The notes beneath the pieces were generated by a model, which was given only the letters and a program-made list of their open reading frames with translations, searched no databases and was not told where the DNA came from. DNA of 64,000 bases, from positions 240,854 to 304,853 of the forward strand of contig NZ_LMCY01000008.1 of NCBI RefSeq assembly GCF_001425685.1. Direction: 5' to 3'. Below, piece after piece: positions 1-64,000 of this stretch. The translations under genes and the position numbers were made by a program. Each line of letters begins with the position of its first letter. Within the stretch, counting starts at the first letter, position 1. Source of the DNA: Massilia sp. Root335 (GTDB taxonomy: Bacteria; Pseudomonadota; Gammaproteobacteria; Burkholderiales; Burkholderiaceae_D).

Positions 1-1
1 A

Positions 2-1627
2 GAAGGGAAGATAGCGAATTACATTGATTTTGATCGATCCGACATCAGGCAGCTTGCTGTCCGCCTTGCTGAGCATGAGTATCGTGACCCAGCTGACAAA
101 ATAAGATTCGCCGAAGCACTGCTGGGCGCTCCTATACCAGGTGCGTCGCTGGAATCGCAACACGAACGCACATGCACTGCCATGTTCTGGCGAAGAGCTT
201 TGACTGTGCGCGTAAGCCGAGCAAGAGAGCAGTTTTTTCTTAGACTTGGTTTGATCGGAAGAAACAAGGAAAGATATTCTTCCAGTCTTAGCGTAGACGC
301 ACGCGAGCAGCAACTTTATGCGCAAGAAAAATGGATGCGTGAGACCGTACTAGTGCCAGGGAAGGTCGATAATGACAACAATGACGTTACTCGCACGCGG
401 CGAGAGATTAGCTTATCCGACGTCGTAAAACGACCCGAACATAAGTTCGCGAAGCTGTATACTTTCGTTAAGGGTATGGAGTCGCTAGGCGATCAGCAAA
501 AGTTGGCTTCTGCTATGGTTACCATAACCCTTGATCCAAGATGGCATCCAAATCCATTACACGGCAAGAAAAAATGGAACGGAAAATCACCACGGGAAGC
601 ACATAAATCTTTCTGCAAGGGTTGGCAGGCGGTTATGCGTGATCTTGATCGACATGGCATTAAGCTCAGCGGGCTACGCGTCGTGGAACCTCACCGTGAT
701 GCATGCCCGCATTATCATATCTGGCTACTATATCGCCCCGAGCATGAAACGAAGATTTTGCTTGCAATTATGCGTTACTTTCCACTCGGGCTAAAAGTGC
801 GTACGCCAGGCGCCGGCCAATTATCTGACAAAGATGAGATCTATGAGAATAGATTAGACCTCGCAGCAGGCGCTCCTCGCACATGGCGCGGCATAAAAGA
901 CAAATTTCAGGTTGAGTTCTCGCGGATTGTTCGTAAACTGGATGCTAACGGTGAACGCCGTGCTTGTAGCAGCGCGTCGTATGTGATGAAGTACCTTATG
1001 AAAACCCTTCCCGCGAATGTCAGAAAGCCGTCGAATAAATCAAGAGATGGAGCGGGTACTGGCAAATCATCTGACGAAGTTGAAATTTCCCGTGTTGATG
1101 CTTTTCGTTCCGTGTGGGGCATAAATCAGGGACAACTCTTCGGTATTGCGAAGTGCTTGACTATCTGGGATGAACTCAGACGAATCCAAAACGCGCCGGA
1201 ACATCCTCTAATGAAGGATTTGTGGAAAAAAGCGCGTGGAGGGGAGGCGGTAGGCCGCGTCGAAAAATGCTCTGAACAGAAAGGTGACGCGCATGCATTT
1301 CTAGAGGCTTTAGGTGGACTTGACGCTGCAAGAAACGGAAAGCGGAATGGCAAGCGTTTGGTCGTCGCGCGTCTAGTTGAGGAAGTGCGTAATCGATATG
1401 GAGATGTAATAAAAAGGACGACTGGGATTCGCTTATTGGAAAAAGAGCGTAAGAAGGTGAAAAAGGTCGACAGTAAAGGCAAGGCGGTGCGGTACGGATG
1501 GAAAATTTTTACCGAGGTTGTCGTAAGTATTGCAACGAAAGTTGAGAAATGGAAATTTGAGAAAAAGAGGTCAAATTTATTTAATTTGGATAAAAAATCG
1601 ACCGCAGCAGGTTTTTCGACCGCTTAG
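2..1627 (+). CDS. P2 gpA-type HUH replication endonuclease (5' partial)
   Basis: The reading frame is open from base 2, and the residues before the ATG at 182 still look like the family, so the true start lies left of the window and 182 is internal. Two hallmarks of phage P2 gpA / rolling-circle initiators are visible: the metal-binding His-hydrophobic-His motif (PHYHIW, near base 710) and a paired-tyrosine motif YVMKY (near base 980), the Y-x3-Y spacing used by P2 gpA for nicking and joining. The family nicks one strand at the origin and stays linked to the 5' end. The C-terminal third is basic. It belongs either to a P2-like phage or satellite or to the replication module of the dusA-inserted element; the window cannot decide. 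GC content is lower than in the core genes. Confidence 0.88.
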   Translation, partial: EGKIANYIDFDRSDIRQLAVRLAEHEYRDPADKIRFAEALLGAPIPGASLESQHERTCTAMFWRRALTVRVSRAREQFFLRLGLIGRNKERYSSSLSVDAREQQLYAQEKWMRETVLVPGKVDNDNNDVTRTRREISLSDVVKRPEHKFAKLYTFVKGMESLGDQQKLASAMVTITLDPRWHPNPLHGKKKWNGKSPREAHKSFCKGWQAVMRDLDRHGIKLSGLRVVEPHRDACPHYHIWLLYRPEHETKILLAIMRYFPLGLKVRTPGAGQLSDKDEIYENRLDLAAGAPRTWRGIKDKFQVEFSRIVRKLDANGERRACSSASYVMKYLMKTLPANVRKPSNKSRDGAGTGKSSDEVEISRVDAFRSVWGINQGQLFGIAKCLTIWDELRRIQNAPEHPLMKDLWKKARGGEAVGRVEKCSEQKGDAHAFLEALGGLDAARNGKRNGKRLVVARLVEEVRNRYGDVIKRTTGIRLLEKERKKVKKVDSKGKAVRYGWKIFTEVVVSIATKVEKWKFEKKRSNLFNLDKKSTAAGFSTA

Positions 1628-1654
1628 CAACTTTAAATAAAGTGGAAAATGAAA

Positions 1655-1680
1655 TAGAGCCGGCGAAGCCGGCTATTTGT
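1655..1680 (+). terminator. hairpin terminator after the gpA-like gene
   Basis: A 7-bp perfect stem, AGCCGGC (1658-1664) and GCCGGCT (1668-1674) around a GAA loop, follows the stop codon by 30 bases. The T tract after it is weak (ATTTGT), so termination efficiency is uncertain. Confidence 0.55.
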
Positions 1681-2008
1681 CGTTGTATTTTCTAGTCGTG
1701 TTTGCGCGAGCTCGTAGGACCCGTTGATAAAATATTTCTTATTCTCCGAATTTTCGCGAGGATCGCTACTTTTTTATTTTATTTTTCTCCAAATTAAAGA
1801 TTTAATTATTATAAAAGCATTAGAGATAGTGACAATTTTTCTGAAGAAAAATTTTGCTTCCGGAAAACTTTTCCTAGTTCTCCAAGTTTGTACAAACGGC
1901 TTGGGAAAAGATTCTGTCCTGAAGCTTGCCCTTGTCTTAAGCGCTATTAATAGTGCCAATAAAATGTCGGAGAATGGCTAAAATCCGAACAATCAACATT
2001 GGCTATTA
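1681..2008. other. AT-rich intergenic stretch, no gene supported
   Basis: About 330 bases lie between the gpA-like gene and a convergent gene. They are AT-rich with homopolymer runs. Short open frames exist on both strands, but they lack a ribosome binding site and have low-complexity Leu/Ile/Phe/Lys content. No repeat or RNA gene was recognised. Confidence 0.5.
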
Positions 2009-2542
2009 TTAATTATCAAGAGCCCCCGCCGCCGCGTTAAAAGCTGTCCTCATTCCTAGGTTCGAAGTCTTTGAAAGTAAGAATTTATGAAATAAATAGC
2101 AGAACGGCACAGCATACAAAAGGAATTGCCATATAGGGCTTTGCAACCCGCCCAATAATGTGCTAAGAAAGAATCCAAATATTAACAGAGCAAAAACAAG
2201 CACAAAATACCAGATGATAAGAACTGGCCCCATTACGAGGAGTTGACGTATCGTCATGCTTAAGGCCTGTCCACTTGAAAGCGGAGGAACGCGCTCTGTT
2301 TTTTCGCCGACGCGTAACGCGAGAATGGTGGGCGGTTTTTTTGCGTCCAATGCGAACGTAGAAATGGAAATTTCACTGCCAACAGCTTCTCGAAAGTCGT
2401 CATTAATGTAATTCGATACGTGGATATTATCCCACCGCTGTCCAGCAAATTTTATGTATTCATACTGCCAGGTGTTGTGAGCAGTTTTCGTGCTAGCCGA
2501 AATTTTCTCTAGGTTTCCAGAATATACAGCGGACTTAAACAT
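2009..2542 (-). CDS. hypothetical membrane protein with two C-terminal TM segments
   Basis: This 177-residue protein is not recognised. Residues 1-90 are soluble-looking and polar. Two strongly hydrophobic stretches follow (about 100-132 and 138-160), then a short polar tail. The start at 2542 is preceded by an AGGA ribosome binding site at a good distance. It is transcribed on the same strand as the small exported protein and CAP-domain lipoprotein to its right, so a surface or envelope role is plausible but not shown. It could also be a cargo gene of the mobile element. Confidence 0.6.
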   Translation of the reverse strand: MFKSAVYSGNLEKISASTKTAHNTWQYEYIKFAGQRWDNIHVSNYINDDFREAVGSEISISTFALDAKKPPTILALRVGEKTERVPPLSSGQALSMTIRQLLVMGPVLIIWYFVLVFALLIFGFFLSTLLGGLQSPIWQFLLYAVPFCYLFHKFLLSKTSNLGMRTAFNAAAGALDN

Positions 2543-2647
2543 TGTTTTCCTAACGCTTAATGGTGGAAATATTTAGGGGAATATTGTAATTTTTGATATC
2601 GTTCAATGCGGCAGGGTGATTTTTTTGAATGGGATTTTTTCTTTATA

Positions 2648-2938
2648 TTAACCCTCATCTAAAAATGTCGCTTTGCAAGCTCGATCGCCAACCTTAATTT
2701 TTTTTGCCAAGTCTGTTGGAATTGGTGTGGCAACTTGTTCTCCATTTTGGAGAATGGCAGTGATATTAATATAGCCTTTCATTGGTCCGCTCGGAAAGCC
2801 GGCTTTGGCTACTTCGGTGATCGTTACAAGCTCCGACTTTTTACATTTCGTTCCAGCGAAATCTTTGAATTCAGCCGCCGCTACAGACGTGCAGACAAGC
2901 GAAGCGCATGCTGCTAAACCAAGTGCGATGATCTTCAT
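2648..2938 (-). CDS. small exported protein, function unknown
   Basis: This 96-residue protein has a clear Sec signal peptide (MKII, hydrophobic core, cleavage after about residue 22 at VAAA). The mature part is about 74 residues with two Cys (one in CKKSE, one in the final CKATF segment) that could form a disulfide in the periplasm. A GGAGAA ribosome binding site precedes the ATG. The family is not recognised. The gene lies 39 bases after the CAP-domain lipoprotein on the same strand, so the two may be cotranscribed. Confidence 0.65.
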   Translation of the reverse strand: MKIIALGLAACASLVCTSVAAAEFKDFAGTKCKKSELVTITEVAKAGFPSGPMKGYINITAILQNGEQVATPIPTDLAKKIKVGDRACKATFLDEG

Positions 2939-2977
2939 ATATTCTCCAGCGAATCTTTCTTTTCTAAATCAAAGGTA

Positions 2978-4021
2978 TTACTGGCAACCGCGTTTGTAGC
3001 TGCCGGTGGTGAAGCTCCACGACTTGTCGATCGACAGGCCGTTAGCCGAGCCGGTTGCAGCACCAGTTGCCTTGCCGACGAAATGCACGTTGTAGGTAGT
3101 GTTGGCCTTGAACGGAGCCTTACCCACGACGAACGCCACGTTGGTGCCCAGATAGGTCGTATCCTGGGTGCTGGTAGCCTTGGTGATCAGGCGTACGTCC
3201 AGCGGCGTGGTCTGGCCTGCTTCCGTGACGGTGAAGCTGGTCACGCTCAGGGTGGTCGATGCTTCCGTGGTCAGGCTGATCGGCGAACTGGTCTTGGTGC
3301 ACATGTTGTCCTGGGTCATCTCCATTTCCTGATAGAACGGATTTGGAACCTCGACACCATGGGTCAGCCACACGCCGGTCTGACCGTTTGTCGGGTACAC
3401 GCCGACATAATCACCAGCGTTCAGTTGGGACTTGGTTGCGCCGAAGTCCATGTACAGCGGGTTGGTCGCATCTTCGCCAGCCACGCCGACAGTGGTGAAG
3501 CCCTGATACATCATGCTTGCACGGTGATACACCGAGTTGATCAGGTTATCGACCGCCGAGGTATCGGGGTTCGGGAATTCCAGACTAAAAGCGATCACCT
3601 CGCCTGCAATCACAGCCGGGTAGCCAGCGGCGACCAGGCGATCCGTAACGGTAGCGCCCGTGAAGCCTGGCGTACCAGCGACTTCGACGTGGCCGTTGGC
3701 ACCGCTATTGTTCAGTGCTACATACGCTTGGTGGTTCTTGGCTGCGATGTCGGCGTTCGCATTTTGGTTCAGCGGCCCCAAGCCCTGAACAGCGCGGAAT
3801 GCGTTGATCTTCTTGAACGCGAGTTCGGCGGACGAGCCAGCCGCGTAGGTCTGAGCGACAGCATCCTGCAGGCTAGCAGCTTGCACGGTCGAAACCGGGG
3901 TGGTCGGGTTAGTCGGGACAGCCGGATTGGAGGCAACCGGGGTCGACGAACTGCCGCCACCGCCGCCGCAGGCGGTTAGCGTAATTAGCACAAGGGCGCT
4001 AGAAAAGGTTGATGCGCGCAT
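2978..4021 (-). CDS. CAP (SCP/PR1) domain lipoprotein
   Basis: This 347-residue protein begins with a lipoprotein signal peptide ending in the lipobox LTAC, then a Gly/Ser/Pro-rich linker. Residues about 65-205 match a bacterial CAP (cysteine-rich secretory protein, PR-1) fold: a helix with NAFRAVQGLGPL, HQAYVALNNSG, a GEVIAF segment and a VYHRASMM segment carrying the family His and Glu positions. A beta-rich C-terminal domain with an Ig-like look ends in KRGC. It is probably anchored in the outer membrane. CAP proteins bind lipids or act on surface polymers; the substrate is unknown here. Its GC content is clearly higher than that of the flanking genes, suggesting separate acquisition. Confidence 0.82.
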   Translation of the reverse strand: MRASTFSSALVLITLTACGGGGGSSSTPVASNPAVPTNPTTPVSTVQAASLQDAVAQTYAAGSSAELAFKKINAFRAVQGLGPLNQNANADIAAKNHQAYVALNNSGANGHVEVAGTPGFTGATVTDRLVAAGYPAVIAGEVIAFSLEFPNPDTSAVDNLINSVYHRASMMYQGFTTVGVAGEDATNPLYMDFGATKSQLNAGDYVGVYPTNGQTGVWLTHGVEVPNPFYQEMEMTQDNMCTKTSSPISLTTEASTTLSVTSFTVTEAGQTTPLDVRLITKATSTQDTTYLGTNVAFVVGKAPFKANTTYNVHFVGKATGAATGSANGLSIDKSWSFTTGSYKRGCQ

Positions 4022-4202
4022 TGATGTCCTTATTTATATGGGTGCTGAAGAGTGGGCGAGATCGCATCTCGTGGGTACGCGGGCAGTTCCTTCTTGTGAG
4101 GCTCCCACGAAATAGGAAAGTGGCTTGATCCGAGAAGGCATAGGAGCTCTCAAACCGCTGGAGCATAGGCAGTATAACAACTATCGATGTCTTTTGTCAC
4201 TT

Positions 4203-4247
4203 ATACAGGGTCCCCTGATACAGGGTCCTCTGATACAGGGTCGTTTG
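4203..4247 (+). repeat. three tandem 15-bp repeats upstream of the XRE regulator
   Basis: Three head-to-tail copies of ATACAGGGTCCCCTG occur (4203-4217, 4218-4232, 4233-4247). The first 10 bases are identical in all three and the last five vary. They end 46 bases before the start of the small XRE regulator. They look like operator or activator half-sites or a small VNTR; either is an inference. Confidence 0.75.
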
Positions 4248-4262
4248 TTGCTCTCTGCGGCT

Positions 4263-4283
4263 CTAAGATCGCGTCTATCTTAG
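4263..4283. promoter_or_regulatory. putative operator of the XRE regulator
   Basis: A perfect inverted repeat, CTAAGAT and ATCTTAG separated by seven bases, overlaps the AGGAAGG ribosome binding site of the gene starting at 4293. Position and symmetry are typical of an autoregulatory site for a dimeric HTH protein. Confidence 0.6.
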
Positions 4284-4292
4284 GAAGGCGCG

Positions 4293-4580
4293 ATGAAGAA
4301 AACGGAACAGGCCCCGATCTGCAGACAATTTGGCGAGCATTTAGCCAAAATCAGGCAGGCGCAGAACTTCTCGCAACTAAAGCTTTCGCTCGAATCGGGG
4401 CTTGCACGCTCGTATATCGGTGACATTGAGCGCGGCGTGCGTAACCCGACGTTGGTCAACATTTTTCGGATCGCTGACACACTAAAAGTTGATGTCAGAG
4501 TGTTGTTCGAATTCGAGAGGCAGAGTGGAGACCTGATGTCCGACATGAAGGTCGGTAGCGGCGCTCCGGGCGAAAGTTAG
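4293..4580 (+). CDS. XRE-family (Cro/C1-type) transcriptional regulator
   Basis: This 95-residue protein is almost entirely one HTH_XRE domain: FGEHLAKIRQ, then SQLKLSLESGLARSYIGDIERG (scaffold and recognition helices), then NPTLVNIFRIADTLKVDVRVLFE. The strong ribosome binding site AGGAAGG sits nine bases before the ATG. Size and layout resemble stand-alone regulators and restriction-modification controller proteins, but no partner restriction gene is adjacent. Upstream are a 7+7 bp inverted repeat and three 15-bp direct repeats, either of which may be its binding site. Confidence 0.85.
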   Translation: MKKTEQAPICRQFGEHLAKIRQAQNFSQLKLSLESGLARSYIGDIERGVRNPTLVNIFRIADTLKVDVRVLFEFERQSGDLMSDMKVGSGAPGES

Positions 4581-4657
4581 AAGTCGTCGTTATAAGTAGG
4601 ATTTCAACAACGGCTGAGCCGTCGCAGCCATTTATCGGATAAGCTCTTCCTGATATG

Positions 4658-4673
4658 CTGTACGTTTGTACAG
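4658..4673. promoter_or_regulatory. LexA-type SOS box
   Basis: CTGTACGTTTGTACAG fits the CTG-N10-CAG consensus of proteobacterial LexA and has six symmetric bases per arm. It lies 18 bases before the start of the next gene, where bound LexA would block the promoter. The match is seen directly; SOS control is an inference. Confidence 0.6.
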
Positions 4674-4690
4674 TATTGTTGGGGGGGAGG

Positions 4691-5005
4691 ATGCGCGTCC
4701 GACTGGTAAAAATGCGGGTCAACGGTGTTGAAATCGACCGTCGTGCTCTTCGAGAGGCCTTCGGATGTCCTGGCGAGCTGGTAGTGATGGACGTCTCAGA
4801 TCAAGGCCTGCGCCGTCCAGTTAAAGTTGCGCGACTAATGCACGAAGGCAAGGTTCAGGCCGAGCTAAACGACGTCCATATTGTTTGGCTCAATGAAGGT
4901 CGTATGACACTCAACGGTTTCGAGCGGCAGCAGAACGGGGCGAGAGAGTCTGTAGACTACTGTCAGGCTTGGCTTTGCACGCTTGACGACTCTCCTCACA
5001 GCTGA
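4691..5005 (+). CDS. small protein behind an SOS-box-like site, function unknown
   Basis: The protein has about 104 residues. The ATG at 4691 directly follows GGGGGGGAGG, which gives unusually tight spacing. In-frame ATGs at 4655 (inside the LexA-like box region, so unlikely) and 4712 are alternatives. The sequence contains VNGVEIDRRALREAFGC and VVMDVSDQGLRRPVKVARL; no known domain is recognised. No membrane segment or signal peptide is seen. The upstream box suggests induction by DNA damage, which would suit an element-encoded stress or excision function, but nothing in the protein proves that. Confidence 0.6.
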   Translation: MRVRLVKMRVNGVEIDRRALREAFGCPGELVVMDVSDQGLRRPVKVARLMHEGKVQAELNDVHIVWLNEGRMTLNGFERQQNGARESVDYCQAWLCTLDDSPHS

Positions 5006-5012
5006 GCAAGGC

Positions 5013-5387
5013 CTAGAACATAGGTGCCGTTGTTGCTCCAGGCGGGGCATGTAGATGACAGCGGGTGAGGTATGTTTCTCCGGCTACCAGCAACCTGCCA
5101 GCGTTTCCACACAGCTCGCAGATTCTGGCTGACATTTCCTCAGCCATGATGATCATTCCCTCTTGTTCGCGACTTCCGCCTTTGATGTTGAACGAAAGTT
5201 CACCCCACTTCTCTTTCACTTCGGATACGACAACCTGTGGAGCGCCGTTCAGGTTGGTCCAAGTCTGCAAGCGGTCGCATAACACATCAATGAGGTCGAA
5301 CCAACCCTCGCGGCACATCGTACGTTGACGATCGGCGAAGATTTTCGGATAGCGTTTGTACAGCGGGGAATCAAGCTCCCCTTTCAT
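5013..5387 (-). CDS. phage-type hypothetical protein with CxxC
   Basis: This 124-residue protein resembles a family of uncharacterised phage and prophage proteins. Features I recall for that family are visible: an N-terminal YKRYPKIFADR, a DLIDVLCDRLQ helix, VSEVKEKWGELSFNIKGG, MAEEMSARICELCGNAG and a later Cys/His pair (TRCHLH). The CELC and CHLH positions could bind one zinc. No enzymatic function is known. It is convergent with the SOS-box gene, separated by 7 bases. Confidence 0.65.
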   Translation of the reverse strand: MKGELDSPLYKRYPKIFADRQRTMCREGWFDLIDVLCDRLQTWTNLNGAPQVVVSEVKEKWGELSFNIKGGSREQEGMIIMAEEMSARICELCGNAGRLLVAGETYLTRCHLHAPPGATTAPMF

Positions 5388-5688
5388 CTTTGTATCCTAA
5401 CGGATAGGCCGCTTGTGAGACGGTCCTCTAAACAAGGGCTGTGGTGTCTATCGGCAACATTTGCATTTAGCGTCGGTAATATGCTTGTAAAGACGTTATT
5501 GACATGACAGATGGGGGGCGCGGTTTTTAGCATTATGTTGCTCGCCAACAACAAGAAAATTCTAGTTTTTCAAGTAAAACTCTCGCTTTTAAACCTAATT
5601 GTGAATTCAATTGTGTCGTAAATATAGCATTATTGTGGCGTTTTATTGCTTTCTTTGCAATAAAAATGGTGCAGGACAGCAAATTTGC
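5388..5688. other. AT-rich region left of the iteron cluster, no gene supported
   Basis: There are 300 bases without a convincing gene. AT-rich blocks increase toward 5560-5660, directly beside the first iteron, as is common for the melting region of replication origins. Short open frames have no ribosome binding site. Confidence 0.45.
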
Positions 5689-5755
5689 GTGCCATCGTTA
5701 GAGATTTCAGTGCCATCGATAGAGCGAAGTGTGCCGTCATTAGAGAGGCTGAAAA

Positions 5756-5764
5756 TGTGGATAA
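5756..5764 (-). other. DnaA box
   Basis: TGTGGATAA is the exact reverse complement of the consensus TTATCCACA. It lies 10 bases inside the last forward iteron. Confidence 0.7.
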
Positions 5765-5829
5765 CTCAAATGCATCATGATAGGCCAATGATTTATAAAG
5801 AGTTTTGGAATTAATAAGACGAATAAAAG

Positions 5830-5838
5830 TTATCCACA
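5830..5838 (+). other. DnaA box
   Basis: A perfect TTATCCACA lies six bases before the first reverse iteron, mirroring the box at 5756. Confidence 0.7.
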
Positions 5839-5965
5839 GAAATTCTCTAAGAATGGCACTGAAATCTCTAACGGTGGCACATTTCACTAGCGATGGCACA
5901 TTACCTCTCTAACGACGGCACAGGACCTCTCTAATGACGGCACCGGACCTCTCTAACGATGGCAC

Positions 5966-6248
5966 AATTGGAGTCGATTTTCCTATTGTAATCAATGACT
6001 TATATGGGGCGTAAACAGTCTTAAAGGTTTACAATAAAAACTCAAGCTGTTTTTAACCGCGTGCGCGAGCTGGTGGACTACCAGCATGCGGGCTACCCGT
6101 TTTGTCGTGATTGAACTTAGTGACCAAGGTGTTGAGACGTTGCATTTGGCCTGAAAGATCATTTACGATTGGAAAGTGATGCTGCCGATACGATCATGGA
6201 TCGAGCCGCAGTGCGTAGTAGTAGCGCTGCACCCTAGCTCTTAAGCGC
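5966..6248. other. region right of the iterons, possible gene remnant
   Basis: This stretch of about 280 bases is AT-rich to 6055 and then GC-richer. Bases 6056-6113 read as a short fragment (RVRELVDYQHAGYPFCRD, stop) without a start, which may be the tail of a decayed gene. Nothing else was recognised. Confidence 0.35.
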
Positions 6249-6287
6249 TTGACATGGTATCAACTAAAATAACTAAAAGTTAAGGGA
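6249..6287 (+). promoter_or_regulatory. putative promoter and ribosome binding site of the GHKL gene
   Basis: A consensus -35 TTGACA (6249-6254) is followed after 16-17 bases by a weak -10 (AACTAA/ACTAAA). AAGGGA at 6283-6287 then sets the start at 6293. Confidence 0.4.
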
Positions 6288-6292
6288 CGGTC

Positions 6293-8296
6293 ATGGTGCA
6301 CGGTACGAACAAGACTGACCAAAGCTTTGGCTCGCTCTTCGAAGAGGACTACCTGATCCGAAATCTGGGCCAGATAGCGCACGACCCCGAGGTCGCTCTT
6401 ACCGAGCTCGTAGCCAACGCCTGGGATGCCGGCGCGTCCTCAGTCGATATCGCCATCCCGGACGAGCTCAACGGCAACCTCATCGTAGAAGATGACGGTC
6501 ATGGCATGAGCTCCGCGCAGTTCAAGGCGCGTTGGATGAAGCTCTCCTATGATCGCGTCAAGCACCAAAGCCAAGATGTGGAGTTCCCGCCAGAGCGCAC
6601 AGGATGGGTTCGGCGCGCTTATGGTCACAACGGGGTGGGACGTCACGGCATGCTGTGCTTTGCAGACGTCTACGAGGTTCAAACTTGGCGAGAGGGGAAG
6701 GGCGCCTCCTTCGTTGTGAGCACTCATAGTCAGGCGACGCCGTTCAAGGTGGATAGCGAGATGCCGTTCGAGCGTACAGGTCACGGCACGAAGCTCATCA
6801 CGAAGGTCGGGCGACATCTGCCTGACCCAGATCGTATCCGTGACATCCTCTCCGCGCGCTTCTTGCATGATCCACAGTTCGTCGTTCGAGTGAATGGTGC
6901 ATCCATCGCGCTGCCTGAGCATACTGGGTTGGTGGAGAAGGCTACTTTGGAGATCGGGGCAGGCAGATCGATCGAGGCCTTCGTGGTCGACACGACACGC
7001 AGTGCGAAGTCGACCTTGTACCAAGGTGTGGCATTTTGGGTTAACGGGCGCCTTGTTGGCACGCCGAGCTGGGTCGTCGGCAACGCTGTCGTGTTGGATG
7101 GACGCAGCCGGTTCGCGAAGCGATACACAATCGTGGTGCAGTGCGGCCCCGAGTGGATCGTCGATATTGAGCCCGATTGGACTAGGTTTAGGCCAACCAA
7201 TGCTGTCCGCGCGATGAACTCGGCAGTGGCGACTTACGCGGCGCAAGTATTCGCGAAGCTCTCAGAGGAGTTCGTCGACGACAGCTCTCAAGACGCCTTA
7301 GTGCGCAACCGTGAGTCATTCAAAGACCTGTCCACCTTAGCGCGAATCGAGGTGGCGAGCTTCACCCGAGAGCTGGTCAAGCGCAATCCTGGCATTAATA
7401 CCGAGACGCTGGCCATTGCGGTCGAAGCGGTGATCAATTTGGAAAAGTCGCGTAGCGGCGTCGCGCTGCTCGAAAAGCTCACTAAACTGGAGGAAGCAGA
7501 CGTTGAAGCCCTCGACCGCATGTTAGGACAGTGGTCGGTGCGAGACGCGCTTTCGGTACTGGACGAGATCGACATGAGGCTTAGCGTCATCGAAGCGATC
7601 GACAAGCTGGCGGGTGACTCGGCCACCGACGAGCTCCACACCCTGCACCCTTTGGTGACTCAGGCCCGCTGGCTCTTTGGACCGGAGTTTGACAGCCACG
7701 AATACACCTCGAACGTGACCCTGAGGACCGTCGCTGACAAGATCTTCGGTCAAAGCGTCGAGCCAAGCGCTTTCTTGAATCCGACGCAGCGTCCTGACAT
7801 CGTCGCCCTCGCCGACGCTACGTTTTCGATCGTTGGTACCGAAGGCTACGACAGCTTCGACACCATGTTGACCCGCATCCAAAACGTGTTGATCATCGAA
7901 CTCAAGAAGGGCGAATCGTCCATCGGACGCCCCGAAATGACCCAAGCGGATGGCTATGTCCAAGACTTTCTCCAAAGTGGCGCCATGGATGGCACTCCGT
8001 TGATCCGAGCGTTTGTGGTCGGCCACCGGATCTCATCGAAGACCACAAAGGAGAAGCTCATCGTGGATGAGGGCGTCGTTCGTGGCAAGGTCGTGGCCAC
8101 GACGTATGGCCAGCTGACCCGGAGTGCAAGCCAGCGGCTCTTTAAGCTCAGGGAGAAGATCCCTGCACGGTATGAGCACGTTTCTGGCGCCGACCTGATG
8201 TCACGCGTCATGCAGACGCCGTCGCAAGCGGGCTTCGACCTTAACGAGCAAGCTGCGGCTTCTACCGAAATCGACCAATCGGAAGTTGAAGCTTGA
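6293..8296 (+). CDS. GHKL (Hsp90/MORC-like) ATPase fused to a C-terminal PD-(D/E)xK-like domain
   Basis: This protein has 667 residues. The N-terminal ATPase shows all Bergerat-fold boxes: N box ELVANAWDAGAS (N42), G1 VEDDGHGM (about 65-72), G2 GHNGVGRHG (111-119) and GHGTKL further on. The middle (about 330-470) is helical. The C-terminal part has RPDIVAL with D502, then LIIELKKGE with E536-x-K538, then a conserved-looking Q/Y region (TQADGYVQDF), the D-(x)n-ExK pattern of PD-(D/E)xK nucleases. Hsp90-like ATPases joined to nuclease domains occur in several anti-phage systems. The gene stands alone with its own promoter at the edge of a restriction-rich island. I do not recognise a named system. 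The nuclease assignment rests on the motif only. Confidence 0.8.
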   Translation: MVHGTNKTDQSFGSLFEEDYLIRNLGQIAHDPEVALTELVANAWDAGASSVDIAIPDELNGNLIVEDDGHGMSSAQFKARWMKLSYDRVKHQSQDVEFPPERTGWVRRAYGHNGVGRHGMLCFADVYEVQTWREGKGASFVVSTHSQATPFKVDSEMPFERTGHGTKLITKVGRHLPDPDRIRDILSARFLHDPQFVVRVNGASIALPEHTGLVEKATLEIGAGRSIEAFVVDTTRSAKSTLYQGVAFWVNGRLVGTPSWVVGNAVVLDGRSRFAKRYTIVVQCGPEWIVDIEPDWTRFRPTNAVRAMNSAVATYAAQVFAKLSEEFVDDSSQDALVRNRESFKDLSTLARIEVASFTRELVKRNPGINTETLAIAVEAVINLEKSRSGVALLEKLTKLEEADVEALDRMLGQWSVRDALSVLDEIDMRLSVIEAIDKLAGDSATDELHTLHPLVTQARWLFGPEFDSHEYTSNVTLRTVADKIFGQSVEPSAFLNPTQRPDIVALADATFSIVGTEGYDSFDTMLTRIQNVLIIELKKGESSIGRPEMTQADGYVQDFLQSGAMDGTPLIRAFVVGHRISSKTTKEKLIVDEGVVRGKVVATTYGQLTRSASQRLFKLREKIPARYEHVSGADLMSRVMQTPSQAGFDLNEQAAASTEIDQSEVEA

Positions 8297-8824
8297 TGGA
8301 TGAGTCGGTCTCAGGCGTGCCTTTGCTGAGGTGAGAAGTGAAGGCCGCCCCAATGTTCACCTGTTACACGATGAGGCCGTAGCGTCGATAAACAATCTTG
8401 CGATTGCATGCCGCCGACCGCGTTCGCGCATTTACGGTCGAGTGCGTTAGCTAAGTACACCTAATAAAACCCTCCAGTTGCTCTGCAGGCAACAGCCGGG
8501 TACACTGAGCCGTGCCGACCGTCCGCAATTGGCCCTAGCTGTGTAAAAACGCCAAATCACGACGTTTTCGGGGGTCTCTTTAACATTTCTAACCTCATGA
8601 AAACGCCGTAGCGAGCGTTTTAGATGGCCGAGCTTCGCGGACGTCTCGCCGGGTCTGCGTTTTTACAACGCCTCGGCCAGGAGCAAACGGTCACCACAGT
8701 AGGGCCAATCGTCGTCGTGGTCTGACCGCTGACATCTTACCGGCCATTTGAATTTTCTTAAGCGAGAAACGCCGGGAAACGGGCATAATGATAGGCTGCT
8801 TATCACAATCAGAGAATTAAAACC
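8297..8824. other. 528-bp non-coding stretch with nested inverted repeats
   Basis: No gene is supported. An 11-bp perfect inverted repeat, TGTAAAAACGC (8542-8552) and GCGTTTTTACA (8657-8667), bounds 126 bp. Inside it AAAACGC (8600-8606) pairs with GCGTTTT (8615-8621). The ends resemble termini of IS5-type elements, so this may be an insertion-sequence or MITE relic. The rest shows nothing recognisable. Confidence 0.45.
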
Positions 8825-8837
8825 ATGAGGATGTTTT

Positions 8838-9041
8838 ATGGATTTTTTAGATATAGATGATAGTGTCGAGGAGGTTAGGCGTGCTGATGGCTTCGCTGCC
8901 ACCACTACTGCCGCAGCCAAAGTCGTCGGCATTGCCGCAATTAATGGCATTATTTTTGCCGGCAAGGAAATATTTTCCGGTCGAGTTACTACAGCAATAT
9001 CAGAAGCGGTCGAGAGGGAAAAAGAAAAGTTAAAGAAATAA
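8838..9041 (+). CDS. small hypothetical protein with a hydrophobic centre
   Basis: This 67-residue protein has an acidic N-terminus (MDFLDIDDSVEEV), then an alanine/glycine-rich hydrophobic stretch (about residues 25-42) that could be one membrane helix, then a charged helical tail ending in EREKEKLKK. GAGGATG precedes the start. The family is not recognised. Size and charge pattern are compatible with a small membrane or toxin-like peptide, but this is speculation. Confidence 0.5.
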   Translation: MDFLDIDDSVEEVRRADGFAATTTAAAKVVGIAAINGIIFAGKEIFSGRVTTAISEAVEREKEKLKK

Positions 9042-9147
9042 AGCTGCGCTTTTCCAGCGCGACATCAGCGTATCGTAAAATTGGCATAAGCCAAAAGCTT
9101 GCGAAAATAAATTTTCAAGCTCAATTTAAGATTTAAGGAGTTCAAAA

Positions 9148-9333
9148 GTGCCGGTCAAAAAAGTTGATGATTTGAAGGACCCTGTGGATAGAAGAGCAGG
9201 CCAGCAGTGGCAAGAAGCTCTTGGCATTCCTGACCTAACGACACGCGAGTTGGATTATATTTGCGATCGCCATCAGGGTAGTTCCGACCATGAGATTCGC
9301 CAGGCAATCCTAGATCGTCGACAAGGCAAATGA
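9148..9333 (+). CDS. small hypothetical protein (GTG start)
   Basis: This 61-residue protein starts at GTG after a good AAGGAG ribosome binding site 7 bases upstream, the reason for choosing this start. The sequence is soluble and helical (DPVDRRAGQQWQEALGI, then LTTRELDYICDRHQGSSDHEIRQAIL). It has a loose likeness to small stress-linked DUF3606-type proteins, not enough for assignment. It sits alone between two other small genes. Confidence 0.5.
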   Translation: MPVKKVDDLKDPVDRRAGQQWQEALGIPDLTTRELDYICDRHQGSSDHEIRQAILDRRQGK

Positions 9334-9469
9334 CAGAGCTTGCGCCCTTTCTTGCCATCCATGCAGCGAGAGCTTACAGTCGGTCGCTGCAGACGTCTGC
9401 AAGCGGCCTTGAATTCGACTGGTGATGCCATACTGTGAGCACTCAGCAACCAGAGCGAAAGAGTAATAC

Positions 9470-9877
9470 ATGCCCCAAATGCTTATCGTAAGTTGGACTG
9501 ATTCTAATTCTGGGACAGATGCCAGCTCCGCAGGTTCTGTTAAATGGCACTTCGTTAAAGACGAATCAGGCGACAAGACGCTCTGTGACTTCTCGCTTCC
9601 GGCGCCAAAGAGCCGAAAGTATGCCGAGATTCGTACAGAGGAGATGGTCAATATAAAGGGTTTTTGCTTCACTTGTTTTCACAATGTTTGCATCGATGAG
9701 CAGGACGAAGACCTTTGGCAGATTTTCAATAGGGTAGAAGAACTAAATAGCTGTTTGAACGAAATAGGGAGTGCAATTAAGGACTCCAAATGCTCTCCGG
9801 AAGAAATCAACTCCGCCCTTGCGTTATATGAACAACTAGTATCGCACACCGTTATCAAGTCTTTAACGGGCGACTAG
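9470..9877 (+). CDS. hypothetical protein
   Basis: This 135-residue protein is not recognised. The N-terminal half is beta-like and polar and carries FCFTCFHNVC, three Cys close together that may bind metal. The C-terminal half is helical (LWQIFNRVEELNSCLNEIGSAI). There is no signal peptide or membrane segment. A GAAAGAG sequence lies upstream of the ATG. The transposase relic follows about 110 bases downstream. Confidence 0.5.
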   Translation: MPQMLIVSWTDSNSGTDASSAGSVKWHFVKDESGDKTLCDFSLPAPKSRKYAEIRTEEMVNIKGFCFTCFHNVCIDEQDEDLWQIFNRVEELNSCLNEIGSAIKDSKCSPEEINSALALYEQLVSHTVIKSLTGD

Positions 9878-9989
9878 TGCTGCGCATTTCGACCAAAGTA
9901 AGTCCTGTGGTAGCGGTAGTTGTCGCTGACGATGTCCGCTCTGGGGCGATCGCGGAAATACACAAGCTAAGTCTGACCATTAAGATGGC

Positions 9990-10440
9990 GGCCATGTTCG
10001 TAGACGGACTGATGCCATGGCCCGAGCACTTCTTCTCGAAGACCTGTGGTCGCTTATATCAACTCATCTTCCTGTCCACCACCGATCGCCAAAAGGCGGA
10101 CGGCCACGTATAGATGATCGCGCGGCCCTGCTCGGAATCCCGTTTGTCCTCAAGACCGGAATACAGCTGGAATACCTGCCGCGCGAACTCGGTTGCGGGA
10201 GTGGCATATCATGCTGGCGTCGGCTTCATGAATGGATGCATGTCGGTGTCTGGCAGTCTGTCCACGAGGCGGTTCTTCGACGGCTCCGCGAGCACGACCA
10301 AATCACGCGGAATCGGGCTGCGTTGATGTCGCCAGTGTACCGGCGCCTGCCGGTGACGGGCATACGGGTAGAAATCCTACAGATCGTGGCAAATTTGGCC
10401 TGTGTAGCAAAGCCACCCTACGACGCAGCGTCGGCATAGG
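9990..10440 (+). pseudogene. IS5-family transposase remnant, frameshifted and truncated
   Basis: The frame from 10017 encodes an IS5-type N-terminus: [25 protein letters not shown], then LPRELGCGSGISCWRRLHEW. Near 10330 homology moves to another frame that reads ASVPAPAGDGHTGRNPTDRGKFG, the conserved G-G-x-x-TGxNPTDRGK block preceding the catalytic domain. The remaining catalytic half (DDE residues) is missing. It is therefore a dead IS copy with at least one frameshift and a 3' deletion. Confidence 0.8.
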
Positions 10441-10447
10441 CGACTTG

Positions 10448-10828
10448 TCAGGTGACTGCACGTTTGTTGAGCTTCTTAAGATTGCACGGCCAACACAAGA
10501 TTTGTGCATTGCTAGGATCGTTTGTGCCGCCCAGTTGGGGTGAAACAATGTGATCAAAGTGCCAAGGTGTATCCGGATGTTGGCTGTGCCGTGGAATTAG
10601 ACTCCAAGGAACGGAACACAACGGGCAAGAGTTCGGATGCGCGGCTAACAGCTTGGCTTTTGTCGCGGCAGAGAAAGCGCCTCCGGAAGCCTTTAAGCGT
10701 GCCGCGTACTCTTTGCTCCTTTGCTTTTGACACGTCATGCAACGGCTATGGCTGTTCCAAGGCGTTGTCGCATTGCACTTGCTGCAATACTTCTTGGGGC
10801 GCGCTTCGATGGGAATGCGAGTTGTCAT
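10448..10828 (-). CDS. HNH endonuclease
   Basis: This 126-residue protein has an N-terminal zinc-ribbon-like segment (CSKCNATTPW, RCMTCQKQR). It is followed by a classical HNH fold: CPLC, then WHFDHIVSPQLGGTNDPSNAQILCWPCNLKK with the catalytic DHI, the Asn and two CxxC zinc pairs. Small HNH proteins of this layout cut DNA and are common in phages and defence islands. It starts at the ATG at 10828. It ends next to the dead transposase and lies near the Mrr and Type ISP genes. Confidence 0.85.
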   Translation of the reverse strand: MTTRIPIEARPKKYCSKCNATTPWNSHSRCMTCQKQRSKEYAARLKASGGAFSAATKAKLLAAHPNSCPLCSVPWSLIPRHSQHPDTPWHFDHIVSPQLGGTNDPSNAQILCWPCNLKKLNKRAVT

Positions 10829-10929
10829 CTCTTCGCTTACATTGGTCTAACCGTTCCGGCCACTCTTGACCGGGCTAAGTCGCCGAGATCGATAACGAGC
10901 TTTGGATACATGCGCATGTAGCACTTGCC

Positions 10930-11337
10930 TCAAGCTTGAACGTATTCCCCGTATCGAAGCAATCCGGCTTTAGCTAGGCCTAGAATGACATGCATCTGCT
11001 GGTTATAGGTCTTGCCGGACGCATGTGTAACTAGGTTCCAGAGCTGTCTCGGAACCATCGCCGCATAACTAGGATGTTCGGCAAGAAGTGCTAAGCAATC
11101 TTTCGCGTGGCGAGCATTCTCACTGGTTCCAACCATGCCTGTGGCAGGCACATCCTTGACCGCACCGCTAGTGCAGAGAGTCAGAAAAGTCGTCCGAGGA
11201 CAGCCCTTGGACTGCATGGCAACACTCTCGGGAAACACTTCAACTGCTGCAGCGTCCCAGGCCTCGCGCGCCGAAATCGGACGACCACTACGAAGTTTTA
11301 GAGCAGCTCGTATTGCAACGTCGGCATAGTCTGGCAT
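10930..11337 (-). CDS. DUF6979-like hypothetical protein
   Basis: This 135-residue protein has a motif pattern I associate with the DUF6979 family: MPDYADVAIRAALKL, REAWDAAAVEVFP, KGCPRTTFLTLC and a C-terminal HxSGKTYNQQMHVILGL. Function is unknown. It starts 8 bases after the stop of the Mrr-like gene on the same strand, so the pair is probably one operon and this may be a partner of the nuclease. Confidence 0.6.
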   Translation of the reverse strand: MPDYADVAIRAALKLRSGRPISAREAWDAAAVEVFPESVAMQSKGCPRTTFLTLCTSGAVKDVPATGMVGTSENARHAKDCLALLAEHPSYAAMVPRQLWNLVTHASGKTYNQQMHVILGLAKAGLLRYGEYVQA

Positions 11338-11345
11338 GGCTGCTC

Positions 11346-12269
11346 CTAACTTAACGGTGATAGGAAACGAATGGGACGCAAAGGAAGTCGCCTACGTGCT
11401 TGGTCAGTCAATTTTTCGTAGTGTTCGACCCAGAGATCAAACAGTTTATCGAGGCTGATTAGGGTAATGCGCCGCTTTTCTTGTGTTCTCGCTTCGAACT
11501 CCGCGTCTTTTGTGAAACCTCCGGTACAAACGAACAGCCCAACGTCATCGTCGCCTAAGACCGCCATGAAGGAACGCAAGCCATCGACAGAGACCGCCTG
11601 TTGCTGCCGTTTGACCTGCACCTTTATTCGCGGCGGTCGCGTGCCGAGCGGATCTGGCCAAGCAAGAATATCAACCCCACCATCTTTTCCGGGAGGCGAG
11701 ACCCAGCTAACGTGGTACGACATCGCTCGAAGTAGGTCGGCTACCAGGTCCTGAAATTCGTACGGATTCATCGCTCTTAAATACGTCGAGATCTCGGACC
11801 AAGCCTGTTCTTCGGCCTCATCGAACGTAACGCTCACGGCCTTGGCCGATGTGTCCAGCGTCTCAGAGATTTCATCCGTAGGTTTGAGCGCATTTGTCGC
11901 GGTATCGCTGGCATCCGCATTTGGCTGGGATGCTTTCCATTCCGCATATAGCTTGACTGCCCGTCGATAAAAAGCTTCTGGGTCCGAAAAGTCCTCCAAA
12001 GCCTGTCGTCCTTCGTCTGTGACGGACCATGTCCCCTTCTCTTTGATGAGCCACCCTGCCTTGACACAATCGACAGTCGCAAACCTGACCACTTTTTCGA
12101 AGCGCCGACCACCTGACTCGTAGTCACCAGCCTCATAAGCCGTCAGCGTTACCTCTGCAGCAAGCTGATGCAGAGCGTCGCGCGCAGGAAGGCCCGTTGA
12201 ACTAGCTAGCAAAATTGAGAAGAGCTTCTGCAGGAGCTCGCCCGTTCGTCTGCGCGTAATTTCCGCCAC
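11346..12269 (-). CDS. Mrr-type restriction endonuclease
   Basis: This 307-residue protein has an N-terminal winged-helix, Mrr_N-like part (residues 1-110, with VTDEGRQALEDF), a linker, and a C-terminal Mrr catalytic domain (about 165-290). That domain shows MNPYEFQDLVADLLRAMSY, then GGVDILAWPDPLG (catalytic Asp) and IKVQVKRQ (QxK), the PD-(D/E)xK signature of this family. Mrr enzymes cut DNA carrying methylation foreign to the host. It is divergent from the Type ISP enzyme and shares a 0.3-kb promoter region with it. The downstream DUF6979-like gene is probably cotranscribed. Confidence 0.88.
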   Translation of the reverse strand: MAEITRRRTGELLQKLFSILLASSTGLPARDALHQLAAEVTLTAYEAGDYESGGRRFEKVVRFATVDCVKAGWLIKEKGTWSVTDEGRQALEDFSDPEAFYRRAVKLYAEWKASQPNADASDTATNALKPTDEISETLDTSAKAVSVTFDEAEEQAWSEISTYLRAMNPYEFQDLVADLLRAMSYHVSWVSPPGKDGGVDILAWPDPLGTRPPRIKVQVKRQQQAVSVDGLRSFMAVLGDDDVGLFVCTGGFTKDAEFEARTQEKRRITLISLDKLFDLWVEHYEKLTDQARRRLPLRPIRFLSPLS

Positions 12270-12594
12270 TTAGTACCCCTAACTATTGATTTTCAGATTC
12301 TATATCAATCGACTGATTTCACGCCGAATGGAATCGTACGATTTGCGACGGCGGCAACTGTATTAAGGTTCGATGGCAAACGCTGTTGATCCACTGCTTC
12401 CGGTCGTTGCCGACGTTCGCCGCAGCTCAGTGGCCATGGGGAAAATTTTCATTTATTCATGGTACAGTTTAGGGTTTGAGTTACAGCAAGGTACAGCATT
12501 TGGTTGCCTCGCGAGCAACGCTCATCAGGCCTGGGAGCAACGCAGAGTGTTTCGCTGGTTGCCCCCAAAGAAATATAGGTAATTGACAACTTTC
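12270..12594. promoter_or_regulatory. divergent promoter region with a 12-bp palindrome
   Basis: This region separates the divergent Mrr-like and Type ISP genes. A perfect palindrome AATCGTACGATT lies at 12332-12343 and may be an operator serving both. A short open frame at 12373-12582 lacks coding character and was not called. Confidence 0.4.
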
Positions 12595-15500
12595 ATGACC
12601 GCACTTTCCTCGCTGCTCGATCACTACCGCCAGTCCTCTCAGTCTGAACGTGAAAAGGGCACTTACTTCGAAGAGCTAATGCTCTGCTATCTGCGCAACG
12701 AGGCGACTTACCGTGACCTCTACAGCGATGTCTGGACCTACAGTGATTGGGCTGAGTTACAGGGGCTAGACAAGCGCGACGCCGGGATCGACTTGGTGGC
12801 GAAGACCCACGGTACAGGCGAGATTCATGCGATCCAGTGCAAGCTATATGCCGAGGACTACCGGCTGCAGAAGAGCGATATCGACAGTTTTTTCACCGCC
12901 TCAGGGAAGAAGCCTTTCGCCCACCGCATCATCGTAAGTACCACAAACCACTGGAGCACTCATGCCGAAGAGGCACTGCGCGACCAGCAGCCGCCCGTTA
13001 GCAAGATCGACCTGAACGATTTGGAGAACAGTCAGATCGATTGGGGCAAATACCAGCCGAAGGCTGTCCCGGTACTCAAGGTCAAGAAGCAGCTCCGGCT
13101 CCACCAGCAGCAGGCCCTGGATGCTGCGCTGTCTGGATTGCAGACCGCCGACCGGGGCAAGCTCATCATGGCCTGCGGCACGGGTAAGACGTTCACCAGC
13201 CTGAAAATCGCGGAGGCCCTCGCCGGGAGGGGCAAGCGCGTACTGTTCTTGGTGCCGAGCCTGTCCCTGCTCTCGCAGACGTTGACCGAGTGGACTCAGG
13301 AGAGTGCTACGCCGCTGCATAGCTTCGCAGTCTGCTCGGACAGCGACGTTGGCAAGAAACGCCAAAAGGACGACGACAGCGTCCAGACCTTCACTCATGA
13401 GTTGCGCTACCCGGCCACGACCCACCCAGCTCGCTTGGCCTCCGAGATGGCCAAGCGGCACGACGCGGCGCACATGAGCGTGGTCTTCAGCACCTATCAC
13501 TCTATTGACGTTATCAGCCGTGCGCAGCACGAACACGGCTTGGCTGAGTTCGACCTCATCGTTTGCGACGAGGCGCATCGCACTACGGGCGCTACCTTCG
13601 GCGATGATGACGAGAGCAATTTCGTGAAGGTGCACGACTCGGCCTTCATCCGATCGGCCAAGCGTCTATACATGACGGCGACACCGCGCATTTATGGTGA
13701 TAGCGCTAAGGCCAAGGCCGAACTGGACAGCGTGGCATTATGCTCAATGGACGACCCAACCCTATACGGGCCAGAGCTCCATGTCATCACCTTCTCCGAG
13801 GCCGTTCGGCGCGGCCTACTGGTGGACTATAAGGTCATCGTATTGTCGGTCGAAGAGAGCCATGTTAACCGCCGCATCCAGTCACTGCTCAAGGATGAGA
13901 ACAACCAGCTCAAGGTTGACGACGCAGCTAAGATTATTGGGTGCTGGAAGGCCTTGGCGAAGCAGGGGCTTACCGAGGACCTGAATGGCGATCACGAGTC
14001 CATGAAGCGTGCCGTGGCCTTCTGCCAAGTCATCGAAGTAAGCAAGGGGGCAAAGACCCATAAGGTCAGCTCTAAGAACATCGCAGGGATGTTTCAGGCT
14101 GTGGTCGAAGCCTACCAAGAGTCTGAGGAAGACGATGCAGCCTCGACGTTGGCCTGCGAAGCGGAGCACGTTGACGGCAGCATGAACGCCAGCGAGAAGG
14201 AGTCTAAGCTCGCTTGGCTCAAGGCCGATGCCGACGACAACACGTGCCGTATCCTAAGCAATGTACGTTGCCTGTCTGAAGGTGTCGATGTACCTGCCCT
14301 GGATGCGGTGCTGTTCTTGACCCCTCGTAATTCCCAGGTGGACGTTGTGCAGTCGGTCGGTCGGGTCATGCGCAATGCGCCTGGAAAGAAGCGTGGCTAT
14401 GTTGTCCTGCCAGTCGTGATTCCGGCTGGCGTGGAGCCACACGATGCTCTGAACGACAACAAGACCTATGCAGTGGTCTGGCAAGTTCTACAGGCACTGC
14501 GTTCGCATGACGACCGCTTCGACGCGATGGTCAACAAGTTAGACTTGATCGGCAAAGACGCAAGCAAGATGGAGGTCGTCGCCATCACCGATAAGATTCA
14601 GCGGAAGCAAGGAAAGCCCAAAGGGCCGAAAAACAAGGAGGCGGGCAAGGGGGAATTCGTGATTGGTGAGTCGCCAGCCCCGCGCTACAGCAAGCAAGAT
14701 CAAGCATCCCTGCAGTTCGAAATCGGCGACATTGAGAAGGCTATCTACGCGAAGCTGGTGCAGAAGGTGGGCAACCGTCACCACTGGGAAGACTGGGCCA
14801 ACGACATTGCCAAGATTGCCCGCACTCACATCGACCGCATTACTGCGATCGTTGAAGACCCGGCTCACGTGAAGGAGCGAGCAGCCTTCAACGCTTTCGC
14901 CGATGAACTGCGTGACGACCTCAACGGCAGCATCAGTGACGGCGAGGTAATCGAGATGTTGGCCCAGCATCTCATCACCAAGCCAGTTTTTGATGCCTTA
15001 TTCGAAGACTACAGCTTTGCTAAGCACAACCCGATTTCACTGGCCATGCAGGACGTGCTCGACGTGCTGCAAGAGCACCGACTGGACAAAGAGGCTGATA
15101 CTCTCCAGCGCTTTTACGACAGCGTCAAAATGCGCGCTCAAGGCATCGACAACGCCGCTGGCAAGCAGAAGATCGTCGTCGAGCTTTACGACAAGTTCTT
15201 CCGCAACGCCTTCCCAAAGATGACCGAGCGGCTGGGCATCGTTTATACCCCGGTGGAGGTAGTGGACTTCATTATCCATAGCGTGGCCCACATCTTGAAG
15301 ACCGAGTTTGGGCAGACCTTGGGTAGTAAGGGCGTGCACATCATTGACCCATTCACCGGCACCGGCACCTTCATCACTCGGCTGCTGCAAAGTGGCCTGA
15401 TCGCACCTCAGGATCTGCCCCACAAGTACAAGCACGAAATCCATGCCAATGAGCTTGTGCTGCTAGCCTATTACATCGCCGCCATTAACATCGAGGCGGT

Positions 15501-17538
15501 CTATCACGGCATCGTAGGCGGCAAGTATCAGCCGTTCGAAGGTATCTGCCTTACCGACACTTTCCAGATGTACGAGAAAGAAGACTTGGTCGATACGCTG
15601 CTGGTGGACAACAGTGCACGGCGCAAGCGGCAGAAAAAGTTGGACATTCGCGTCATCATTGGAAATCCACCTTACTCTATTGGTCAAGGCAGCCAGAACG
15701 ATAACAACCAGAATGTCGCCTACCCGCACCTGGACAGTCAGATCGAAGACACGTACGCGGCACGGTCGGACGCAGCCCTGTCGAAAGGACTCTACGACAG
15801 CTACATCCGCGCTATCCGCTGGGCGAGCAATCGAGTTGGCACTAGCGGCGTCATCGGATTCGTGACCAATGCTAGTTTCTTGGATACCGGAACTTTTGAT
15901 GGGCTTCGCAGGTGCTTGGCAGACGAGTTCAGCAGCATCTATGTTTTCCATCTGCGAGGGAACGCTCGCACATCGGGAGAACTACGACGTAAAGAAGGCG
16001 GTAACGTATTTGGTCTTGGCAGTCGAGCTCCGATAGCAATTTCGTTACTTGTCAAAAACCCACAAAGCGAGAACACTGGCGAGGTTCGGTTCTGCGACAT
16101 AGGCAACTATCTGAATCAGTTGGAGAAGCTGGCCAAGATCGAGTCTTTGCGTAGCATTGAAGGTATCACAGCCGAGAACGGATGGCATGTCATTACGCCG
16201 GATGACCATGGCGACTGGTTGAAGCAGCGAGACGACAGCTTCCTAGAGCATATTGCACTCGGTGACAAGAAAGGCGATGGTCCGACGTTGTTCGAAACCT
16301 TCTCCTTAGGTGTCGTTACCAACCGTGATGCTTGGTGTTACAACGCCTCGAAGACCGCATTGGCAGCTAATATGACGCGGATGATCGACTTCTATAACGC
16401 AGAGGCTGACCGCTTCAACCATACTCATCATGGCTTGAACAAAAAGCAAAGGGAGGCGCTGGTCGATGGCTTCGTAAGCGCCGACGCCTCAAAAATAGCT
16501 TGGACTGTTAATCTCAAGCAGGAACTCGTTCGTGATCGGCGTTTCGCTATGGAGCCAGCCTGCATTGTTCCTGGACTGTATCGCCCGTTCAACAAGCAGT
16601 GGCTGTACTTCAATCGCAGTTTCAATGAAAGAGTTTTGAAGATGCCGCGCATATTCCCGAATGCCAACTCGGAGAACATCGTTATCGGTGTCTCTGCCTC
16701 GGCTTCTCGCAGCGCATACTCTGTCTTCATCAGCGACCACGTTGCGAGCCTACATGCCGTGGACATGGTAGGCTCGCAATACTTTCCGCTCTATCTCTAC
16801 GACGACCCGGAACCGGAATGTGCAGAAATAAGTACCGAGCAGTTCGCCTTATTCGACGAAGTAAGTCAGCCTGCGTTGTCTCCGCCGACTAAGCGTCGTG
16901 ACGCCATTACATTAGAAGGGCTAATTCACTTCCAGTCTGCCTATGCCGGCGAGAAAATTGAGAAGGAAGACATCTTCTACTATGTCTACGGCATGTTACA
17001 TTCGCTCGACTACCGTAATCGCTTCGTCGACAACTTAGGCAAAGAGCTGCCACGTATTCCCCGTGTAAAAACAGCGGCTGACTTCTGGGCGTTTTCCAAA
17101 GCTGGCCGCAAGCTGGCTGACCTGCACTTGCACTATGAACGCGTAGAGCCTTATCCGCTAAAGATCGAAAATGCAAGCAAGAAGCTCATCGATGCGGACT
17201 ATCGCGTCGAAAAAATGCGCTACGGTAAGAATGGCAAGGACAAGGACTTGACGACTTTACATTACAACGACAAGGTCACGTTGACCGGTATTCCGCTGGA
17301 AGCCTACGACTATGTCGTCAACGGTAAGCCGGCACTCGACTGGGTAGTGGAACGTCAGGGCATCAGGGCTGATAAGGATAGCGGCATCATTAACGACGCC
17401 AACGATTGGGCATTCGAGACTGCGGGCAATCCTCGCTACCCGTTAGAACTGTTCCAGCGCGTAGTTACCGTTAGTATAGAGACGATGAAAATCGTACGGG
17501 CACTGCCTAATCTCGACATTGCGCCACAATCTGCCTGA
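12595..17538 (+). CDS. Type ISP restriction-modification enzyme (LlaGI/LlaBIII-like)
   Basis: One polypeptide of about 1647 residues carries all activities. An N-terminal Mrr-like nuclease has DAGIDLVAK (D66) and IQCKLY (Q81-x-K83). A superfamily 2 translocase has ACGTGKT (about 193) and DEAH (about 325), with a helicase C-terminal part ending QSVGRVMRNAPG. A gamma N6-adenine methyltransferase has DPFTGTGTF (about 919) and NPPYS (about 1024). A target recognition domain fills the rest. Length and order match LlaGI and LlaBIII. Such enzymes methylate one strand of an asymmetric site and translocate until two enzymes collide and cleave. The chosen ATG at 12595 fits family N-termini; a TTG at 12583 is the alternative. 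No frameshift is seen, so it should be active. Confidence 0.95.
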   Translation: MTALSSLLDHYRQSSQSEREKGTYFEELMLCYLRNEATYRDLYSDVWTYSDWAELQGLDKRDAGIDLVAKTHGTGEIHAIQCKLYAEDYRLQKSDIDSFFTASGKKPFAHRIIVSTTNHWSTHAEEALRDQQPPVSKIDLNDLENSQIDWGKYQPKAVPVLKVKKQLRLHQQQALDAALSGLQTADRGKLIMACGTGKTFTSLKIAEALAGRGKRVLFLVPSLSLLSQTLTEWTQESATPLHSFAVCSDSDVGKKRQKDDDSVQTFTHELRYPATTHPARLASEMAKRHDAAHMSVVFSTYHSIDVISRAQHEHGLAEFDLIVCDEAHRTTGATFGDDDESNFVKVHDSAFIRSAKRLYMTATPRIYGDSAKAKAELDSVALCSMDDPTLYGPELHVITFSEAVRRGLLVDYKVIVLSVEESHVNRRIQSLLKDENNQLKVDDAAKIIGCWKALAKQGLTEDLNGDHESMKRAVAFCQVIEVSKGAKTHKVSSKNIAGMFQAVVEAYQESEEDDAASTLACEAEHVDGSMNASEKESKLAWLKADADDNTCRILSNVRCLSEGVDVPALDAVLFLTPRNSQVDVVQSVGRVMRNAPGKKRGYVVLPVVIPAGVEPHDALNDNKTYAVVWQVLQALRSHDDRFDAMVNKLDLIGKDASKMEVVAITDKIQRKQGKPKGPKNKEAGKGEFVIGESPAPRYSKQDQASLQFEIGDIEKAIYAKLVQKVGNRHHWEDWANDIAKIARTHIDRITAIVEDPAHVKERAAFNAFADELRDDLNGSISDGEVIEMLAQHLITKPVFDALFEDYSFAKHNPISLAMQDVLDVLQEHRLDKEADTLQRFYDSVKMRAQGIDNAAGKQKIVVELYDKFFRNAFPKMTERLGIVYTPVEVVDFIIHSVAHILKTEFGQTLGSKGVHIIDPFTGTGTFITRLLQSGLIAPQDLPHKYKHEIHANELVLLAYYIAAINIEAVYHGIVGGKYQPFEGICLTDTFQMYEKEDLVDTLLVDNSARRKRQKKLDIRVIIGNPPYSIGQGSQNDNNQNVAYPHLDSQIEDTYAARSDAALSKGLYDSYIRAIRWASNRVGTSGVIGFVTNASFLDTGTFDGLRRCLADEFSSIYVFHLRGNARTSGELRRKEGGNVFGLGSRAPIAISLLVKNPQSENTGEVRFCDIGNYLNQLEKLAKIESLRSIEGITAENGWHVITPDDHGDWLKQRDDSFLEHIALGDKKGDGPTLFETFSLGVVTNRDAWCYNASKTALAANMTRMIDFYNAEADRFNHTHHGLNKKQREALVDGFVSADASKIAWTVNLKQELVRDRRFAMEPACIVPGLYRPFNKQWLYFNRSFNERVLKMPRIFPNANSENIVIGVSASASRSAYSVFISDHVASLHAVDMVGSQYFPLYLYDDPEPECAEISTEQFALFDEVSQPALSPPTKRRDAITLEGLIHFQSAYAGEKIEKEDIFYYVYGMLHSLDYRNRFVDNLGKELPRIPRVKTAADFWAFSKAGRKLADLHLHYERVEPYPLKIENASKKLIDADYRVEKMRYGKNGKDKDLTTLHYNDKVTLTGIPLEAYDYVVNGKPALDWVVERQGIRADKDSGIINDANDWAFETAGNPRYPLELFQRVVTVSIETMKIVRALPNLDIAPQSA

Positions 17539-17565
17539 TCACCAGGTTTTGATCAAGGTAAGGTT

Positions 17566-17919
17566 GTGGCTTCTTTCAACGCAACTAATCAGGTAACAAT
17601 GCACGACCTATCGAAATATTCGCTCGCACAACTCCGGGCGCTGGATGCGAAAGTAATCGAGGAATTAAAAACTCGATATTTCCTCAGCATTAGTATGGCT
17701 CGTGAGCAGATCCTTCACATCGCTCAAAGTGTTGGAATTTCCGAAAAAGAGCTTCTTCGCATCAAAACCCCTGTAACTACAACAAAAAGCACCGTCAAGG
17801 TTAAGTATCGTAATCCTAGTAATTCTGCCGAACAGTGGAGCGGTCGAGGACGAAAGCCGGCATGGGTTAAAGAATGGATTGCCTCGGGCAAGTCAATCGA
17901 GGATGCGAAAGTTAATTGA
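17566..17919 (+). CDS. H-NS family nucleoid-associated protein
   Basis: This 117-residue protein has an N-terminal oligomerisation helix region (LSKYSLAQLRALDAKVIEELKTR) and the C-terminal H-NS DNA-binding motif VKYRNPSNSAEQWSGRGRKPAWVKEW, with the WSGRGRKP core. H-NS-like proteins silence AT-rich foreign DNA; an element-borne copy can lower the cost of the island. The start is a GTG at 17566 after AAGG; an in-frame ATG at 17599 would also leave the whole domain. It follows the Type ISP gene by 27 bases and may be cotranscribed. Confidence 0.88.
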   Translation: MASFNATNQVTMHDLSKYSLAQLRALDAKVIEELKTRYFLSISMAREQILHIAQSVGISEKELLRIKTPVTTTKSTVKVKYRNPSNSAEQWSGRGRKPAWVKEWIASGKSIEDAKVN

Positions 17920-18254
17920 TGTTGCTCTAAGTCATAGCGTTATACACATCTTTTTTAACCAACAAAATCAATGGGTTGTAGCCAGTTCCGCAAAGGCTCC
18001 GCCGACACGGGGAACAACGAAAAATTGTGCTTTTGATATAAAACACCTACTTCTCGCCTAAATTTTAGGCAATTCCTCATGAAAATCGTGGCTCCAGACT
18101 CAAATGGTGTGGAGCGGAAAAAGATGTGTATAACGATATGGCTCTAAGCAGGCTTAGACGGTCGAGTTGAGACTAGATTTTGAGGTCGGAAAACCATCAC
18201 GCCCTCACTTGCATTACACCTCCGGCATACCAACGCTCTAAGTGAGTTGTCACA
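17920..18254. other. intergenic region, no gene supported
   Basis: About 335 bases lie between the H-NS-like gene and the AGTGCG motif cluster. No coding frame with a ribosome binding site and no strong repeat was seen. Confidence 0.4.
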
Positions 18255-18345
18255 AGTGCGAAAAACGCACTGCATCTTCACGGCCAACACACCGCTAACG
18301 CACTTTAGCCCGAAGCACGAATTCTGATAGTGCGTTCATAGTGCG
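18255..18345. repeat. cluster of AGTGCG / CGCACT motifs
   Basis: AGTGCG and CGCACT form a perfect hairpin with an AAAAA loop at 18255-18271. Three further copies of the same hexamer follow in both orientations up to about 18345. The placement upstream of a relaxase suggests protein-binding sites in a transfer origin. Confidence 0.5.
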
Positions 18346-18464
18346 GAAAACACACCGATAATACACCGAGTTAACACCTCGCTTAGCGAAGATGAGATAT
18401 CGCTTGCGGAGCGGATTTTGACGTCTGTCTTTCGCCTCACTGCGAGCGCGGCTCCTTGAAAGGA

Positions 18465-18540
18465 CGCTCCATTTATGGAGCGGAACCCCCTTTAGGGGGC
18501 AGACGACACTTTCCCTTTAGGGGAAGTGTCTAGTCTGCTA
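18465..18540 (+). other. candidate oriT with three consecutive hairpins and a pMV158-like nic site
   Basis: Hairpin 1 is CGCTCC-ATTTAT-GGAGCG (18465-18482). Hairpin 2 is CCCCC-TTTA-GGGGG (18486-18499). Hairpin 3 spans 18499-18538, with outer arms GCAGAC and GTCTGC and an 11-bp inner stem around another TTTA loop (18505-18530). Directly at its end, TAGTCTG/CTA (18531-18540) resembles the pMV158-type nic TAGTGTG/TTA. It lies about 100 bases before a MobV-like gene. The oriT role is an inference. Confidence 0.55.
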
Positions 18541-18637
18541 ATAGCCACTACCCCAGATTATAAAAATGACCTTTTCGGCGTGATAATATATCTTCATGAA
18601 TTGTATAAATATAATTATAATTACATGGAGAAAAATC

Positions 18638-20008
18638 GTGAACGATACACCTCAAAACCAGCAAAGAGCCCAGTTCATAAACAAGATTTGGGCAGCTCGC
18701 GTGCAGCTTGATAAGAAAGAGAAGGTAATCGTACGTGGTAGAGAAATCACGCCAGTTGCCTGGTCGGCTTTAGATTTACTCATGGAAGCACTGCGCAAAG
18801 ATGGACATATACCGCACGTGCCAGCTCCGAAGTCACCAGGGATCTTGTATGCATGTAGCGACGAAATTCGAAACGATCCGCTAAAAGTCGCTGACCTAGC
18901 AGACGCTTGGGCTGACTCTCGAAAAGTAGTCACAGGCCGTGCTCATCAACGGAATTCGCCTGTGATGGCTTCGACGGTCGTTTCATTACCAAAAGAGATG
19001 GACGATGACTGGCCTGCTTTTCGCGACGCATCTTTAAAGTGGATGAAGGAGAAATACGGTGCTCGGCTCAAGCTTGTCATTGAGCATGAGGACGAGGAAA
19101 ATAAACATTTCCACAGCTACTGTATACCACTTCACGGCATAAGCGAGGATGGAAAACCTTTCTCTGAACCGTTCGCGACAGTGCACGAAGGCTACGGAGA
19201 GAGCCGTAAAGCGCGTCGAGGAGCCATCGAGAAATCTGGAAGTTCGCAAGGAGCAAAGACAGGAAAAGCTTTTGTTGACGCCATGAAAGAGTATCAAGAT
19301 AAATTTCATCATGATGTAGCACGGCACTTCAATTTATCACGGCTTGGCCCCCAGAAAAAGAAGTTAAATCATACTGAGGCGGTTCGTCAAAGAGATATAA
19401 AAAAAGCAGAAGAAGCGCGTCTTGAAGCTGAAAAAATGAAAGAAAAAGCCTTTGAAGAGGTGCGAGCTGCTATGGAAGCTCGTCGCCTGGCTAACGAAGA
19501 GATTGTACGAAAGGCGGCTGAAGCACAGGAAGAAGCAGTGAAAGTGAGCAGGCAAGTGATTGAAGACGCAAAAGAACGAGCAAAGGTCGAAGGTCAACGT
19601 ATTTTGAAAATTGCTCAACTAGCCGCTGAGGAAAACGAACGAACCATTCAAGCATTACTAAAGGGCGATGAAAATGTGGCAGTTCGGGTATTTAAAGAGA
19701 ATATTCAGCTTAAAGAAGACTTGCGTCTCACTGATCGCGCGCTTCATATAGCTAAACAAGAAATGGAATTTTGGAAAAACAAATTTCACTCGGCATACAG
19801 TTGGCTCAAAGACGCGGTTATAAAGCTAGAATCGTTCGGGTTTTTCGGGCTTTCACATATTTTTAAAAAATATGGGACAGGCGGTAATGATAGTGGTGCA
19901 GATAGTGGACGATCGGCGGCCTCAACAGCTGAAGAAAAGAAAAAGCTATTTGACCTACCGAAGCCTGCTCCGAAGCACAGAAAAATTGAGGATGACGATG
20001 GGTATTAA
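18638..20008 (+). CDS. MobV-like relaxase (plasmid mobilization protein)
   Basis: This protein has about 456 residues from a GTG start that has GGAG nine bases upstream; an ATG at 18596 has no ribosome binding site. The N-terminal catalytic part carries the MobV/Pre motif H-x-D-E-x3-H-x-H (H150, D152, E153, H157, H159) after LKLVIEH. A second family-like segment is YQDKFHHDVARHFNLSRLGP (about 224-243). Residues about 250-400 form a long charged coiled coil, typical of MobV C-termini. Relaxases nick oriT and pilot DNA into the recipient. Divergence from named MobV proteins is large, so a replication or recombination role is possible. No type IV secretion genes are visible, so the element would be mobilized by another system. 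Confidence 0.72.
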   Translation: MNDTPQNQQRAQFINKIWAARVQLDKKEKVIVRGREITPVAWSALDLLMEALRKDGHIPHVPAPKSPGILYACSDEIRNDPLKVADLADAWADSRKVVTGRAHQRNSPVMASTVVSLPKEMDDDWPAFRDASLKWMKEKYGARLKLVIEHEDEENKHFHSYCIPLHGISEDGKPFSEPFATVHEGYGESRKARRGAIEKSGSSQGAKTGKAFVDAMKEYQDKFHHDVARHFNLSRLGPQKKKLNHTEAVRQRDIKKAEEARLEAEKMKEKAFEEVRAAMEARRLANEEIVRKAAEAQEEAVKVSRQVIEDAKERAKVEGQRILKIAQLAAEENERTIQALLKGDENVAVRVFKENIQLKEDLRLTDRALHIAKQEMEFWKNKFHSAYSWLKDAVIKLESFGFFGLSHIFKKYGTGGNDSGADSGRSAASTAEEKKKLFDLPKPAPKHRKIEDDDGY

Positions 20009-20070
20009 AATGCTGTGTTTTTCGCAAAATTCCAACAATATTTTTGCGAAAAAAGGAGGCGAACAATAAA

Positions 20071-20619
20071 TCAATTATTTTTGATTAATTGAAGATGACT
20101 CGCCCGTTTTTTGTAGTCTGTAGGAATAACAGTCTGATGCATTCCATAATCCCGCATAAAGACTTCATGTGCATATTTTGCTTTTGCATTCTCTTCTATA
20201 AACTCGTCGATAGGAACAGTCCAGTTGCAATTTTCAGTTTCATCATCGTGTTCATATTTTTGAAATGGAGGAGCATCTAGTAAATCGTATCGCTCCGAAA
20301 TTTCCTGCAGTTTTTTGCAGACCTCATAAGGATCAGCCTTGTTATCTATGTAAATTACAGAGTCGGGCGACTCTGTAAAAATTGGCATGGGTATCGATTT
20401 TCGGTCAGGAGAGTAGGTGCCAACAATCAGATTCTTGTCGTAAAAGTCGACAGAGAGCAGAAGCATAAGGCCGTCGAAATTGGCTGCTTTTGAAATTCGC
20501 TGTAGCATACCGATGTCTAATTCTTCTAAGTCGGCAATTGGAATTTCTTCGAGATGATAGATTGATTGAAGTGTGTAATAAAAGAATACAGTATCTTCTA
20601 AGTCTTTAGGTGTGAACAT
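20071..20619 (-). CDS. hypothetical protein, function unknown
   Basis: This 182-residue protein is acidic and soluble-looking, without signal peptide or membrane segment. It has repeated acidic and aromatic stretches (LEEIPIADLEELDIG, YEHDDETENCNWTVPIDEF). The family is not recognised. It is convergent with the relaxase and ends 62 bases from it. An immunity or anti-defence role would fit its size and charge, but there is no direct support. Confidence 0.55.
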   Translation of the reverse strand: MFTPKDLEDTVFFYYTLQSIYHLEEIPIADLEELDIGMLQRISKAANFDGLMLLLSVDFYDKNLIVGTYSPDRKSIPMPIFTESPDSVIYIDNKADPYEVCKKLQEISERYDLLDAPPFQKYEHDDETENCNWTVPIDEFIEENAKAKYAHEVFMRDYGMHQTVIPTDYKKRASHLQLIKNN

Positions 20620-20826
20620 GTGCGCCTCCGTGCTTTATTTTTGAGTAAATTCCATACTTCTACAACTATATTAGACGGGATTTTATAAGAGATTCCGGAG
20701 GGTAAGGGGATTTGAAAATATTTTTGAATTCTGGTGCAAGATTCTTCACATGTTGAGATAATTTATGAGTGGTTCAGGTTGCTTTTTGTCGAAAAAGCGT
20801 ATTAGTCTAACTTTAAAGGGGGGGCT

Positions 20827-21297
20827 TTGGCGCAATATATATTTGTTGATACAGAGTTTACCAGTTTCGAAAAGCCGGAACTCATCAGTATTGGGCTCGT
20901 TACGTTAGGTCAGGAAGAGTTCTATGCAGAAGTCGGCTACGATCTGGAACGATGCAGCGGCTTTGTAAAAAGCACTGTAATACCGCTCCTTTCGAATATT
21001 GAAAAATGTTCGCTAGCAGAACTAAAGGTTAGGCTGTCTATGTGGATCGATGAGGTCAGGAAGGCTGAGCCAGTCGTGCTGTGTTATGACTCACAGTACG
21101 ACTACATAATGCTTGAATTTATTTTTGAAAATGATTTTCCGAATGGAGTAAGTTTTCAACGGCTGGGCGCGTCATATATCAATAAGATCGAGCAGTACGA
21201 ATATCATGTACGCACGAAGCAGGTAGAACACCACGCGTTGCATGACGCGCGAGCTTTACGGTACTCGCTCCGTTCCTGGGTCCGGAACGGACAGTAA
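20827..21297 (+). CDS. DEDDh 3'-5' exoribonuclease (Rv2179c-like)
   Basis: This 156-residue protein has the DEDDh exonuclease motifs: ExoI VDTEFTSF (Asp and Glu), ExoII CYDSQYDYIML (Asp) and ExoIII HHALHDARAL (His and Asp). Length and motif wording match the small Rv2179c-like exoribonuclease family rather than DNA polymerase epsilon. It should degrade RNA from the 3' end with two metal ions. The start is a TTG after a long G-rich Shine-Dalgarno sequence. It is a single gene followed by two unknown genes on the same strand. Confidence 0.78.
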   Translation: MAQYIFVDTEFTSFEKPELISIGLVTLGQEEFYAEVGYDLERCSGFVKSTVIPLLSNIEKCSLAELKVRLSMWIDEVRKAEPVVLCYDSQYDYIMLEFIFENDFPNGVSFQRLGASYINKIEQYEYHVRTKQVEHHALHDARALRYSLRSWVRNGQ

Positions 21298-21377
21298 TGC
21301 AAAAAGTAGTGAATTCGCTTTTCGTCAGCGTGCCCGACAATTACAATAAATATGTGTAATGTAAGGAGAGCGATGCG

Positions 21378-22061
21378 ATGCCACGTGAAGAGTTTCTTGA
21401 AGAGTTAACGGACAATTTTCCACCGAAGAATATCTATTCTTACGATGAAAATGTTCGTTATATGTATATCCGAAGGCTGCTGATGAATGAAGTATTGCTT
21501 GGCACGTTCGAGTCATATGTGCGTCACGTCGAAGATGCGGAATTCAGCTATAAAATTACAGCAGATGATAAGTTTTGTCTCGAAGTAGTGGCGAAAGAAC
21601 AGCGCTGGACCAAGATTTTCGATTACATTACTGATGCTTTCGAGATTGGTGAAGCAGCGTACCGCTTTTTCGTCGTCATGCCACGCGCACTGGATGAAGG
21701 CGAAGTGCTTTTAAAAGCTGAGCGTGACTTAGAAGTTGATCAAGAGTCACGCGACAAGCACGATCACTGTGACAATCAAGACGAGCATGCAGAGGTGGAA
21801 ATCATCATGCCTCCTCACTTCAACGTACAAGGTGCCACAATCAAGGCGACTGTCTATCCCTGTACTGATGGAAGCTACATTTTGAGTGTCGTGCATACTG
21901 TTTCAAGCAGGAAGAAAAGGCGCTTACTCGACCAATTTTATTCCGACCCTGACCTCGCAGCACTTCTGGCGGCGGAATACGTGAGGCAGTGCGATACCAC
22001 AGAGTCTCTCGGGATTGAAGATGAGATCTACCGTCGAGTGTATAGCCGCGTCACTCACTAA
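21378..22061 (+). CDS. hypothetical protein
   Basis: This 227-residue acidic protein has no recognised domain. The N-terminal half includes PREEFLEELTDNFPPKN and YMYIRRLLMNEVLLG. A central His/Asp-rich linker (DKHDHCDNQDEHAEVE, about 141-156) separates a beta-rich C-terminal half. The ribosome binding site is AAGGAG. The stop is 10 bases before the next gene's start, so the two are likely cotranscribed. Confidence 0.55.
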   Translation: MPREEFLEELTDNFPPKNIYSYDENVRYMYIRRLLMNEVLLGTFESYVRHVEDAEFSYKITADDKFCLEVVAKEQRWTKIFDYITDAFEIGEAAYRFFVVMPRALDEGEVLLKAERDLEVDQESRDKHDHCDNQDEHAEVEIIMPPHFNVQGATIKATVYPCTDGSYILSVVHTVSSRKKRRLLDQFYSDPDLAALLAAEYVRQCDTTESLGIEDEIYRRVYSRVTH

Positions 22062-22071
22062 AAGGTTTCAG

Positions 22072-22557
22072 ATGGGCTCTATGACTTGGCATCCGTCAAT
22101 GGAAGTGCCGCGCCTGGTCGACGCAGGCTTACTGACGAGGAACATGAACTACCATGTTTCCTCTCAGGGCACGGTATTTTTGTCTTTTTCGAACCGATTG
22201 GCCGGTCGTTGGCTGCATGCCGAGGTCTCGTATGACCCTCTTCAGCCGGATGGACAGTTGTTCAGGCTGTGTGTGACTGAGAAAGTTGATGGGGAAGAGC
22301 CCGAGGTCGTCTCGGGCTATAGGCACGGCTGTATTGAGCACATAGTACGAACTGCCAAGGGGTTTCTCTGCTATTACACCTCCCATAAGCCAGCAGCCAC
22401 GAAGAAGAAGTCGACTGTCACGATCCGAGTCGACGATGACCTTCGTCAGGCCTTCGAGGAAGCCGCTGCGGCTACCGGTGAATCTCAGGCAGTGGTCCTT
22501 CGCCAACTGATGCGCTTTTTCATCGGCAAAGGGCCTGATCCGAGGGTTGGAGTTTAA
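22072..22557 (+). CDS. protein with C-terminal ribbon-helix-helix domain
   Basis: This protein has 161 residues from the ATG at 22072, which follows AAAGG; upstream in-frame starts overlap the previous gene. The first 105 residues are a beta-rich domain of unknown family. The end (about 110-152) is a ribbon-helix-helix fold, STVTIRVDDDLRQAFEEAAAA followed by SQAVVLRQLMRFFIG, as in antitoxins, Arc-like repressors and relaxosome accessory proteins. It could be a regulator of the upstream gene or an accessory protein of the relaxase. Confidence 0.65.
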   Translation: MGSMTWHPSMEVPRLVDAGLLTRNMNYHVSSQGTVFLSFSNRLAGRWLHAEVSYDPLQPDGQLFRLCVTEKVDGEEPEVVSGYRHGCIEHIVRTAKGFLCYYTSHKPAATKKKSTVTIRVDDDLRQAFEEAAAATGESQAVVLRQLMRFFIGKGPDPRVGV

Positions 22558-22676
22558 GCAACTATAAGCAACTGTATCTTGGGTCTGGTCACCTAGGCTC
22601 GTTGACCCTTTGTAATACATGCGACTGCCGAGAGTGCAAGATTGGAGGCCCTACTAACTGATTCATGGGGCTTCAA
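22558..22676. promoter_or_regulatory. leader of the hcp cassette
   Basis: Two adjoining TAAGCAACT copies lie at about 22555-22573. A TTGACC at about 22601 could be a -35. No terminator separates this from the upstream gene. Confidence 0.3.
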
Positions 22677-23168
22677 ATGGCTAACGACGCATACCTACAG
22701 ATTGACGGCATCAAGGGCGAATCGACTGACTCGAAGCATAAAGAATGGATTGAGGTCAGCAACGTTGTCTGGCACGTTCACCAGCCGCGCGCACTCTCGA
22801 TCTCATCTTCAGGACACACGAATGGCAAAGCCGAGCTTTCGGAGATCTCGTTCAGGAAGCTGGCTGACCTGTCATCGCCGCTGCTCTGCCAGACGTGTGC
22901 TACTGGCAAGACGATCCCGAAAGCTAAGTTTGAGTTCATGCGTGCGGATGGTAATGGTGAGCCCATCAGGTATTACACTGTCGAGATCGAAAACGTGATG
23001 ATCTCCTCGGTGAGCCCATCAAGCGGCGACGGCGGTGTGTTGACCGAGCGGGTTTCGTTGGCCTACTCGAAGATCAAGTGGAGCTACACGCAGCAGAAGA
23101 TCGCTGGCGGAGCTTCCGGCAATACCTCGGGCGGCTGGGATGCCGCTGCCAACAAAATCGCGGCGTGA
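22677..23168 (+). CDS. hcp: Hcp family type VI secretion tube protein
   Basis: This 163-residue protein starts MANDAYLQIDGIKGES and continues KEWIEVSNVVWHVHQP, a standard Hcp1 N-terminus, and ends with the LAYSKIKWSYTQQ strand of the family. Hcp hexamers stack into the inner tube of the type VI secretion system and carry small effectors in the lumen. The ATG at 22677 is preferred over an upstream in-frame ATG at 22665 because family members begin here. It is followed at 6 bases by an amidase-like gene and then an exported small protein, the usual hcp-effector-immunity order. No other T6SS gene is in the window, so it would use a resident apparatus. Confidence 0.92.
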   Translation: MANDAYLQIDGIKGESTDSKHKEWIEVSNVVWHVHQPRALSISSSGHTNGKAELSEISFRKLADLSSPLLCQTCATGKTIPKAKFEFMRADGNGEPIRYYTVEIENVMISSVSPSSGDGGVLTERVSLAYSKIKWSYTQQKIAGGASGNTSGGWDAAANKIAA

Positions 23169-23174
23169 GCGCTT

Positions 23175-23609
23175 ATGCGCCCCGTCATCTACGAGGGCGA
23201 CCTTGGAGAGCTGCTCGCGAAATACTTCGGACACTTCGCAGGCAGGAACCAAGAATGCGTCGCCTTTCCTCAGGCCGTTACAAACCTCGGACACACGAGC
23301 CGGTGGCAACCGGGTGTGAAAGTCGTGGATCAGACGTTCATCACGCCTGGGACGGTAGTCGCAAACTTCAAATTCGAGAATGGCAAGGCACGGTTCCCGA
23401 ACCAGCACGGCTACCACGTCGCCATCTTCTTGGATTTTGGAAATCGAAAGCCTGGAGGTGGCTACACGCACTTTTGGGTGTTAGATCAATGGCATGGCAA
23501 GACGGTAGCGAGAAGGAACAAGAACGCCTGGCCTACCGATCAGGTCAAGCGACTCCACATTCTTCCGTGCGACAACGCCGATGACTACTATGTGGTGATG
23601 GTGCCATGA
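23175..23609 (+). CDS. BPSL0067-like putative T6SS amidase effector
   Basis: This 144-residue protein resembles BPSL0067/Tae-like NlpC/P60 cell-wall amidases. The likely catalytic Cys is C28 in NQECVAFPQ, the His is H81 (or H78) in NQHGYHVAIFLD, and an acidic residue follows in FWVLDQWHG. It would cut peptidoglycan cross-links or stems in the periplasm of a target cell. It has no signal peptide, consistent with delivery by the Hcp encoded 6 bases upstream. The downstream exported protein overlaps it by four bases (ATGA), as effector-immunity pairs often do. Confidence 0.75.
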   Translation: MRPVIYEGDLGELLAKYFGHFAGRNQECVAFPQAVTNLGHTSRWQPGVKVVDQTFITPGTVVANFKFENGKARFPNQHGYHVAIFLDFGNRKPGGGYTHFWVLDQWHGKTVARRNKNAWPTDQVKRLHILPCDNADDYYVVMVP

Positions 23610-23929
23610 GGAAAATCCTACTGATCGGTATCTTTCTGACATTCAGTGTCAGTGCTCAAACAGTGGAGTGCCCTAAAGTGTGGCAGGGAGCCAAGCTGAC
23701 CGGAGCGGGCGCGTATTTCGATAAGCAGACCGAAATACAAGGCGCAAGAAGGGATGTGAAGGGCGGGTATGACGTCGAGCTACCACTGAACACAGCATGG
23801 CTTGTGTGCGAGTATGGGGCGGCTCAGAAGTGGGATGAGGTGAAGCCAGACCCCAAGATAGACCGCTGTACCCTAAGGGTCAGGGAAAGTAAGAAAGAAG
23901 TAAAGAATGCTAAATTGACATGCAAGTAA
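23606..23929 (+). CDS. exported putative immunity protein (STY0300-like)
   Basis: This 107-residue protein has a signal peptide (MRKILLIGIFLTFSVSAQ). The mature part has four Cys (VECPK, VCEYG, DRCTL, LTCK), suitable for two disulfides in the periplasm. Size, Cys placement and a WLVCEYG segment resemble STY0300-family proteins encoded beside BPSL0067-type amidases. Its start codon overlaps the effector stop, giving coupled translation. The inferred role is to neutralise the amidase in the periplasm. Confidence 0.7.
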   Translation: MRKILLIGIFLTFSVSAQTVECPKVWQGAKLTGAGAYFDKQTEIQGARRDVKGGYDVELPLNTAWLVCEYGAAQKWDEVKPDPKIDRCTLRVRESKKEVKNAKLTCK

Positions 23930-23963
23930 CGCAATGCCGCCTACAGAGGCGACATTTTCGAAT

Positions 23964-25034
23964 TTATGCCTCAACTGCCACAGCCTCGGGCTTCCGCTTA
24001 GGCATCTGCCAAGACAAGTTACCCTCCTCGTCGGGATGCAGATCTTCGGGGCGCAGCTGGGTATACCGTTCGAGCATCTTCCAGTCCATATGCCCAGTTA
24101 CCATCGCAACTCGGGGGATGTCGTAGCCCCGCTCAAACAGCCTGGACGCTCCTTCATGCCTCAGGTCGTGAAAGCGAAGGTCAATAATGCGGCAAGCCTT
24201 TACTGCGCGAGGGAAGATAGTGCTGAATGTCTTGGCGTCGTAGGGAAAAATGCGATCATCGGTGCGGGGCTGAGCCATCACAATATCCCAAGCTTTTCCA
24301 AGCAGGGGCACAACCTGGTTGCGCTTCTTTCGAGGATGCTTCCTATCTCGTATAATGACAGTCTTCTTTACGAAGTCTACGTCTGACCACCTGATTCGAG
24401 TGATCTCAGAAGCACGCATAGCCGATGCCACCGCAAAGTCAATGATTGTGGACATTGGGATCTGCTGCCGAGGCTTCTCGTCAAAGTGCTTCCTGAGCTT
24501 CATGAGTTCTTCCTCTGTCGGTCGCCTGTCTCGACGGTTCGACTTGGGATCGAGCCCGTTGTCAGACATGTAACCGCGAATCTCAGTGAACAGTTTCGGC
24601 TCGAAATCATACTTGTAGTGCGTCTTGCATGATCGAAGGACAGTAGCAATCTCAGCTATGTCCATGTAAATCGTAACGCCGCCTGCTCCCGCGACTTCGC
24701 GGTCCTCGACGAAAGTAACAAGGCGCTCGAAGGTGAGGGCAGGGAGAACAACGTTGCCGAGCATCCTCTTGATGCGTTTGAGGTTCGCCACCTTCGTTTT
24801 GCCGTAGGGCTTGGTGGGCTTTTCTTTCGTTAGGTAGTGGTCAACTAGCGTCCCAAGGTTGATGTCCTTGAGCGCACGCTGGTCCTTGTGCTGCTTTAGA
24901 AGCATCTGAGCCTGGGTCTTGATAGCCCAATCCTTGGCTTCTTTTTGGGTAGGGAAGTTTGCTGAGGTAGATGGAAAGCCCTTTATACGAATGCGAGCTT
25001 GCCACTTGCTGCCGATTTGAAGGATTGTTGCCAC
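23964..25034 (-). CDS. tyrosine recombinase / integrase of the dusA-targeting type
   Basis: This 356-residue protein has an N-terminal arm- and core-binding region (residues 1-160) and a catalytic domain. Catalytic motifs are ASAMRASEITRIRW (Arg I), HDLRHEGASRLFE (HxxR), VTGHMDWKMLERYTQL (His/Trp box and nucleophile Tyr). The start is a GTG with GGAG nine bases upstream. It lies immediately before dusA in the opposite orientation, as in the known group of integrases that insert elements into the 5' end of dusA. It defines the right end of the accessory region. Confidence 0.93.
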   Translation of the reverse strand: MATILQIGSKWQARIRIKGFPSTSANFPTQKEAKDWAIKTQAQMLLKQHKDQRALKDINLGTLVDHYLTKEKPTKPYGKTKVANLKRIKRMLGNVVLPALTFERLVTFVEDREVAGAGGVTIYMDIAEIATVLRSCKTHYKYDFEPKLFTEIRGYMSDNGLDPKSNRRDRRPTEEELMKLRKHFDEKPRQQIPMSTIIDFAVASAMRASEITRIRWSDVDFVKKTVIIRDRKHPRKKRNQVVPLLGKAWDIVMAQPRTDDRIFPYDAKTFSTIFPRAVKACRIIDLRFHDLRHEGASRLFERGYDIPRVAMVTGHMDWKMLERYTQLRPEDLHPDEEGNLSWQMPKRKPEAVAVEA

Positions 25035-25085
25035 GTGTTCTCCATGCTGTAAGTGATCTGTTCGGTCATCCCCTGACCAAACTCA

Positions 25086-25114
25086 TGTGGCAAATTGTGG
25101 CAGTATTTGTGGCA
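25086..25114. repeat. three TGTGGCA repeats at the integrase end
   Basis: TGTGGCA occurs at 25086, 25096 and 25108, about one helical turn apart, between the integrase start and dusA. This is a likely arm-type binding site array for the integrase or its directionality factor; it could also control both promoters. Confidence 0.5.
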
Positions 25115-25152
25115 CTGGTACAGTGAAATGTAGTGAAAAATAGCGAAGCAAA

Positions 25153-26199
25153 ATGAATGATGAGAAGCAAGAAAAACCTGTTTTCCCCTATGAGAAGCCA
25201 GTGAAAAAAAATATTTATCAAGGACGCTGTTTGTCCATTGCACCGATGATGGACTGGACCGACCGCCATTGCCGCGTCTTCCACCGCCAGATCACCCGGC
25301 ACACGTGGTTGTATACAGAGATGGTGACGACGGGCGCCCTGGTCTACGGCGACGTCGAGCGCCACCTGCGCTTTGACGACATCGAGCATCCGGTCGCGCT
25401 GCAACTGGGCGGCAGCGATCCGGCCGACCTCGCGAAGAGCGCGAAGCTGGGCGAGCAGTGGGGTTACGACGAGGTGAACCTGAATTGCGGCTGCCCGTCC
25501 GAGCGCGTGCAGAAGGGCGCGTTCGGCGCTTGCCTGATGCAGGAGCCGCAGCTCGTGGCCGATTGCGTGAAGGCGATGCGCGACGCCGTCAGTATCGACG
25601 TCACCGTCAAGCACCGCATCGGCATCGACCATAACGAGGAATATGGATTCGTCCGCGATTTCATCGGCACCATCGCCGACGCCGGCTGCCAGACCTTCAT
25701 CGTGCACGCGCGCAATGCCGTGCTGAAGGGGCTGTCGCCGAAGGAAAACCGCGAGATCCCGCCGCTGCGCTACGAAGTGGCGTACCAGCTGAAACGCGAA
25801 TTCCCCGATCTCGAGATCATCATCAACGGCGGCATCAAGACCGACGACGAGATCGCGACCCATTTGCAGCATGTGGATGGCGTCATGATCGGGCGCGAGG
25901 CCTATCACAATCCGTACGTGATGGCCGGCTGGGATGCCCGGTTCTATGGCGACGCGACGCCGCCGAAGTCGCGCGAACAGGTGCTGGAAGCGATGATCCC
26001 GTATATTCGCGCCGAACTCGACCGCTACGGCCCGCTGGGCCTGCGCCTGAACAGCATCACGCGCCACATGCTGGGGCTGATGGCCGGCCTGCCGGGTGCG
26101 CGCGCATTCCGCCAGTTGCTGTCCGACTCCCGCCGCCTCGCCGAAGGCAATCCCGAACTCCTCCTCGAAGCCGCCGGCCGTCTCCGCCTGGCGGCGTAA
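25153..26199 (+). CDS. dusA: tRNA-dihydrouridine(20/20a) synthase DusA
   Basis: This 348-residue flavoenzyme reduces uridine 20/20a in the tRNA D-loop using NADPH. It shows the DusA hallmarks SIAPMMDWTDRHCR, LNCGCPSERVQKGAFGACLM (catalytic Cys) and VKHRIG. The first 26 residues are unlike DusA of related bacteria, Lys-rich, and encoded by AT-rich DNA, so they are probably supplied by the inserted element, which also provides the promoter. The remainder is intact, so the insertion keeps the gene functional. Confidence 0.96.
   Translation: MNDEKQEKPVFPYEKPVKKNIYQGRCLSIAPMMDWTDRHCRVFHRQITRHTWLYTEMVTTGALVYGDVERHLRFDDIEHPVALQLGGSDPADLAKSAKLGEQWGYDEVNLNCGCPSERVQKGAFGACLMQEPQLVADCVKAMRDAVSIDVTVKHRIGIDHNEEYGFVRDFIGTIADAGCQTFIVHARNAVLKGLSPKENREIPPLRYEVAYQLKREFPDLEIIINGGIKTDDEIATHLQHVDGVMIGREAYHNPYVMAGWDARFYGDATPPKSREQVLEAMIPYIRAELDRYGPLGLRLNSITRHMLGLMAGLPGARAFRQLLSDSRRLAEGNPELLLEAAGRLRLAA
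25235..25262. other. probable attachment site inside the dusA 5' end
   Basis: This stretch encodes the conserved APMMDWTDR segment of DusA, where dusA-specific elements recombine. Codon use and GC change here: the 80 bases before it are AT-rich, everything after is GC-rich. The matching att copy is not in the window. Confidence 0.5.
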
Positions 26200-26542
26200 T
26201 TTGTCATTTTCCTACCCCGGCCGCATCGCGTGGTCGGGATGTTCAAAATCCGCTACAGAAAACGATGCAGTCTTGGAATCACCTGCATCGTCTTCCTTGC
26301 TGAAAAGCAAGAATACACCCATAATCTAGGCTCTTCTCCTTGCACGACATCTAATCCTGTTGTTGTGGTGAAACATAATTACAACGGTGCATGTTTTCTG
26401 TCTGCAATTCGCCGTTTTGATTTATCCTGACGGAAATACGCAAGTCCACCGGGAAGATGGACTTTCCGTAACAAAAAAGAGACGGCATCGGGGCGGCAGG
26501 CACCCGGGCGGATCTGATCACTTGGAACAGGGAAGATAAGGA
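26200..26542. other. intergenic region with structured leader before the MCP gene
   Basis: 343 bases without a gene. A hairpin AAGTCCA (26442-26448) / TGGACTT (26458-26464) lies in the leader of the chemoreceptor. Flanking GGAAA and TTTCC can extend it. No known riboswitch consensus was matched. A purine-rich AGGGAAGATAAGGA precedes the start codon. Confidence 0.45.
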
Positions 26543-28339
26543 ATGAATCTCGCAAACATGAAGGTCGGCGCACGTCTGGGCTTGGGCTTTGCCCTCGTAC
26601 TCGTGCTGCTGGTCATGGTCACTGTCATCGGCATCCTGCGCATGGCGCAGATCCAGAACCGGCTCGACCACGTCGTGAATGTCAATAATATCGTGACCCG
26701 CCTGGTAGTCGACATGCGCAACAACGTGAGCGAGCGTGTCACGTCGCTGCGTACCCTGACCCTGATGACCGATCCGGCCGACATGGAGCCGGAACTGAAC
26801 CGATTCAAGGAACAGACCGCCAAGTACGACGCCCTGCAGGGCAAGCTGGCGGCCAAATTCTCGGAAGAAGCTTCGGCTGAGGAAAAATCCCTGCTGAACC
26901 AAGTGAAAGAAGCCGAAGGCGCGGCCATGCCGGCCATCGCCAAGGCGTCGGCATTGTATCTGGCCAACAACGCGATGGACGCCACCCGCGTGATGGTCAA
27001 GGAAATCCGTCCGGCCCAGAAGAAATGGCTGGAAGCACTGGACCAGCTGGGCAGCCTGGAAGACAAGCAGAATGCGCAGAGCCAGGTGGATGCCGAGGCC
27101 GCCTTCGCCAGCGCCCGCAACTTCATGCTCATGCTGCTGGGCCTGGCCGTTACGCTCGGCATCCTCGCCGCCACTGTCATCACCCGCGGCCTGCTGAAGC
27201 AACTGGGCGCCGAGCCGGGCTATACCGCCCGGATCGCCGGCAGCATCGCCGAAGGCGACCTGTCGATCGCCATCGACACCAAATCGTCGGATCGCGGCAG
27301 CCTGTTGGTCGAAATGAACCAGATGCGCAACAGCCTGGTCGACATCGTCAGCCAGGTGCGTCGCGGCACGCACACCATCACCACGGCATCGCGTGAAATC
27401 GCGGCCGGTAACACCGACCTGTCGTCGCGTACCGAATTGCAGGCCAGCTCGCTGGAAAAGACCGCGTCGGCGATGGAAGAACTGACGTCGACCGTGAAGC
27501 AGAATGCCGACAATGCCCGCGAAGCGAACCACCTGGCCGCCACCGCGTCGGACGTGGCACGCAAGGGCGGCGAAGTGGTATCGCAGGTCGTCGGCACGAT
27601 GGGCGAGATCAATAGCTCGGCAAGCAAGATCGCCGACATCATCGGCGTCATCGACGGCATCGCCTTCCAGACGAACATCCTCGCGCTGAACGCGGCCGTC
27701 GAGGCGGCACGTGCCGGTGAGCAGGGCCGCGGCTTCGCCGTCGTCGCCTCGGAAGTGCGCAACCTGGCCCAGCGTTCCGCTGCGGCAGCGAAAGAGATCA
27801 AGCAGCTGATCGGCGACTCCGTCGAGAAGATCGGCCGCGGCAGCAAGCTCGTCGGCCAGGCCGGCGAGACGATGGACGAGGTCGTCGCGAGCGTCAAGCG
27901 CGTGACCGACATCATGAGCGACATCGCCAACGCCAGCGCCGAACAGAGCGCCGGCATCGAGCAGGTCAACGTGTCGATCATCGAGATGGACGGCATGACC
28001 CAGCAGAACGCCGCGCTGGTGGAAGAAGCCGCCGCCGCCTTCCAGAGCCTGCAAGACCAGGCCTCGGAACTGCAGCGCGTCGTCAGCATCTTCAAACTGG
28101 CCGAAGGCGAGGAGCCGGTCGTCGCGGAAGCTCCGGCACCGGCCGCAGTCGCCACCCGTGCCGTCGTCGTCCGTCCGGCCAAGCCGCAGCTGAAGAAGCC
28201 GGCCCAGGGTCCGGCCAGGGCGAAGGCGAAGGCGAAGGCCGCCGCACCGGCGCCGAGCGAGCGACCGGCCGATGCGCCGGGATCGACCGCGAAGAAGGTC
28301 GCGGCGGCTGCCGCCAGCGACGACTGGGAAGAATTCTGA
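26543..28339 (+). CDS. methyl-accepting chemotaxis protein
   Basis: This 598-residue protein has TM1 at about 11-33, a four-helix-bundle periplasmic sensor (about 35-190), TM2 at about 192-212, then HAMP. The long signalling coiled coil has the invariant hairpin tip [20 protein letters not shown] and [17 protein letters not shown]. After the methylation helices comes an Ala/Pro/Lys-rich flexible tail ending DDWEEF, a match to the CheR/CheB-tethering pentapeptide. It senses a small ligand and controls CheA at the cell pole. It is a single gene with a strong ribosome binding site. Confidence 0.95.
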
Positions 28340-28412
28340 GCCAGGACGGCTCGTCCAGCGCCGGTGATCGCGCCGGCATCAAAAAAAACTTTGTTTTTCG
28401 GGGGTAATAAAA

Positions 28413-28760
28413 ATGTCCAATAAGAAATTTGTTATGAGCCTGATGGCTCTGCTGGTATCGGGTGTCGCCGGTTCGGCGTTCGCAGGCGAAACGCCGGCAA
28501 CGTTCGATCCGAACAAGTGCAAGGTCGAGTATCCGAAAGCGTCGCTGATGAACGAAGAGCAGGGCGTGACCGTCGTGTCCTTCCTCGTCAATGCCGACGG
28601 CTCGGTGGCCGATTCGAAGCTGGAAAAGTCGAGCGGGTTCAAGGGTCTGGACAAGGCTGCGCTCAAGGGCCTGTCGGCCTGCAAGTTCAAGCCGGGCACC
28701 AAGGACGGCGCACCGGCCCAGACCTGGACCAAGGTCGACTACGCCTGGAGACTGGACTGA
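28413..28760 (+). CDS. exported stand-alone TonB C-terminal domain protein
   Basis: This 115-residue protein has a signal peptide (MSNKKFVMSLMALLVSGVAGSAFA) followed directly by a TonB_C-like domain: VSFLVNADGSVADSKLEKSSGFKGLDKAALKGLSACKFKPG, the beta-alpha-beta order of the TonB carboxy-terminal fold. It lacks the TM anchor and Pro-rich spacer of true TonB, so it is periplasmic and probably binds rather than energises outer-membrane receptors. It ends with a good terminator about 110 bases downstream. Confidence 0.8.
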   Translation: MSNKKFVMSLMALLVSGVAGSAFAGETPATFDPNKCKVEYPKASLMNEEQGVTVVSFLVNADGSVADSKLEKSSGFKGLDKAALKGLSACKFKPGTKDGAPAQTWTKVDYAWRLD

Positions 28761-28872
28761 TCGCCTGCGGATGCCGGCCGGTCCGGCTCGGCGCCCCAGG
28801 TGAGGCATTGCGTCCCCGGCATCTTTGCCGGGTGCGCACGAGACCTGCGGCCCGGCGGCATCCACAAGCCTG

Positions 28873-28903
28873 AAAAGGGCGTCCCTGCGGGGGCGCCCTT
28901 TTT
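28873..28903 (+). terminator. rho-independent terminator
   Basis: AAAGGGCG (28874-28881) pairs with CGCCCTTT (28894-28901), with a further TCCC/GGGG inside, followed by T residues. It serves the TonB-domain gene. Confidence 0.8.
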
Positions 28904-29013
28904 GTTACCGGGATGTGGCGGCATGTTTCGGTTGTAAGCGCTTGCATCAATCCCGCTGACGCGCCCGGCGAATCGCTATAGTGGTCTCACAACGAACCGA
29001 AAGGAGAACCACC

Positions 29014-29385
29014 ATGAAACGCATTCTCTGTGCCGCCGCTCTTGCCCTCGTCAGCACCGCCGCCGTCCTGCCCGCGCAGGCGTTCGCGCGGGAGGTCGTC
29101 GTCGTCCGCACGGCGCCGCCGCCGCCGCGCAGCGAAGTCGTGCCGGCCGCGCGCCACGGCTATGAATGGGCGCCGGGTTACTGGAACTGGAACGGCCACC
29201 GCTACGTGTGGATGCGCGGCCACTGGGAGCGGGTGCGTCCGGGCTATGTCTGGCACCGCCCGGAATGGCGCCAGGGTGACCGCGGCTGGGAACTGGATCG
29301 CGGCGGCTGGCGCCACGGCGACCGCGACGGCGACGGCGTACCGAACCGCGTCGACCGCCATCCCGCCAATCCGAACCGCTCCTGA
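29014..29385 (+). CDS. exported WxxGxW-repeat protein
   Basis: This 123-residue protein has a signal peptide ending PAQAFA. The mature part is Arg/Trp-rich with repeated YxWx[28 protein letters not shown] units, the YXWGXW repeat pattern of small exported proteobacterial proteins. Its end ([17 protein letters not shown]) is a Ca-binding-like DxDxDG motif. Function is unknown; an envelope-stress role is often assumed. The ATG at 29014 follows AAAGGAG at good spacing. Confidence 0.8.
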
Positions 29386-29386
29386 T

Positions 29387-30598
29387 TCAAGCCAGCGGCG
29401 CGCCGTCCTCGAACATTTCGCTGGCCATCCGCGCCAGGTCGTTCATGCCGCCGCCGGACGCGAGATGGGCGCGCAGCCAGCGCGCCTGTCCGCCGTCCTT
29501 CATGAGGTGCTCGATGACCTCGCACGCCTTGCCGAAGCCGGGGTCGCTCGAGCGGCCCCGCAGCCGTTCGAGGTCGGCGCGGATCGCTTCGCCGATGGGC
29601 ATCGAGACTCCCGTTTCCGGATCGATCCAGCTGGCCTCGACGCCGTCGCGCGCCGCGTTGAAGCGGTTCCAGATGTACAGTTCGCGACTGCTGCTTCCCG
29701 GCCAGCGGCCCGGCTGGGCGGCCCATTCCAGGCACAGCTCGCGCGCGTAACAGGCCAGCGCGGCCGCGTAGACGGGCTTCAGGGGCGTATCGAGCACGCG
29801 CAGTTCGATCGTCCCATATTCGGGTTTGGGCCGCACGTCCCAATAAAAATCCTTGATGCTGTTGACGATGCCGTGGCCGGCCAGTTCGTCGAAGTGGGCG
29901 CGGAAGTCGTTCCACGTCCGGATCCCGTACGGCAGGATGCCGCTCATCGGGAACGCGCCCACGACGTTGCTGCGCGAGCTGCAGAAGCCGGACACTTCGC
30001 CTTGCCAGCAGGGCGAGTTGGCCGACAGGGCGATGAACAGCGGCGCGCGCTGCGTGAGCCACGAACACAGGCGCATCGCCTCGTCCGGCGAGCCCGCGCC
30101 GATGTGCACGTGCATGCCAAACACGGTAAACAGTTTAGCCAGATAGCCGAACTTGCGCTCGGATTCGAAATAGCGCTCCTTCGGGTAGATGCGCTGCTCG
30201 TTCCACTTCTGGAACGGGTGCGCGCCGCCGCCGGAGATCGATGCGCCGACGTCGAACGCGGCGCGCTGCACCGTCGTGCGGATGTGCTCCAGCTGCTCGG
30301 CCGCCTCGTCGAACGACGTCAGGATCGCGGTCGCCACTTCCAGCATCGACGTCGTGATTTCCGGCGTGTGCACCCACGGCTTGTCGTGCTTGTCCAGCAG
30401 GCGCAGGATGTCCGGCGCGGCCGGGAACAGGTCGAACGTGAGGCGGTCGAGCACCATCAGTTCCAGTTCGATGCCCATCGTGCCGACCGTCGACGCCTTG
30501 AAGTCCGGCAGGTAGGCGGGGCCCTGGCCGGACACGGCTTGCGCCTGGGCGTCCTGTTTCAACTTGACCAGCGCTTCGTCGTTCATCAACTCGCTCAT
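29387..30598 (-). CDS. YbdK-type carboxylate-amine ligase (glutamate-cysteine ligase 2 family)
   Basis: This 403-residue protein belongs to the GCS2 family. It has GTMGIELELMVLDRLTFDLFP, HTPEITTSMLEVAT, SISGGGAHPFQKWNEQRIYP, VFGMHVHIGAGSPDEAMRLC and GTIELRVLDTPL, the ATP/Mg-binding signatures. Members show weak glutamate-cysteine ligase activity; the natural substrate is usually unknown. The start at 30598 has AGGAGG eight bases upstream and overlaps the antiporter stop (ATGA), so it is the third gene of a coupled operon. Pairing with an antiporter recalls glutathione-gated transport, an inference. Confidence 0.92.
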   Translation of the reverse strand: MSELMNDEALVKLKQDAQAQAVSGQGPAYLPDFKASTVGTMGIELELMVLDRLTFDLFPAAPDILRLLDKHDKPWVHTPEITTSMLEVATAILTSFDEAAEQLEHIRTTVQRAAFDVGASISGGGAHPFQKWNEQRIYPKERYFESERKFGYLAKLFTVFGMHVHIGAGSPDEAMRLCSWLTQRAPLFIALSANSPCWQGEVSGFCSSRSNVVGAFPMSGILPYGIRTWNDFRAHFDELAGHGIVNSIKDFYWDVRPKPEYGTIELRVLDTPLKPVYAAALACYARELCLEWAAQPGRWPGSSSRELYIWNRFNAARDGVEASWIDPETGVSMPIGEAIRADLERLRGRSSDPGFGKACEVIEHLMKDGGQARWLRAHLASGGGMNDLARMASEMFEDGAPLA

Positions 30599-31803
30599 TG
30601 CGAACCTCCTCGATAAGTTTCGCCCGCCAGGCGCAGGCCGACCCAGGTCAGGCCGGGCGCGAGCAGGACGTTCAGGGCCAGCAGCGCGCCCATCACGGCG
30701 GTGGACGTCGCATCGAGCCCGGTGTAGGCATTCAGCGTGTTGTCGACGACGAGACCGCCGTAACTCACCAGGGAGCACATCGACAAGGACATCGCATGCT
30801 GCTTGCGCGTGTCCCACGCCGTACCGGGCCACAGGGCCAGGCGGGTCGCCGCGATGCGGACCACGAACACCGTCACGGCCGCCAGGATCGCCCAGCCGTG
30901 CAGCAGCTGCTGCAGGTCGACGAGCGCGGCCGACATCAGGAACAGCAGCACATAGCCGATGTCCTGCGCGGTCTTCAACTGGGCCTGGAACACGTTGTCG
31001 CGCTTCTCGACGTTGCGCAGCAGGACGCCCATCAGCAACAGCGACAGCAGGGCGCTCGCCGCCGTCACGGAGCACAGGCCCAGGTCGATCAGCAGCGCCG
31101 CCAGCAGCATGCCGGGACGCAGCGTCGCCGGCACCTTGCACAGCCGCGTGGCGAGCGCGTACACGCCGTAGGACAGGACGGCGATCCCGGCGCCCACCGC
31201 GAGCTTGCCGCCCTGGCGCATCAGCTCCTTGGCGAAATCGCCGCCCGCATCCACGCCGTGGCTGCGCGTCCAGGCCAGGGTGATCCCGAGCGCGAGCAGG
31301 GCGACGAGGTTGGAGAGTCCGACCATGTTGGACGTGGCGAAGGTGCTGGTGCCGCTGGCGTTTTCGTCCGCCACCATCGAACTGTGGATGACGGGATTGA
31401 CGGCGATGAGGATCGACCCGATGAAGATCGCGGCGCCCCACGGCAGGCCGAGCAACCCGAGCGTCACGGCGGCCGCCGCGCCGCGCACCAGCGTCGCCAG
31501 CAGCAGGCTCGCGCCCTGGCGTCCGCTGCGCATCAGCCACGCGAGGTCCATCTTGCGGCCGACTTCGAACAGCACCAGCGCGGCGGCGCCGTTGAGCAGT
31601 TCCTGGAACTGGGTCAGCAGCGCGCTGTCGATGAAGCCGCCGCCGGTCGCACCGAGCAGCAGGCCCGCGATCACGGCGCCATACAATTTGGGGATCTTGA
31701 AACGTTGCAGCGTCAGGCCGATCACGAGCGCGAGCATCAAGCCCGCGCCCAGCACGGCCAGCGGCGACAGCAGCCACAGTGGTGTGGACAGTTCATCACT
31801 CAT
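30595..31803 (-). CDS. monovalent cation/proton antiporter (CPA family)
   Basis: This 402-residue protein has about 12 hydrophobic helices. KIPKLYGAVIAGLLLGATGGG and FEVGRKMDLAWL fit the N-terminal inverted-repeat unit of Na+/H+ exchanger-like proteins. A KefB/KefC-like regulatory domain is absent. It exchanges Na+ or K+ for protons across the inner membrane. The ATG at 31803 follows GGGAGG and overlaps the upstream gene by 8 bases, and the stop overlaps the ligase start. Translational coupling of three genes suggests a shared task in ion or thiol homeostasis. Confidence 0.88.
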   Translation of the reverse strand: MSDELSTPLWLLSPLAVLGAGLMLALVIGLTLQRFKIPKLYGAVIAGLLLGATGGGFIDSALLTQFQELLNGAAALVLFEVGRKMDLAWLMRSGRQGASLLLATLVRGAAAAVTLGLLGLPWGAAIFIGSILIAVNPVIHSSMVADENASGTSTFATSNMVGLSNLVALLALGITLAWTRSHGVDAGGDFAKELMRQGGKLAVGAGIAVLSYGVYALATRLCKVPATLRPGMLLAALLIDLGLCSVTAASALLSLLLMGVLLRNVEKRDNVFQAQLKTAQDIGYVLLFLMSAALVDLQQLLHGWAILAAVTVFVVRIAATRLALWPGTAWDTRKQHAMSLSMCSLVSYGGLVVDNTLNAYTGLDATSTAVMGALLALNVLLAPGLTWVGLRLAGETYRGGSQ

Positions 31804-32869
31804 GGCGCACCTCCCACGCATGGGCGAGCGCGGTCAGCTCGCGTTCGATCACGTCCGCCCGTTGCTTCGCCAGTTCCTTCTGGCGCTCGGGCGACGCCGG
31901 CGCCAGGTCGCTGACAATGCGCGCGCGCACGATGCCCGCATCGTCGCGCAGCGGAATCCACAGCTGTCCCTTGACGCTGCGGCCTTCCTTCCAGACCGCG
32001 ATGAATTTGGCGCCCGTGCGCGCGCCGGGTTGGGCCGGGTCGAGCAGGGAAAACGGCTGCAGCCATTCGGCGTCGGGGAAGCGGCGCGCCAGCTGCACCT
32101 GCATGCCGCTGCGCTGCTCCAGCCGCGCGTCGTCGCGCGAATACGGCAGGTGGATGCGCGTCTGCGTGATGCCCGCCGTTTCCAGGCGCAGGCAGGTCTT
32201 CTCGGACACCCAGCGCCACGTATCGCCGTCGAGCACGCGCGGCTTGCCCTTCGACGCATCGCGCCAGGCGACGAACAGCGGCGACGCGGCCGGCAGCGGA
32301 TTGCCCGCATCGATGGCATGCGCCGCCTTGGTCACGTCGCTCCAATGGCCGGCCTGCCAGTCGCGCGTATCGGGTTTGTCGGACGGCTGCCAGCGCCACA
32401 GTGCCGCCGACCATTGTCCGTCGTCGCCGCGCCAGATGGCCGCCAACTGCTGCGTATCGGCCGTGCCGGACGTCACGGTCCGGCCGGACCAGACGCTGCT
32501 CCATGGCGGCGCGTCCGCATGGATGGCCTGCGTGAGGCGATGCCACGCGATGGCGGCCGGCGGCAGGCAGGTGGCCGCCGGCGTCGGGATGGCGCGCCAG
32601 TACAGCATCTGCACGCGCTGGCTCCAGGCGCAGCGCCGCGCGGTCGGTTCGCCCATGCCCGACAAGGCCGGGTCGATCGGCGCTGCGCAGTCGCTCGGAT
32701 AAGAACCGCTCAACCGCGTGAAGTCGGCGATGGCGGGCGTCGTGGGCGGCGCAGGCTTGCGCCTGGCGGCCTGCGACGGCGGTGCAAGCAACACGCACAG
32801 CGCGAATGCGCTCGCGAGCAGGCGGACCTTGTCGAAGCGGTGGCGGTGCGACGGTGTTACTGGGGTCAT
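31796..32869 (-). CDS. exported protein of unknown function
   Basis: This 357-residue protein has a signal peptide after a short basic start (RLLASAFALCVLLAPPSQA). The mature part is rich in Trp and Arg and has Cys pairs that could form disulfides. No known domain is recognised. It is the first gene of the operon with the antiporter and ligase. A longer in-frame reading to 33091 is Arg/Pro-rich shadow and was not used. Confidence 0.7.
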   Translation of the reverse strand: MTPVTPSHRHRFDKVRLLASAFALCVLLAPPSQAARRKPAPPTTPAIADFTRLSGSYPSDCAAPIDPALSGMGEPTARRCAWSQRVQMLYWRAIPTPAATCLPPAAIAWHRLTQAIHADAPPWSSVWSGRTVTSGTADTQQLAAIWRGDDGQWSAALWRWQPSDKPDTRDWQAGHWSDVTKAAHAIDAGNPLPAASPLFVAWRDASKGKPRVLDGDTWRWVSEKTCLRLETAGITQTRIHLPYSRDDARLEQRSGMQVQLARRFPDAEWLQPFSLLDPAQPGARTGAKFIAVWKEGRSVKGQLWIPLRDDAGIVRARIVSDLAPASPERQKELAKQRADVIERELTALAHAWEVRHE

Positions 32870-33247
32870 AAGTGATCGGCCCTCGGAGAGAGACCTCGGC
32901 GCGGCCGGCGGGGAAAGCAGATCCGTCCCGGTGCGCGGAGGCGGGCGGTCGCAGTGCGGCGGGGTCGGCCGGCGTCTGGACCCGTTGAAAGAGTGGATGC
33001 TGCGGGGCGCATCCGCGCTGCGGCGGGGCCGCATGGCGGCCAGGTCAACGCAATGCCTGCCGCTCGTTTTTTGAGTGTGTATCGGGATCAAGTATAGGGC
33101 AAATAATTCATTTGCTCAAATATGATTGACGTAAGTACATTTTCGACATGTATTTTAGGCTATGTGCGGCTGGGGTGGCGTACGGTTGAGTTGAGTCCCG
33201 CGGACCGCGTTCGAGGGCGGGCACGGCCTGGACAGGGAATGTAAACG

Positions 33248-33281
33248 AAAAAAGCCGCGAAGCTTGCACTCGCGGCTTTTT
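33248..33281 (-). terminator. terminator of tRNA-His
   Basis: A perfect AAAAGCCGCGA / TCGCGGCTTTT stem with A and T tracts on both sides works in either direction; it lies 8 bases beyond the tRNA 3' end. Confidence 0.85.
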
Positions 33282-33288
33282 GAATTCT

Positions 33289-33365
33289 TGGGGTGGCTGA
33301 TGGGACTCGAACCCACGACAACAGGAATCACAATCCTGGACTCTACCAACTGAGCTACAGCCACC
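33289..33365 (-). tRNA. tRNA-His (GTG)
   Basis: Read on the minus strand, the acceptor stem GTGGCTG/CAGCCAC carries an extra G at -1 paired with C73, the identity mark of tRNA-His. The anticodon stem-loop CAGGATTGTGATTCCTG holds GTG. The T-loop is GGTTCGAGTCC and CCA is encoded. Confidence 0.97.
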
Positions 33366-33466
33366 ACTGTCTTACTTGCTGTCTCGTTGTTGCCGAGACA
33401 GAACGAGATTATATAGCGTCATTCGCAATCTGGCAAATCGAATTGACCCAGCAGTGCAAGGCGCGC

Positions 33467-34306
33467 CTACGCCGCCCCGAACGTCGCTTCCTGCACGGGC
33501 GGGTCGATGCCGATCAGCCCGTTGAACGCGGCCGACAGCGCGGTGGCGCTGGCGCTCGTGTACGCCTCCAGCCGCGCGGGCGCGTCCGACTGTGCGGGAC
33601 GCACCAGATGGCCGGCATCCAGCAGCCGCACCAGCTGGCGCGCCACCGCTTCGCCCGTGTCGACGAGCGCGATCTCGCGTGCGCCCGTGGATGCGATCAC
33701 GTCTTCGATTGCCGCTTGCACGAGCGGGTAGTGCGTGCAGCCCAGGACAAGCGTGTCGGCGCCGGCGTCGAGCAGCGGCGTCACGTAGCGGTGCAGCAGT
33801 TGCAGCGTGCCTTCCGTGTCGCCCAGTTCGATCTTGTCGACGAGGCCGCGGCACGGCTGCAGCAGGAATTGCGTGCCCGTGGCTTCCGTGACCTGGTCGC
33901 GCAGTTGCAGGAACTTGGCGCCGGCCAGCGTGCGCTCGGTCGCCAGCACGCCGACCTTGCCCGTGCGCGTGGCGGCGGCGGCCGGTTTCAGGCCCGGTTC
34001 CACGCCGACGATGGGCAGGTCGGGAAAACTCGCGCGCATCAGCTTCACGGCGGAGATGGTCGCCGTGTTGCAGGCGACGACGATGGCCTTGGCGCCGCGT
34101 TCGACGAGGAAGCGGGCCACCGCCAGCGAGCGTTCGGCGACGACGTGTTCGGACTTGTCGCCGTACGGGGCGAAGCCCGTGTCGGCCACGTAGAGCAGGT
34201 GTTCGTGCGGGAGTTGCGCACGGATGTGGCGCAGGATCGAGAGGCCGCCGAGGCCGGAATCGAAGATGCCGACGGGGGCATCTTCGGGGTGTGCTTGGGT
34301 GTTCAT
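33467..34306 (-). CDS. murI: glutamate racemase MurI
   Basis: This 279-residue enzyme interconverts L- and D-glutamate for peptidoglycan. The two catalytic cysteines are visible: C79 in IVVACNTA and C190 in LVLGCTHYPL. VGIFDSGLGGLSI and YVADTGFAPYG at the N-terminus complete the signature. It is a single gene, cytoplasmic, about 100 bases after tRNA-His on the same strand. Confidence 0.97.
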   Translation of the reverse strand: MNTQAHPEDAPVGIFDSGLGGLSILRHIRAQLPHEHLLYVADTGFAPYGDKSEHVVAERSLAVARFLVERGAKAIVVACNTATISAVKLMRASFPDLPIVGVEPGLKPAAAATRTGKVGVLATERTLAGAKFLQLRDQVTEATGTQFLLQPCRGLVDKIELGDTEGTLQLLHRYVTPLLDAGADTLVLGCTHYPLVQAAIEDVIASTGAREIALVDTGEAVARQLVRLLDAGHLVRPAQSDAPARLEAYTSASATALSAAFNGLIGIDPPVQEATFGAA

Positions 34307-34355
34307 GGGGAGATGGTAACCCGGCAGGAGGCGTTGTGGTTACGCGGACAAAACT

Positions 34356-34435
34356 TGGGTCCCCGCCTGCGCGGGGACGACGTGTGAACGGAGCAGTCCA
34401 AGTTCGCACGTCGCCCTGCGCAGGCAGGGGCCCCA
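34356..34435. repeat. inverted pair of REP-like elements
   Basis: A roughly 29-bp palindromic unit (34356-34384, with CCCCGCCTGCGCGGGG) is followed by an inverted, diverged copy at 34407-34435. This is the arrangement of bacterial interspersed mosaic elements in the gap between murI and the fumarase gene; it may also stop transcription. Confidence 0.65.
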
Positions 34436-34448
34436 ATTTCAAACGACG

Positions 34449-35984
34449 TTAAACCGTTGCGACCGGAATGCCCTTCAGCGATTCGATCTTCGCGGCCCAT
34501 TCCTTCGGACCGGTCTCGTGCACCGACGTACCCGTCGAGTCGACGGCCACGGTCACCGGCATGTCCTTGACCTCGAACTCGTAGATCGCTTCCATGCCCA
34601 GGTCTTCGAAGCCGACGACCTTCGCCGACTTGATCGCCTTCGACACGAGGTAGGCCGAACCGCCGACGGCCATCAGGTACGCCGACTTGTGGTTCTTGAT
34701 CGATTCGATCGCCACCGGGCCGCGTTCGGCCTTGCCGATCATCGCGATCAGGCCCGTCTTCTCGAGCATCATGTCGGTGAACTTGTCCATGCGGGTCGCC
34801 GTCGTCGGGCCGGCCGGGCCCACGACTTCGTCGCGCACCGGATCGACCGGTCCGACGTAGTAGATCACGCGGTTCGTGAAGTCCACCGGCAGTGGTTCGC
34901 CTTTCGCCAGCATGTCCTGGATGCGCTTGTGCGCGGCGTCGCGGCCGGTCAGCATCTTGCCGTTCAGGAGCAGGGTCTGGCCCGGCTGCCACGATGCGAC
35001 TTCTTCCTTCGTCAGCGTGTCGAGGTTGACGCTCTTGCTCTTCTGCGTGTCCGGCGTCCAGTTCACGTCCGGCCAGGTCGACAGCGCCGGCGGTTCGATG
35101 TACGCGGGGCCCGAGCCGTCCAGCACGAAGTGCGCGTGGCGGGTGGCGGCGCAGTTCGGGATCATCGCGACCGGCTTGCTCGCCGCGTGGGTCGGGTACA
35201 TATTGATCTTCACGTCCAGCACGGTCGTGAGGCCGCCCAGGCCTTGCGCGCCGATGCCCAGTGCGTTGATCTTGTCGCACAGTTCGATGCGCAGCTCTTC
35301 CAGCTTGTTCTGCGGGCCGCGTGCCTTGAGTTCATACATGTCGATGTCTTCCATCAGCGACTCCTTGGCCATCAGCATGGCCTTCTCGGCGGAGCCGCCG
35401 ATGCCGATGCCCAGCATGCCCGGCGGGCACCAGCCGGCGCCCATCAGCGGGACGGTCTTGAGCACCCAGTCGACCAGCGAGTCGGACGGGTTCAGCATGA
35501 CGAACTTGGTCTTGTTTTCCGAGCCGCCGCCTTTTGCCGCGACCATCACGTCGACCGTGTCGCCCGGGACCAGTTCCATGTGGACGACGGCCGGGGTGTT
35601 GTCCTTCGTGTTCTTGCGCTCGAAGTGCGGGTCGGCGACGATCGAGGCGCGCAGCTTGTTGTCGGCGAAGTTGTAGGCACGGCGGACGCCTTCGTTGACG
35701 GCGTCCGTGATCGAGCCGCTGCCGAAGCCTTCGAAGCGCACGTTCATGCCGATCTTGAGGAACACGTTGACGATGCCGGTGTCCTGGCAGATCGGGCGCT
35801 TGCCTTCCGCGCACATGCGCGAGTTGGTCAGGATCTGCGCGATGGCATCCTTGGCGGCGGGGCTCTGCTCGGCCTCGTAGGCGCGCGCGAGGTGCTGGAT
35901 GTAGTCGGCGGGGTGGTAGTAGCTGATGTACTGGAGCGCGGCGGCGACCGATTCGATCAGGTCGTCCTGTTTAATGACAGTCAT
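34449..35984 (-). CDS. fumA: class I (iron-sulfur) fumarate hydratase
   Basis: This 511-residue enzyme converts fumarate to malate in the TCA cycle. Class I features are clear: an N-terminal alpha-subunit-like domain with CQDTGIVNVFLKIG and GIGIGGSAEKAMLMAKESL. The C-terminal beta domain has YYVGPVDPVRDEVVGPAGPTTATRMD, with Cys residues positioned for a [4Fe-4S] cluster. It is homologous to FumA/FumB and the one-chain form common in betaproteobacteria. It is oxygen-sensitive. A separate gene for YqhA follows upstream on the same strand. Confidence 0.95.
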   Translation of the reverse strand: MTVIKQDDLIESVAAALQYISYYHPADYIQHLARAYEAEQSPAAKDAIAQILTNSRMCAEGKRPICQDTGIVNVFLKIGMNVRFEGFGSGSITDAVNEGVRRAYNFADNKLRASIVADPHFERKNTKDNTPAVVHMELVPGDTVDVMVAAKGGGSENKTKFVMLNPSDSLVDWVLKTVPLMGAGWCPPGMLGIGIGGSAEKAMLMAKESLMEDIDMYELKARGPQNKLEELRIELCDKINALGIGAQGLGGLTTVLDVKINMYPTHAASKPVAMIPNCAATRHAHFVLDGSGPAYIEPPALSTWPDVNWTPDTQKSKSVNLDTLTKEEVASWQPGQTLLLNGKMLTGRDAAHKRIQDMLAKGEPLPVDFTNRVIYYVGPVDPVRDEVVGPAGPTTATRMDKFTDMMLEKTGLIAMIGKAERGPVAIESIKNHKSAYLMAVGGSAYLVSKAIKSAKVVGFEDLGMEAIYEFEVKDMPVTVAVDSTGTSVHETGPKEWAAKIESLKGIPVATV

Positions 35985-36020
35985 GTGATTCTCGCTGTGG
36001 GGGTCTGGGATTACGTGGTG

Positions 36021-36629
36021 CTAGTTGTGTGCTTGGTGCTGGGTGTTCATCATGATCCGGTCGGTGTAGGCGATCGCCATCGCCGACAGCAGGAACACGA
36101 CGTGGATGCAGGTCTGCGCGATGATCGTCTGCGCATCGTAGGACTTGGCGTTGATGAACGTCTTGAGCAGGTGGATCGACGAGATGCCGATGATGGCCAT
36201 CGCCAGCTTGGTCTTCAGCACGGACGCGTTCACGTGCGACAGCCATTCCGGCTGGTCCGGATGGTCTTCCAGATACATGCGCGAGACGAACGTCTCGTAG
36301 CCGCCGACGATCACCATGATCAGCAGATTCGAGATCATGACGACGTCGATCAGGCCGAGCACGACGAGCATGATCGTCGTCTCGTTCAGCTTGTCCGGCA
36401 GCGGTGCGCCCGGTACGGCCACGGCCTGGAAGATGTGCTGCAGCGCGGCCTCGTTGCCGAGCGCGGCGAGCACGAGGTCTTTTAGTTCGACCCAGAAATG
36501 GAACACGTACACGCACTGCGCGAGGATCAGGCCCAGGTAAAGGGGCAGTTGCAGCCAGCGGCTGGCGAACATGAAACTGGCGATGGCGCTGCGTTTCTTT
36601 GCGCTGGACGAGGGTTGCGAATCGAGCAT
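36021..36629 (-). CDS. yqhA: YqhA family (UPF0114/TIGR00645) inner membrane protein
   Basis: This protein has about 202 residues from the ATG at 36629, which removes an Arg-rich upstream extension. It has four predicted helices: ASRWLQLPLYLGLILAQCVYVF, IMLVVLGLIDVVMISNLLIMVIVGG, a third at AIIGISSIHLLKTF and a fourth near the C-terminus. The sequence SRWLQLPLYLGL and GGYETFVSR are family marks. Function is unknown; the family is widespread in the inner membrane. Confidence 0.9.
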   Translation of the reverse strand: MLDSQPSSSAKKRSAIASFMFASRWLQLPLYLGLILAQCVYVFHFWVELKDLVLAALGNEAALQHIFQAVAVPGAPLPDKLNETTIMLVVLGLIDVVMISNLLIMVIVGGYETFVSRMYLEDHPDQPEWLSHVNASVLKTKLAMAIIGISSIHLLKTFINAKSYDAQTIIAQTCIHVVFLLSAMAIAYTDRIMMNTQHQAHN

Positions 36630-36835
36630 CGAGGCGGGCTTTCCAAAGCGGCGGCGGTCAAGACAGCTCAACATTCTACACCCGTCCCGCGTTGCTGGCT
36701 TGGCTTCATCGCCGGCGTAAGGTTGGTAGAATGCCACGAGGGATGCTGGTCGGCGCGCGGGCCGATGGCCTGTAAGGGCTCAGTAAGCGAGCGCGCCTAA
36801 GGTATGAGGCAAAATTACTACTAATGGAGACTAGT

Positions 36836-38827
36836 ATGGCCGAGAACGAGACCCAACATCAGGGACTGCAGGAACATCGTGTGTTCCAGCCGCCCGCACA
36901 ATTCGCAGCCGATGCCGCCATCTCCGGCATGGATGCGTACAACAAGCTGTGCGACGAAGCCGCCAGCGACTACGAAGGCTTCTGGGCCCGCCTGGCGCGC
37001 GAGAACATCGCCTGGCACAAGTCCTTCACCCAGACCCTCGACGAATCGAATGCGCCGTTTTATAAATGGTTCGCGGACGGCCAGCTGAACGCATCGTACA
37101 ACTGCCTCGACCGCAACATCGAGAACGGCAACGGCGACAAGACCGCGATCATCTTCGAAGCCGACGACGGCCAGGTCACCCGCGCCACCTACCGCGAACT
37201 CCACGAGCGCGTGTGCAAATTCGCCAACGGCCTGAAGTCGCGCGGCATCAGGAAGGGCGACCGCGTCATCATCTACATGTCGATGTCGATCGAAGGCGTG
37301 GCCGCCATGCAGGCCTGCGCGCGCATCGGCGCGACGCACTCGGTCGTGTTCGGCGGCTTCTCGGCGAAGTCGCTGCAGGAGCGCATCATCGACGCGGGCG
37401 CCGTCGCCGTCATCACGGCCGACGAGCAGCTGCGCGGCGGTAAGCCGCTGCCGCTGAAAGCCATCGTCGACGAGGCGCTGGCGCTGGGTGGCTGCGATAC
37501 GATCCGCGACGTCATCGTCTACAAGCGCACCGGCGGCAACATCAACTTCCAGCAGGGCCGCGACCTGTGGCTGCACGACCTCGTCGACGGCCAGAGCGGC
37601 CAGTGCGAGCCGGAGTGGGTCGATGCCGAGCACCCGCTGTTCATCCTCTACACGTCCGGCTCGACGGGCACGCCGAAGGGCGTGCAGCACTCGACCGGCG
37701 GCTACCTGCTGTGGGCCGCGCTGACGATGAAGTGGACCTTCGACATCAAGCCGGACGACGTCTACTGGTGCACGGCCGATATCGGCTGGGTCACGGGCCA
37801 CACGTACATCTGCTACGGCCCGACGGCCGTCGGCGCCACGCAGATCGTGTTCGAGGGCGTGCCGACGTTCCCGAACGCGGGCCGCTTCTGGGACACGATC
37901 GCCAAGCACAAGGTCAGCATCTTCTACACGGCGCCGACCGCGATCCGTTCGCTGATCAAGGCCTCGAACACGGACGAGAAGGTGCATCCGAAGAACTACG
38001 ACCTGTCCAGCCTGCGCCTGCTGGGCACCGTGGGCGAGCCGATCAATCCGGAAGCGTGGATGTGGTACTACACGCAGATCGGCGGCGAGCGCTGCCCGGT
38101 CGTCGATACGTTCTGGCAGACGGAGACGGGCGGCCACATGATCACGCCGCTGCCGGGCGCGACGCCGATGGTGCCGGGTTCCTGCACCTTGCCGCTGCCG
38201 GGCATCATGGCCGCCATCGTCGACGAAGCCGGCCACGACGTGCCGAACGGGCAGGGCGGCATCCTCGTGGTGAAGCGTCCGTGGCCGTCGATGATCCGCA
38301 CCATCTGGAACAACCCGGACCGCTTCCGCAGCGCCTATTACCCGGACGAGCTGGGAGGAAGGTACTACCTGGCCGGCGACGGCGCCATCCGCAACAAGGA
38401 CACGGGCTACTTCACCATCACGGGCCGCATCGACGACGTGCTGAACGTGTCGGGCCACCGCATGGGCACGATGGAAATCGAGTCCGCGCTCGTGGCGCAC
38501 CCGATCGTCGCGGAAGCGGCCGTCGTCGGCAAGCCGGACGACACGACCGGCGAGGCGATCTGCGCGTTCGTCGTGCTGAAACAGGCGCGTCCGACCGGCG
38601 AGGAGGCGAAGAAGCTGGCCGCCGAGCTGCGCAACTGGGTCGGCAAGGAGATCGGTCCGATCGCCAAGCCGAAGGAGATCCGCTTCGGCGACAACCTGCC
38701 CAAGACGCGCTCCGGCAAGATCATGCGCCGCCTGCTGCGCGTGCTGGCCAAGGGCGAGAGCATCACCCAGGATATCTCGACGCTGGAAAATCCGGCGATT
38801 CTCGAGCAGTTGAAGGAATCTGCCTGA
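36836..38827 (+). CDS. acs: acetyl-CoA synthetase
   Basis: This 663-residue AMP-forming ligase activates acetate to acetyl-CoA. It shows the ACS N-terminus ([16 protein letters not shown]), the P-loop-like [20 protein letters not shown], the WQTETGGHM motif, YYLAGDGA, and the hinge and C-terminal [14 protein letters not shown] with the lysine that is acetylated to control activity. The ATG at 36836 has GGAG seven bases upstream; an ATG at 36824 overlaps that site. It ends with a strong terminator. Confidence 0.97.
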
Positions 38828-38870
38828 CCGTTCGGGCGCCTGATCGGTTACACTGATCAAAGCAGAGTTG

Positions 38871-38904
38871 ACGCCGCGCCGGGAAACCGGGGCGGCGTTT
38901 TTTT
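38871..38904 (+). terminator. terminator of acs
   Basis: ACGCCGC (38871-38877) pairs with GCGGCGT (38892-38898), followed by seven T. Confidence 0.88.
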
Positions 38905-38918
38905 ATAGCCGCGCGAAA

Positions 38919-38984
38919 CGGTATTCTTTTGTTACCGTTGAAAAGGGCGCTACGGTGCGAACGGTATTCTTTTGTCACCGTTGA
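38919..38984. repeat. two direct copies of a 23-bp sequence
   Basis: ACGGTATTCTTTTGTTACCG at about 38919 and ACGGTATTCTTTTGTCACCG at about 38961 differ at one base and lie 42 bases apart. Each contains an inverted ACGGT...ACCGT, so they may form hairpins or bind a protein. Confidence 0.6.
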
Positions 38985-38992
38985 CATGGGCG

Positions 38993-39168
38993 GTAGGGTG
39001 GGCACACCGTGCCCACGCGGTGATACGCGATCTGCGATCTGCCGTGTCCGTGCCGGCATCCGTTGAACGCGTGGGCACGTGGTGCCCACCCTACGAGGTT
39101 TCGCGTCTTATTCTGCGCCAGGTTGCTTGGGCAGTCCGCATGATGGGCACGGGGTGCCCATCCTACGT
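38993..39168. repeat. dispersed GTGGGCAC palindromic element
   Basis: TAGGGTGGGCAC (from 38994) and GTGCCCACCCTA (to 39093) bound a roughly 100-bp inverted unit. A further half copy is at 39141-39168 (ATGGGCAC and GTGCCCAT). The same element recurs at 41431-41537 with more than 40 bases alike. These are typical intergenic repeats, REP/MITE-like. Confidence 0.75.
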
Positions 39169-39435
39169 TTCGTCGGGCCGCTTGAATAACGCATCCAATT
39201 CCGCCCGTTTGCTGGCCACCGCCGCGCGCCCGCGCGTGCCCGCGAACTCTTCCTCGATATTGTCGCGATAAAAACTCCAGGCCGCGCCCGACGTCGAGAA
39301 CCGGCGCCAGACCTCGCTGCCGACGCCTGCGTAATCGATCGCGCTGCCGTCGTCGAATTCCACGCGCAGGATGCGCTCGCGCGCGTCGTAACCGATGGCG
39401 CGCAGCTTGCCCGCGTTGATGCGTTTCATGTCCAT
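39163..39435 (-). CDS. KTSC domain protein
   Basis: This 90-residue protein has a first part (residues 5-62) that is a KTSC domain: AIGYDARERILRVEFDDGSAIDYAGVGSEVWRRFSTSGAAWSFYRDNI. Here the S and Y positions replace the name-giving K-T-S-C residues in part. Its function is unknown, perhaps RNA-linked. A helical C-terminal tail follows. The ATG at 39435 is used; GGGAG is 12 bases upstream, so the ATG at 39429 is possible. Confidence 0.75.
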   Translation of the reverse strand: MDMKRINAGKLRAIGYDARERILRVEFDDGSAIDYAGVGSEVWRRFSTSGAAWSFYRDNIEEEFAGTRGRAAVASKRAELDALFKRPDET

Positions 39436-39455
39436 GGTGTGGTTTTTCTCCCTAA

Positions 39456-41430
<1,975 letters not shown>

Positions 41431-41431
<1 letters not shown>

Positions 41432-41537
41432 CCGTAGGATGGGCAGCACGTGCCCACGCGTTCAACCGACGCCGGCGCGAACGCGACGTATTTGACGGTG
41501 CGTATCGCCGCGTGGGCACGGTGTGCCCACCCTACAA
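41431..41537. repeat. second copy of the dispersed GTGGGCAC element
   Basis: GGATGGGCAGCACGTGCCCA at the left and CGTGGGCACGGTGTGCCCAC at the right frame a 107-bp unit between convergent genes. Its left half matches, inverted, the right half of the element at 38993-39094. Confidence 0.75.
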
Positions 41538-44228
41538 TTTTTCCACCTGCTGCTTCGCGTACCCGGCGCCCGATCCGCTCGGCGCCAGCTCGAGGTAGGT
41601 CTTGTACGCCGCCTTCGCCTTGTCGCCGTTGCCCGCGCGCGCGTACGCGTCGCCCAGGTTCATGTACGCGATCGCGCGCGACGGGTCCATCCTGATCGCG
41701 TTCTCGAACCAGCGCGCCGCTTCCGCGAACTTGTCCTGCTTGTAGAACACGAAGCCGAGGTTGTTGGCCGCGAGCGCGAAGTTCGGCCGCAGTTTCAGCG
41801 CTTCGGTGAACTGCGTCTCGGCCTGCGCGTACTGCTTTTCCTTGTACAGCTGCAGGCCGTGGTCGTTGGCGCGCTGCGCCTGCTGGCGGCTCGATACCGG
41901 GACCGCGGCCGGCGCCTTGATCGTCTGCTCGCCGCCCTGCAAATCCTTCACGACGACGGGGGCGGATGGCGCCGATGCCTTCGCTTCGAGCTTCGTGTTG
42001 AGGGCGATGGCATCGTTCGACAACTGCGCCGTGTTCGTATTCAGGAACTCGCTTTCCTCGGGCAGTTCGAACACGAAGTCGCCGCCCTCGGAACCCGGCA
42101 GGCTGCCGAAGGCAGGCGTCTGCTGCGACACGCTGGCCACCGCCGGCGCCACGTACGCCGCCAGTTCCGTCGCGGTGATCAGGCCGTCGCCGTTCAGATC
42201 GGCCTTGCCGCCGAGGCCCTGCAGCAGCGTCCACGTGAACACGGAATGGCCGTTCGGACCGCCGTCGGACACCATCTGGTCGGTGCCGCCCGCCGTCAGC
42301 ATCTGGCGCCCGAGTCGCCTGGCGTTATCGCGCAAGAAGGCGGCATTGGCGCCGCCGCGCGTCAAACCGAGGCCGCTGTAGCACGCGTCCATCACGAACA
42401 GCACGTGCTTCGCGGGCAGGCTCTCGGCGATGTTCTGGATTTCGGTCATCGGGATGGCGTCGCTGGCGAGGTTCTCCGGATCGGCGTCGTAAGGCACGAT
42501 GTAGCCGAGATCGCGGCCGGAACTCAGCTTGCGCGTCGCGCCGTGGCCCGCGAAGAACACGAACACGCGGTCGTTGGGCTGCAGGCCGCCGGTCCCGCCA
42601 TGGCCGGCGAGGTCGTGGAATGCCGCGAGGATGCCGCGGCGCGTGGCCTGTTCGTTCTTCAGCGTGATCACGTGGTCGGATGCGAAGCCGAACTTCTGCA
42701 CGAGCGTCTGGCCCACGCCTTCCGCGTCGCGCACGGCGTATTGCAGGTGCGGCCATTTCGGATAGCCGTCGACGCCGACGACGATCGCCCACGAACTCGC
42801 ATACCCCGTCGCGGCCGCGCGCGCGACGGGCGCCGGCGCGGCATTGGCGCCCCCGGCCACGCGGAAGGCCGTGCCGTCCCAGCCGGCGAACTGGTAGCCC
42901 TCGGCGACGAGGCGGTCGAGGATCGCCGGCAGCGCCTTCACGGTGCGCTCGTGGATGTCGTGGAACAGGATGATGCCGCGGCCTTCCTTGTCGACCGCGC
43001 GCAGCACGCGCTCGGCGATGGAGGCGGGCACCGGATCGGCCCAGTCCAGCGAGTCGATGTTCCACATGACGGACTTCAGGTGCGCATCGGCCAGCAGGTG
43101 CATGCCTTCCTTGTTGCGCGCGCCGTAGGGAAAGCGGAACAGCGCGGAGCGTTGCGGATCGACGGCCTTCAGCAGCGTGTCCGTATCGAAGATCTCGGCC
43201 TTGAGGCTGTCCCCGCTCTCCTTCGACAACTGCGCGTGCGAGAAGCTGTGGTTGGCCAGCACATAGCCGGCGGCCTTGAGCTTGCGGCTGACTTCCGCGC
43301 CCGCGTTCAGGCGCGCGACGCCGTGCGCATCGAGCGTGCCGAGGTTGCGTCCGACGCTGAAGAACACGGCGGGCGCATCGTACTGCTTGAGGATCGCGGC
43401 GATTTCTTCGCTGTAGCGGCGGTGCGGACCGTCGTCGAAGGTCAGCACGATCGTCTTCTTCGGCAGGCCATTGCCGAAGATCTCGTCCTCGTCCTTGTGC
43501 GCGGCCGGTTCGTTGTCCGCGTTCGGCGGCTCCGGTTTGGCAGGGTAGGGCAGCACGACGCCGTAATCCTTGAGGATGCGGTCGCGCTGGTAGATCGTCT
43601 TGAGGTAGCCGACGTAGCTGTCCCACTTCTCGCGCTTCAGGACGATGGAGCGCGACTCGAAGCGCCCGAACACGGCGCTGATCTCCTTTTCGTAGGTGCG
43701 CTCGATCTCGGCCAGCGCGTCGAGGTCTTCCGAGATCCGCTTGTGCAGCTTGATCGCCGGCAGCGACGAGTCCTGTGCCACATGGTCGAGCAGCGACTGC
43801 ATCAGCTCGCGGAAGGCAAGACGGTCCGCATCGTACAGCCCTTCGTTCGACTCGACGTAATCGAGCAGGCCGCCGACCGCCTCGAAACGGCGCGGATTCT
43901 GCGAGCCGACGAGGCTTGCCAGCGCATCGTCGACCTTCGCGATGCGCTCCTGGTTTTCGTGGAACAGCTGCTGGCCGACGCGGTTGACGTCTTCCTGGCC
44001 GGCTTTCGAGAGGCCGGCTTCATCCTGCGTCAGCACGACCATCTTGCGGTAGGCGGCCAGCACCTGCTTGAAGTCGGCGGCGATGGCGGCCGCTTCCTTG
44101 GATTGTCCTTGCGGCGGTTGCGGCAGTTGCGCCTGGGGCGTCGGCTTGCGGTTGGCCAGATAGGTGCCACTGGCGGCACCGGCCGCAGCGACGGCGAAGA
44201 TGACGAGATAGAGGGCTTTACGTTTCAC
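41532..44228 (-). CDS. exported fusion: polysaccharide deacetylase + caspase-like peptidase + TPR
   Basis: This 898-residue protein has an N-terminal helix (ALYLVIFAVAAAGAASGTYLA) that anchors or exports it. Residues about 50-240 are helical. A NodB/CE4 deacetylase domain follows with VLTFDDGPH (about 262), HSFSHAQLS, RFPYGARN and ILFHDIHERT, metal and catalytic motifs present. Residues about 500-740 are a C14 caspase-like domain with the His in FFAGHGA (about 561) and the Cys in MDACYSG (about 614), plus an EF-hand-like DLNGDGLIT. At least three TPR units end the protein (about 795-890). Each domain looks catalytically intact. It probably acts in the periplasm on glycan; the role of the peptidase is unknown. 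Confidence 0.92.
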   Translation of the reverse strand: MKRKALYLVIFAVAAAGAASGTYLANRKPTPQAQLPQPPQGQSKEAAAIAADFKQVLAAYRKMVVLTQDEAGLSKAGQEDVNRVGQQLFHENQERIAKVDDALASLVGSQNPRRFEAVGGLLDYVESNEGLYDADRLAFRELMQSLLDHVAQDSSLPAIKLHKRISEDLDALAEIERTYEKEISAVFGRFESRSIVLKREKWDSYVGYLKTIYQRDRILKDYGVVLPYPAKPEPPNADNEPAAHKDEDEIFGNGLPKKTIVLTFDDGPHRRYSEEIAAILKQYDAPAVFFSVGRNLGTLDAHGVARLNAGAEVSRKLKAAGYVLANHSFSHAQLSKESGDSLKAEIFDTDTLLKAVDPQRSALFRFPYGARNKEGMHLLADAHLKSVMWNIDSLDWADPVPASIAERVLRAVDKEGRGIILFHDIHERTVKALPAILDRLVAEGYQFAGWDGTAFRVAGGANAAPAPVARAAATGYASSWAIVVGVDGYPKWPHLQYAVRDAEGVGQTLVQKFGFASDHVITLKNEQATRRGILAAFHDLAGHGGTGGLQPNDRVFVFFAGHGATRKLSSGRDLGYIVPYDADPENLASDAIPMTEIQNIAESLPAKHVLFVMDACYSGLGLTRGGANAAFLRDNARRLGRQMLTAGGTDQMVSDGGPNGHSVFTWTLLQGLGGKADLNGDGLITATELAAYVAPAVASVSQQTPAFGSLPGSEGGDFVFELPEESEFLNTNTAQLSNDAIALNTKLEAKASAPSAPVVVKDLQGGEQTIKAPAAVPVSSRQQAQRANDHGLQLYKEKQYAQAETQFTEALKLRPNFALAANNLGFVFYKQDKFAEAARWFENAIRMDPSRAIAYMNLGDAYARAGNGDKAKAAYKTYLELAPSGSGAGYAKQQVEKL

Positions 44229-44439
44229 GGCAGTGTTGAAAAAGTTTTATCGTGGCAACAATAGCACTATCGCCGTGACTTTTGCCAACGAAAACTTAAC
44301 CTTTGTGGTGACGCAAAGAGAGCCCGGCCGGTTGTACGACGGCGCGGCGGGGCGATGCCGGTTGCATGTCACTCTTGTACTGCCGAGAATCCTTGTTATA
44401 ATAGGCGGCTTCGCGAGCAGCTGGCTCGTGAACCCATCA

Positions 44440-44530
44440 GGAGAGATGGATGAGTGGTTTAAGTCGCACGCCTGGAAAGCGTGTATAGGTTCATAGCCTA
44501 TCGGGGGTTCGAATCCCCCTCTCTCCGCCA
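44440..44530 (+). tRNA. tRNA-Ser (GGA), prophage insertion target
   Basis: Class II tRNA with a long variable arm. The acceptor is GGAGAGA/TCTCTCC, the anticodon loop is CTGGAAA (GGA), and CCA is encoded. Its last 14 bases (44517-44530) recur at 60364-60377, the other end of the prophage. Confidence 0.97.
44517..44530. other. attL (14-bp core)
   Basis: CCCTCTCTCCGCCA, the 3' end of tRNA-Ser, is identical to 60364-60377. The prophage lies between the two copies. Confidence 0.85.
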
Positions 44531-44538
44531 AAAATGCC

Positions 44539-44566
44539 AAAAAGCCCCTATGAAGGGGCTTTTTTG
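44539..44566 (+). terminator. prophage-supplied terminator of tRNA-Ser
   Basis: AGCCCC (44543-44548) and GGGGCT (44555-44560) with a run of six T. It lies inside the prophage and replaces the native terminator now found beyond attR. Confidence 0.85.
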
Positions 44567-44573
44567 TTTCCGC

Positions 44574-44595
44574 CTACCCCCATTTCTACCCACAT
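44574..44595. repeat. arm-type repeat, left copy
   Basis: A 22-bp sequence CTACCCCCATTTCTACCCAC(AT) containing two CTACCC units 11 bp apart recurs with one mismatch at 60221-60242. Placement near both ends suggests integrase or excisionase arm sites. Confidence 0.6.
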
Positions 44596-44597
44596 TG

Positions 44598-44816
44598 CTA
44601 AACAGCCTGTTTTTTGACGCCGCGGCTCAGATTTCGCTGCCAGATTACAAGCTCTTCCTCGTCCCAAGCAACCGCCCGCACACTGATCTGGACTGGCGCA
44701 GGGAAGGTCCCCTTCTTGATTCCATCGTAGATGACCGTACGCTTGATGCCGACGAGATCGATTACGGCTGGCAGGCGCAGGAAGCGTTTTGGTGCGTTCA
44801 TGTTGTGGTTACTCAT
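44598..44816 (-). CDS. AlpA-family regulator / excisionase-like protein
   Basis: This protein has about 72 residues. FLRLPAVIDLVGIKRTVIYDGIKKGTFPAPVQI is the winged-helix AlpA pattern (MerR-like fold), continuing VAWDEEELVIWQ. AlpA proteins switch on integrase genes or act as excisionases. The start is taken at the ATG at 44816, overlapping the upstream gene; the ATG at 44801 is also possible. It lies next to attL and the arm-type repeat. Confidence 0.82.
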   Translation of the reverse strand: MSNHNMNAPKRFLRLPAVIDLVGIKRTVIYDGIKKGTFPAPVQISVRAVAWDEEELVIWQRNLSRGVKKQAV

Positions 44817-45597
44817 CATCGGCCCCCAGCAGCCACGCTCCGTCAACGTTCAGCACGGTGCACACGTTGGCCAAGTGCGGGCCCGAGATCGTGCGAGTCT
44901 CACCGCTCTCCCATCGCGCCACGGTACTCGGCATCACGCCGACCAGCTCAGCCAACCTTTCAACCGACATCCCAGCCGCTTCGCGTGCGACTTTGATGTG
45001 AGTGTGCCAGGTCATCGATACCGAGTGTTCAAAGCCGGCAAACTCGTGGCGCACGACGCAAGCCCGAGTCAGGCTGTCGACCGAATCAACGTCCCGGTGA
45101 CCATAGTCACCAAAGCACACATAGAAGGCCTCCTTTTGATTGAGCAATTCGCTTGACCAGTATGAATCTTCATCATGCAGCCGCTCCGGGAAGTTCTTCT
45201 CAAGGAGATCGAAGTCGTCAAAGTCCGGGAGCACGCCGCCGGCTGCCGCAGCGAACACGCGCGCCTGATTCCATGTAACGAACTGGGCCTCAGCCGGCAA
45301 AAGGATCAGGTGGCGGTAAATCCCAGCGTCTGGAACGATGCCAACGTACTGCTCACCGGTCTGCAGGTAGCTCATGTCGAACGGGAAGTCAGGACGCGGC
45401 GGTGTTATGGCTGCCCGAGTAGCGGTCGGCAGCGAATCGACCATGCGCATGAGCTCTTCATGGTCAGCGGTACCGAGAAGCTTTGGGGGCGTGGTGGACG
45501 ACCGCATAAAACCCGAGCGCGCAACCGCATCATTGCTCTCACGCTGTGTATCCAGTTCTGCGCTGCGATTCGCGTTGACGGTTTTTTTCGTATTCAT
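44809..45597 (-). CDS. DUF1566-like domain fused to an XRE HTH domain
   Basis: This protein has 262 residues. After a disordered N-terminus (1-70), residues about 85-190 match the phage DUF1566/Lcl-type fold: GEQYVGIVPDAGIYRHLILLP, VTWNQARVFAAAAGG, SYWSSELLNQKEAFYVCFGDYG. Residues about 197-258 form an XRE domain (HIKVAREAAGMSVERLAELVG, STVARWESGETRTISGPHLANVC, WLLGADDE). The HTH resembles that of the prophage repressor (WLLGEDD). It is probably a regulator tied to a ligand-like sensing domain. The ATG at 45597 follows AAGGA. It overlaps AlpA. Confidence 0.75.
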   Translation of the reverse strand: MNTKKTVNANRSAELDTQRESNDAVARSGFMRSSTTPPKLLGTADHEELMRMVDSLPTATRAAITPPRPDFPFDMSYLQTGEQYVGIVPDAGIYRHLILLPAEAQFVTWNQARVFAAAAGGVLPDFDDFDLLEKNFPERLHDEDSYWSSELLNQKEAFYVCFGDYGHRDVDSVDSLTRACVVRHEFAGFEHSVSMTWHTHIKVAREAAGMSVERLAELVGVMPSTVARWESGETRTISGPHLANVCTVLNVDGAWLLGADDE

Positions 45598-45639
45598 GTT
45601 CGATCCTTTAGGTTGGTTGTTGTGATGGGGCGATTGGAA

Positions 45640-45849
45640 TCAGCGCGGCACGATGGTCAGTTGCACTCGAGCGGCCGGAAGCGTGTAGCTGTACTGCGCG
45701 GCTAGGTCAACGATCATCTGCTGGGCGCAACGATCCATCGCCCGAAAGTTGGCGATGATTTGACGCTCTTCGTCGCTGAGCTGGAAGCCGGCGCTGTCGA
45801 TCGTGCGCAGGTCGCCGCGGCCGCGCTTACGCTGCTCTGCCGTGCTCAT
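45640..45849 (-). CDS. small phage protein, function unknown
   Basis: This 69-residue protein is basic at the N-terminus, with a helical core (SDEERQIIANFRAMDRCAQQMIVDLAAQYS). That resembles the short regions following HTH motifs in phage regulators, but no HTH is seen. Its ATG overlaps the stop of the upstream gene (ATGA), so it is the next gene of the same operon. Confidence 0.55.
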   Translation of the reverse strand: MSTAEQRKRGRGDLRTIDSAGFQLSDEERQIIANFRAMDRCAQQMIVDLAAQYSYTLPAARVQLTIVPR

Positions 45850-46211
45850 GCTGGAGCTCCTTTGCGCGCATTCGAGTTGAAGCGATCGACCGCCCTGGAT
45901 GCATCCTCAGCCAGTTTGTCGAGCGAAACCAACGCCAAGCGCGCGAGGGACTCGATATCGTTATCGGACAGCAGCGGACGGACATCCCCGGAGCCAGAGT
46001 CCATGGCACCAAGGTCAGCCAGATGGGCTTGCACGATGCCTGCGATAGTCCGCGTGCCACGGGCGATGTCCATCACCTCGGCCGCGAAGATGGCGTTCGC
46101 GTCGTGCTCTGCGCCGCCATGGAGCCACGACTGCTGCAGGTAAAGCGGCAGGGGCGCGGCCGAGGACGTTGCGCTGGACGTTGCATTTGTGCTACTCTCA
46201 TGATTCGCCAT
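45846..46211 (-). CDS. phage hypothetical protein
   Basis: This protein has 121 residues from the ATG at 46211, preceded by GGAGAAAG. It has a Ser/Thr/Ala-rich N-terminus, then a helical region (DANAIFAAEVMDIARGTRTIAGIVQAHLADL, SDNDIESLARLALVSLDKLAEDA). It resembles uncharacterised small proteins near phage antirepressor genes. No function can be assigned. Confidence 0.55.
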   Translation of the reverse strand: MANHESSTNATSSATSSAAPLPLYLQQSWLHGGAEHDANAIFAAEVMDIARGTRTIAGIVQAHLADLGAMDSGSGDVRPLLSDNDIESLARLALVSLDKLAEDASRAVDRFNSNARKGAPA

Positions 46212-46309
46212 AGTCTTTCTCCAAAGTTTTAGGGCGTAAGGGGCCATCCGGTGCTGGAACACCAGGTGGCTTTGTTGTTTCTAGGGTTGGTTAAATCAGA
46301 TCGGTATCG

Positions 46310-47173
46310 TCAATGCGGCGGGGCCGCTGACTTCATCGACACCATGCAGGCCAGCTTTGTCAGCCCGCGCTGCGTGATGTGCACCTGTTCCTTGGTGCGC
46401 TTCTCGCCGCTGCGCGGATCGTCATAGCTGCCGATCTTGTGAGCGAGGTAGCCGGCCTGCAGCTTGTCGTGACGGGCGAGGTAGCCCGCTCGACCAGGGC
46501 GCCGATACACCCATCCTTGCTTGAAGAGGAGGTCGGCGAGTTCGTTGTAGTGCACGTGCAGAACCTTTGCGGCATCTCGTAGGCACATCGAGCCGTCCGT
46601 GTTCGAAATGATATTCAAAGCCTCTACAGCTGGCGCTTGTTCGCTGACCTGGCGCTCGAGCTGCTGGACCTTCACCGCCAGTTGAAGACGGCCCTCCTCG
46701 GCGTCTGCCCAGGCACGCGCTGCGGCGACGCGATCGGCAAAGTTCGGCAGTCCATCCACCATTGGCGGCTCGGGACGATGCTCCACCGTTGGTGGAACAG
46801 AGTTGCCCGCCGCCGGGGTGTCCACAGATTGTGTTACCACGTAATGCGCGTTTTTACGCATCACTGGCAGGATCTCGTCGAACACGAAGCGCTCAAACGC
46901 CTGCGCGGCCGGTAACTTTGTTTTGACGATGAGCCGCATCACATCCGCCTCGCTCAGCACGCGCGTCTGTTGCACGCCGCCAGCAGTCAGCAGAGGAACG
47001 CATCGCATCTCACCTGTGCAGTGGCGCATTGCCGTCGTCGGATCGGCGTAGCCAATCGCCTTGCAGACATCGTTACCGACGAGCAGTGGCTCGCCGTTTT
47101 CGCTGGTGATGACACGCAACGGGTGCGTCTCAAACAGGAATAGGGTAGGTGCTGCTTGCTGTAGTGCGCTCAT
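46310..47173 (-). CDS. BRO-N / KilAC phage antirepressor
   Basis: This 287-residue protein has an N-terminal BRO domain (PLRVITSENGEPLLVGNDVCKAIGYADP, RVLSEADVMRLIVKTKLPAAQAFERFVFDEILPVMRK). A C-terminal KilAC domain includes NIISNTDGSMCLRDAAKVLHVHYNELADLLFKQGWVYRRPG and VHITQRGLTKLA. Antirepressors of this build bind and inactivate phage repressors or activate lytic promoters. Its promoter carries copies of the repressor operator (47212-47225, 47246-47259), so the repressor likely silences it in the lysogen. Confidence 0.92.
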   Translation of the reverse strand: MSALQQAAPTLFLFETHPLRVITSENGEPLLVGNDVCKAIGYADPTTAMRHCTGEMRCVPLLTAGGVQQTRVLSEADVMRLIVKTKLPAAQAFERFVFDEILPVMRKNAHYVVTQSVDTPAAGNSVPPTVEHRPEPPMVDGLPNFADRVAAARAWADAEEGRLQLAVKVQQLERQVSEQAPAVEALNIISNTDGSMCLRDAAKVLHVHYNELADLLFKQGWVYRRPGRAGYLARHDKLQAGYLAHKIGSYDDPRSGEKRTKEQVHITQRGLTKLACMVSMKSAAPPH

Positions 47174-47211
47174 GATTCCTTAGGGCGTAAGGCGTTACCA
47201 ATGAGAGAATA

Positions 47212-47225
47212 TTAAGTGCACTTAA
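47212..47225. promoter_or_regulatory. repressor operator, antirepressor promoter
   Basis: TTAAGTGCACTTAA is a perfect 14-bp palindrome and the best match to the operator consensus seen again at 48001-48071. A diverged copy TTCAGTATGCTTAA is at 47246-47259. Confidence 0.72.
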
Positions 47226-47317
47226 AAAGTTCCGCAAGCGATATTTTCAGTATGCTTAAAAATTTCTTTGAGCGGGGCGAAAAAATACCCGCACAAGGCG
47301 GGTTAGAGAAAAGCGTG

Positions 47318-48001
47318 TCAGATTTTTTCGGTTTGTCTTAGAATTACTTTGCCTATCAGCTTGACGTCCTCCGGCCGGTAAAGCTTGCGCGCATGCCGAC
47401 GCTGATCCGGATGATCTGACGTAAGCCACCACTCCCCGCTGTCTCGCTGGAGTCGGCGCAGTAAAATTGTCCCCTCGTAGATCAAGAGATAAACGGCCCC
47501 ATCTGTAATGTCGCGGTGCCATCTATCTAGGACAAGGAAGTCGCCAAATGAGATAGCTGGCTCCATATCCAGCGTCCGCACTCTCATCACAGACACAACG
47601 TCTGGAGATAGGTCATTAACCTGAAACCACTGCATCCGAAGAGCAAAAAGGCTTCGGGCCTCAAGTTCGCGCTCGGGCTCAACTCGATAACCCTCAGGCG
47701 TATCATCCGGGATATAACGAACAACTTCGATTGGCCATAGCTCTTTCCCATCCACGCCCTCCTGGGCGTAGCTCTGCCAAAACCAGGCATCGCTGGAGTC
47801 GTCGTCCTCACCGAGCAGCCAGGCCGGACTTATGCCCAAGAGGTCGCAAACCCTAACAAGATTGGTGCCTTCGATTTTCTTTGTCTTCCCGCTTTCCCAC
47901 ATCGTTACCGTAGCAGGCGAAACGCCGACTAGCTTAGCCAGTTCGGTCTTCCGTAGGTTCTTCACAGTGCGAGCCTGTGTTAAGCGCTTGTGCCAGTCCA
48001 T
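47318..48001 (-). CDS. CI-like phage repressor with altered S24 catalytic residues
   Basis: This 227-residue protein has an N-terminal XRE domain (HKRLTQARTVKNLRKTELAKLVGVSPATVTMWESGKTKKI), a linker, then a LexA/S24-like C-terminal domain. At the expected G-D-S-M-E-P site it reads T-L-D-M-E-P: the nucleophile Ser is Asp (D145). The general-base Lys of the KRL motif is Arg (R182 in LLRRL). Self-cleavage is therefore unlikely. The domain may still dimerise. It is divergent from Cro, and operators lie between them. Induction probably depends on the antirepressor. Confidence 0.9.
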   Translation of the reverse strand: MDWHKRLTQARTVKNLRKTELAKLVGVSPATVTMWESGKTKKIEGTNLVRVCDLLGISPAWLLGEDDDSSDAWFWQSYAQEGVDGKELWPIEVVRYIPDDTPEGYRVEPERELEARSLFALRMQWFQVNDLSPDVVSVMRVRTLDMEPAISFGDFLVLDRWHRDITDGAVYLLIYEGTILLRRLQRDSGEWWLTSDHPDQRRHARKLYRPEDVKLIGKVILRQTEKI

Positions 48002-48071
48002 TAAGCCAGCTTAACACCGGCGACGTTTCGGTGCAACAATTTTAATGCGCTTAATTTTTAAGTGCGCTAAA
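48001..48071. promoter_or_regulatory. repressor/Cro operator region with three sites
   Basis: Three 14-bp sites lie in the divergent promoter: TTAAGCCAGCTTAA (48001-48014), TTTAATGCGCTTAA (48041-48054) and TTAAGTGCGCTAAA (48058-48071). They share the consensus TTAAGTGCRCTTAA with the antirepressor operator. Spacing differs (27 bp, then 3 bp). Confidence 0.72.
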
Positions 48072-48079
48072 ATTGGCTC

Positions 48080-48280
48080 ATGAGCCAGAACAATACGCCC
48101 GACGAAATCATTGACGCCTTGGGCGGGACGTCTGAAGTAGCGAAACTCTGCAGGGTAAGTGACGCCGCTGTGTCGCAGTGGCGGCGAGCGGGCATACCTC
48201 AGCCACGACTGATGTACATCCAGGCCATCAGGCCCGATCTGTTCATGTCGCAAATCACGACAACGCCGCAGCCGGAGTAA
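48080..48280 (+). CDS. Cro-like / YdaS-type HTH regulator
   Basis: This 66-residue protein has an IIDALGGTSEVAKLCRVSDAAVSQWRRAGIPQPRLMYIQAIRPDLF core, the short HTH of Cro/YdaS proteins. It opens the rightward operon and starts 9 bases after the last operator, so it should compete with the repressor. The following genes are tightly spaced. Confidence 0.85.
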   Translation: MSQNNTPDEIIDALGGTSEVAKLCRVSDAAVSQWRRAGIPQPRLMYIQAIRPDLFMSQITTTPQPE

Positions 48281-48284
48281 AGAA

Positions 48285-48644
48285 ATGAAGCCTCTCAGCA
48301 ACGCCTCCCCTAGCCCGGTAGGCGCAGGGACTTTGCACGCCCAAATTCCGCAACTGGTGGCGCTGGTAGATGTCGGCGGCCTGGCGCTGGAACTGTGGCG
48401 CACGGAGCTGGCTGTCACCGAGCTGCACCGCATCTACATCCGCAAGATCCAGGAGTACGAGGAGCGCTACGGAGACATCGGTGGCCGGATCAACCCGCGC
48501 AATCACGAACACGTCGCCATCGTCTCGTACACCATGGACGCGAGGCTGGCGCTTACGGCGGCTAAGCGCAAGGTGTATGCCGCGCGCCGCCGGCTGCGGA
48601 ACGCGTGCGCGAAGGCGGCCAGGAAGGGAGCCACGAGCGCATGA
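48285..48644 (+). CDS. phage hypothetical protein of the replication operon
   Basis: This 119-residue protein has a long helical region with repeated Glu/Arg/Tyr (ELHRIYIRKIQEYEERYGDIGG) and a basic tail. No domain is recognised. It ends with an ATGA overlap to the O-like gene, so it belongs to the same transcript. Confidence 0.6.
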   Translation: MKPLSNASPSPVGAGTLHAQIPQLVALVDVGGLALELWRTELAVTELHRIYIRKIQEYEERYGDIGGRINPRNHEHVAIVSYTMDARLALTAAKRKVYAARRRLRNACAKAARKGATSA

Positions 48645-49504
48645 GTACTCCCCAGCTCGAAGACGGCTTCACCATGATCGCGAATGAACTCTTGGAGGCC
48701 GTTCTGGGCGGAAGCTTCTCCCATCGCGAGCAGTCGGTCATCTTCACGATCATCCGGAAGACCTACGGCTACGGCAAGAAAGAAGACGACATGTCAGCCG
48801 CGCAGATCGGCGCGATGTGTGGGCTCGCTCGCCAGCACGTGACGTCGACACTCAATGCGCTGGCGGCACGCAATGTCATCACGAAACGCCAGGGCACGTA
48901 CGGCATGATCGTCGGCGTCCAAAAGGATCATCGACGGTGGATCTCGGCCAACCAGTTGAAGTCGCAGGCTGGCCTCGATTCTGGACTTGCAGATAGTCCC
49001 AAAACAGGACTAGTCCCAAAACAGGACACGTCCCAAAACAGGACTAGTGCTAGTCCCGAATCGGGACAGGTCGATAGTCCTAAATCGGGACACACAAAAG
49101 AAAACCTTCCAAAAGAAAACCTCAAAAGAAAAAGTACCCCCAAACCCCCAGAGAGGGCCATCACGCCTGCCAAGGAAAAAACCATAACGCTGCGAACGTT
49201 CATAGATGGATGCCAGGAACGCGGAGAGCGTCCGGTCCGCGACTACGAACCACTGTGGCGATACACCGAGGGTGTTGGACTACCCAAGGACTTCATTGCT
49301 CTCGCTTGGTACGAGTTCTGTCGACGGTTTCTGCCTGGCGGTACCGGTGAGGCGAAGCGGTACACCGATTGGCGCAAAGCGTTCCGCAAGTACGTCGAGG
49401 GCAACTACCTGAAGCTCTGGGCGCTTGATGGCGAAAGCCGGTACTACCTGACCACGCAGGGCAAACAGGCCCAAAAATTCTACGATTCGAGGGAGGCAGC
49501 ATGA
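48641..49504 (+). CDS. phage replication protein O-like, with internal origin iterons
   Basis: This 287-residue protein has an N-terminal RepO/RPA winged helix (PQLEDGFTMIANELLEAVLGGSFSHREQSVIFTIIRKTYGYGKKEDDMSAAQIG). The low-complexity middle (SPKTGLVPKQDTSQ...) is encoded by five DNA iterons. The C-terminal half is basic and probably contacts the helicase loader or helicase. As with lambda O, it would bind the iterons inside its own gene and recruit the DnaB-type helicase encoded next. The ATG at 48641 overlaps the upstream stop. Confidence 0.9.
   Translation: MSTPQLEDGFTMIANELLEAVLGGSFSHREQSVIFTIIRKTYGYGKKEDDMSAAQIGAMCGLARQHVTSTLNALAARNVITKRQGTYGMIVGVQKDHRRWISANQLKSQAGLDSGLADSPKTGLVPKQDTSQNRTSASPESGQVDSPKSGHTKENLPKENLKRKSTPKPPERAITPAKEKTITLRTFIDGCQERGERPVRDYEPLWRYTEGVGLPKDFIALAWYEFCRRFLPGGTGEAKRYTDWRKAFRKYVEGNYLKLWALDGESRYYLTTQGKQAQKFYDSREAA
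48996..49091. other. prophage replication origin: five 15-bp iterons in the O-like gene
   Basis: GTCCCAAAACAGGAC occurs at 48996, 49013 and 49030. GTCCCGAATCGGGAC (a perfect palindrome around one base) is at 49053, and GTCCTAAATCGGGAC at 49077. A purine-rich AT-biased stretch follows (49092-49140), as in lambda-type origins. Confidence 0.75.
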
Positions 49505-50856
49505 GCAACGAGATCAAACCGCCGCCGTACAGCGCGGAAGCAGAGCAAGGCGTCATTGGCGCTCTGCTGCGAGACAACGATGCGATCGACCGCATCGGAG
49601 ACCTTCGCACCGAGCATTTCTACCTGAGCGACCACGTGACGATTTTTCGCGAGCTGTTGCGGCATCTGACGGCCGGCCGCAGCTGCGACGTGATCTCGCT
49701 AGGTGACGCACTGCAAGGCAAGGTGCCTGACTGCGCGCAGTACCTGAACCAGCTTGCGCAGTCGTCTCCGTCGTCGGCCCACATCGGTCGCCATGCCGCG
49801 ATCGTGCGAGACAAGGCGATAAAGCGCGGACTGATCAAGTTCGGACGCGAGGTGGCGGAGGCTGCCGCCGGCTCGCCAGAGGAGTCTACCGCGCTGGTCG
49901 ATCAAGCCTCGAGCATGCTGGAAAAACTGGCGGTGGCACGTACGCACGTCGAGCCTGTACTCGCGGCCGACGAGTTAGCCGCGCACGTCGAGGAGCTGCA
50001 GCGCCGAATGGATGGTGTCGTGAAGGTGATCTCGACGGGCTATCCGGACGTCGACAACACGCTGAACGGTGGCATCCGCCGCGGCGAACTGATCGTACTG
50101 GCGGCACGTCCCAAGATGGGCAAGACTGCGTTCGCGCTGAACGTGGCCTGTAACGCCGCCCTCGATCATTCTGTGTTGGTGCTGTCGATGGAGATGCCGA
50201 AGTCCCAACTGCACGACCGGAATCTGGCGAGCCAGGGACAGATCCCGCTCGAGCACCTGCTCAAGCCTCTGATGATGACGCCCGGCGACTGGGACCGGCT
50301 TACCCATGCAACGATCAAGATCCGCGACATGAAGCTGCATCAGGACGACCAAGCGGGCCTGCGCCTGCTCGACGTCCGCCTCAAGGCAAAGGCCGTGAAG
50401 CGCAAGAGCGGGCTCGACCTGCTTGTCATCGACTACCTGCAGCTGATGGACGGCGACGGCGATAACCGCAACGCGCAGATCGAGAGCATCACCCGCGGCC
50501 TCAAGACGTTAGCCAAGGAGCTTGGCATTGGGATCATTCTGCTGTCGCAGCTGAATCGCAAGTTGGAGGAGCGGCCGAACAAACGGCCGATACCGGCCGA
50601 CCTGCGAGACTCCGGAGCGATCGAGCAGGATGCGGATGCCGTGGTCTTCCTGTATCGCGACGAGGTCTACAACCCGGATAGTCCGGATGCGGGTATGTGC
50701 GAGGTCGATGTAGCGCTGTGCCGTCAGGGGCGGCCAGGGCGCACGGCGCTGGCTTACATCGGCGAGCAGGTACGGTTCGAGAGCCTGGAACATGGATGGA
50801 TACCAGCAAAGCCCGTAGAGCGTCGGGCGCGCCGCGGCCTGGCGGAGCACCTATGA
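49501..50856 (+). CDS. DnaB-type replicative helicase (phage)
   Basis: This 451-residue protein has a DnaB N-terminal domain (PYSAEAEQGVIGALLRDNDAID) and a RecA-like ATPase with RPKMGKTAFALNVACNAA (Walker A), LLVIDYLQLM (Walker B), IILLSQLNRKLEERPNKRPIPADLRDSGAIEQDAD (H4 and arginine finger). It should unwind DNA at the O-bound origin without a separate loader. It overlaps the O-like gene by four bases. Confidence 0.95.
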   Translation: MSNEIKPPPYSAEAEQGVIGALLRDNDAIDRIGDLRTEHFYLSDHVTIFRELLRHLTAGRSCDVISLGDALQGKVPDCAQYLNQLAQSSPSSAHIGRHAAIVRDKAIKRGLIKFGREVAEAAAGSPEESTALVDQASSMLEKLAVARTHVEPVLAADELAAHVEELQRRMDGVVKVISTGYPDVDNTLNGGIRRGELIVLAARPKMGKTAFALNVACNAALDHSVLVLSMEMPKSQLHDRNLASQGQIPLEHLLKPLMMTPGDWDRLTHATIKIRDMKLHQDDQAGLRLLDVRLKAKAVKRKSGLDLLVIDYLQLMDGDGDNRNAQIESITRGLKTLAKELGIGIILLSQLNRKLEERPNKRPIPADLRDSGAIEQDADAVVFLYRDEVYNPDSPDAGMCEVDVALCRQGRPGRTALAYIGEQVRFESLEHGWIPAKPVERRARRGLAEHL

Positions 50857-50901
50857 CAGGACCGATGCGCGCTTTAACGCATCCCTTCGCGAGAGCCTGA
50901 C

Positions 50902-51186
50902 ATGAGTACGACTCGTGCTGCGCTCGTTGAGATCCTGGAAGGCGTTGAGGCCATCGACGTCGACGAAGGCGCGAAGGACAAGTTCCGCCAACTGGTGGGC
51001 GCCGTGGCCAATACGCACGGCTACGACTGGATCGAGCGGGCTAGTCGGATCGACTTCGCAAGAGGACTGCTGCGCATGCGCGTCAGCCGGCCTGAGGTGC
51101 GAGATAGGTTGATTGCCCTGTACGGGATCTCACGTCCTCAGGCCTACCGAATCATCAGCCATGCGCTGCAACTGTCTCACGAATGA
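50902..51186 (+). CDS. phage hypothetical protein
   Basis: This 94-residue protein is helical and acidic at the N-terminus. The C-terminal part (RDRLIALYGISRPQAYRIISHALQLS) has an HTH-like look resembling the recognition region of resolvase or Mor-type proteins. It could be a small late-gene regulator. A 15-codon open frame with an ATGA link to the helicase lies just before it (50853-50900). Confidence 0.6.
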   Translation: MSTTRAALVEILEGVEAIDVDEGAKDKFRQLVGAVANTHGYDWIERASRIDFARGLLRMRVSRPEVRDRLIALYGISRPQAYRIISHALQLSHE

Positions 51187-51243
51187 GCCTTCGATGAGAC
51201 GCCCTGACGGTTTAATGGCGACATCGAACATAGGAGCTTGCAA

Positions 51244-51537
51244 TTGGCTTTTACCAAAATCGAACCGACAGGAGCCATCGCGACGAAAGGACGGTGGGCA
51301 GTGCTGATGAACGCGACACAAAATGCGAAGTTGAAGCTGGAAACAGCCAAGCGCCCGCTAGGTCTGCGCTTGACCGTATGTGGCAACACGGCTGGCGCGA
51401 AGAACAGGGCGACTCTCGCGAAGGTGCTCGCCGATACCCCGGCCACTCAAACACCGCGCGCGACGAACTCGAAGTCAACCCCATCGAGCACGGCCGCGAA
51501 TAAGGCCCGCCTTGCCGCCATCCTCGCGGACGACTAA
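51244..51537 (+). CDS. phage hypothetical protein (TTG start)
   Basis: This protein has about 97 residues. The TTG at 51244 has GGAG seven bases upstream; the ATG at 51307 is an alternative. The sequence is basic, Thr/Ala/Ser-rich toward the end (PATQTPRATNSKSTPSSTAANKARLAAILADD). No domain is seen. It is moderately convincing by context only. Confidence 0.45.
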   Translation: MAFTKIEPTGAIATKGRWAVLMNATQNAKLKLETAKRPLGLRLTVCGNTAGAKNRATLAKVLADTPATQTPRATNSKSTPSSTAANKARLAAILADD

Positions 51538-51568
51538 GAACCCGATACGAACTAAAGGATCAGTGACC

Positions 51569-52291
51569 ATGCCGAACATCTCCCTTCACGAAGCCCTTAA
51601 CCGAAGCATGCTCGGTCCCAATGGCGGACTCAAGCCGGCTGATGCACCGCCGCCGGCGCCGCCGATGCCGCCTATCGGGTTGGACTATCCACCGATTGCC
51701 AAGCAGCCCGCCTATAAGGCTGAGGCAGATAAGCTGAATCGTTTCGTCAAACAGCAGGCCGATGCGGAGAAGAGGCTCGCGGACCTGCACGCGCAGTTGG
51801 AGCAGTCCAAAAAGATCGAGCGCACGGAAGAGGATGCAATCTCCAAGGCGGAAGCGCTCCTTACAGGTGAGGAGCGTGGTGTGGATCTACATGCCGAGAT
51901 CCGCGCGACCAACTCGCTGATCGAGGCGCTGCGCAATGCCCAGAAAGCGCAGCACGCCGTCATCCGCGGTGTGATTGCGCAGTTGGCCCAGGCGGCGGGG
52001 CGGCGATATGAAGACGAGCACAAGAAGCGAGTGAAGCGCGTGATGGCAGCGATGGACGAGCTGTATGCAGCCAATCAGGCAGAGGAGTCCTTGCGCGATG
52101 ACCTGGTGCGCCTGGGGTACACCGCTACCGCTTTGCCGGCGATGAACTTCTGCGGCGTCGAGGACCCGCGCGATCGCAACGGGAACGCGTCCTTTTATTG
52201 GTATCGCGAAGCCGAGAGGTACTCGCAGTCGGCGGAAGAGATCGCTGCGGACCTTCGTAAGCTGCGTCTCAAGGCCATGGCAGGGGAATGA
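51569..52291 (+). CDS. coiled-coil phage protein, function unknown
   Basis: This protein has 240 residues from the ATG at 51569, which follows AAAGGA. It has a Pro-rich N-terminal segment (ADAPPPAPPMPPIG), a long coiled coil (about 45-180), then a globular end with SFYWYREAERYSQSAEEIAADLRKL. It could be a structural or scaffold-like protein or a remnant of the late region; no family is recognised. Confidence 0.65.
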   Translation: MPNISLHEALNRSMLGPNGGLKPADAPPPAPPMPPIGLDYPPIAKQPAYKAEADKLNRFVKQQADAEKRLADLHAQLEQSKKIERTEEDAISKAEALLTGEERGVDLHAEIRATNSLIEALRNAQKAQHAVIRGVIAQLAQAAGRRYEDEHKKRVKRVMAAMDELYAANQAEESLRDDLVRLGYTATALPAMNFCGVEDPRDRNGNASFYWYREAERYSQSAEEIAADLRKLRLKAMAGE

Positions 52292-52597
52292 TAGATGCCG
52301 AGGGGATGTGTTCAGCGCGGACCCTGGCGAGAGGAGTTTCGCGACTTGGTCGTAAAACCCCTCCGGGGCCTTCAAAGTCCACAACCCTCACTCGACCGAC
52401 ACCTCATGCCCTCCCACGCGCAGAAAAAATCCCCCTTTGGAGCTTTTGTTAAAGGACGGAGCCAATCGGTTAAACCACGTTTAACACCTGTTTTCATAGG
52501 GGAGGGCAGCAAAAAATTAACGTGGCTTGTTGTTAAAGCGATGTTAAAGCCGACCGAATTAACAAGGTCGGCTTTTCTTTTGCACAAAAGGAAAACT
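52292..52597. other. non-coding stretch with inverted repeat and terminator
   Basis: 306 bases. They contain the inverted repeat GTTAAACCACGTTTAAC (52469-52485), several extra GTTAAA copies, and a terminator at 52546-52581 before the next ribosome binding site. This may be a late promoter or antitermination region. Confidence 0.5.
52546..52581 (+). terminator. rho-independent terminator
   Basis: AAAGCCGACC (52546-52555) pairs with GGTCGGCTTT (52566-52575), followed by a T-rich tract. It separates the replication operon from the tape measure cluster. Confidence 0.8.
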
Positions 52598-52849
52598 ATG
52601 AGCAAGAAAACCAAAAAAGTGCCGTTGGCAAAGCGAGGCGTCGAATTGCCTGCAGGTCTTCGCGCCCGCGTCAATCAGCTGGCCGCGCGCCGAGGAAAGG
52701 AGGAGGCGGAGTTGGTCCGCGTGACCTGCCTGCAGGCCCTCCAAGCGATGGCAAACGAAGGACTTCCCGTCGATCAAATCGCTGAGGCCTTCAAGGCAAT
52801 TGAGGCCGATGGCGGTCGATATTTCTCTTCGCCGGTCAGCACCCAATGA
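52598..52849 (+). CDS. small basic phage protein
   Basis: This protein has 83 residues from the ATG at 52598 after AAAAGGAAA. It has a Lys-rich start (MSKKTKKVPLAKRG), then PAGLRARVNQLAARRGKEEAELVRVTCLQAL, a ribbon-helix-helix-like pattern without certainty. It is linked by ATGA overlap to a 27-codon frame and through it to the tape measure gene. Confidence 0.6.
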   Translation: MSKKTKKVPLAKRGVELPAGLRARVNQLAARRGKEEAELVRVTCLQALQAMANEGLPVDQIAEAFKAIEADGGRYFSSPVSTQ

Positions 52850-52929
52850 AAGCAGCCCGTCCGCGAAAGGGCTTTGGCGGTCGTAGCAAAAACGGCCGCT
52901 CACCCGATGAAGAAATGGAGTCACTATGA
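52846..52929 (+). CDS. 27-residue open frame coupled to the tape measure gene
   Basis: It starts on the stop of the previous gene (ATGA) and its own stop overlaps the tape measure ATG. The sequence is basic then acidic (MKAARPRKGFGGRSKNGRSP, then DEEMESL). It may be the end of a deleted tail-assembly chaperone gene or a true small coupling peptide. Confidence 0.4.
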   Translation: MKAARPRKGFGGRSKNGRSPDEEMESL

Positions 52930-55900
52930 TTGCAGGATCACTTGAGATCCAGCTGCGCGCGGATATCGCCCGCCTTTCCCGAGACATGGCCCAGGCGAGG
53001 TCTATCGTCAGTGATGCCTCAGCTAGCATGGCCCGTGCCGCCAATGCTGCAAAGGCAGCTATTGGAGGGATGGCGGTAGGCGCCGCGTTTGGCGCCTTGG
53101 CACATCAGGTCCTTGACGCCCAGCGAGAGTTCGACAAGCTGAATGCCTCCCTCGTTACCGCGACCGGGTCGAGCGCAAATGCGGCGCAGGCCTTCAAGGC
53201 GCTACAGTCTTTCGCGATTACGACGCCGTACTCGGTGCAAGAGGCTACAGAGGCGTTCATCAAAATGCGCAACCTTGGCCTTGACCCGTCCGAGAAGGCG
53301 CTGCGCTCCTACGGCAATACATCAGCTGCGATGGGTAAAGGCCTGAATCAGATGATTGAGGCCGTGGCGGATGCTGCAACTTCCCAGTTTGAGCGCTTGC
53401 GTGAATTTGGCATCACGGCGCAGCAGAATGGGGACCGTGTTTCTCTGACATTTAAAGGCGTTACCAGCACAATTGGCAACAACGCCAAGGAGATCCAAGC
53501 CTACCTACAGAAGCTCGGTGAGACAGATTTCGCTGGCGGGATGGAGCGCCGCGCGGCCACCCTTGATGGCGCCATCAGCAACCTTGGCGACACCTGGGAT
53601 AGCGTCATGCGTTCGATCGCATCGAACGGCAGCGGCGAAGTCATGCAGTCGGGCGTTCTGGCCCTGGGCGGCGCGCTGCAGGATCTCGGCGCGATCATCG
53701 ATGCAGTTGGGGGCAAGGCCACTGAAGAGGGGCAGGCCGTTCAAGAGGCATCCGGAATGCACACTGTGCTTACCGGTGCGTTCAAAGGGCTGGCTATCGG
53801 CGGCGTTTACTTGGTCGGCGCCTTCAAAGAGGTTGGGCAGGAGCTCGGCGCGTTGGCGGCTGTTTCGGTGGCGGTCGTGAACGGCGACCTTAAGGGCGTG
53901 AAGACCATCATGCAGGCGCGTCGCGAGGACGCCGAGTCGCTTAGCAAGTGGGTAAGTCAGAAGACCGAGGCTATCCTAGGGTCAACCGAAAAGCTGAGTG
54001 CCGCACAGAAGCAAGAATCTGAAGACCTCAAAAACGGGAGTAAGGATAGGCTGCAGCAGTATGCAGTCCAGCTCAGTGCAGAGGAAAAGCGCACGAACGC
54101 GCTCAACGCCCTGATCGATGTTCGCAAGAAGCTGCTGGGTATCGACCCACAGGATATAGCGGATATGAAGAAGATTCAGACCGCGCTGGATACGGGAGCG
54201 ATCAGTCAGGCCGAGTACAACCGCCTCAAGGGTCAGCTTGAGAAGCAGATGCAGGCTAACTCCCTGGCCTACAAGCAGGAGCAGAAGAATCTCGATGCCC
54301 AGGTTGCGACCATTCAGCGTGCGACTGCGGCGCAGGCTCTACTGAATCAACGTCAGCAGGAGCATATTCAGTTCCTGAAAAGTGGCGGCAAAATTAACGA
54401 CGAGGCTGCGATTAACGCGGGCGCGGACGCCCAGATCAAGAACTTCAACGACCAAATTGAGGCGCAGCAGAAGCTGCTCGCCATCGCGAAACACCGTCAG
54501 GACAGTCAGAAGGAACAGAAGGATATCGAGGGCCAAATTGCCAACTTGCGCACCCAGATCGACAATGCGCAGGCAAAGCGCGACGAAGACCTGTTACTGC
54601 TCGATCAGCAGCAATACCGGCAAGCCGTGAACAATTATGGTGACCTGCTCGAAGCGGCCCAGGCTCAGTCGAAAGCCCAGCAGGACGCCGTGCGTGATGG
54701 CCAGGACGAAATTGACATGCTGGGCATGACGTCGAAGCAGGTCGCAGAGGTCACGGCTTCGCGTCTGCGCGATCGCGCCGCGTTGCTCGAGCAGTGGGCC
54801 ACTGTTCAGGACATTCAGGACGATACTAAGCGCCTCGGTGATGAGAGCCGCAGGCAGGCCGAAGCACTACGCGCACTAGCCAACCAATCTCTTTTGAAGG
54901 ATGAGTTGACGCGTCAGAAGGAGCTGTGGGGGCAGATCGAGAGTACCGCGCACGACACGTTCATCAGCATCTTCGATAGCGGCAAGTCGGTATTCGATCG
55001 TTTGCGCGACACGCTCAAAAACGGTCTGCTCGAGCTGCTGTACCAGATGACGATCAAGAAGTGGGTCTTCCAGATGCAGGCCGATTACGTCGGCTCGACG
55101 TTGGCGAGTGCGGGAGCGTCGACTGCGTCCGGACTTACGAGTGCAGCTAGCACCGCCGTCAATGGCGCATCGCTTCTCAACGGCGGCAGCATCTTGGGTG
55201 GTGCTGGCAGTGCGATCGCAGGCCTGGGTAACGCGGTGGGATCGAGTTCGCTATCGGCATTCGGTGCCGGCTTAGCTGGAAACTCAGCAGGGATGGCCAC
55301 TACTGCGGCAGAGACGTTCGCCAACGCCGGCATGGCCGCCGAGGCAAGCGCGGCAGGCCTGGGCGCAAGCGTGGCCGCCGCGCTGCCGTACGTGGGTGCG
55401 GCAATCGCTGCCTTCGCAATCCTGAAGAAGGGCTTCGGCCATGGACCGACGGAGGTCTCCAGCCAAGGTCTGCACGGTACGCTGACGGCCGATAGCGTGA
55501 GCGGCGAGTCGTATCAAAACCTGCACCAGGATGGCGGATGGTTCACCAGTGATCGAAACTGGACGGACACCAAAGCTCTGAGCTCTGAACTGAGCAAGCA
55601 GCTTACCGAGGGGCTGACGTCGATTGAGATGGCGACGGCCGGCTTTGCGAAGGCATTGGGCGTCTCGGCAGACTGGATTTCGACGTATAGCAAGGCATTC
55701 GATATCAAGTTAACTGGCGATCAGACGAAGGATGCTCAGGCAACCACTGACTTCTTCAGTGGTGTGAGCGACGAAATCGCGACCAAGCTGGCGCCAAACT
55801 TGACCGAGTTCCAGAAGTCGGGCGAAACGCTGTCGACCACCCTGCAGCGTCTGGCCGGCGACTTCCAAGGTACAGACCAGGTCGCACAGCTGCTCGGCAA

Positions 55901-57572
55901 ATCGGCGGCGCAGCTGTTTGGCTCTGCCGGCATGGCATCGGCGCAGGCACGCGAAAGCCTGATCAGTGCGGCCGGTGGTCTTTCGACGTTGAGTCAGCAG
56001 GCGCAAACTTTCAATCAGAACTTCCTGACTGACGCAGAGCGCTTAGCCCCGGTACAGAAAGCGCTTGCTGATGCACTGACATCGATCGGCTACGCCAGTC
56101 TGCAGACTCGCGATGACTTCAAGTCAGCGGTCAACGGTCTGATCGATTCGGGCGCAGCAGCGACTGCCGAGGGGGCCAAGAAGCTTTCCGAATTGCTTGG
56201 CCTGGCCGATGCCTTCGCCCAGGTGCACCCAGAGACCGCGACGAAGGCCCTGCAGGAGCGGCAAAACCTGCAGGATCAGCTCGACGAACTGACGATGACG
56301 TCGACCCAACTTCTGACCAAACAGCGAGACGCGCTCGACGAGAGCAACCGCGCATTGTTCGACCAAGTGCAAGCGATCAAGGCTGTTAAGGATGTCGCGA
56401 CCGTGCTGACGGGCGACGTCGACAGCGCATACTCTGTGCTGCAGAAGGTGGTCGAGCGTGAAAAGGCGGTGGTCCAGACGAGCATCGATGCGCACACTGC
56501 CGCGGTGAGCAAATTGCAAAGTCTGTCTCAGTCGTTGCGCAGCACGCTGGACAGCATCAAGTCCCCGGACCAGAAGCTGGCCGACCGCGCCTTGGGACAA
56601 GCGCAGATCCGCGCCGCGCTGGCCATCGCTAAAGCCGGCGGGCCGCTGCCCGACTCAGACAGCCTCAAGGAGGCATTGAGTGCAGTTCAACAGGACGCGG
56701 CAAGCCAATTCGGAACGTATCAGGACTACCTGAAGGACCTGTATCAAACGCAGAACGACATTGCCGCACTCGGTAACGTCACGGACGATCAGCTTTCGGT
56801 GGAGCAGAAAGCGCTGGCCGCGGCGCAGGACCAACTGAAGTCCCTCGATGCGATCCTGACCAAGTATCAGGACCAAATCGACGTGCTGAAGGGGCAGTCG
56901 ACGACTTTGCTGTCGATCGACCAGGCCACACAGGGCGTGCTGACAGCGATCCTTGCGGCCAAGGCTAATCCGGTAATCGCGGCCATGTCGACCATCAACG
57001 ACACGTACCAGAAGTCGCTAGGTCGCGCACCGGATGCGGCAGGTCTCTCGTACTGGCAGCAGCAGGCAGCGGCGGGCGTCTCGCCGACCGACATCCAAAA
57101 CGCAATCGCGAACTCCCCAGAGGCCACAATTCGCGGCATGTACGAAACGATGCTCGGTGGGCGCGATCCGAAGGCTGACGAGTTGAACTACTGGCTCACG
57201 CAGATGAAGAACGGCGTGTCGCCGGGTGACATCGGAAACGCTATCGCGAACAGTGCTGAGGCCAAGACGCTGCATCCGTTCGCTGTCGGAACGAACTTCA
57301 TCCCGGAGGACATGCCGGCCATGGTGCACAAGGGTGAGCGGATTATCCCTGCGGCGGATAACCGCGAGTTGATGGATCGGCTCTCCAATCCTTCGAGCAA
57401 CAACGATGCGCTGCTGGCCGAGATTAAGGCGCTTCGGGTCGAGGTCCAAGCATTCCGCCAGGCCAACAGCGCTGAGAATCAGGCGATCGCGAAAAACACC
57501 ATGAGCACCTCCGATACGCTGGAGCGCGTTACCGCTGGCGGTGGCCCGATGCTGGTTGAGATCGTGAGCTAA
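52926..57572 (+). CDS. phage tail tape measure protein
   Basis: This 1548-residue protein has an N-terminal tape measure domain: GSLEIQLRADIARLSRDMAQARSIV, DAQREFDKLNASLVTATGSS, ITTPYSVQEATEAFIKMRNLGLDPSEKALRSYGNTSAAMGKG. Long coiled coils follow, then Ala/Gly-rich hydrophobic helices (about 715-840), more coiled coil, and a DUF4214-like unit near 1360-1450 (SLGRAPDAAGLSYWQQQAAAGV, repeated as LGGRDPKADELNYWLTQM). At about 0.15 nm per residue it would set a tail near 230 nm, suggesting a siphovirus ancestor. No other tail gene is present. The start has GGAG upstream. Confidence 0.95.
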   Translation: MIAGSLEIQLRADIARLSRDMAQARSIVSDASASMARAANAAKAAIGGMAVGAAFGALAHQVLDAQREFDKLNASLVTATGSSANAAQAFKALQSFAITTPYSVQEATEAFIKMRNLGLDPSEKALRSYGNTSAAMGKGLNQMIEAVADAATSQFERLREFGITAQQNGDRVSLTFKGVTSTIGNNAKEIQAYLQKLGETDFAGGMERRAATLDGAISNLGDTWDSVMRSIASNGSGEVMQSGVLALGGALQDLGAIIDAVGGKATEEGQAVQEASGMHTVLTGAFKGLAIGGVYLVGAFKEVGQELGALAAVSVAVVNGDLKGVKTIMQARREDAESLSKWVSQKTEAILGSTEKLSAAQKQESEDLKNGSKDRLQQYAVQLSAEEKRTNALNALIDVRKKLLGIDPQDIADMKKIQTALDTGAISQAEYNRLKGQLEKQMQANSLAYKQEQKNLDAQVATIQRATAAQALLNQRQQEHIQFLKSGGKINDEAAINAGADAQIKNFNDQIEAQQKLLAIAKHRQDSQKEQKDIEGQIANLRTQIDNAQAKRDEDLLLLDQQQYRQAVNNYGDLLEAAQAQSKAQQDAVRDGQDEIDMLGMTSKQVAEVTASRLRDRAALLEQWATVQDIQDDTKRLGDESRRQAEALRALANQSLLKDELTRQKELWGQIESTAHDTFISIFDSGKSVFDRLRDTLKNGLLELLYQMTIKKWVFQMQADYVGSTLASAGASTASGLTSAASTAVNGASLLNGGSILGGAGSAIAGLGNAVGSSSLSAFGAGLAGNSAGMATTAAETFANAGMAAEASAAGLGASVAAALPYVGAAIAAFAILKKGFGHGPTEVSSQGLHGTLTADSVSGESYQNLHQDGGWFTSDRNWTDTKALSSELSKQLTEGLTSIEMATAGFAKALGVSADWISTYSKAFDIKLTGDQTKDAQATTDFFSGVSDEIATKLAPNLTEFQKSGETLSTTLQRLAGDFQGTDQVAQLLGKSAAQLFGSAGMASAQARESLISAAGGLSTLSQQAQTFNQNFLTDAERLAPVQKALADALTSIGYASLQTRDDFKSAVNGLIDSGAAATAEGAKKLSELLGLADAFAQVHPETATKALQERQNLQDQLDELTMTSTQLLTKQRDALDESNRALFDQVQAIKAVKDVATVLTGDVDSAYSVLQKVVEREKAVVQTSIDAHTAAVSKLQSLSQSLRSTLDSIKSPDQKLADRALGQAQIRAALAIAKAGGPLPDSDSLKEALSAVQQDAASQFGTYQDYLKDLYQTQNDIAALGNVTDDQLSVEQKALAAAQDQLKSLDAILTKYQDQIDVLKGQSTTLLSIDQATQGVLTAILAAKANPVIAAMSTINDTYQKSLGRAPDAAGLSYWQQQAAAGVSPTDIQNAIANSPEATIRGMYETMLGGRDPKADELNYWLTQMKNGVSPGDIGNAIANSAEAKTLHPFAVGTNFIPEDMPAMVHKGERIIPAADNRELMDRLSNPSSNNDALLAEIKALRVEVQAFRQANSAENQAIAKNTMSTSDTLERVTAGGGPMLVEIVS

Positions 57573-57630
57573 CCCAGGTCGCCGGCCGCGTCTCACAATC
57601 GCGGTCGGCGATTTCCGTTAAGCTTCGCTC

Positions 57631-57948
57631 ATGATGTTCCTAACCGATGACGAAGTTAAAGAATTGACCCGCAAGAGCCGGCGCGCATCTCAGGCCAAGG
57701 TGCTCAACTCGCTGGGGATCACTCACAAGATCCGGCCAGATGGCTCTCTCGTCATTCTTCGCAGCCATGTCGAGCAGGTGTTCGCTGGCCGGAAGTCGGA
57801 GGAAAAACCAAGATTGGCCACGGAGCCGAATTGGGATGCGTTCGCAGACCAGCAGGCTGAGTATGCTCGGAAAGAGGAGCAGCGGGCTGCGAAGAAGGAG
57901 CGGATCAATCAGGAGCGCGCTCGCAGAGGACTGCCGCCGCTTCGGTAA
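57631..57948 (+). CDS. DUF4224 protein
   Basis: This 105-residue protein has the DUF4224 pattern: FLTDDEVKELTRKSRRASQAKVLNSLGITHKIRPDGSLVILRSHVEQVF. These small prophage proteins usually lie near integrase or exclusion genes and may be regulators. A Glu/Arg-rich tail follows. It follows the tape measure gene and is convergent with a second DUF4224 gene. Confidence 0.85.
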   Translation: MMFLTDDEVKELTRKSRRASQAKVLNSLGITHKIRPDGSLVILRSHVEQVFAGRKSEEKPRLATEPNWDAFADQQAEYARKEEQRAAKKERINQERARRGLPPLR

Positions 57949-57987
57949 GCGCTTCCGCCCGCCGTCGATCGAGCACTAACTCACCCG

Positions 57988-58200
57988 CTAACCTTTGAGG
58001 ACGTTGGGAACCCACTTGGGCTTTGGAAGCTCTACCTTCTCGCGACTCCCTTCGATAGTCGCCCGAGCAATGATGGGCGCGCCGACTGCATTGAGCCAGA
58101 ACGGAATGCCCATTTTGCGTAGCTGCTCGATTTGCAGCCGCTTGTATTTGCGGCCAGTTAGCTCTGCAACTTCTTCCTTGGAAAGAAACGTGTCTGACAT
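57988..58200 (-). CDS. DUF4224 protein, second copy
   Basis: This protein has 70 residues from the ATG at 58200, which follows GGGAG. FLSKEEVAELTGRKYKRLQIEQLRKMGIPFWLNAVGAPIIARATIEG is a closer match to the DUF4224 consensus than the copy at 57631. The two copies are convergent, 40 bases apart. Confidence 0.85.
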   Translation of the reverse strand: MSDTFLSKEEVAELTGRKYKRLQIEQLRKMGIPFWLNAVGAPIIARATIEGSREKVELPKPKWVPNVLKG

Positions 58201-58277
58201 AGATAACTCCCAGACATGGACATAGCGGAATGAAAAAAGGAGCGTTTCCGCTCCCATGAGTCACGCCGGTAGGCGCC

Positions 58278-58466
58278 TCAGAATTTGTGCTTGATGCCGC
58301 AGGCCTTCATGATGCCATTGGCAGTGTGACGAGAATCACAATTGAATGGGACGGTCGTGAAGAACGAGCCTTTGCCCCAGATCTCATGTGAGCCCTTGCC
58401 GTTCTTGATGTAGGAGAAGCCGTGTAGTTTTAGCTGTTCGATGACGAGCCTGTAGTAACCGTTCAT
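58278..58466 (-). CDS. hicA: HicA-type mRNA interferase toxin
   Basis: This 62-residue protein has a double-stranded RNA-binding-like fold with the catalytic His in GKGSHEIWGKG and the typical end RHTANGIMKACGI. HicA cleaves mRNA when free of HicB. It overlaps hicB by four bases (ATGA) and is the second gene, the less usual but known antitoxin-first order. Confidence 0.88.
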   Translation of the reverse strand: MNGYYRLVIEQLKLHGFSYIKNGKGSHEIWGKGSFFTTVPFNCDSRHTANGIMKACGIKHKF

Positions 58467-58726
58467 GCTGCGCAGATGCGCAGGTCCGTAACGGTTCGGC
58501 TTTGCGGCCGAGCGTGCAAATGCAGAGTAAGGAGCTCGCCAATGGCAAGATTGACCTCCTTCACGAGGTCATCCATCGTCGGCGCTTCGCATACAAGGCC
58601 CGGAAGGTCGTCGCTGGTTGCCACGAACACGCTTGCCTCATCGTCGCGAATGACGTCGATTCGTAGCTTCAAAGGAACCCCGAGCTTTGCTGCCTGCTTC
58701 CAAAACGGGTACCCGATCCGATACAT
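58463..58726 (-). CDS. hicB: HicB-type antitoxin (DUF1902-like)
   Basis: This 87-residue protein has the HicB-like partial RNase H fold, IDVIRDDEASVFVATSDDLPGLVCEAPTMDDLVKEVNLAIGELL. A clear C-terminal HTH or RHH is not evident in this short form. It neutralises HicA and probably represses the operon. The pair would help keep the defective prophage in the chromosome. Confidence 0.88.
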   Translation of the reverse strand: MYRIGYPFWKQAAKLGVPLKLRIDVIRDDEASVFVATSDDLPGLVCEAPTMDDLVKEVNLAIGELLTLHLHARPQSRTVTDLRICAA

Positions 58727-58981
58727 GCCTTACCTTTCTTGAAAATTATGCAATACAACAATCTGTTTAAAAGTATAGGCCACCCTAACGCTGAGCGCTA
58801 ATGCAGATTGTGACGTGCGTCACAAAATCAAGAATAAACGTACAAAATTTTGCTGCAATCGTACAGGGCGACAACGTTCTGAGCTCTGCATAGGTGCGGT
58901 TAAGGTGCAGATTTCAAACCGGACCAAGCCGACGAAATTCGTACGGTTGGGTGCGCAAGGGTTGTATTTCAAATCCAGCTC
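58727..58981. promoter_or_regulatory. hicBA upstream region with a CRP-like palindrome
   Basis: TTGTGACGTGCGTCACAA (58808-58825) contains TGTGA-N6-TCACA, the CRP consensus, and is symmetric at 8 of 9 positions. It lies about 83 bases before hicB. The remaining 150 bases to the integrase end hold nothing recognised. Confidence 0.45.
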
Positions 58982-60217
58982 CTATGCAGCGTCACGGCAG
59001 ATAGGAGCGATGCTCGCCTTAGTATGTGGCTTGTTGCAGTACTCAGACCACACTTGCATTAGCGCCTTGCGCTTTTCAATCAGGTCGCCGCGCCGGTATG
59101 CCGCTTCCACTTTGTCGGGTAGGCTGTGTGCCAGGGCATGTTCGCAGACCTCACGCGGGAATGAATTCCCGACCGACTCTGCACACCAGTCGCGGAACGT
59201 TGAGCGGAAACCGTGAACGGTGATGTCCTTGCGGTCCATGCGGCGCAGCACGGCCGTCAAGCTCATATCGGACAACATGGCGCCCTCGCGCTGGCCGGGA
59301 AACACGAAGTCGCCAACATCGGGCAGAGCCTTCAACAGCGTCAGCGCCGCGGTCGACAGAGGCACGCGGTGTTCTCGGCCCGCCTTCATTCGCTCGGCCG
59401 GCACCGTCCAGACCGCAGCAGTCAGGTCGAACTCGTTCCAGCGCGCGCCGCGGATCTCGCCCGACCGACCTGCAGTGAGGATCGCGAACTCGACGGCGCG
59501 CGCGGCCGTTCCCTCGCGCTGTCGCAGCTCGGCCATGAAGCTGCCGATTTCCTGCCAAGGCAGGGCCGGGTGATGCGCCACGCGCGCCACCTTGTTCGGA
59601 TCAGCGAGCAGGTTTTCGAGGTGCCCGCGCCAGCGTGCCGGGTTCTCGCCTGTGCGGAAGTGGCTGACCGTCGCCCAGTCGAGGATGTTTTCGATGCGGC
59701 TCCGCAACCTGGTGGCGGTTTCTGTTTTCTCCTGCCAGATCGGCTGCAGCACCTTCACGACCAGGGCGGTGTCGATCAATGCGACCGGCAGTTGGCCAAT
59801 AATCGGGCTGGCGTAGGTTGCAATCGTGCTCTCCCACTGCGCCGCGTGCTTCGCGTTTTTCCAGCTACCGCGGTGCGCGGCGATATACTGCTGCGCGCAG
59901 TGGTCGAAGGTGACGGTCTTAGCGCGCTCCAGTGCGGCGTCGAGCTTGGCCGAATTGCGCACGTCGAGCGGATCGACGCCGTCGAGTAGAGACGCGCGGC
60001 AGGCCTTGGCTTTCTCGCGTGCCTGGGCGAGCGTTATGGTATGCAGGGCGCCGAGACCCATTTCGCGCTGCTTGCCAGCGAGCGTAAACCGGAAAATCCA
60101 GCTCTTCGTCCCTGCCTTCGACACCTGCAGGTACAAGCCGGCGCCGTCGCCGTAATAGCCTGGCTTGCTAGCCCTCGACACGGCCAGCGCGCTCAATTTC
60201 TCAACTGTCCTCGCCAA
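58982..60217 (-). CDS. int: P4-type tyrosine integrase
   Basis: This 411-residue protein has an N-terminal arm-binding DUF4102 domain (LSALAVSRASKPGYYGDGAGLYLQVSKAGTKSWIFRF), SAM-like core-binding and catalytic domains. Active-site residues are in LTAGRSGEIRGARW (Arg), HGFRSTFRDWCAE (HxxR), HALAHSLPDKVEAAYRRGD (His and Tyr). This group integrates into tRNA genes, in line with insertion in tRNA-Ser. Its start is 147 bases from attR. Confidence 0.95.
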   Translation of the reverse strand: MARTVEKLSALAVSRASKPGYYGDGAGLYLQVSKAGTKSWIFRFTLAGKQREMGLGALHTITLAQAREKAKACRASLLDGVDPLDVRNSAKLDAALERAKTVTFDHCAQQYIAAHRGSWKNAKHAAQWESTIATYASPIIGQLPVALIDTALVVKVLQPIWQEKTETATRLRSRIENILDWATVSHFRTGENPARWRGHLENLLADPNKVARVAHHPALPWQEIGSFMAELRQREGTAARAVEFAILTAGRSGEIRGARWNEFDLTAAVWTVPAERMKAGREHRVPLSTAALTLLKALPDVGDFVFPGQREGAMLSDMSLTAVLRRMDRKDITVHGFRSTFRDWCAESVGNSFPREVCEHALAHSLPDKVEAAYRRGDLIEKRKALMQVWSEYCNKPHTKASIAPICRDAA

Positions 60218-60220
60218 TCT

Positions 60221-60242
60221 CTACCCCCATTCCTACCCACAT
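60221..60242. repeat. arm-type repeat, right copy
   Basis: CTACCCCCATTCCTACCCAC(AT) differs from the left copy at 44574-44595 at one base. It lies just upstream of the integrase start, so it may also regulate int. Confidence 0.6.
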
Positions 60243-60363
60243 GCGCAGCCCGGATTGTACCGGATTCTACCGAACTCAGCCGGACGCTGATGATGAGGAA
60301 AGTCCATAAAAATCAAGGGCGTGGCGAATCTTGCCGGACGATGCCGGCCGCCGTCTCGGCGGA

Positions 60364-60377
60364 CCCTCTCTCCGCCA
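60364..60377. other. attR (14-bp core)
   Basis: CCCTCTCTCCGCCA is identical to the tRNA-Ser 3' end. DNA to its right resumes the core chromosome, starting with the displaced terminator. Confidence 0.85.
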
Positions 60378-60390
60378 CAGATTCTGCTAA

Positions 60391-60415
60391 GGCCGCTTTG
60401 ATGCGGCCTTTTTCA
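60391..60415 (+). terminator. displaced native terminator of tRNA-Ser
   Basis: AAGGCCGC / GCGGCCTT stem followed by T residues, 14 bases after attR. Before insertion it would have followed the tRNA directly. Confidence 0.8.
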
Positions 60416-60533
60416 TTTGCGCGCCCCGTCCTGGCCACGCGCTTTTCGATGCCCGGGTAAACGTGCCGCGGCTTTAATTCATGTCGACCGCGGGATGTTC
60501 TCGAACGTGGTTTTGCGGTAAACTGGCAGTTTG

Positions 60534-60549
60534 ATTTAACGTTAAACCA
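60534..60549. promoter_or_regulatory. LacI-type operator of the GH43 gene
   Basis: GATTTAACGTTAAACC has a perfect 12-bp centre with the central CG of LacI-family operators. It lies 62 bases before the start codon. Confidence 0.6.
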
Positions 60550-60610
60550 ATGGCGACCCGGCCCCGGCTTGCTGTCTTCGCCTCCCCACGCTCGAGAAAG
60601 ATCCACCCGA

Positions 60611-61711
60611 ATGATGAAAAATTCCTCCAACACACTCCGTTTGTCGATCCGCTTGTTCCCCTTACTTTTGCTTGCCGCTTGCGGTGGCAACACTAGCGGC
60701 GCCGTGTCCGTACCGACGGCCGATGCCGTCCCTGTCGTGGCCGATAAACCATTGCCAGACTACATCGAAAGCGGGGGCCTCAAAGGTGCTCTTGGCGTGC
60801 ACGATCCAGTCATGATCAAGGGCGGCGATACCTACTACGTGTTCGGCACGTTCACCGGCATCAAAACCTCGAAGGACATGACCACCTGGACGAATGCCGG
60901 CGCCGTCTTCCCGAAGGGATTCCAGCTCGATTGGTGGAGCAAGGATATCCCGCAGGGCGCCCAGATCTGGGCACCCGATATCTCCTGGCACGACGGCAAG
61001 TACTGGATGTACTACGCCGTATCGGCCTGGATGAACTTTAATTCCAGCATTGGCCTCGCCACCAATACCACGCTGGATCCAACAGACCCGGCCTATAAAT
61101 GGGAAGACCAGGGCCAGGTCATTTCGTACAAAAATGGCGGCGAGGGCGTCAACGTCATCGACCCGAACGCATTCATCGACAAGGACGGCAGGGAGTACCT
61201 GCTGTACGGTTCCTTCAAGGCCGGCTTGCGGATGGTCGAACTCGATCGTAAGACCGGCAAACTGCTGTCCGACACGCCCACGCCCACGGTCCTCACGAAG
61301 TCCCTCGGTGAAGGCGTATTCCTGATCAAGGACCCGCGGTACTACTATATCTTTGCCTCGCGCGGCATCTGCTGCAGCGGCGCGAAGAGCACCTACCAGA
61401 TCGTGATGGGCCGCTCCAGGACGATCACCGGGCCCTATCTGGCCAAGGATGGCGGCAGTTGGGTCGACGACAAGTATTCGCTGCTGCTGGCGGGCGACGA
61501 CAACGAACCCGGTCGTGGGCATAACGGCATCTACTCGGAAGGCGACACCACCTACCTGGTCTATCACGCCTATACCAAGGCTTTCGATTACAACTCGGTA
61601 CTCAACATCAAGCCTCTCTACATGGACGCCGATGGCTGGCCGACCGTCACGCCGACCAGGACCAAATTCCAGATGGCGCCGTTCGAGCAGAAAGTCTTCG
61701 CGGGCAAGTGA
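60611..61711 (+). CDS. GH43 family glycosidase lipoprotein (arabinanase-like)
   Basis: This protein has 366 residues from the ATG at 60611 (tandem ATG). It has a lipoprotein signal with LLLAAC, then a five-bladed beta-propeller of glycoside hydrolase family 43. The three acidic residues are in GVHDPVMIKG (base), VNVIDPNAFID (pKa modulator) and LGEGVFLIK (acid). IWAPDISWHDGKYWMYYAVS is typical of endo-1,5-alpha-L-arabinanases. It would cut arabinan at the cell surface or periplasm. Substrate prediction is by similarity of motif only. Confidence 0.9.
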   Translation: MMKNSSNTLRLSIRLFPLLLLAACGGNTSGAVSVPTADAVPVVADKPLPDYIESGGLKGALGVHDPVMIKGGDTYYVFGTFTGIKTSKDMTTWTNAGAVFPKGFQLDWWSKDIPQGAQIWAPDISWHDGKYWMYYAVSAWMNFNSSIGLATNTTLDPTDPAYKWEDQGQVISYKNGGEGVNVIDPNAFIDKDGREYLLYGSFKAGLRMVELDRKTGKLLSDTPTPTVLTKSLGEGVFLIKDPRYYYIFASRGICCSGAKSTYQIVMGRSRTITGPYLAKDGGSWVDDKYSLLLAGDDNEPGRGHNGIYSEGDTTYLVYHAYTKAFDYNSVLNIKPLYMDADGWPTVTPTRTKFQMAPFEQKVFAGK

Positions 61712-61779
61712 GCAGGATCAGAACGCCGGTGCCAAAAAACCACGGCGGGTGGACGGCGCCGCGATTTTTCTTGCGCGTT

Positions 61780-61795
61780 GGTTTTACGTTAAACT
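61780..61795. promoter_or_regulatory. LacI-type operator, second copy
   Basis: GGTTTTACGTTAAACT deviates at two positions from the symmetric GGTTTAACGTTAAACC. It lies between the GH43 and receptor genes. Confidence 0.5.
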
Positions 61796-61809
61796 AAAAT
61801 TCGTTCCGA

Positions 61810-61836
61810 ACGGACATGCTACGTCCGCTTTTTTTG
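61810..61836 (+). terminator. terminator between the GH43 and receptor genes
   Basis: CGGAC (61811-61815) and GTCCG (61823-61827), extended by an AC/GT step, are followed by a run of seven T. Confidence 0.6.
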
Positions 61837-61844
61837 CGTCGTTT

Positions 61845-61860
61845 GGTTTAACGATAAACC
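61845..61860. promoter_or_regulatory. LacI-type operator of the receptor gene
   Basis: GGTTTAACGATAAACC is symmetric except at the centre. It lies 59 bases before the receptor start, mirroring the position of the GH43 operator. Confidence 0.6.
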
Positions 61861-61918
61861 AATCTGCGTGATTGTCCAGGTTTCATCGATAACAGTAAAA
61901 ATCTTGAGGAGATATAAA

Positions 61919-64000
61919 ATGAAAAGAAACACAACGGCGCAGTTCGCGCTCAAGGTGACGGTGGCCGCACTCGCGTCGGCCGGCGTCCTGGGCAGCGCCC
62001 CGGCGCGGTCACAGGAAGCCGCCCCGGCCGATACGCCACAAGCGGACGGGAGCACCGTCGTGGTGGTCACCGGCGTGCGCCGGGCCGCGCAGACGGCGCA
62101 GAAAATCAAGCAGGATGCCGACAACGTCGTCGATTCGATCGTCGCGGACGATATCGGCAAATTCCCGGACACGAACGTGGCCGAGACGCTGGCGCGCGTC
62201 ACCGGCATCCAGGTACGGCGCGATGCCGGCGAAGCCAATTCGGTGCTGATCCGCGGCCTGCCGGGGATCTCGACGCTGCTCAACGGCCGTGAAATGTTCA
62301 CGACGACCGGCCGCTATATCCAGTTGGCGGACATTCCATCGACGATGCTGCAGCGCGTGGATGTGTACAAATCGCAGAGCGCCGAATTGCTTGAGGGCGG
62401 TATCGCCGGCGTGATCGACGTGCGCACCAATCGCCCGTTCGACTTCAAGGGCGCCACCGTCAGCGTGAACGCGGGCGCGCGGCACCTGGACAAGGCGCAC
62501 CGCACCAACCCGGAAGCGAGCGCCCTGTTCTCGAATCGCTGGAAGACGAATGCCGGCGAGTTCGGCGCGCTGGTCGGCGTGTCGTACGTGAAGAGCGATT
62601 ACTGGGAAGAGCGCAGCTTCCAGTCCTTCCCGATCTCGAAGGATTGGCTCGGGGCAGGCGCGACCGGTCCGGACGTACTGGGCCTGCAGACGATTTACGG
62701 CAAGCGCAAACGCACGGCCGCCAATTTCGCCGCGCAGTACAAACCCAACGCCGACCTGGAATTCTATGCCGAAGGCCTGGCCTCCCATTTCCAGGGTAAT
62801 GACCAGACCGACCTGCTGGTGGGCTTTCCCTTCTGGGCCGGCAGCAGCAGCGCCACCATGATTCCCGGCACCAAGGAAGTCGATACCGTGACTTCGCAGA
62901 ACGCCAACACGATCCTGTCGACGCAGGCGCGCAACGCGGACAACAAGACGTCCCAGATCGCCCTTGGCGCGAAATGGCGGGTCACGCCCGGCTTGCGCCT
63001 GACCTCCGAACTGGCGCATACCGACTCGAAATACGTCTGGCGCAATCCGATCCTGGACGTGATCACCAACGTTCCGAACGCGTACGGCAAGACCAATGTC
63101 GACGGCGGCGCGTACGTGAAATACGACGGCTTCGATATCGGCAATCCGGCCAATATCAACCTGTTGCAGCTGTTCGACCGTTACGGCAACGACAAGGGGA
63201 GTTCGACCGACTTCCGCTCGGACGCCACCTTTACGCCGGAGAACGACGGCTTGTTCAAGGAATTCCTGGCCGGCGTGCGTGCCAACCACCGCACGGCGGA
63301 GTCGATCAAGTCGTTCGAGGGCAGCATTTCCGCGCCGAATAACGTCAAGGCGTCGACGCTGCCGGGCATGACCTGTAACGCGCCGACGATGTCGCGCGAT
63401 TACGGCACGCAGAACTGGTACACGCCATGCGCGAGCTACTTGCTGGACGATACCGCGACGGTGCGGCAGGCGGTGACGGGCAACCCGACCGCCAAGGGAC
63501 TCGATCCGGGTTCGTTCTTCAAGGACGTCGAAAAGAATATGTCGATGTACGTGTCGAGCAAGATCGGCTTCGATGTCGGCACCATTCCCGTCGACGGTCT
63601 GCTGGGCGTGCGCGTGACGCGGACCGATTCCGACCTGATCGGCAAGAGCCAGGTCAACGGCCAGTACGTCGAGACGCCGGTCAGCGCGAGCGGCACCGAC
63701 GTGCTGCCGAGTGCGAACTTCAAGGCCAGGCTGACGCATGACGTGATTGCGCGCGTCGCCTACGCGAAGACCCTGACGCGTCCGGATTTTGCACAGCTCA
63801 ATCCCGGTACGGCCTACGTCGCGGCGAACGGTACGACAGTGCAGGCGACGGCCAATGGCGGCAATCCGAACCTGAAGCCGTTCACCGGCCAGAACCTGGA
63901 TACGGCGCTCGAGTGGTATTTCGCACCGACCGGCATGCTTAGCGCGACAGTGTTCCGACATAACTTCGACGGCTACATCATCAACAAATCGGTGCCCGAA
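61919..64000 (+). CDS. TonB-dependent receptor (3' partial)
   Basis: 694 codons are open to the window end with no stop. The signal peptide (ALKVTVAALASAGVLGSAPARS) is followed by a TonB-box-like VVVVTGVR segment. The plug domain has KIKQDADNVVDSIVADDIGKFPDTNVAETLARVTGIQVRRDAGEA, LIRGLPGISTLLNGREMFTT and ELLEGGIAGVIDVRTNRPFDF, the TIGR01782 type that imports oligosaccharides. Barrel strands follow. GAGGAG precedes the ATG. The shared operator with the GH43 gene points to arabino-oligosaccharide uptake. Confidence 0.95.
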   Translation, partial: MKRNTTAQFALKVTVAALASAGVLGSAPARSQEAAPADTPQADGSTVVVVTGVRRAAQTAQKIKQDADNVVDSIVADDIGKFPDTNVAETLARVTGIQVRRDAGEANSVLIRGLPGISTLLNGREMFTTTGRYIQLADIPSTMLQRVDVYKSQSAELLEGGIAGVIDVRTNRPFDFKGATVSVNAGARHLDKAHRTNPEASALFSNRWKTNAGEFGALVGVSYVKSDYWEERSFQSFPISKDWLGAGATGPDVLGLQTIYGKRKRTAANFAAQYKPNADLEFYAEGLASHFQGNDQTDLLVGFPFWAGSSSATMIPGTKEVDTVTSQNANTILSTQARNADNKTSQIALGAKWRVTPGLRLTSELAHTDSKYVWRNPILDVITNVPNAYGKTNVDGGAYVKYDGFDIGNPANINLLQLFDRYGNDKGSSTDFRSDATFTPENDGLFKEFLAGVRANHRTAESIKSFEGSISAPNNVKASTLPGMTCNAPTMSRDYGTQNWYTPCASYLLDDTATVRQAVTGNPTAKGLDPGSFFKDVEKNMSMYVSSKIGFDVGTIPVDGLLGVRVTRTDSDLIGKSQVNGQYVETPVSASGTDVLPSANFKARLTHDVIARVAYAKTLTRPDFAQLNPGTAYVAANGTTVQATANGGNPNLKPFTGQNLDTALEWYFAPTGMLSATVFRHNFDGYIINKSVPE

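Follow-up and report, generated by a model that had tools for sequence, protein, structure and literature searches.

A GHKL ATPase–Shedu-type nuclease gene in a defence-rich probable mobile element of Massilia: a probable one-gene defence system from a divergent clade without neighbouring C5 methylases

The gene at 6293–8296 of the window (the whole 64,000-nucleotide stretch of the Massilia sp. Root335 genome analysed here) encodes a GHKL ATPase, an S5-type transducer domain, a helical region and a Shedu-type PD-(D/E)xK nuclease domain in a single chain (Table 1). Its product is probably an anti-phage nuclease of the GHKL-Shedu (paraMORC3/VcSduA-like) kind, gated by ATP and acting as a standalone system, one that would spare self without the help of a methylase; the defence function is inferred from domains, relatives and analogy. 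Both the architecture and its role in defence are already known. What is new, as far as our searches show, is a divergent branch that is missed by the Pfam and PADLOC models of Shedu, and the relation of this branch to methylase-paired enzymes.

Table 1. Features of the gene and of the element that probably carries it (window coordinates)
Feature	Position	Strand	Basis
GHKL ATPase–S5–helical–Shedu-type PD-(D/E)xK nuclease gene	6293..8296	+	ORF, Pfam, hhalign, alignments
GHKL (Bergerat) ATPase domain, about residues 20-187 (E38, N42, D67xGxG71, G111xNGxG116, G165-T166)	6350..6853	+	Pfam, motifs, Foldseek
S5-type transducer domain, about residues 197-300, borders approximate	6881..7192	+	Model secondary structure, Foldseek to GHKL+S5 proteins
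Helical linker/middle region, about residues 303-440	7199..7612	+	Helices in model, ten-residue pLDDT means 58-91
Shedu-type PD-(D/E)xK nuclease domain, about residues 446-627 (D502, E536-x-K538, Q551)	7628..8173	+	hhalign, VIA-align, alignment
Nine iteron-like 15-mers (3 on +, 6 on -), between gene and upstream neighbour	5689..5965	.	Motif count
HNH endonuclease-like gene	10448..10828	-	E 4.9e-8
DUF6979 gene, adjoins Mrr	10930..11337	-	Pfam
Mrr-type type IV restriction gene	11346..12269	-	Mrr_cat E 5.1e-24
Type ISP/IIG restriction-modification enzyme, single polypeptide	12583..17538	+	PADLOC 2429 bits
Tyrosine recombinase (integrase) of element	23964..25034	-	Phage_integrase E 1.7e-23
dusA, probable insertion site of element	25153..26199	+	Dus E 8.4e-85; name dusA by eye
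att-like repeats	25240-25264 and -5793 (L048:14207, left of window)		Sequence comparison

Results

The open reading frame starts with ATG and runs for 667 codons with no internal stop. An earlier, sequence-only reading of this DNA had placed an ATPase and a nuclease motif in this one frame, and the residues are indeed where it put them: N42, D67-D-G-H-G71 and G111-H-N-G-V-G116 at the N-terminal side, D502 and E536-L-K538 at the C-terminal side. When the window protein is aligned with 11 relatives (29–67% identity), N42, D67, G69, G71, G111, N113, G114 and G116 are invariant, as are the nuclease residues D502, E536 and K538. A broader alignment of 30 sequences (the window protein and 29 relatives from several clades) retains E38, N42, D67, G69, G71, G111, G114, G116, G165, D502 and K538 in every row. 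Position 536 is E in 26 of these and D in the other 4, T166 and Q551 are each found in 29/30, and N113 varies outside the window clade. Both active sites are thus conserved across very divergent sequences and must have been kept by selection, so that neither the frame nor its motifs can be put down to chance. The same reading had credited the gene with its own promoter, which our data do not bear out: a consensus scan of 5388–8700 returned 2 promoter-like sites versus 2.0 ± 1.2 in shuffled sequences, neither of them just 5′ of the gene start, although a scan of this kind cannot exclude a promoter. A scan of positions 1–26500 of the window for RNA families gave no match.

Pfam assigns residues 32–143 to HATPase_c_3 (PF13589; E 7.4e-16; 58.8 bits, cut-off 25). 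When the full structural model was searched with Foldseek, MORC2, TRAP1, Hsp90 and MutL structures appeared among the best 50 matches, mostly over about 350–500 columns, with low whole-chain TM-scores; the packing of domains in the model is poor (pTM 0.42). The predicted fold agrees, at this level, with a GHKL+S5 module. Compared with viral models, it likewise gave ATPase-type matches, RIIA-like phage proteins included; neither this search nor that of PDB was informative on the nuclease. NCBIfam's BbrUII/HgiDII model (NF050001) matches the ATPase part as well (residues 36–208, 91.4 bits, E 5e-26, cut-off 550).

One alternative is that the protein serves DNA repair, being a MutL-like or mismatch-repair-type protein captured by a mobile element and having no role in defence. 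The ATPase does resemble MutL: six of the seven weak phmmer matches in PDB are MutL/PMS2 ATPases, and a profile search of PDB recovers MutL at E 1.3e-6. Iyer et al. raised a repair role for paraMORCs found outside restriction contexts (PMC2292703, in the part of the text available). The match to the MutL model TIGR00585, however, covers residues 31–78 only and scores 25.9 bits, far under the equivalog cut-off of 180. The distribution of the family, described below, also bears on this alternative.

The C-terminal region carries no name in direct Pfam, PADLOC and NCBIfam scans. Pfam gave no match there up to E 10, SduA_C/DUF4263 included, and PADLOC's SduA model did not match the protein up to E 0.1. 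A C-terminal profile found no relative in PDB (one chance-level match, to Lsm3), and Foldseek with the C-terminal model gave nothing below E 7.1e-3, with Shedu absent from the best 50 of 782 matches. VIA-align of the same model placed Shedu entries at the top, with 8ti9 at rank 1, tied with FokI. Aligned by hhalign, the family C-terminus and Shedu gave 47.6, versus at most 23.2 in 150 shuffles. This link is visible in hhalign only when alignments are used on both sides: against single sequences, the probability was 0.6–2.4 for six Shedu proteins, compared with 17.2 for L008, 66.1 for L002, 92.3 for L018 and 97.1 for L011, all four of them GHKL proteins from other parts of the tree described below, and with 0.4 and 0.2 for the Mrr and H-NS-like controls. 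The C-terminal profiles of three clades are related to one another and to Shedu with probabilities of 85.7–98.8 over the six pairs (shuffle maxima of 18.8–24.5 in three of the six, 60 shuffles each). A full-length relative, L064, scores above the Pfam SduA_C cut-off and bridges the window C-terminus to Shedu. Judged by these profiles, the C-terminus is homologous to the nuclease core of Shedu while falling below the cut-offs of curated models. Shedu/DUF4263, which the sequence-only reading had named for comparison, was the right choice, borne out by the profiles and by L064, with Shedu level with FokI at the top of the fold comparison, and the reading's proposal of a PD-(D/E)xK fold joined to a GHKL ATPase in one gene stands on Pfam, hhalign and VIA-align; the fold that would have told against it, a C-terminus of some other type, was not what we found.

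Close relatives (66–68% identity) occur in at least five loci, in Paraburkholderia, a Gallionellaceae MAG, Burkholderia, Ralstonia and Cupriavidus; the true number may be higher, as the pattern scan of the genome collection detects close relatives only. At about 30% identity and at least 80% coverage, eight further records are plasmid-borne, in Rhizobium, Agrobacterium, Azospirillum and Tritonibacter, and six of them entered the analysis (H4 and H5 were left out). Five more relatives (31–47% identity, one a broken copy) are found in IMG/VR contigs, and viral scans with L036 and L035 as queries added no contigs. In a sample of the order, 6 of 399 genomes gave matches at E 1e-15, the window's own among them. 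Those in the other five comprise full members in G712 and G692, a fragment in G603 and partial matches to the ATPase region in G161 and G640, which leaves three in-family matches, the fragment among them, in the 398 other genomes. A class-wide sample at E 1e-20 gave matches in 0 of 368 other genomes.

Such patchiness, together with copies on plasmids, in viral contigs and beside defence genes, argues against a captured repair protein. So does VcSduA, the only experimentally tested protein with this architecture that we came across, which is anti-phage (PMC12137116, available text). Two family members, L060 and L007, sit among housekeeping-like genes when judged by eye, as a repair role would allow. 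We regard that role as very unlikely.

A tree of 30 full-length rows gathers 19 window-family members into one clade (support 100/100). A SduA_C-detectable clade (L011, L062–L064) is separate from it, also at 100/100, and a third clade, whose members pair with C5 methylases (L002, L008, L065, L067, L068), has 94/92; L018 and L066 are two long-branch rows. In a tree of the ATPase part, the window family is recovered at 99/98 and the methylase-paired rows weakly (73/53). In the shorter nuclease tree, the window family has 81/95, and L065 does not group with the methylase-paired rows. The program warns of long branches, and we claim no branching order among the clades. The tree and the counts leave out the broken copies L037 (frame interrupted) and G066, the fragment G603, the incomplete matches L038 (partial) and G640 (ATPase part), and L050–L052, which are the same contigs as L036, L035 and L037. 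L069 is also outside the tree; its methylase was used in the C5 model described next.

The methylase-paired clade raises a second alternative, that the window gene encodes a methylase-guided type II restriction enzyme of the BbrUII/HgiDII kind, which recognises a fixed DNA sequence and works with a cytosine methylase encoded elsewhere in the genome. We take this clade to represent BbrUII/HgiDII; the equation is our own, and the two of its proteins that were scanned with PADLOC came out as REase_II. The BbrUII/HgiDII model matches the window's ATPase part, as noted above, and the C-termini of the two clades are homologous by profile–profile comparison (probability 95.7). Moreover, the same genome holds such an enzyme: a second GHKL-nuclease gene (L002) lies at C18 beside a Dcm-type methylase, the window gene being at C8, and L002 matches a PADLOC type II restriction enzyme over residues 7–590 of 652 (268.6 bits).

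We searched the loci, 2–10 kb on each side, with a C5-methylase model built from six C5 methylases that adjoin such genes. In the five methylase-paired tree rows, the methylase lies 0–44 bp away (these same methylases helped to build the search model), whereas none of the 19 window-clade tree loci has one in the region searched, the window gene included. Counting the broken copy L037, with a C5 methylase 2.8 kb away, the figure is 1/20. Together with the window protein's 91 bits (cut-off 550) and the separate position of its clade in the full-length tree (100/100), this near-absence of C5 methylases from the flanks searched makes a type II enzyme of this kind unlikely here. One observation from outside the window clade may be added: in phage PhiR44_1 (L008), a gene annotated as ParaMORC3 adjoins a Dcm gene and lies between portal and replication genes, among gene names of P2 type.

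The sequence-only reading had noted HNH, Mrr and Type ISP genes near the gene, and all three are confirmed, within 10 kb. Across the clade, a gene for defence, candidate defence or restriction can be recognised at 12 of 19 loci within 2–10 kb on each side (the window, L003, L004, L005, L006, L026, L027, L028, L030, L031, L033 and L059), a count that is uncontrolled, being based on chosen neighbours with the rest judged by eye or by record annotation, and that has no background rate. The neighbour in L006 is the candidate PDC-M01B, and that in L030 is AbiEii/AbiGii by annotation. Two loci are doubtful, L029 with a HepT-like gene and L061 with a partial match to an Argonaute-associated REase. 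At L007, L034, L035, L036 and L060, no defence gene was seen by eye, PADLOC having been run on one neighbour, in L007. PADLOC scans of neighbours covered batches of 10, 9 and 10 proteins and one L028 neighbour, plus seven window proteins including the GHKL-nuclease. Four of the loci, the rhizobial L027, L028, L029 and L031, are near relatives. Homologues are therefore not confined to housekeeping contexts, which would have spoken against defence: with the reservation on background just given, 12 of 19 loci show defence-type genes and five show none. We saw no partner gene shared by all family loci, and a standalone system is therefore the best reading of the gene.

Some neighbours deserve separate mention. 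At L061:7525–8917, in G063, the family gene overlaps a gene for 250 residues that has no Pfam or PADLOC match and is followed by another small gene; a remnant of the 250-residue gene may come after the family copy in G712 (L059, by eye). In G066, contig 77 (L010, L024, L025, L041) carries a broken copy, with fragments of 69–73% identity, about 11 kb from a SduA_C gene, which suggests that a defence island of this related genus has decayed.

The gene lies within what is probably an integrative element of about 31 kb, from –5793 to 25264, inserted at the 5′ end of dusA. The left att-like repeat, 31 kb away, copies the dusA site imperfectly (16/18 bases) and falls in the gap between a glycoside hydrolase-like gene (by eye) and a Ppl-like gene; no closer, 22-base copy of the site is present in L048. 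By our own estimate, a 16-of-18 match would arise by chance somewhere in the att scan at a rate of about 0.5, and hence what gives this copy weight is where it lies, at the edge of the island, and the published att repeats, those of dusA islands being semiconserved and 21 bp long (PMC4482086, available text). The 15-bp iteron-like motif occurs nine times in the window versus 0.31 expected, with starts 19–22 bp apart within each cluster and DnaA-box-like sequences in between (by eye). The array is probably the plasmid-type replication-origin region of the element and no part of the defence gene. The element also encodes a replication protein of the phage GPA type and, to the left of the window (L048:14743–17823), a PHP/AAA (Ppl-like) protein of 1026 residues. 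The latter is 62% identical to the product of L004:6844–9930, a gene 70 bp upstream of the Gallionellaceae relative that matches PADLOC's Ppl (3.4e-25); by tblastn of all loci of the analysis, this protein is confined to L048 and L004. A fragment of an IS4/5-family transposase (10017–10439, DUF4096) separates the GHKL gene from the HNH gene.

An element of this type might use the nuclease for its own ends, as a weapon against competing phages or plasmids, and not for host defence as such. The probable dusA insertion, GPA-type replication protein, iterons and integrase are in keeping with inter-element exclusion, as are the annotation of paraMORC3 in phage PhiR44_1 and the viral contigs L035 and L037, where family members lie between terminase-like and portal-like genes (by eye), the L037 copy being broken in two pieces. 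The host-type defence or restriction genes that adjoin 12 of the 19 clade loci speak against it. We consider exclusion rather improbable as the purpose of the gene, and it is compatible with an anti-phage nuclease, not opposed to it.

Discussion

The sequence-only reading could not match the layout to a named one and had seen in the gene its best candidate for an undescribed one-gene defence system. We too read it as probably a defence system of one gene, carried by a mobile element rich in defence genes; "undescribed" has to go, because paraMORC3 (2008, PMC2292703) and VcSduA (PMC12137116) share the layout, as far as the available text of both sources shows. As described by Iyer, Abhiman and Aravind in 2008, paraMORC3 proteins combine GHKL and S5 domains with a C-terminal restriction-fold domain bearing E-D-ExK; they are patchily distributed, and a subset are standalone genes that may act independently of restriction systems, the others being described in restriction-modification contexts. 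These authors proposed DNA looping and gave a MORC-specific motif, GhXhhpXXRhl, in the S5 domain (PMC2292703, same excerpted text). The window protein has GHKL followed by S5 (from a model with pTM 0.42), and D502 and E536-x-K538 supply the D and ExK parts.

VcSduA, tested in 2025, was assayed with ATPase and nuclease mutants and showed anti-Drexlerviridae activity in E. coli that was abolished by E27A or K557A, and it protects V. cholerae from phage X29. From growth curves, its authors infer direct restriction with the host preserved, and they predict an entwined dimer with a clamp (PMC12137116, text available). Among the papers listed in our literature searches, this is the only one with an experimentally tested protein of this layout. 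In the portions of that report available, VcSduA is like the window protein in its N-terminal GHKL ATPase, clamp-like middle and C-terminal PD-(D/E)xK domain in one gene, and no methylase is mentioned; it differs in that its nuclease is described as DUF4263, whereas the window C-terminus is missed by Pfam SduA_C and PADLOC SduA (the two were compared by description only).

The VcSduA kind was reportedly designated Shedu type I-D by Gu et al. in 2025. With this type, the window protein shares the GHKL motifs and a homologous nuclease core, without a match to curated DUF4263/SduA_C models, and its clade is separate from the SduA_C-detectable clade. Because the curated DUF4263 model fails, we do not count the window clade as a formal member of Shedu and would place it beside GHKL-Shedu as a sister clade, the homology of its nuclease core being judged from profiles. 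This core is homologous also to that of the Shedu SduA proteins of B. cereus and E. coli (8ti8, 8ti9, 8ps4, 8ps5). To our knowledge, these have no GHKL ATPase. BbrUII/HgiDII (NF050001) resemble the window protein in the ATPase part and, through the paired clade, in the nuclease core, but they are paired with C5 methylases where examined, and the window protein has no such neighbour; our literature search found nothing on HgiDII with an ATPase. Two further papers fell away: in the parts available, PMC8011034 deals with a paraMORC with histidine-kinase parts, a different layout, and PMC13092281, with one HATPase mention in a legend, does not describe the layout of the window protein.

By analogy with VcSduA and EcSduA, from which we transfer the mechanism, ATP binding at the GHKL domains may cause two chains to dimerise, as in MutL, MORC and Hsp90, with the S5/helical part acting as a clamp around incoming DNA. 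Closing or opening of the clamp would then free an otherwise restrained Shedu-type PD-(D/E)xK domain, which would cut the clamped DNA via D502, E536 and K538. As no C5 methylase accompanies the gene in the flanks searched, the sparing of self probably depends on DNA state (ends, topology or a replication intermediate, as has been suggested for Shedu) rather than on methylation. EcSduA is described as a tetramer that binds DNA ends through its N-terminal clamp and senses them (reviewed in PMC12904381, available part).

It is conceivable, at somewhat less than an even chance, that GHKL-Shedu proteins are one enzyme family working in two modes, namely C5 methylase-guided type II restriction and a methylase-free clamp that reads DNA state. 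The window clade, for which we found no name, would then be a further methylase-free branch, standing beside the SduA_C-detectable one. If so, Massilia sp. Root335 carries both modes (C8 and C18), and two strategies for telling self from non-self could be compared in one host. The co-occurrence of methylase-paired and methylase-free forms in one genome makes the sparing of host DNA by an ATP-gated nuclease directly testable. By profile comparison, one nuclease core is common to the methylase-paired, SduA_C-detectable and window clades, and a recently tested class of single-gene defence nuclease now reaches a clade missed by the Shedu models of Pfam and PADLOC. The same genus holds a further protein of related make-up: L018, from G040, is a GHKL protein with a Shedu-like C-terminus (PADLOC SduA, 2.3e-4) that branches near L066, a plasmid protein of Bradyrhizobium.
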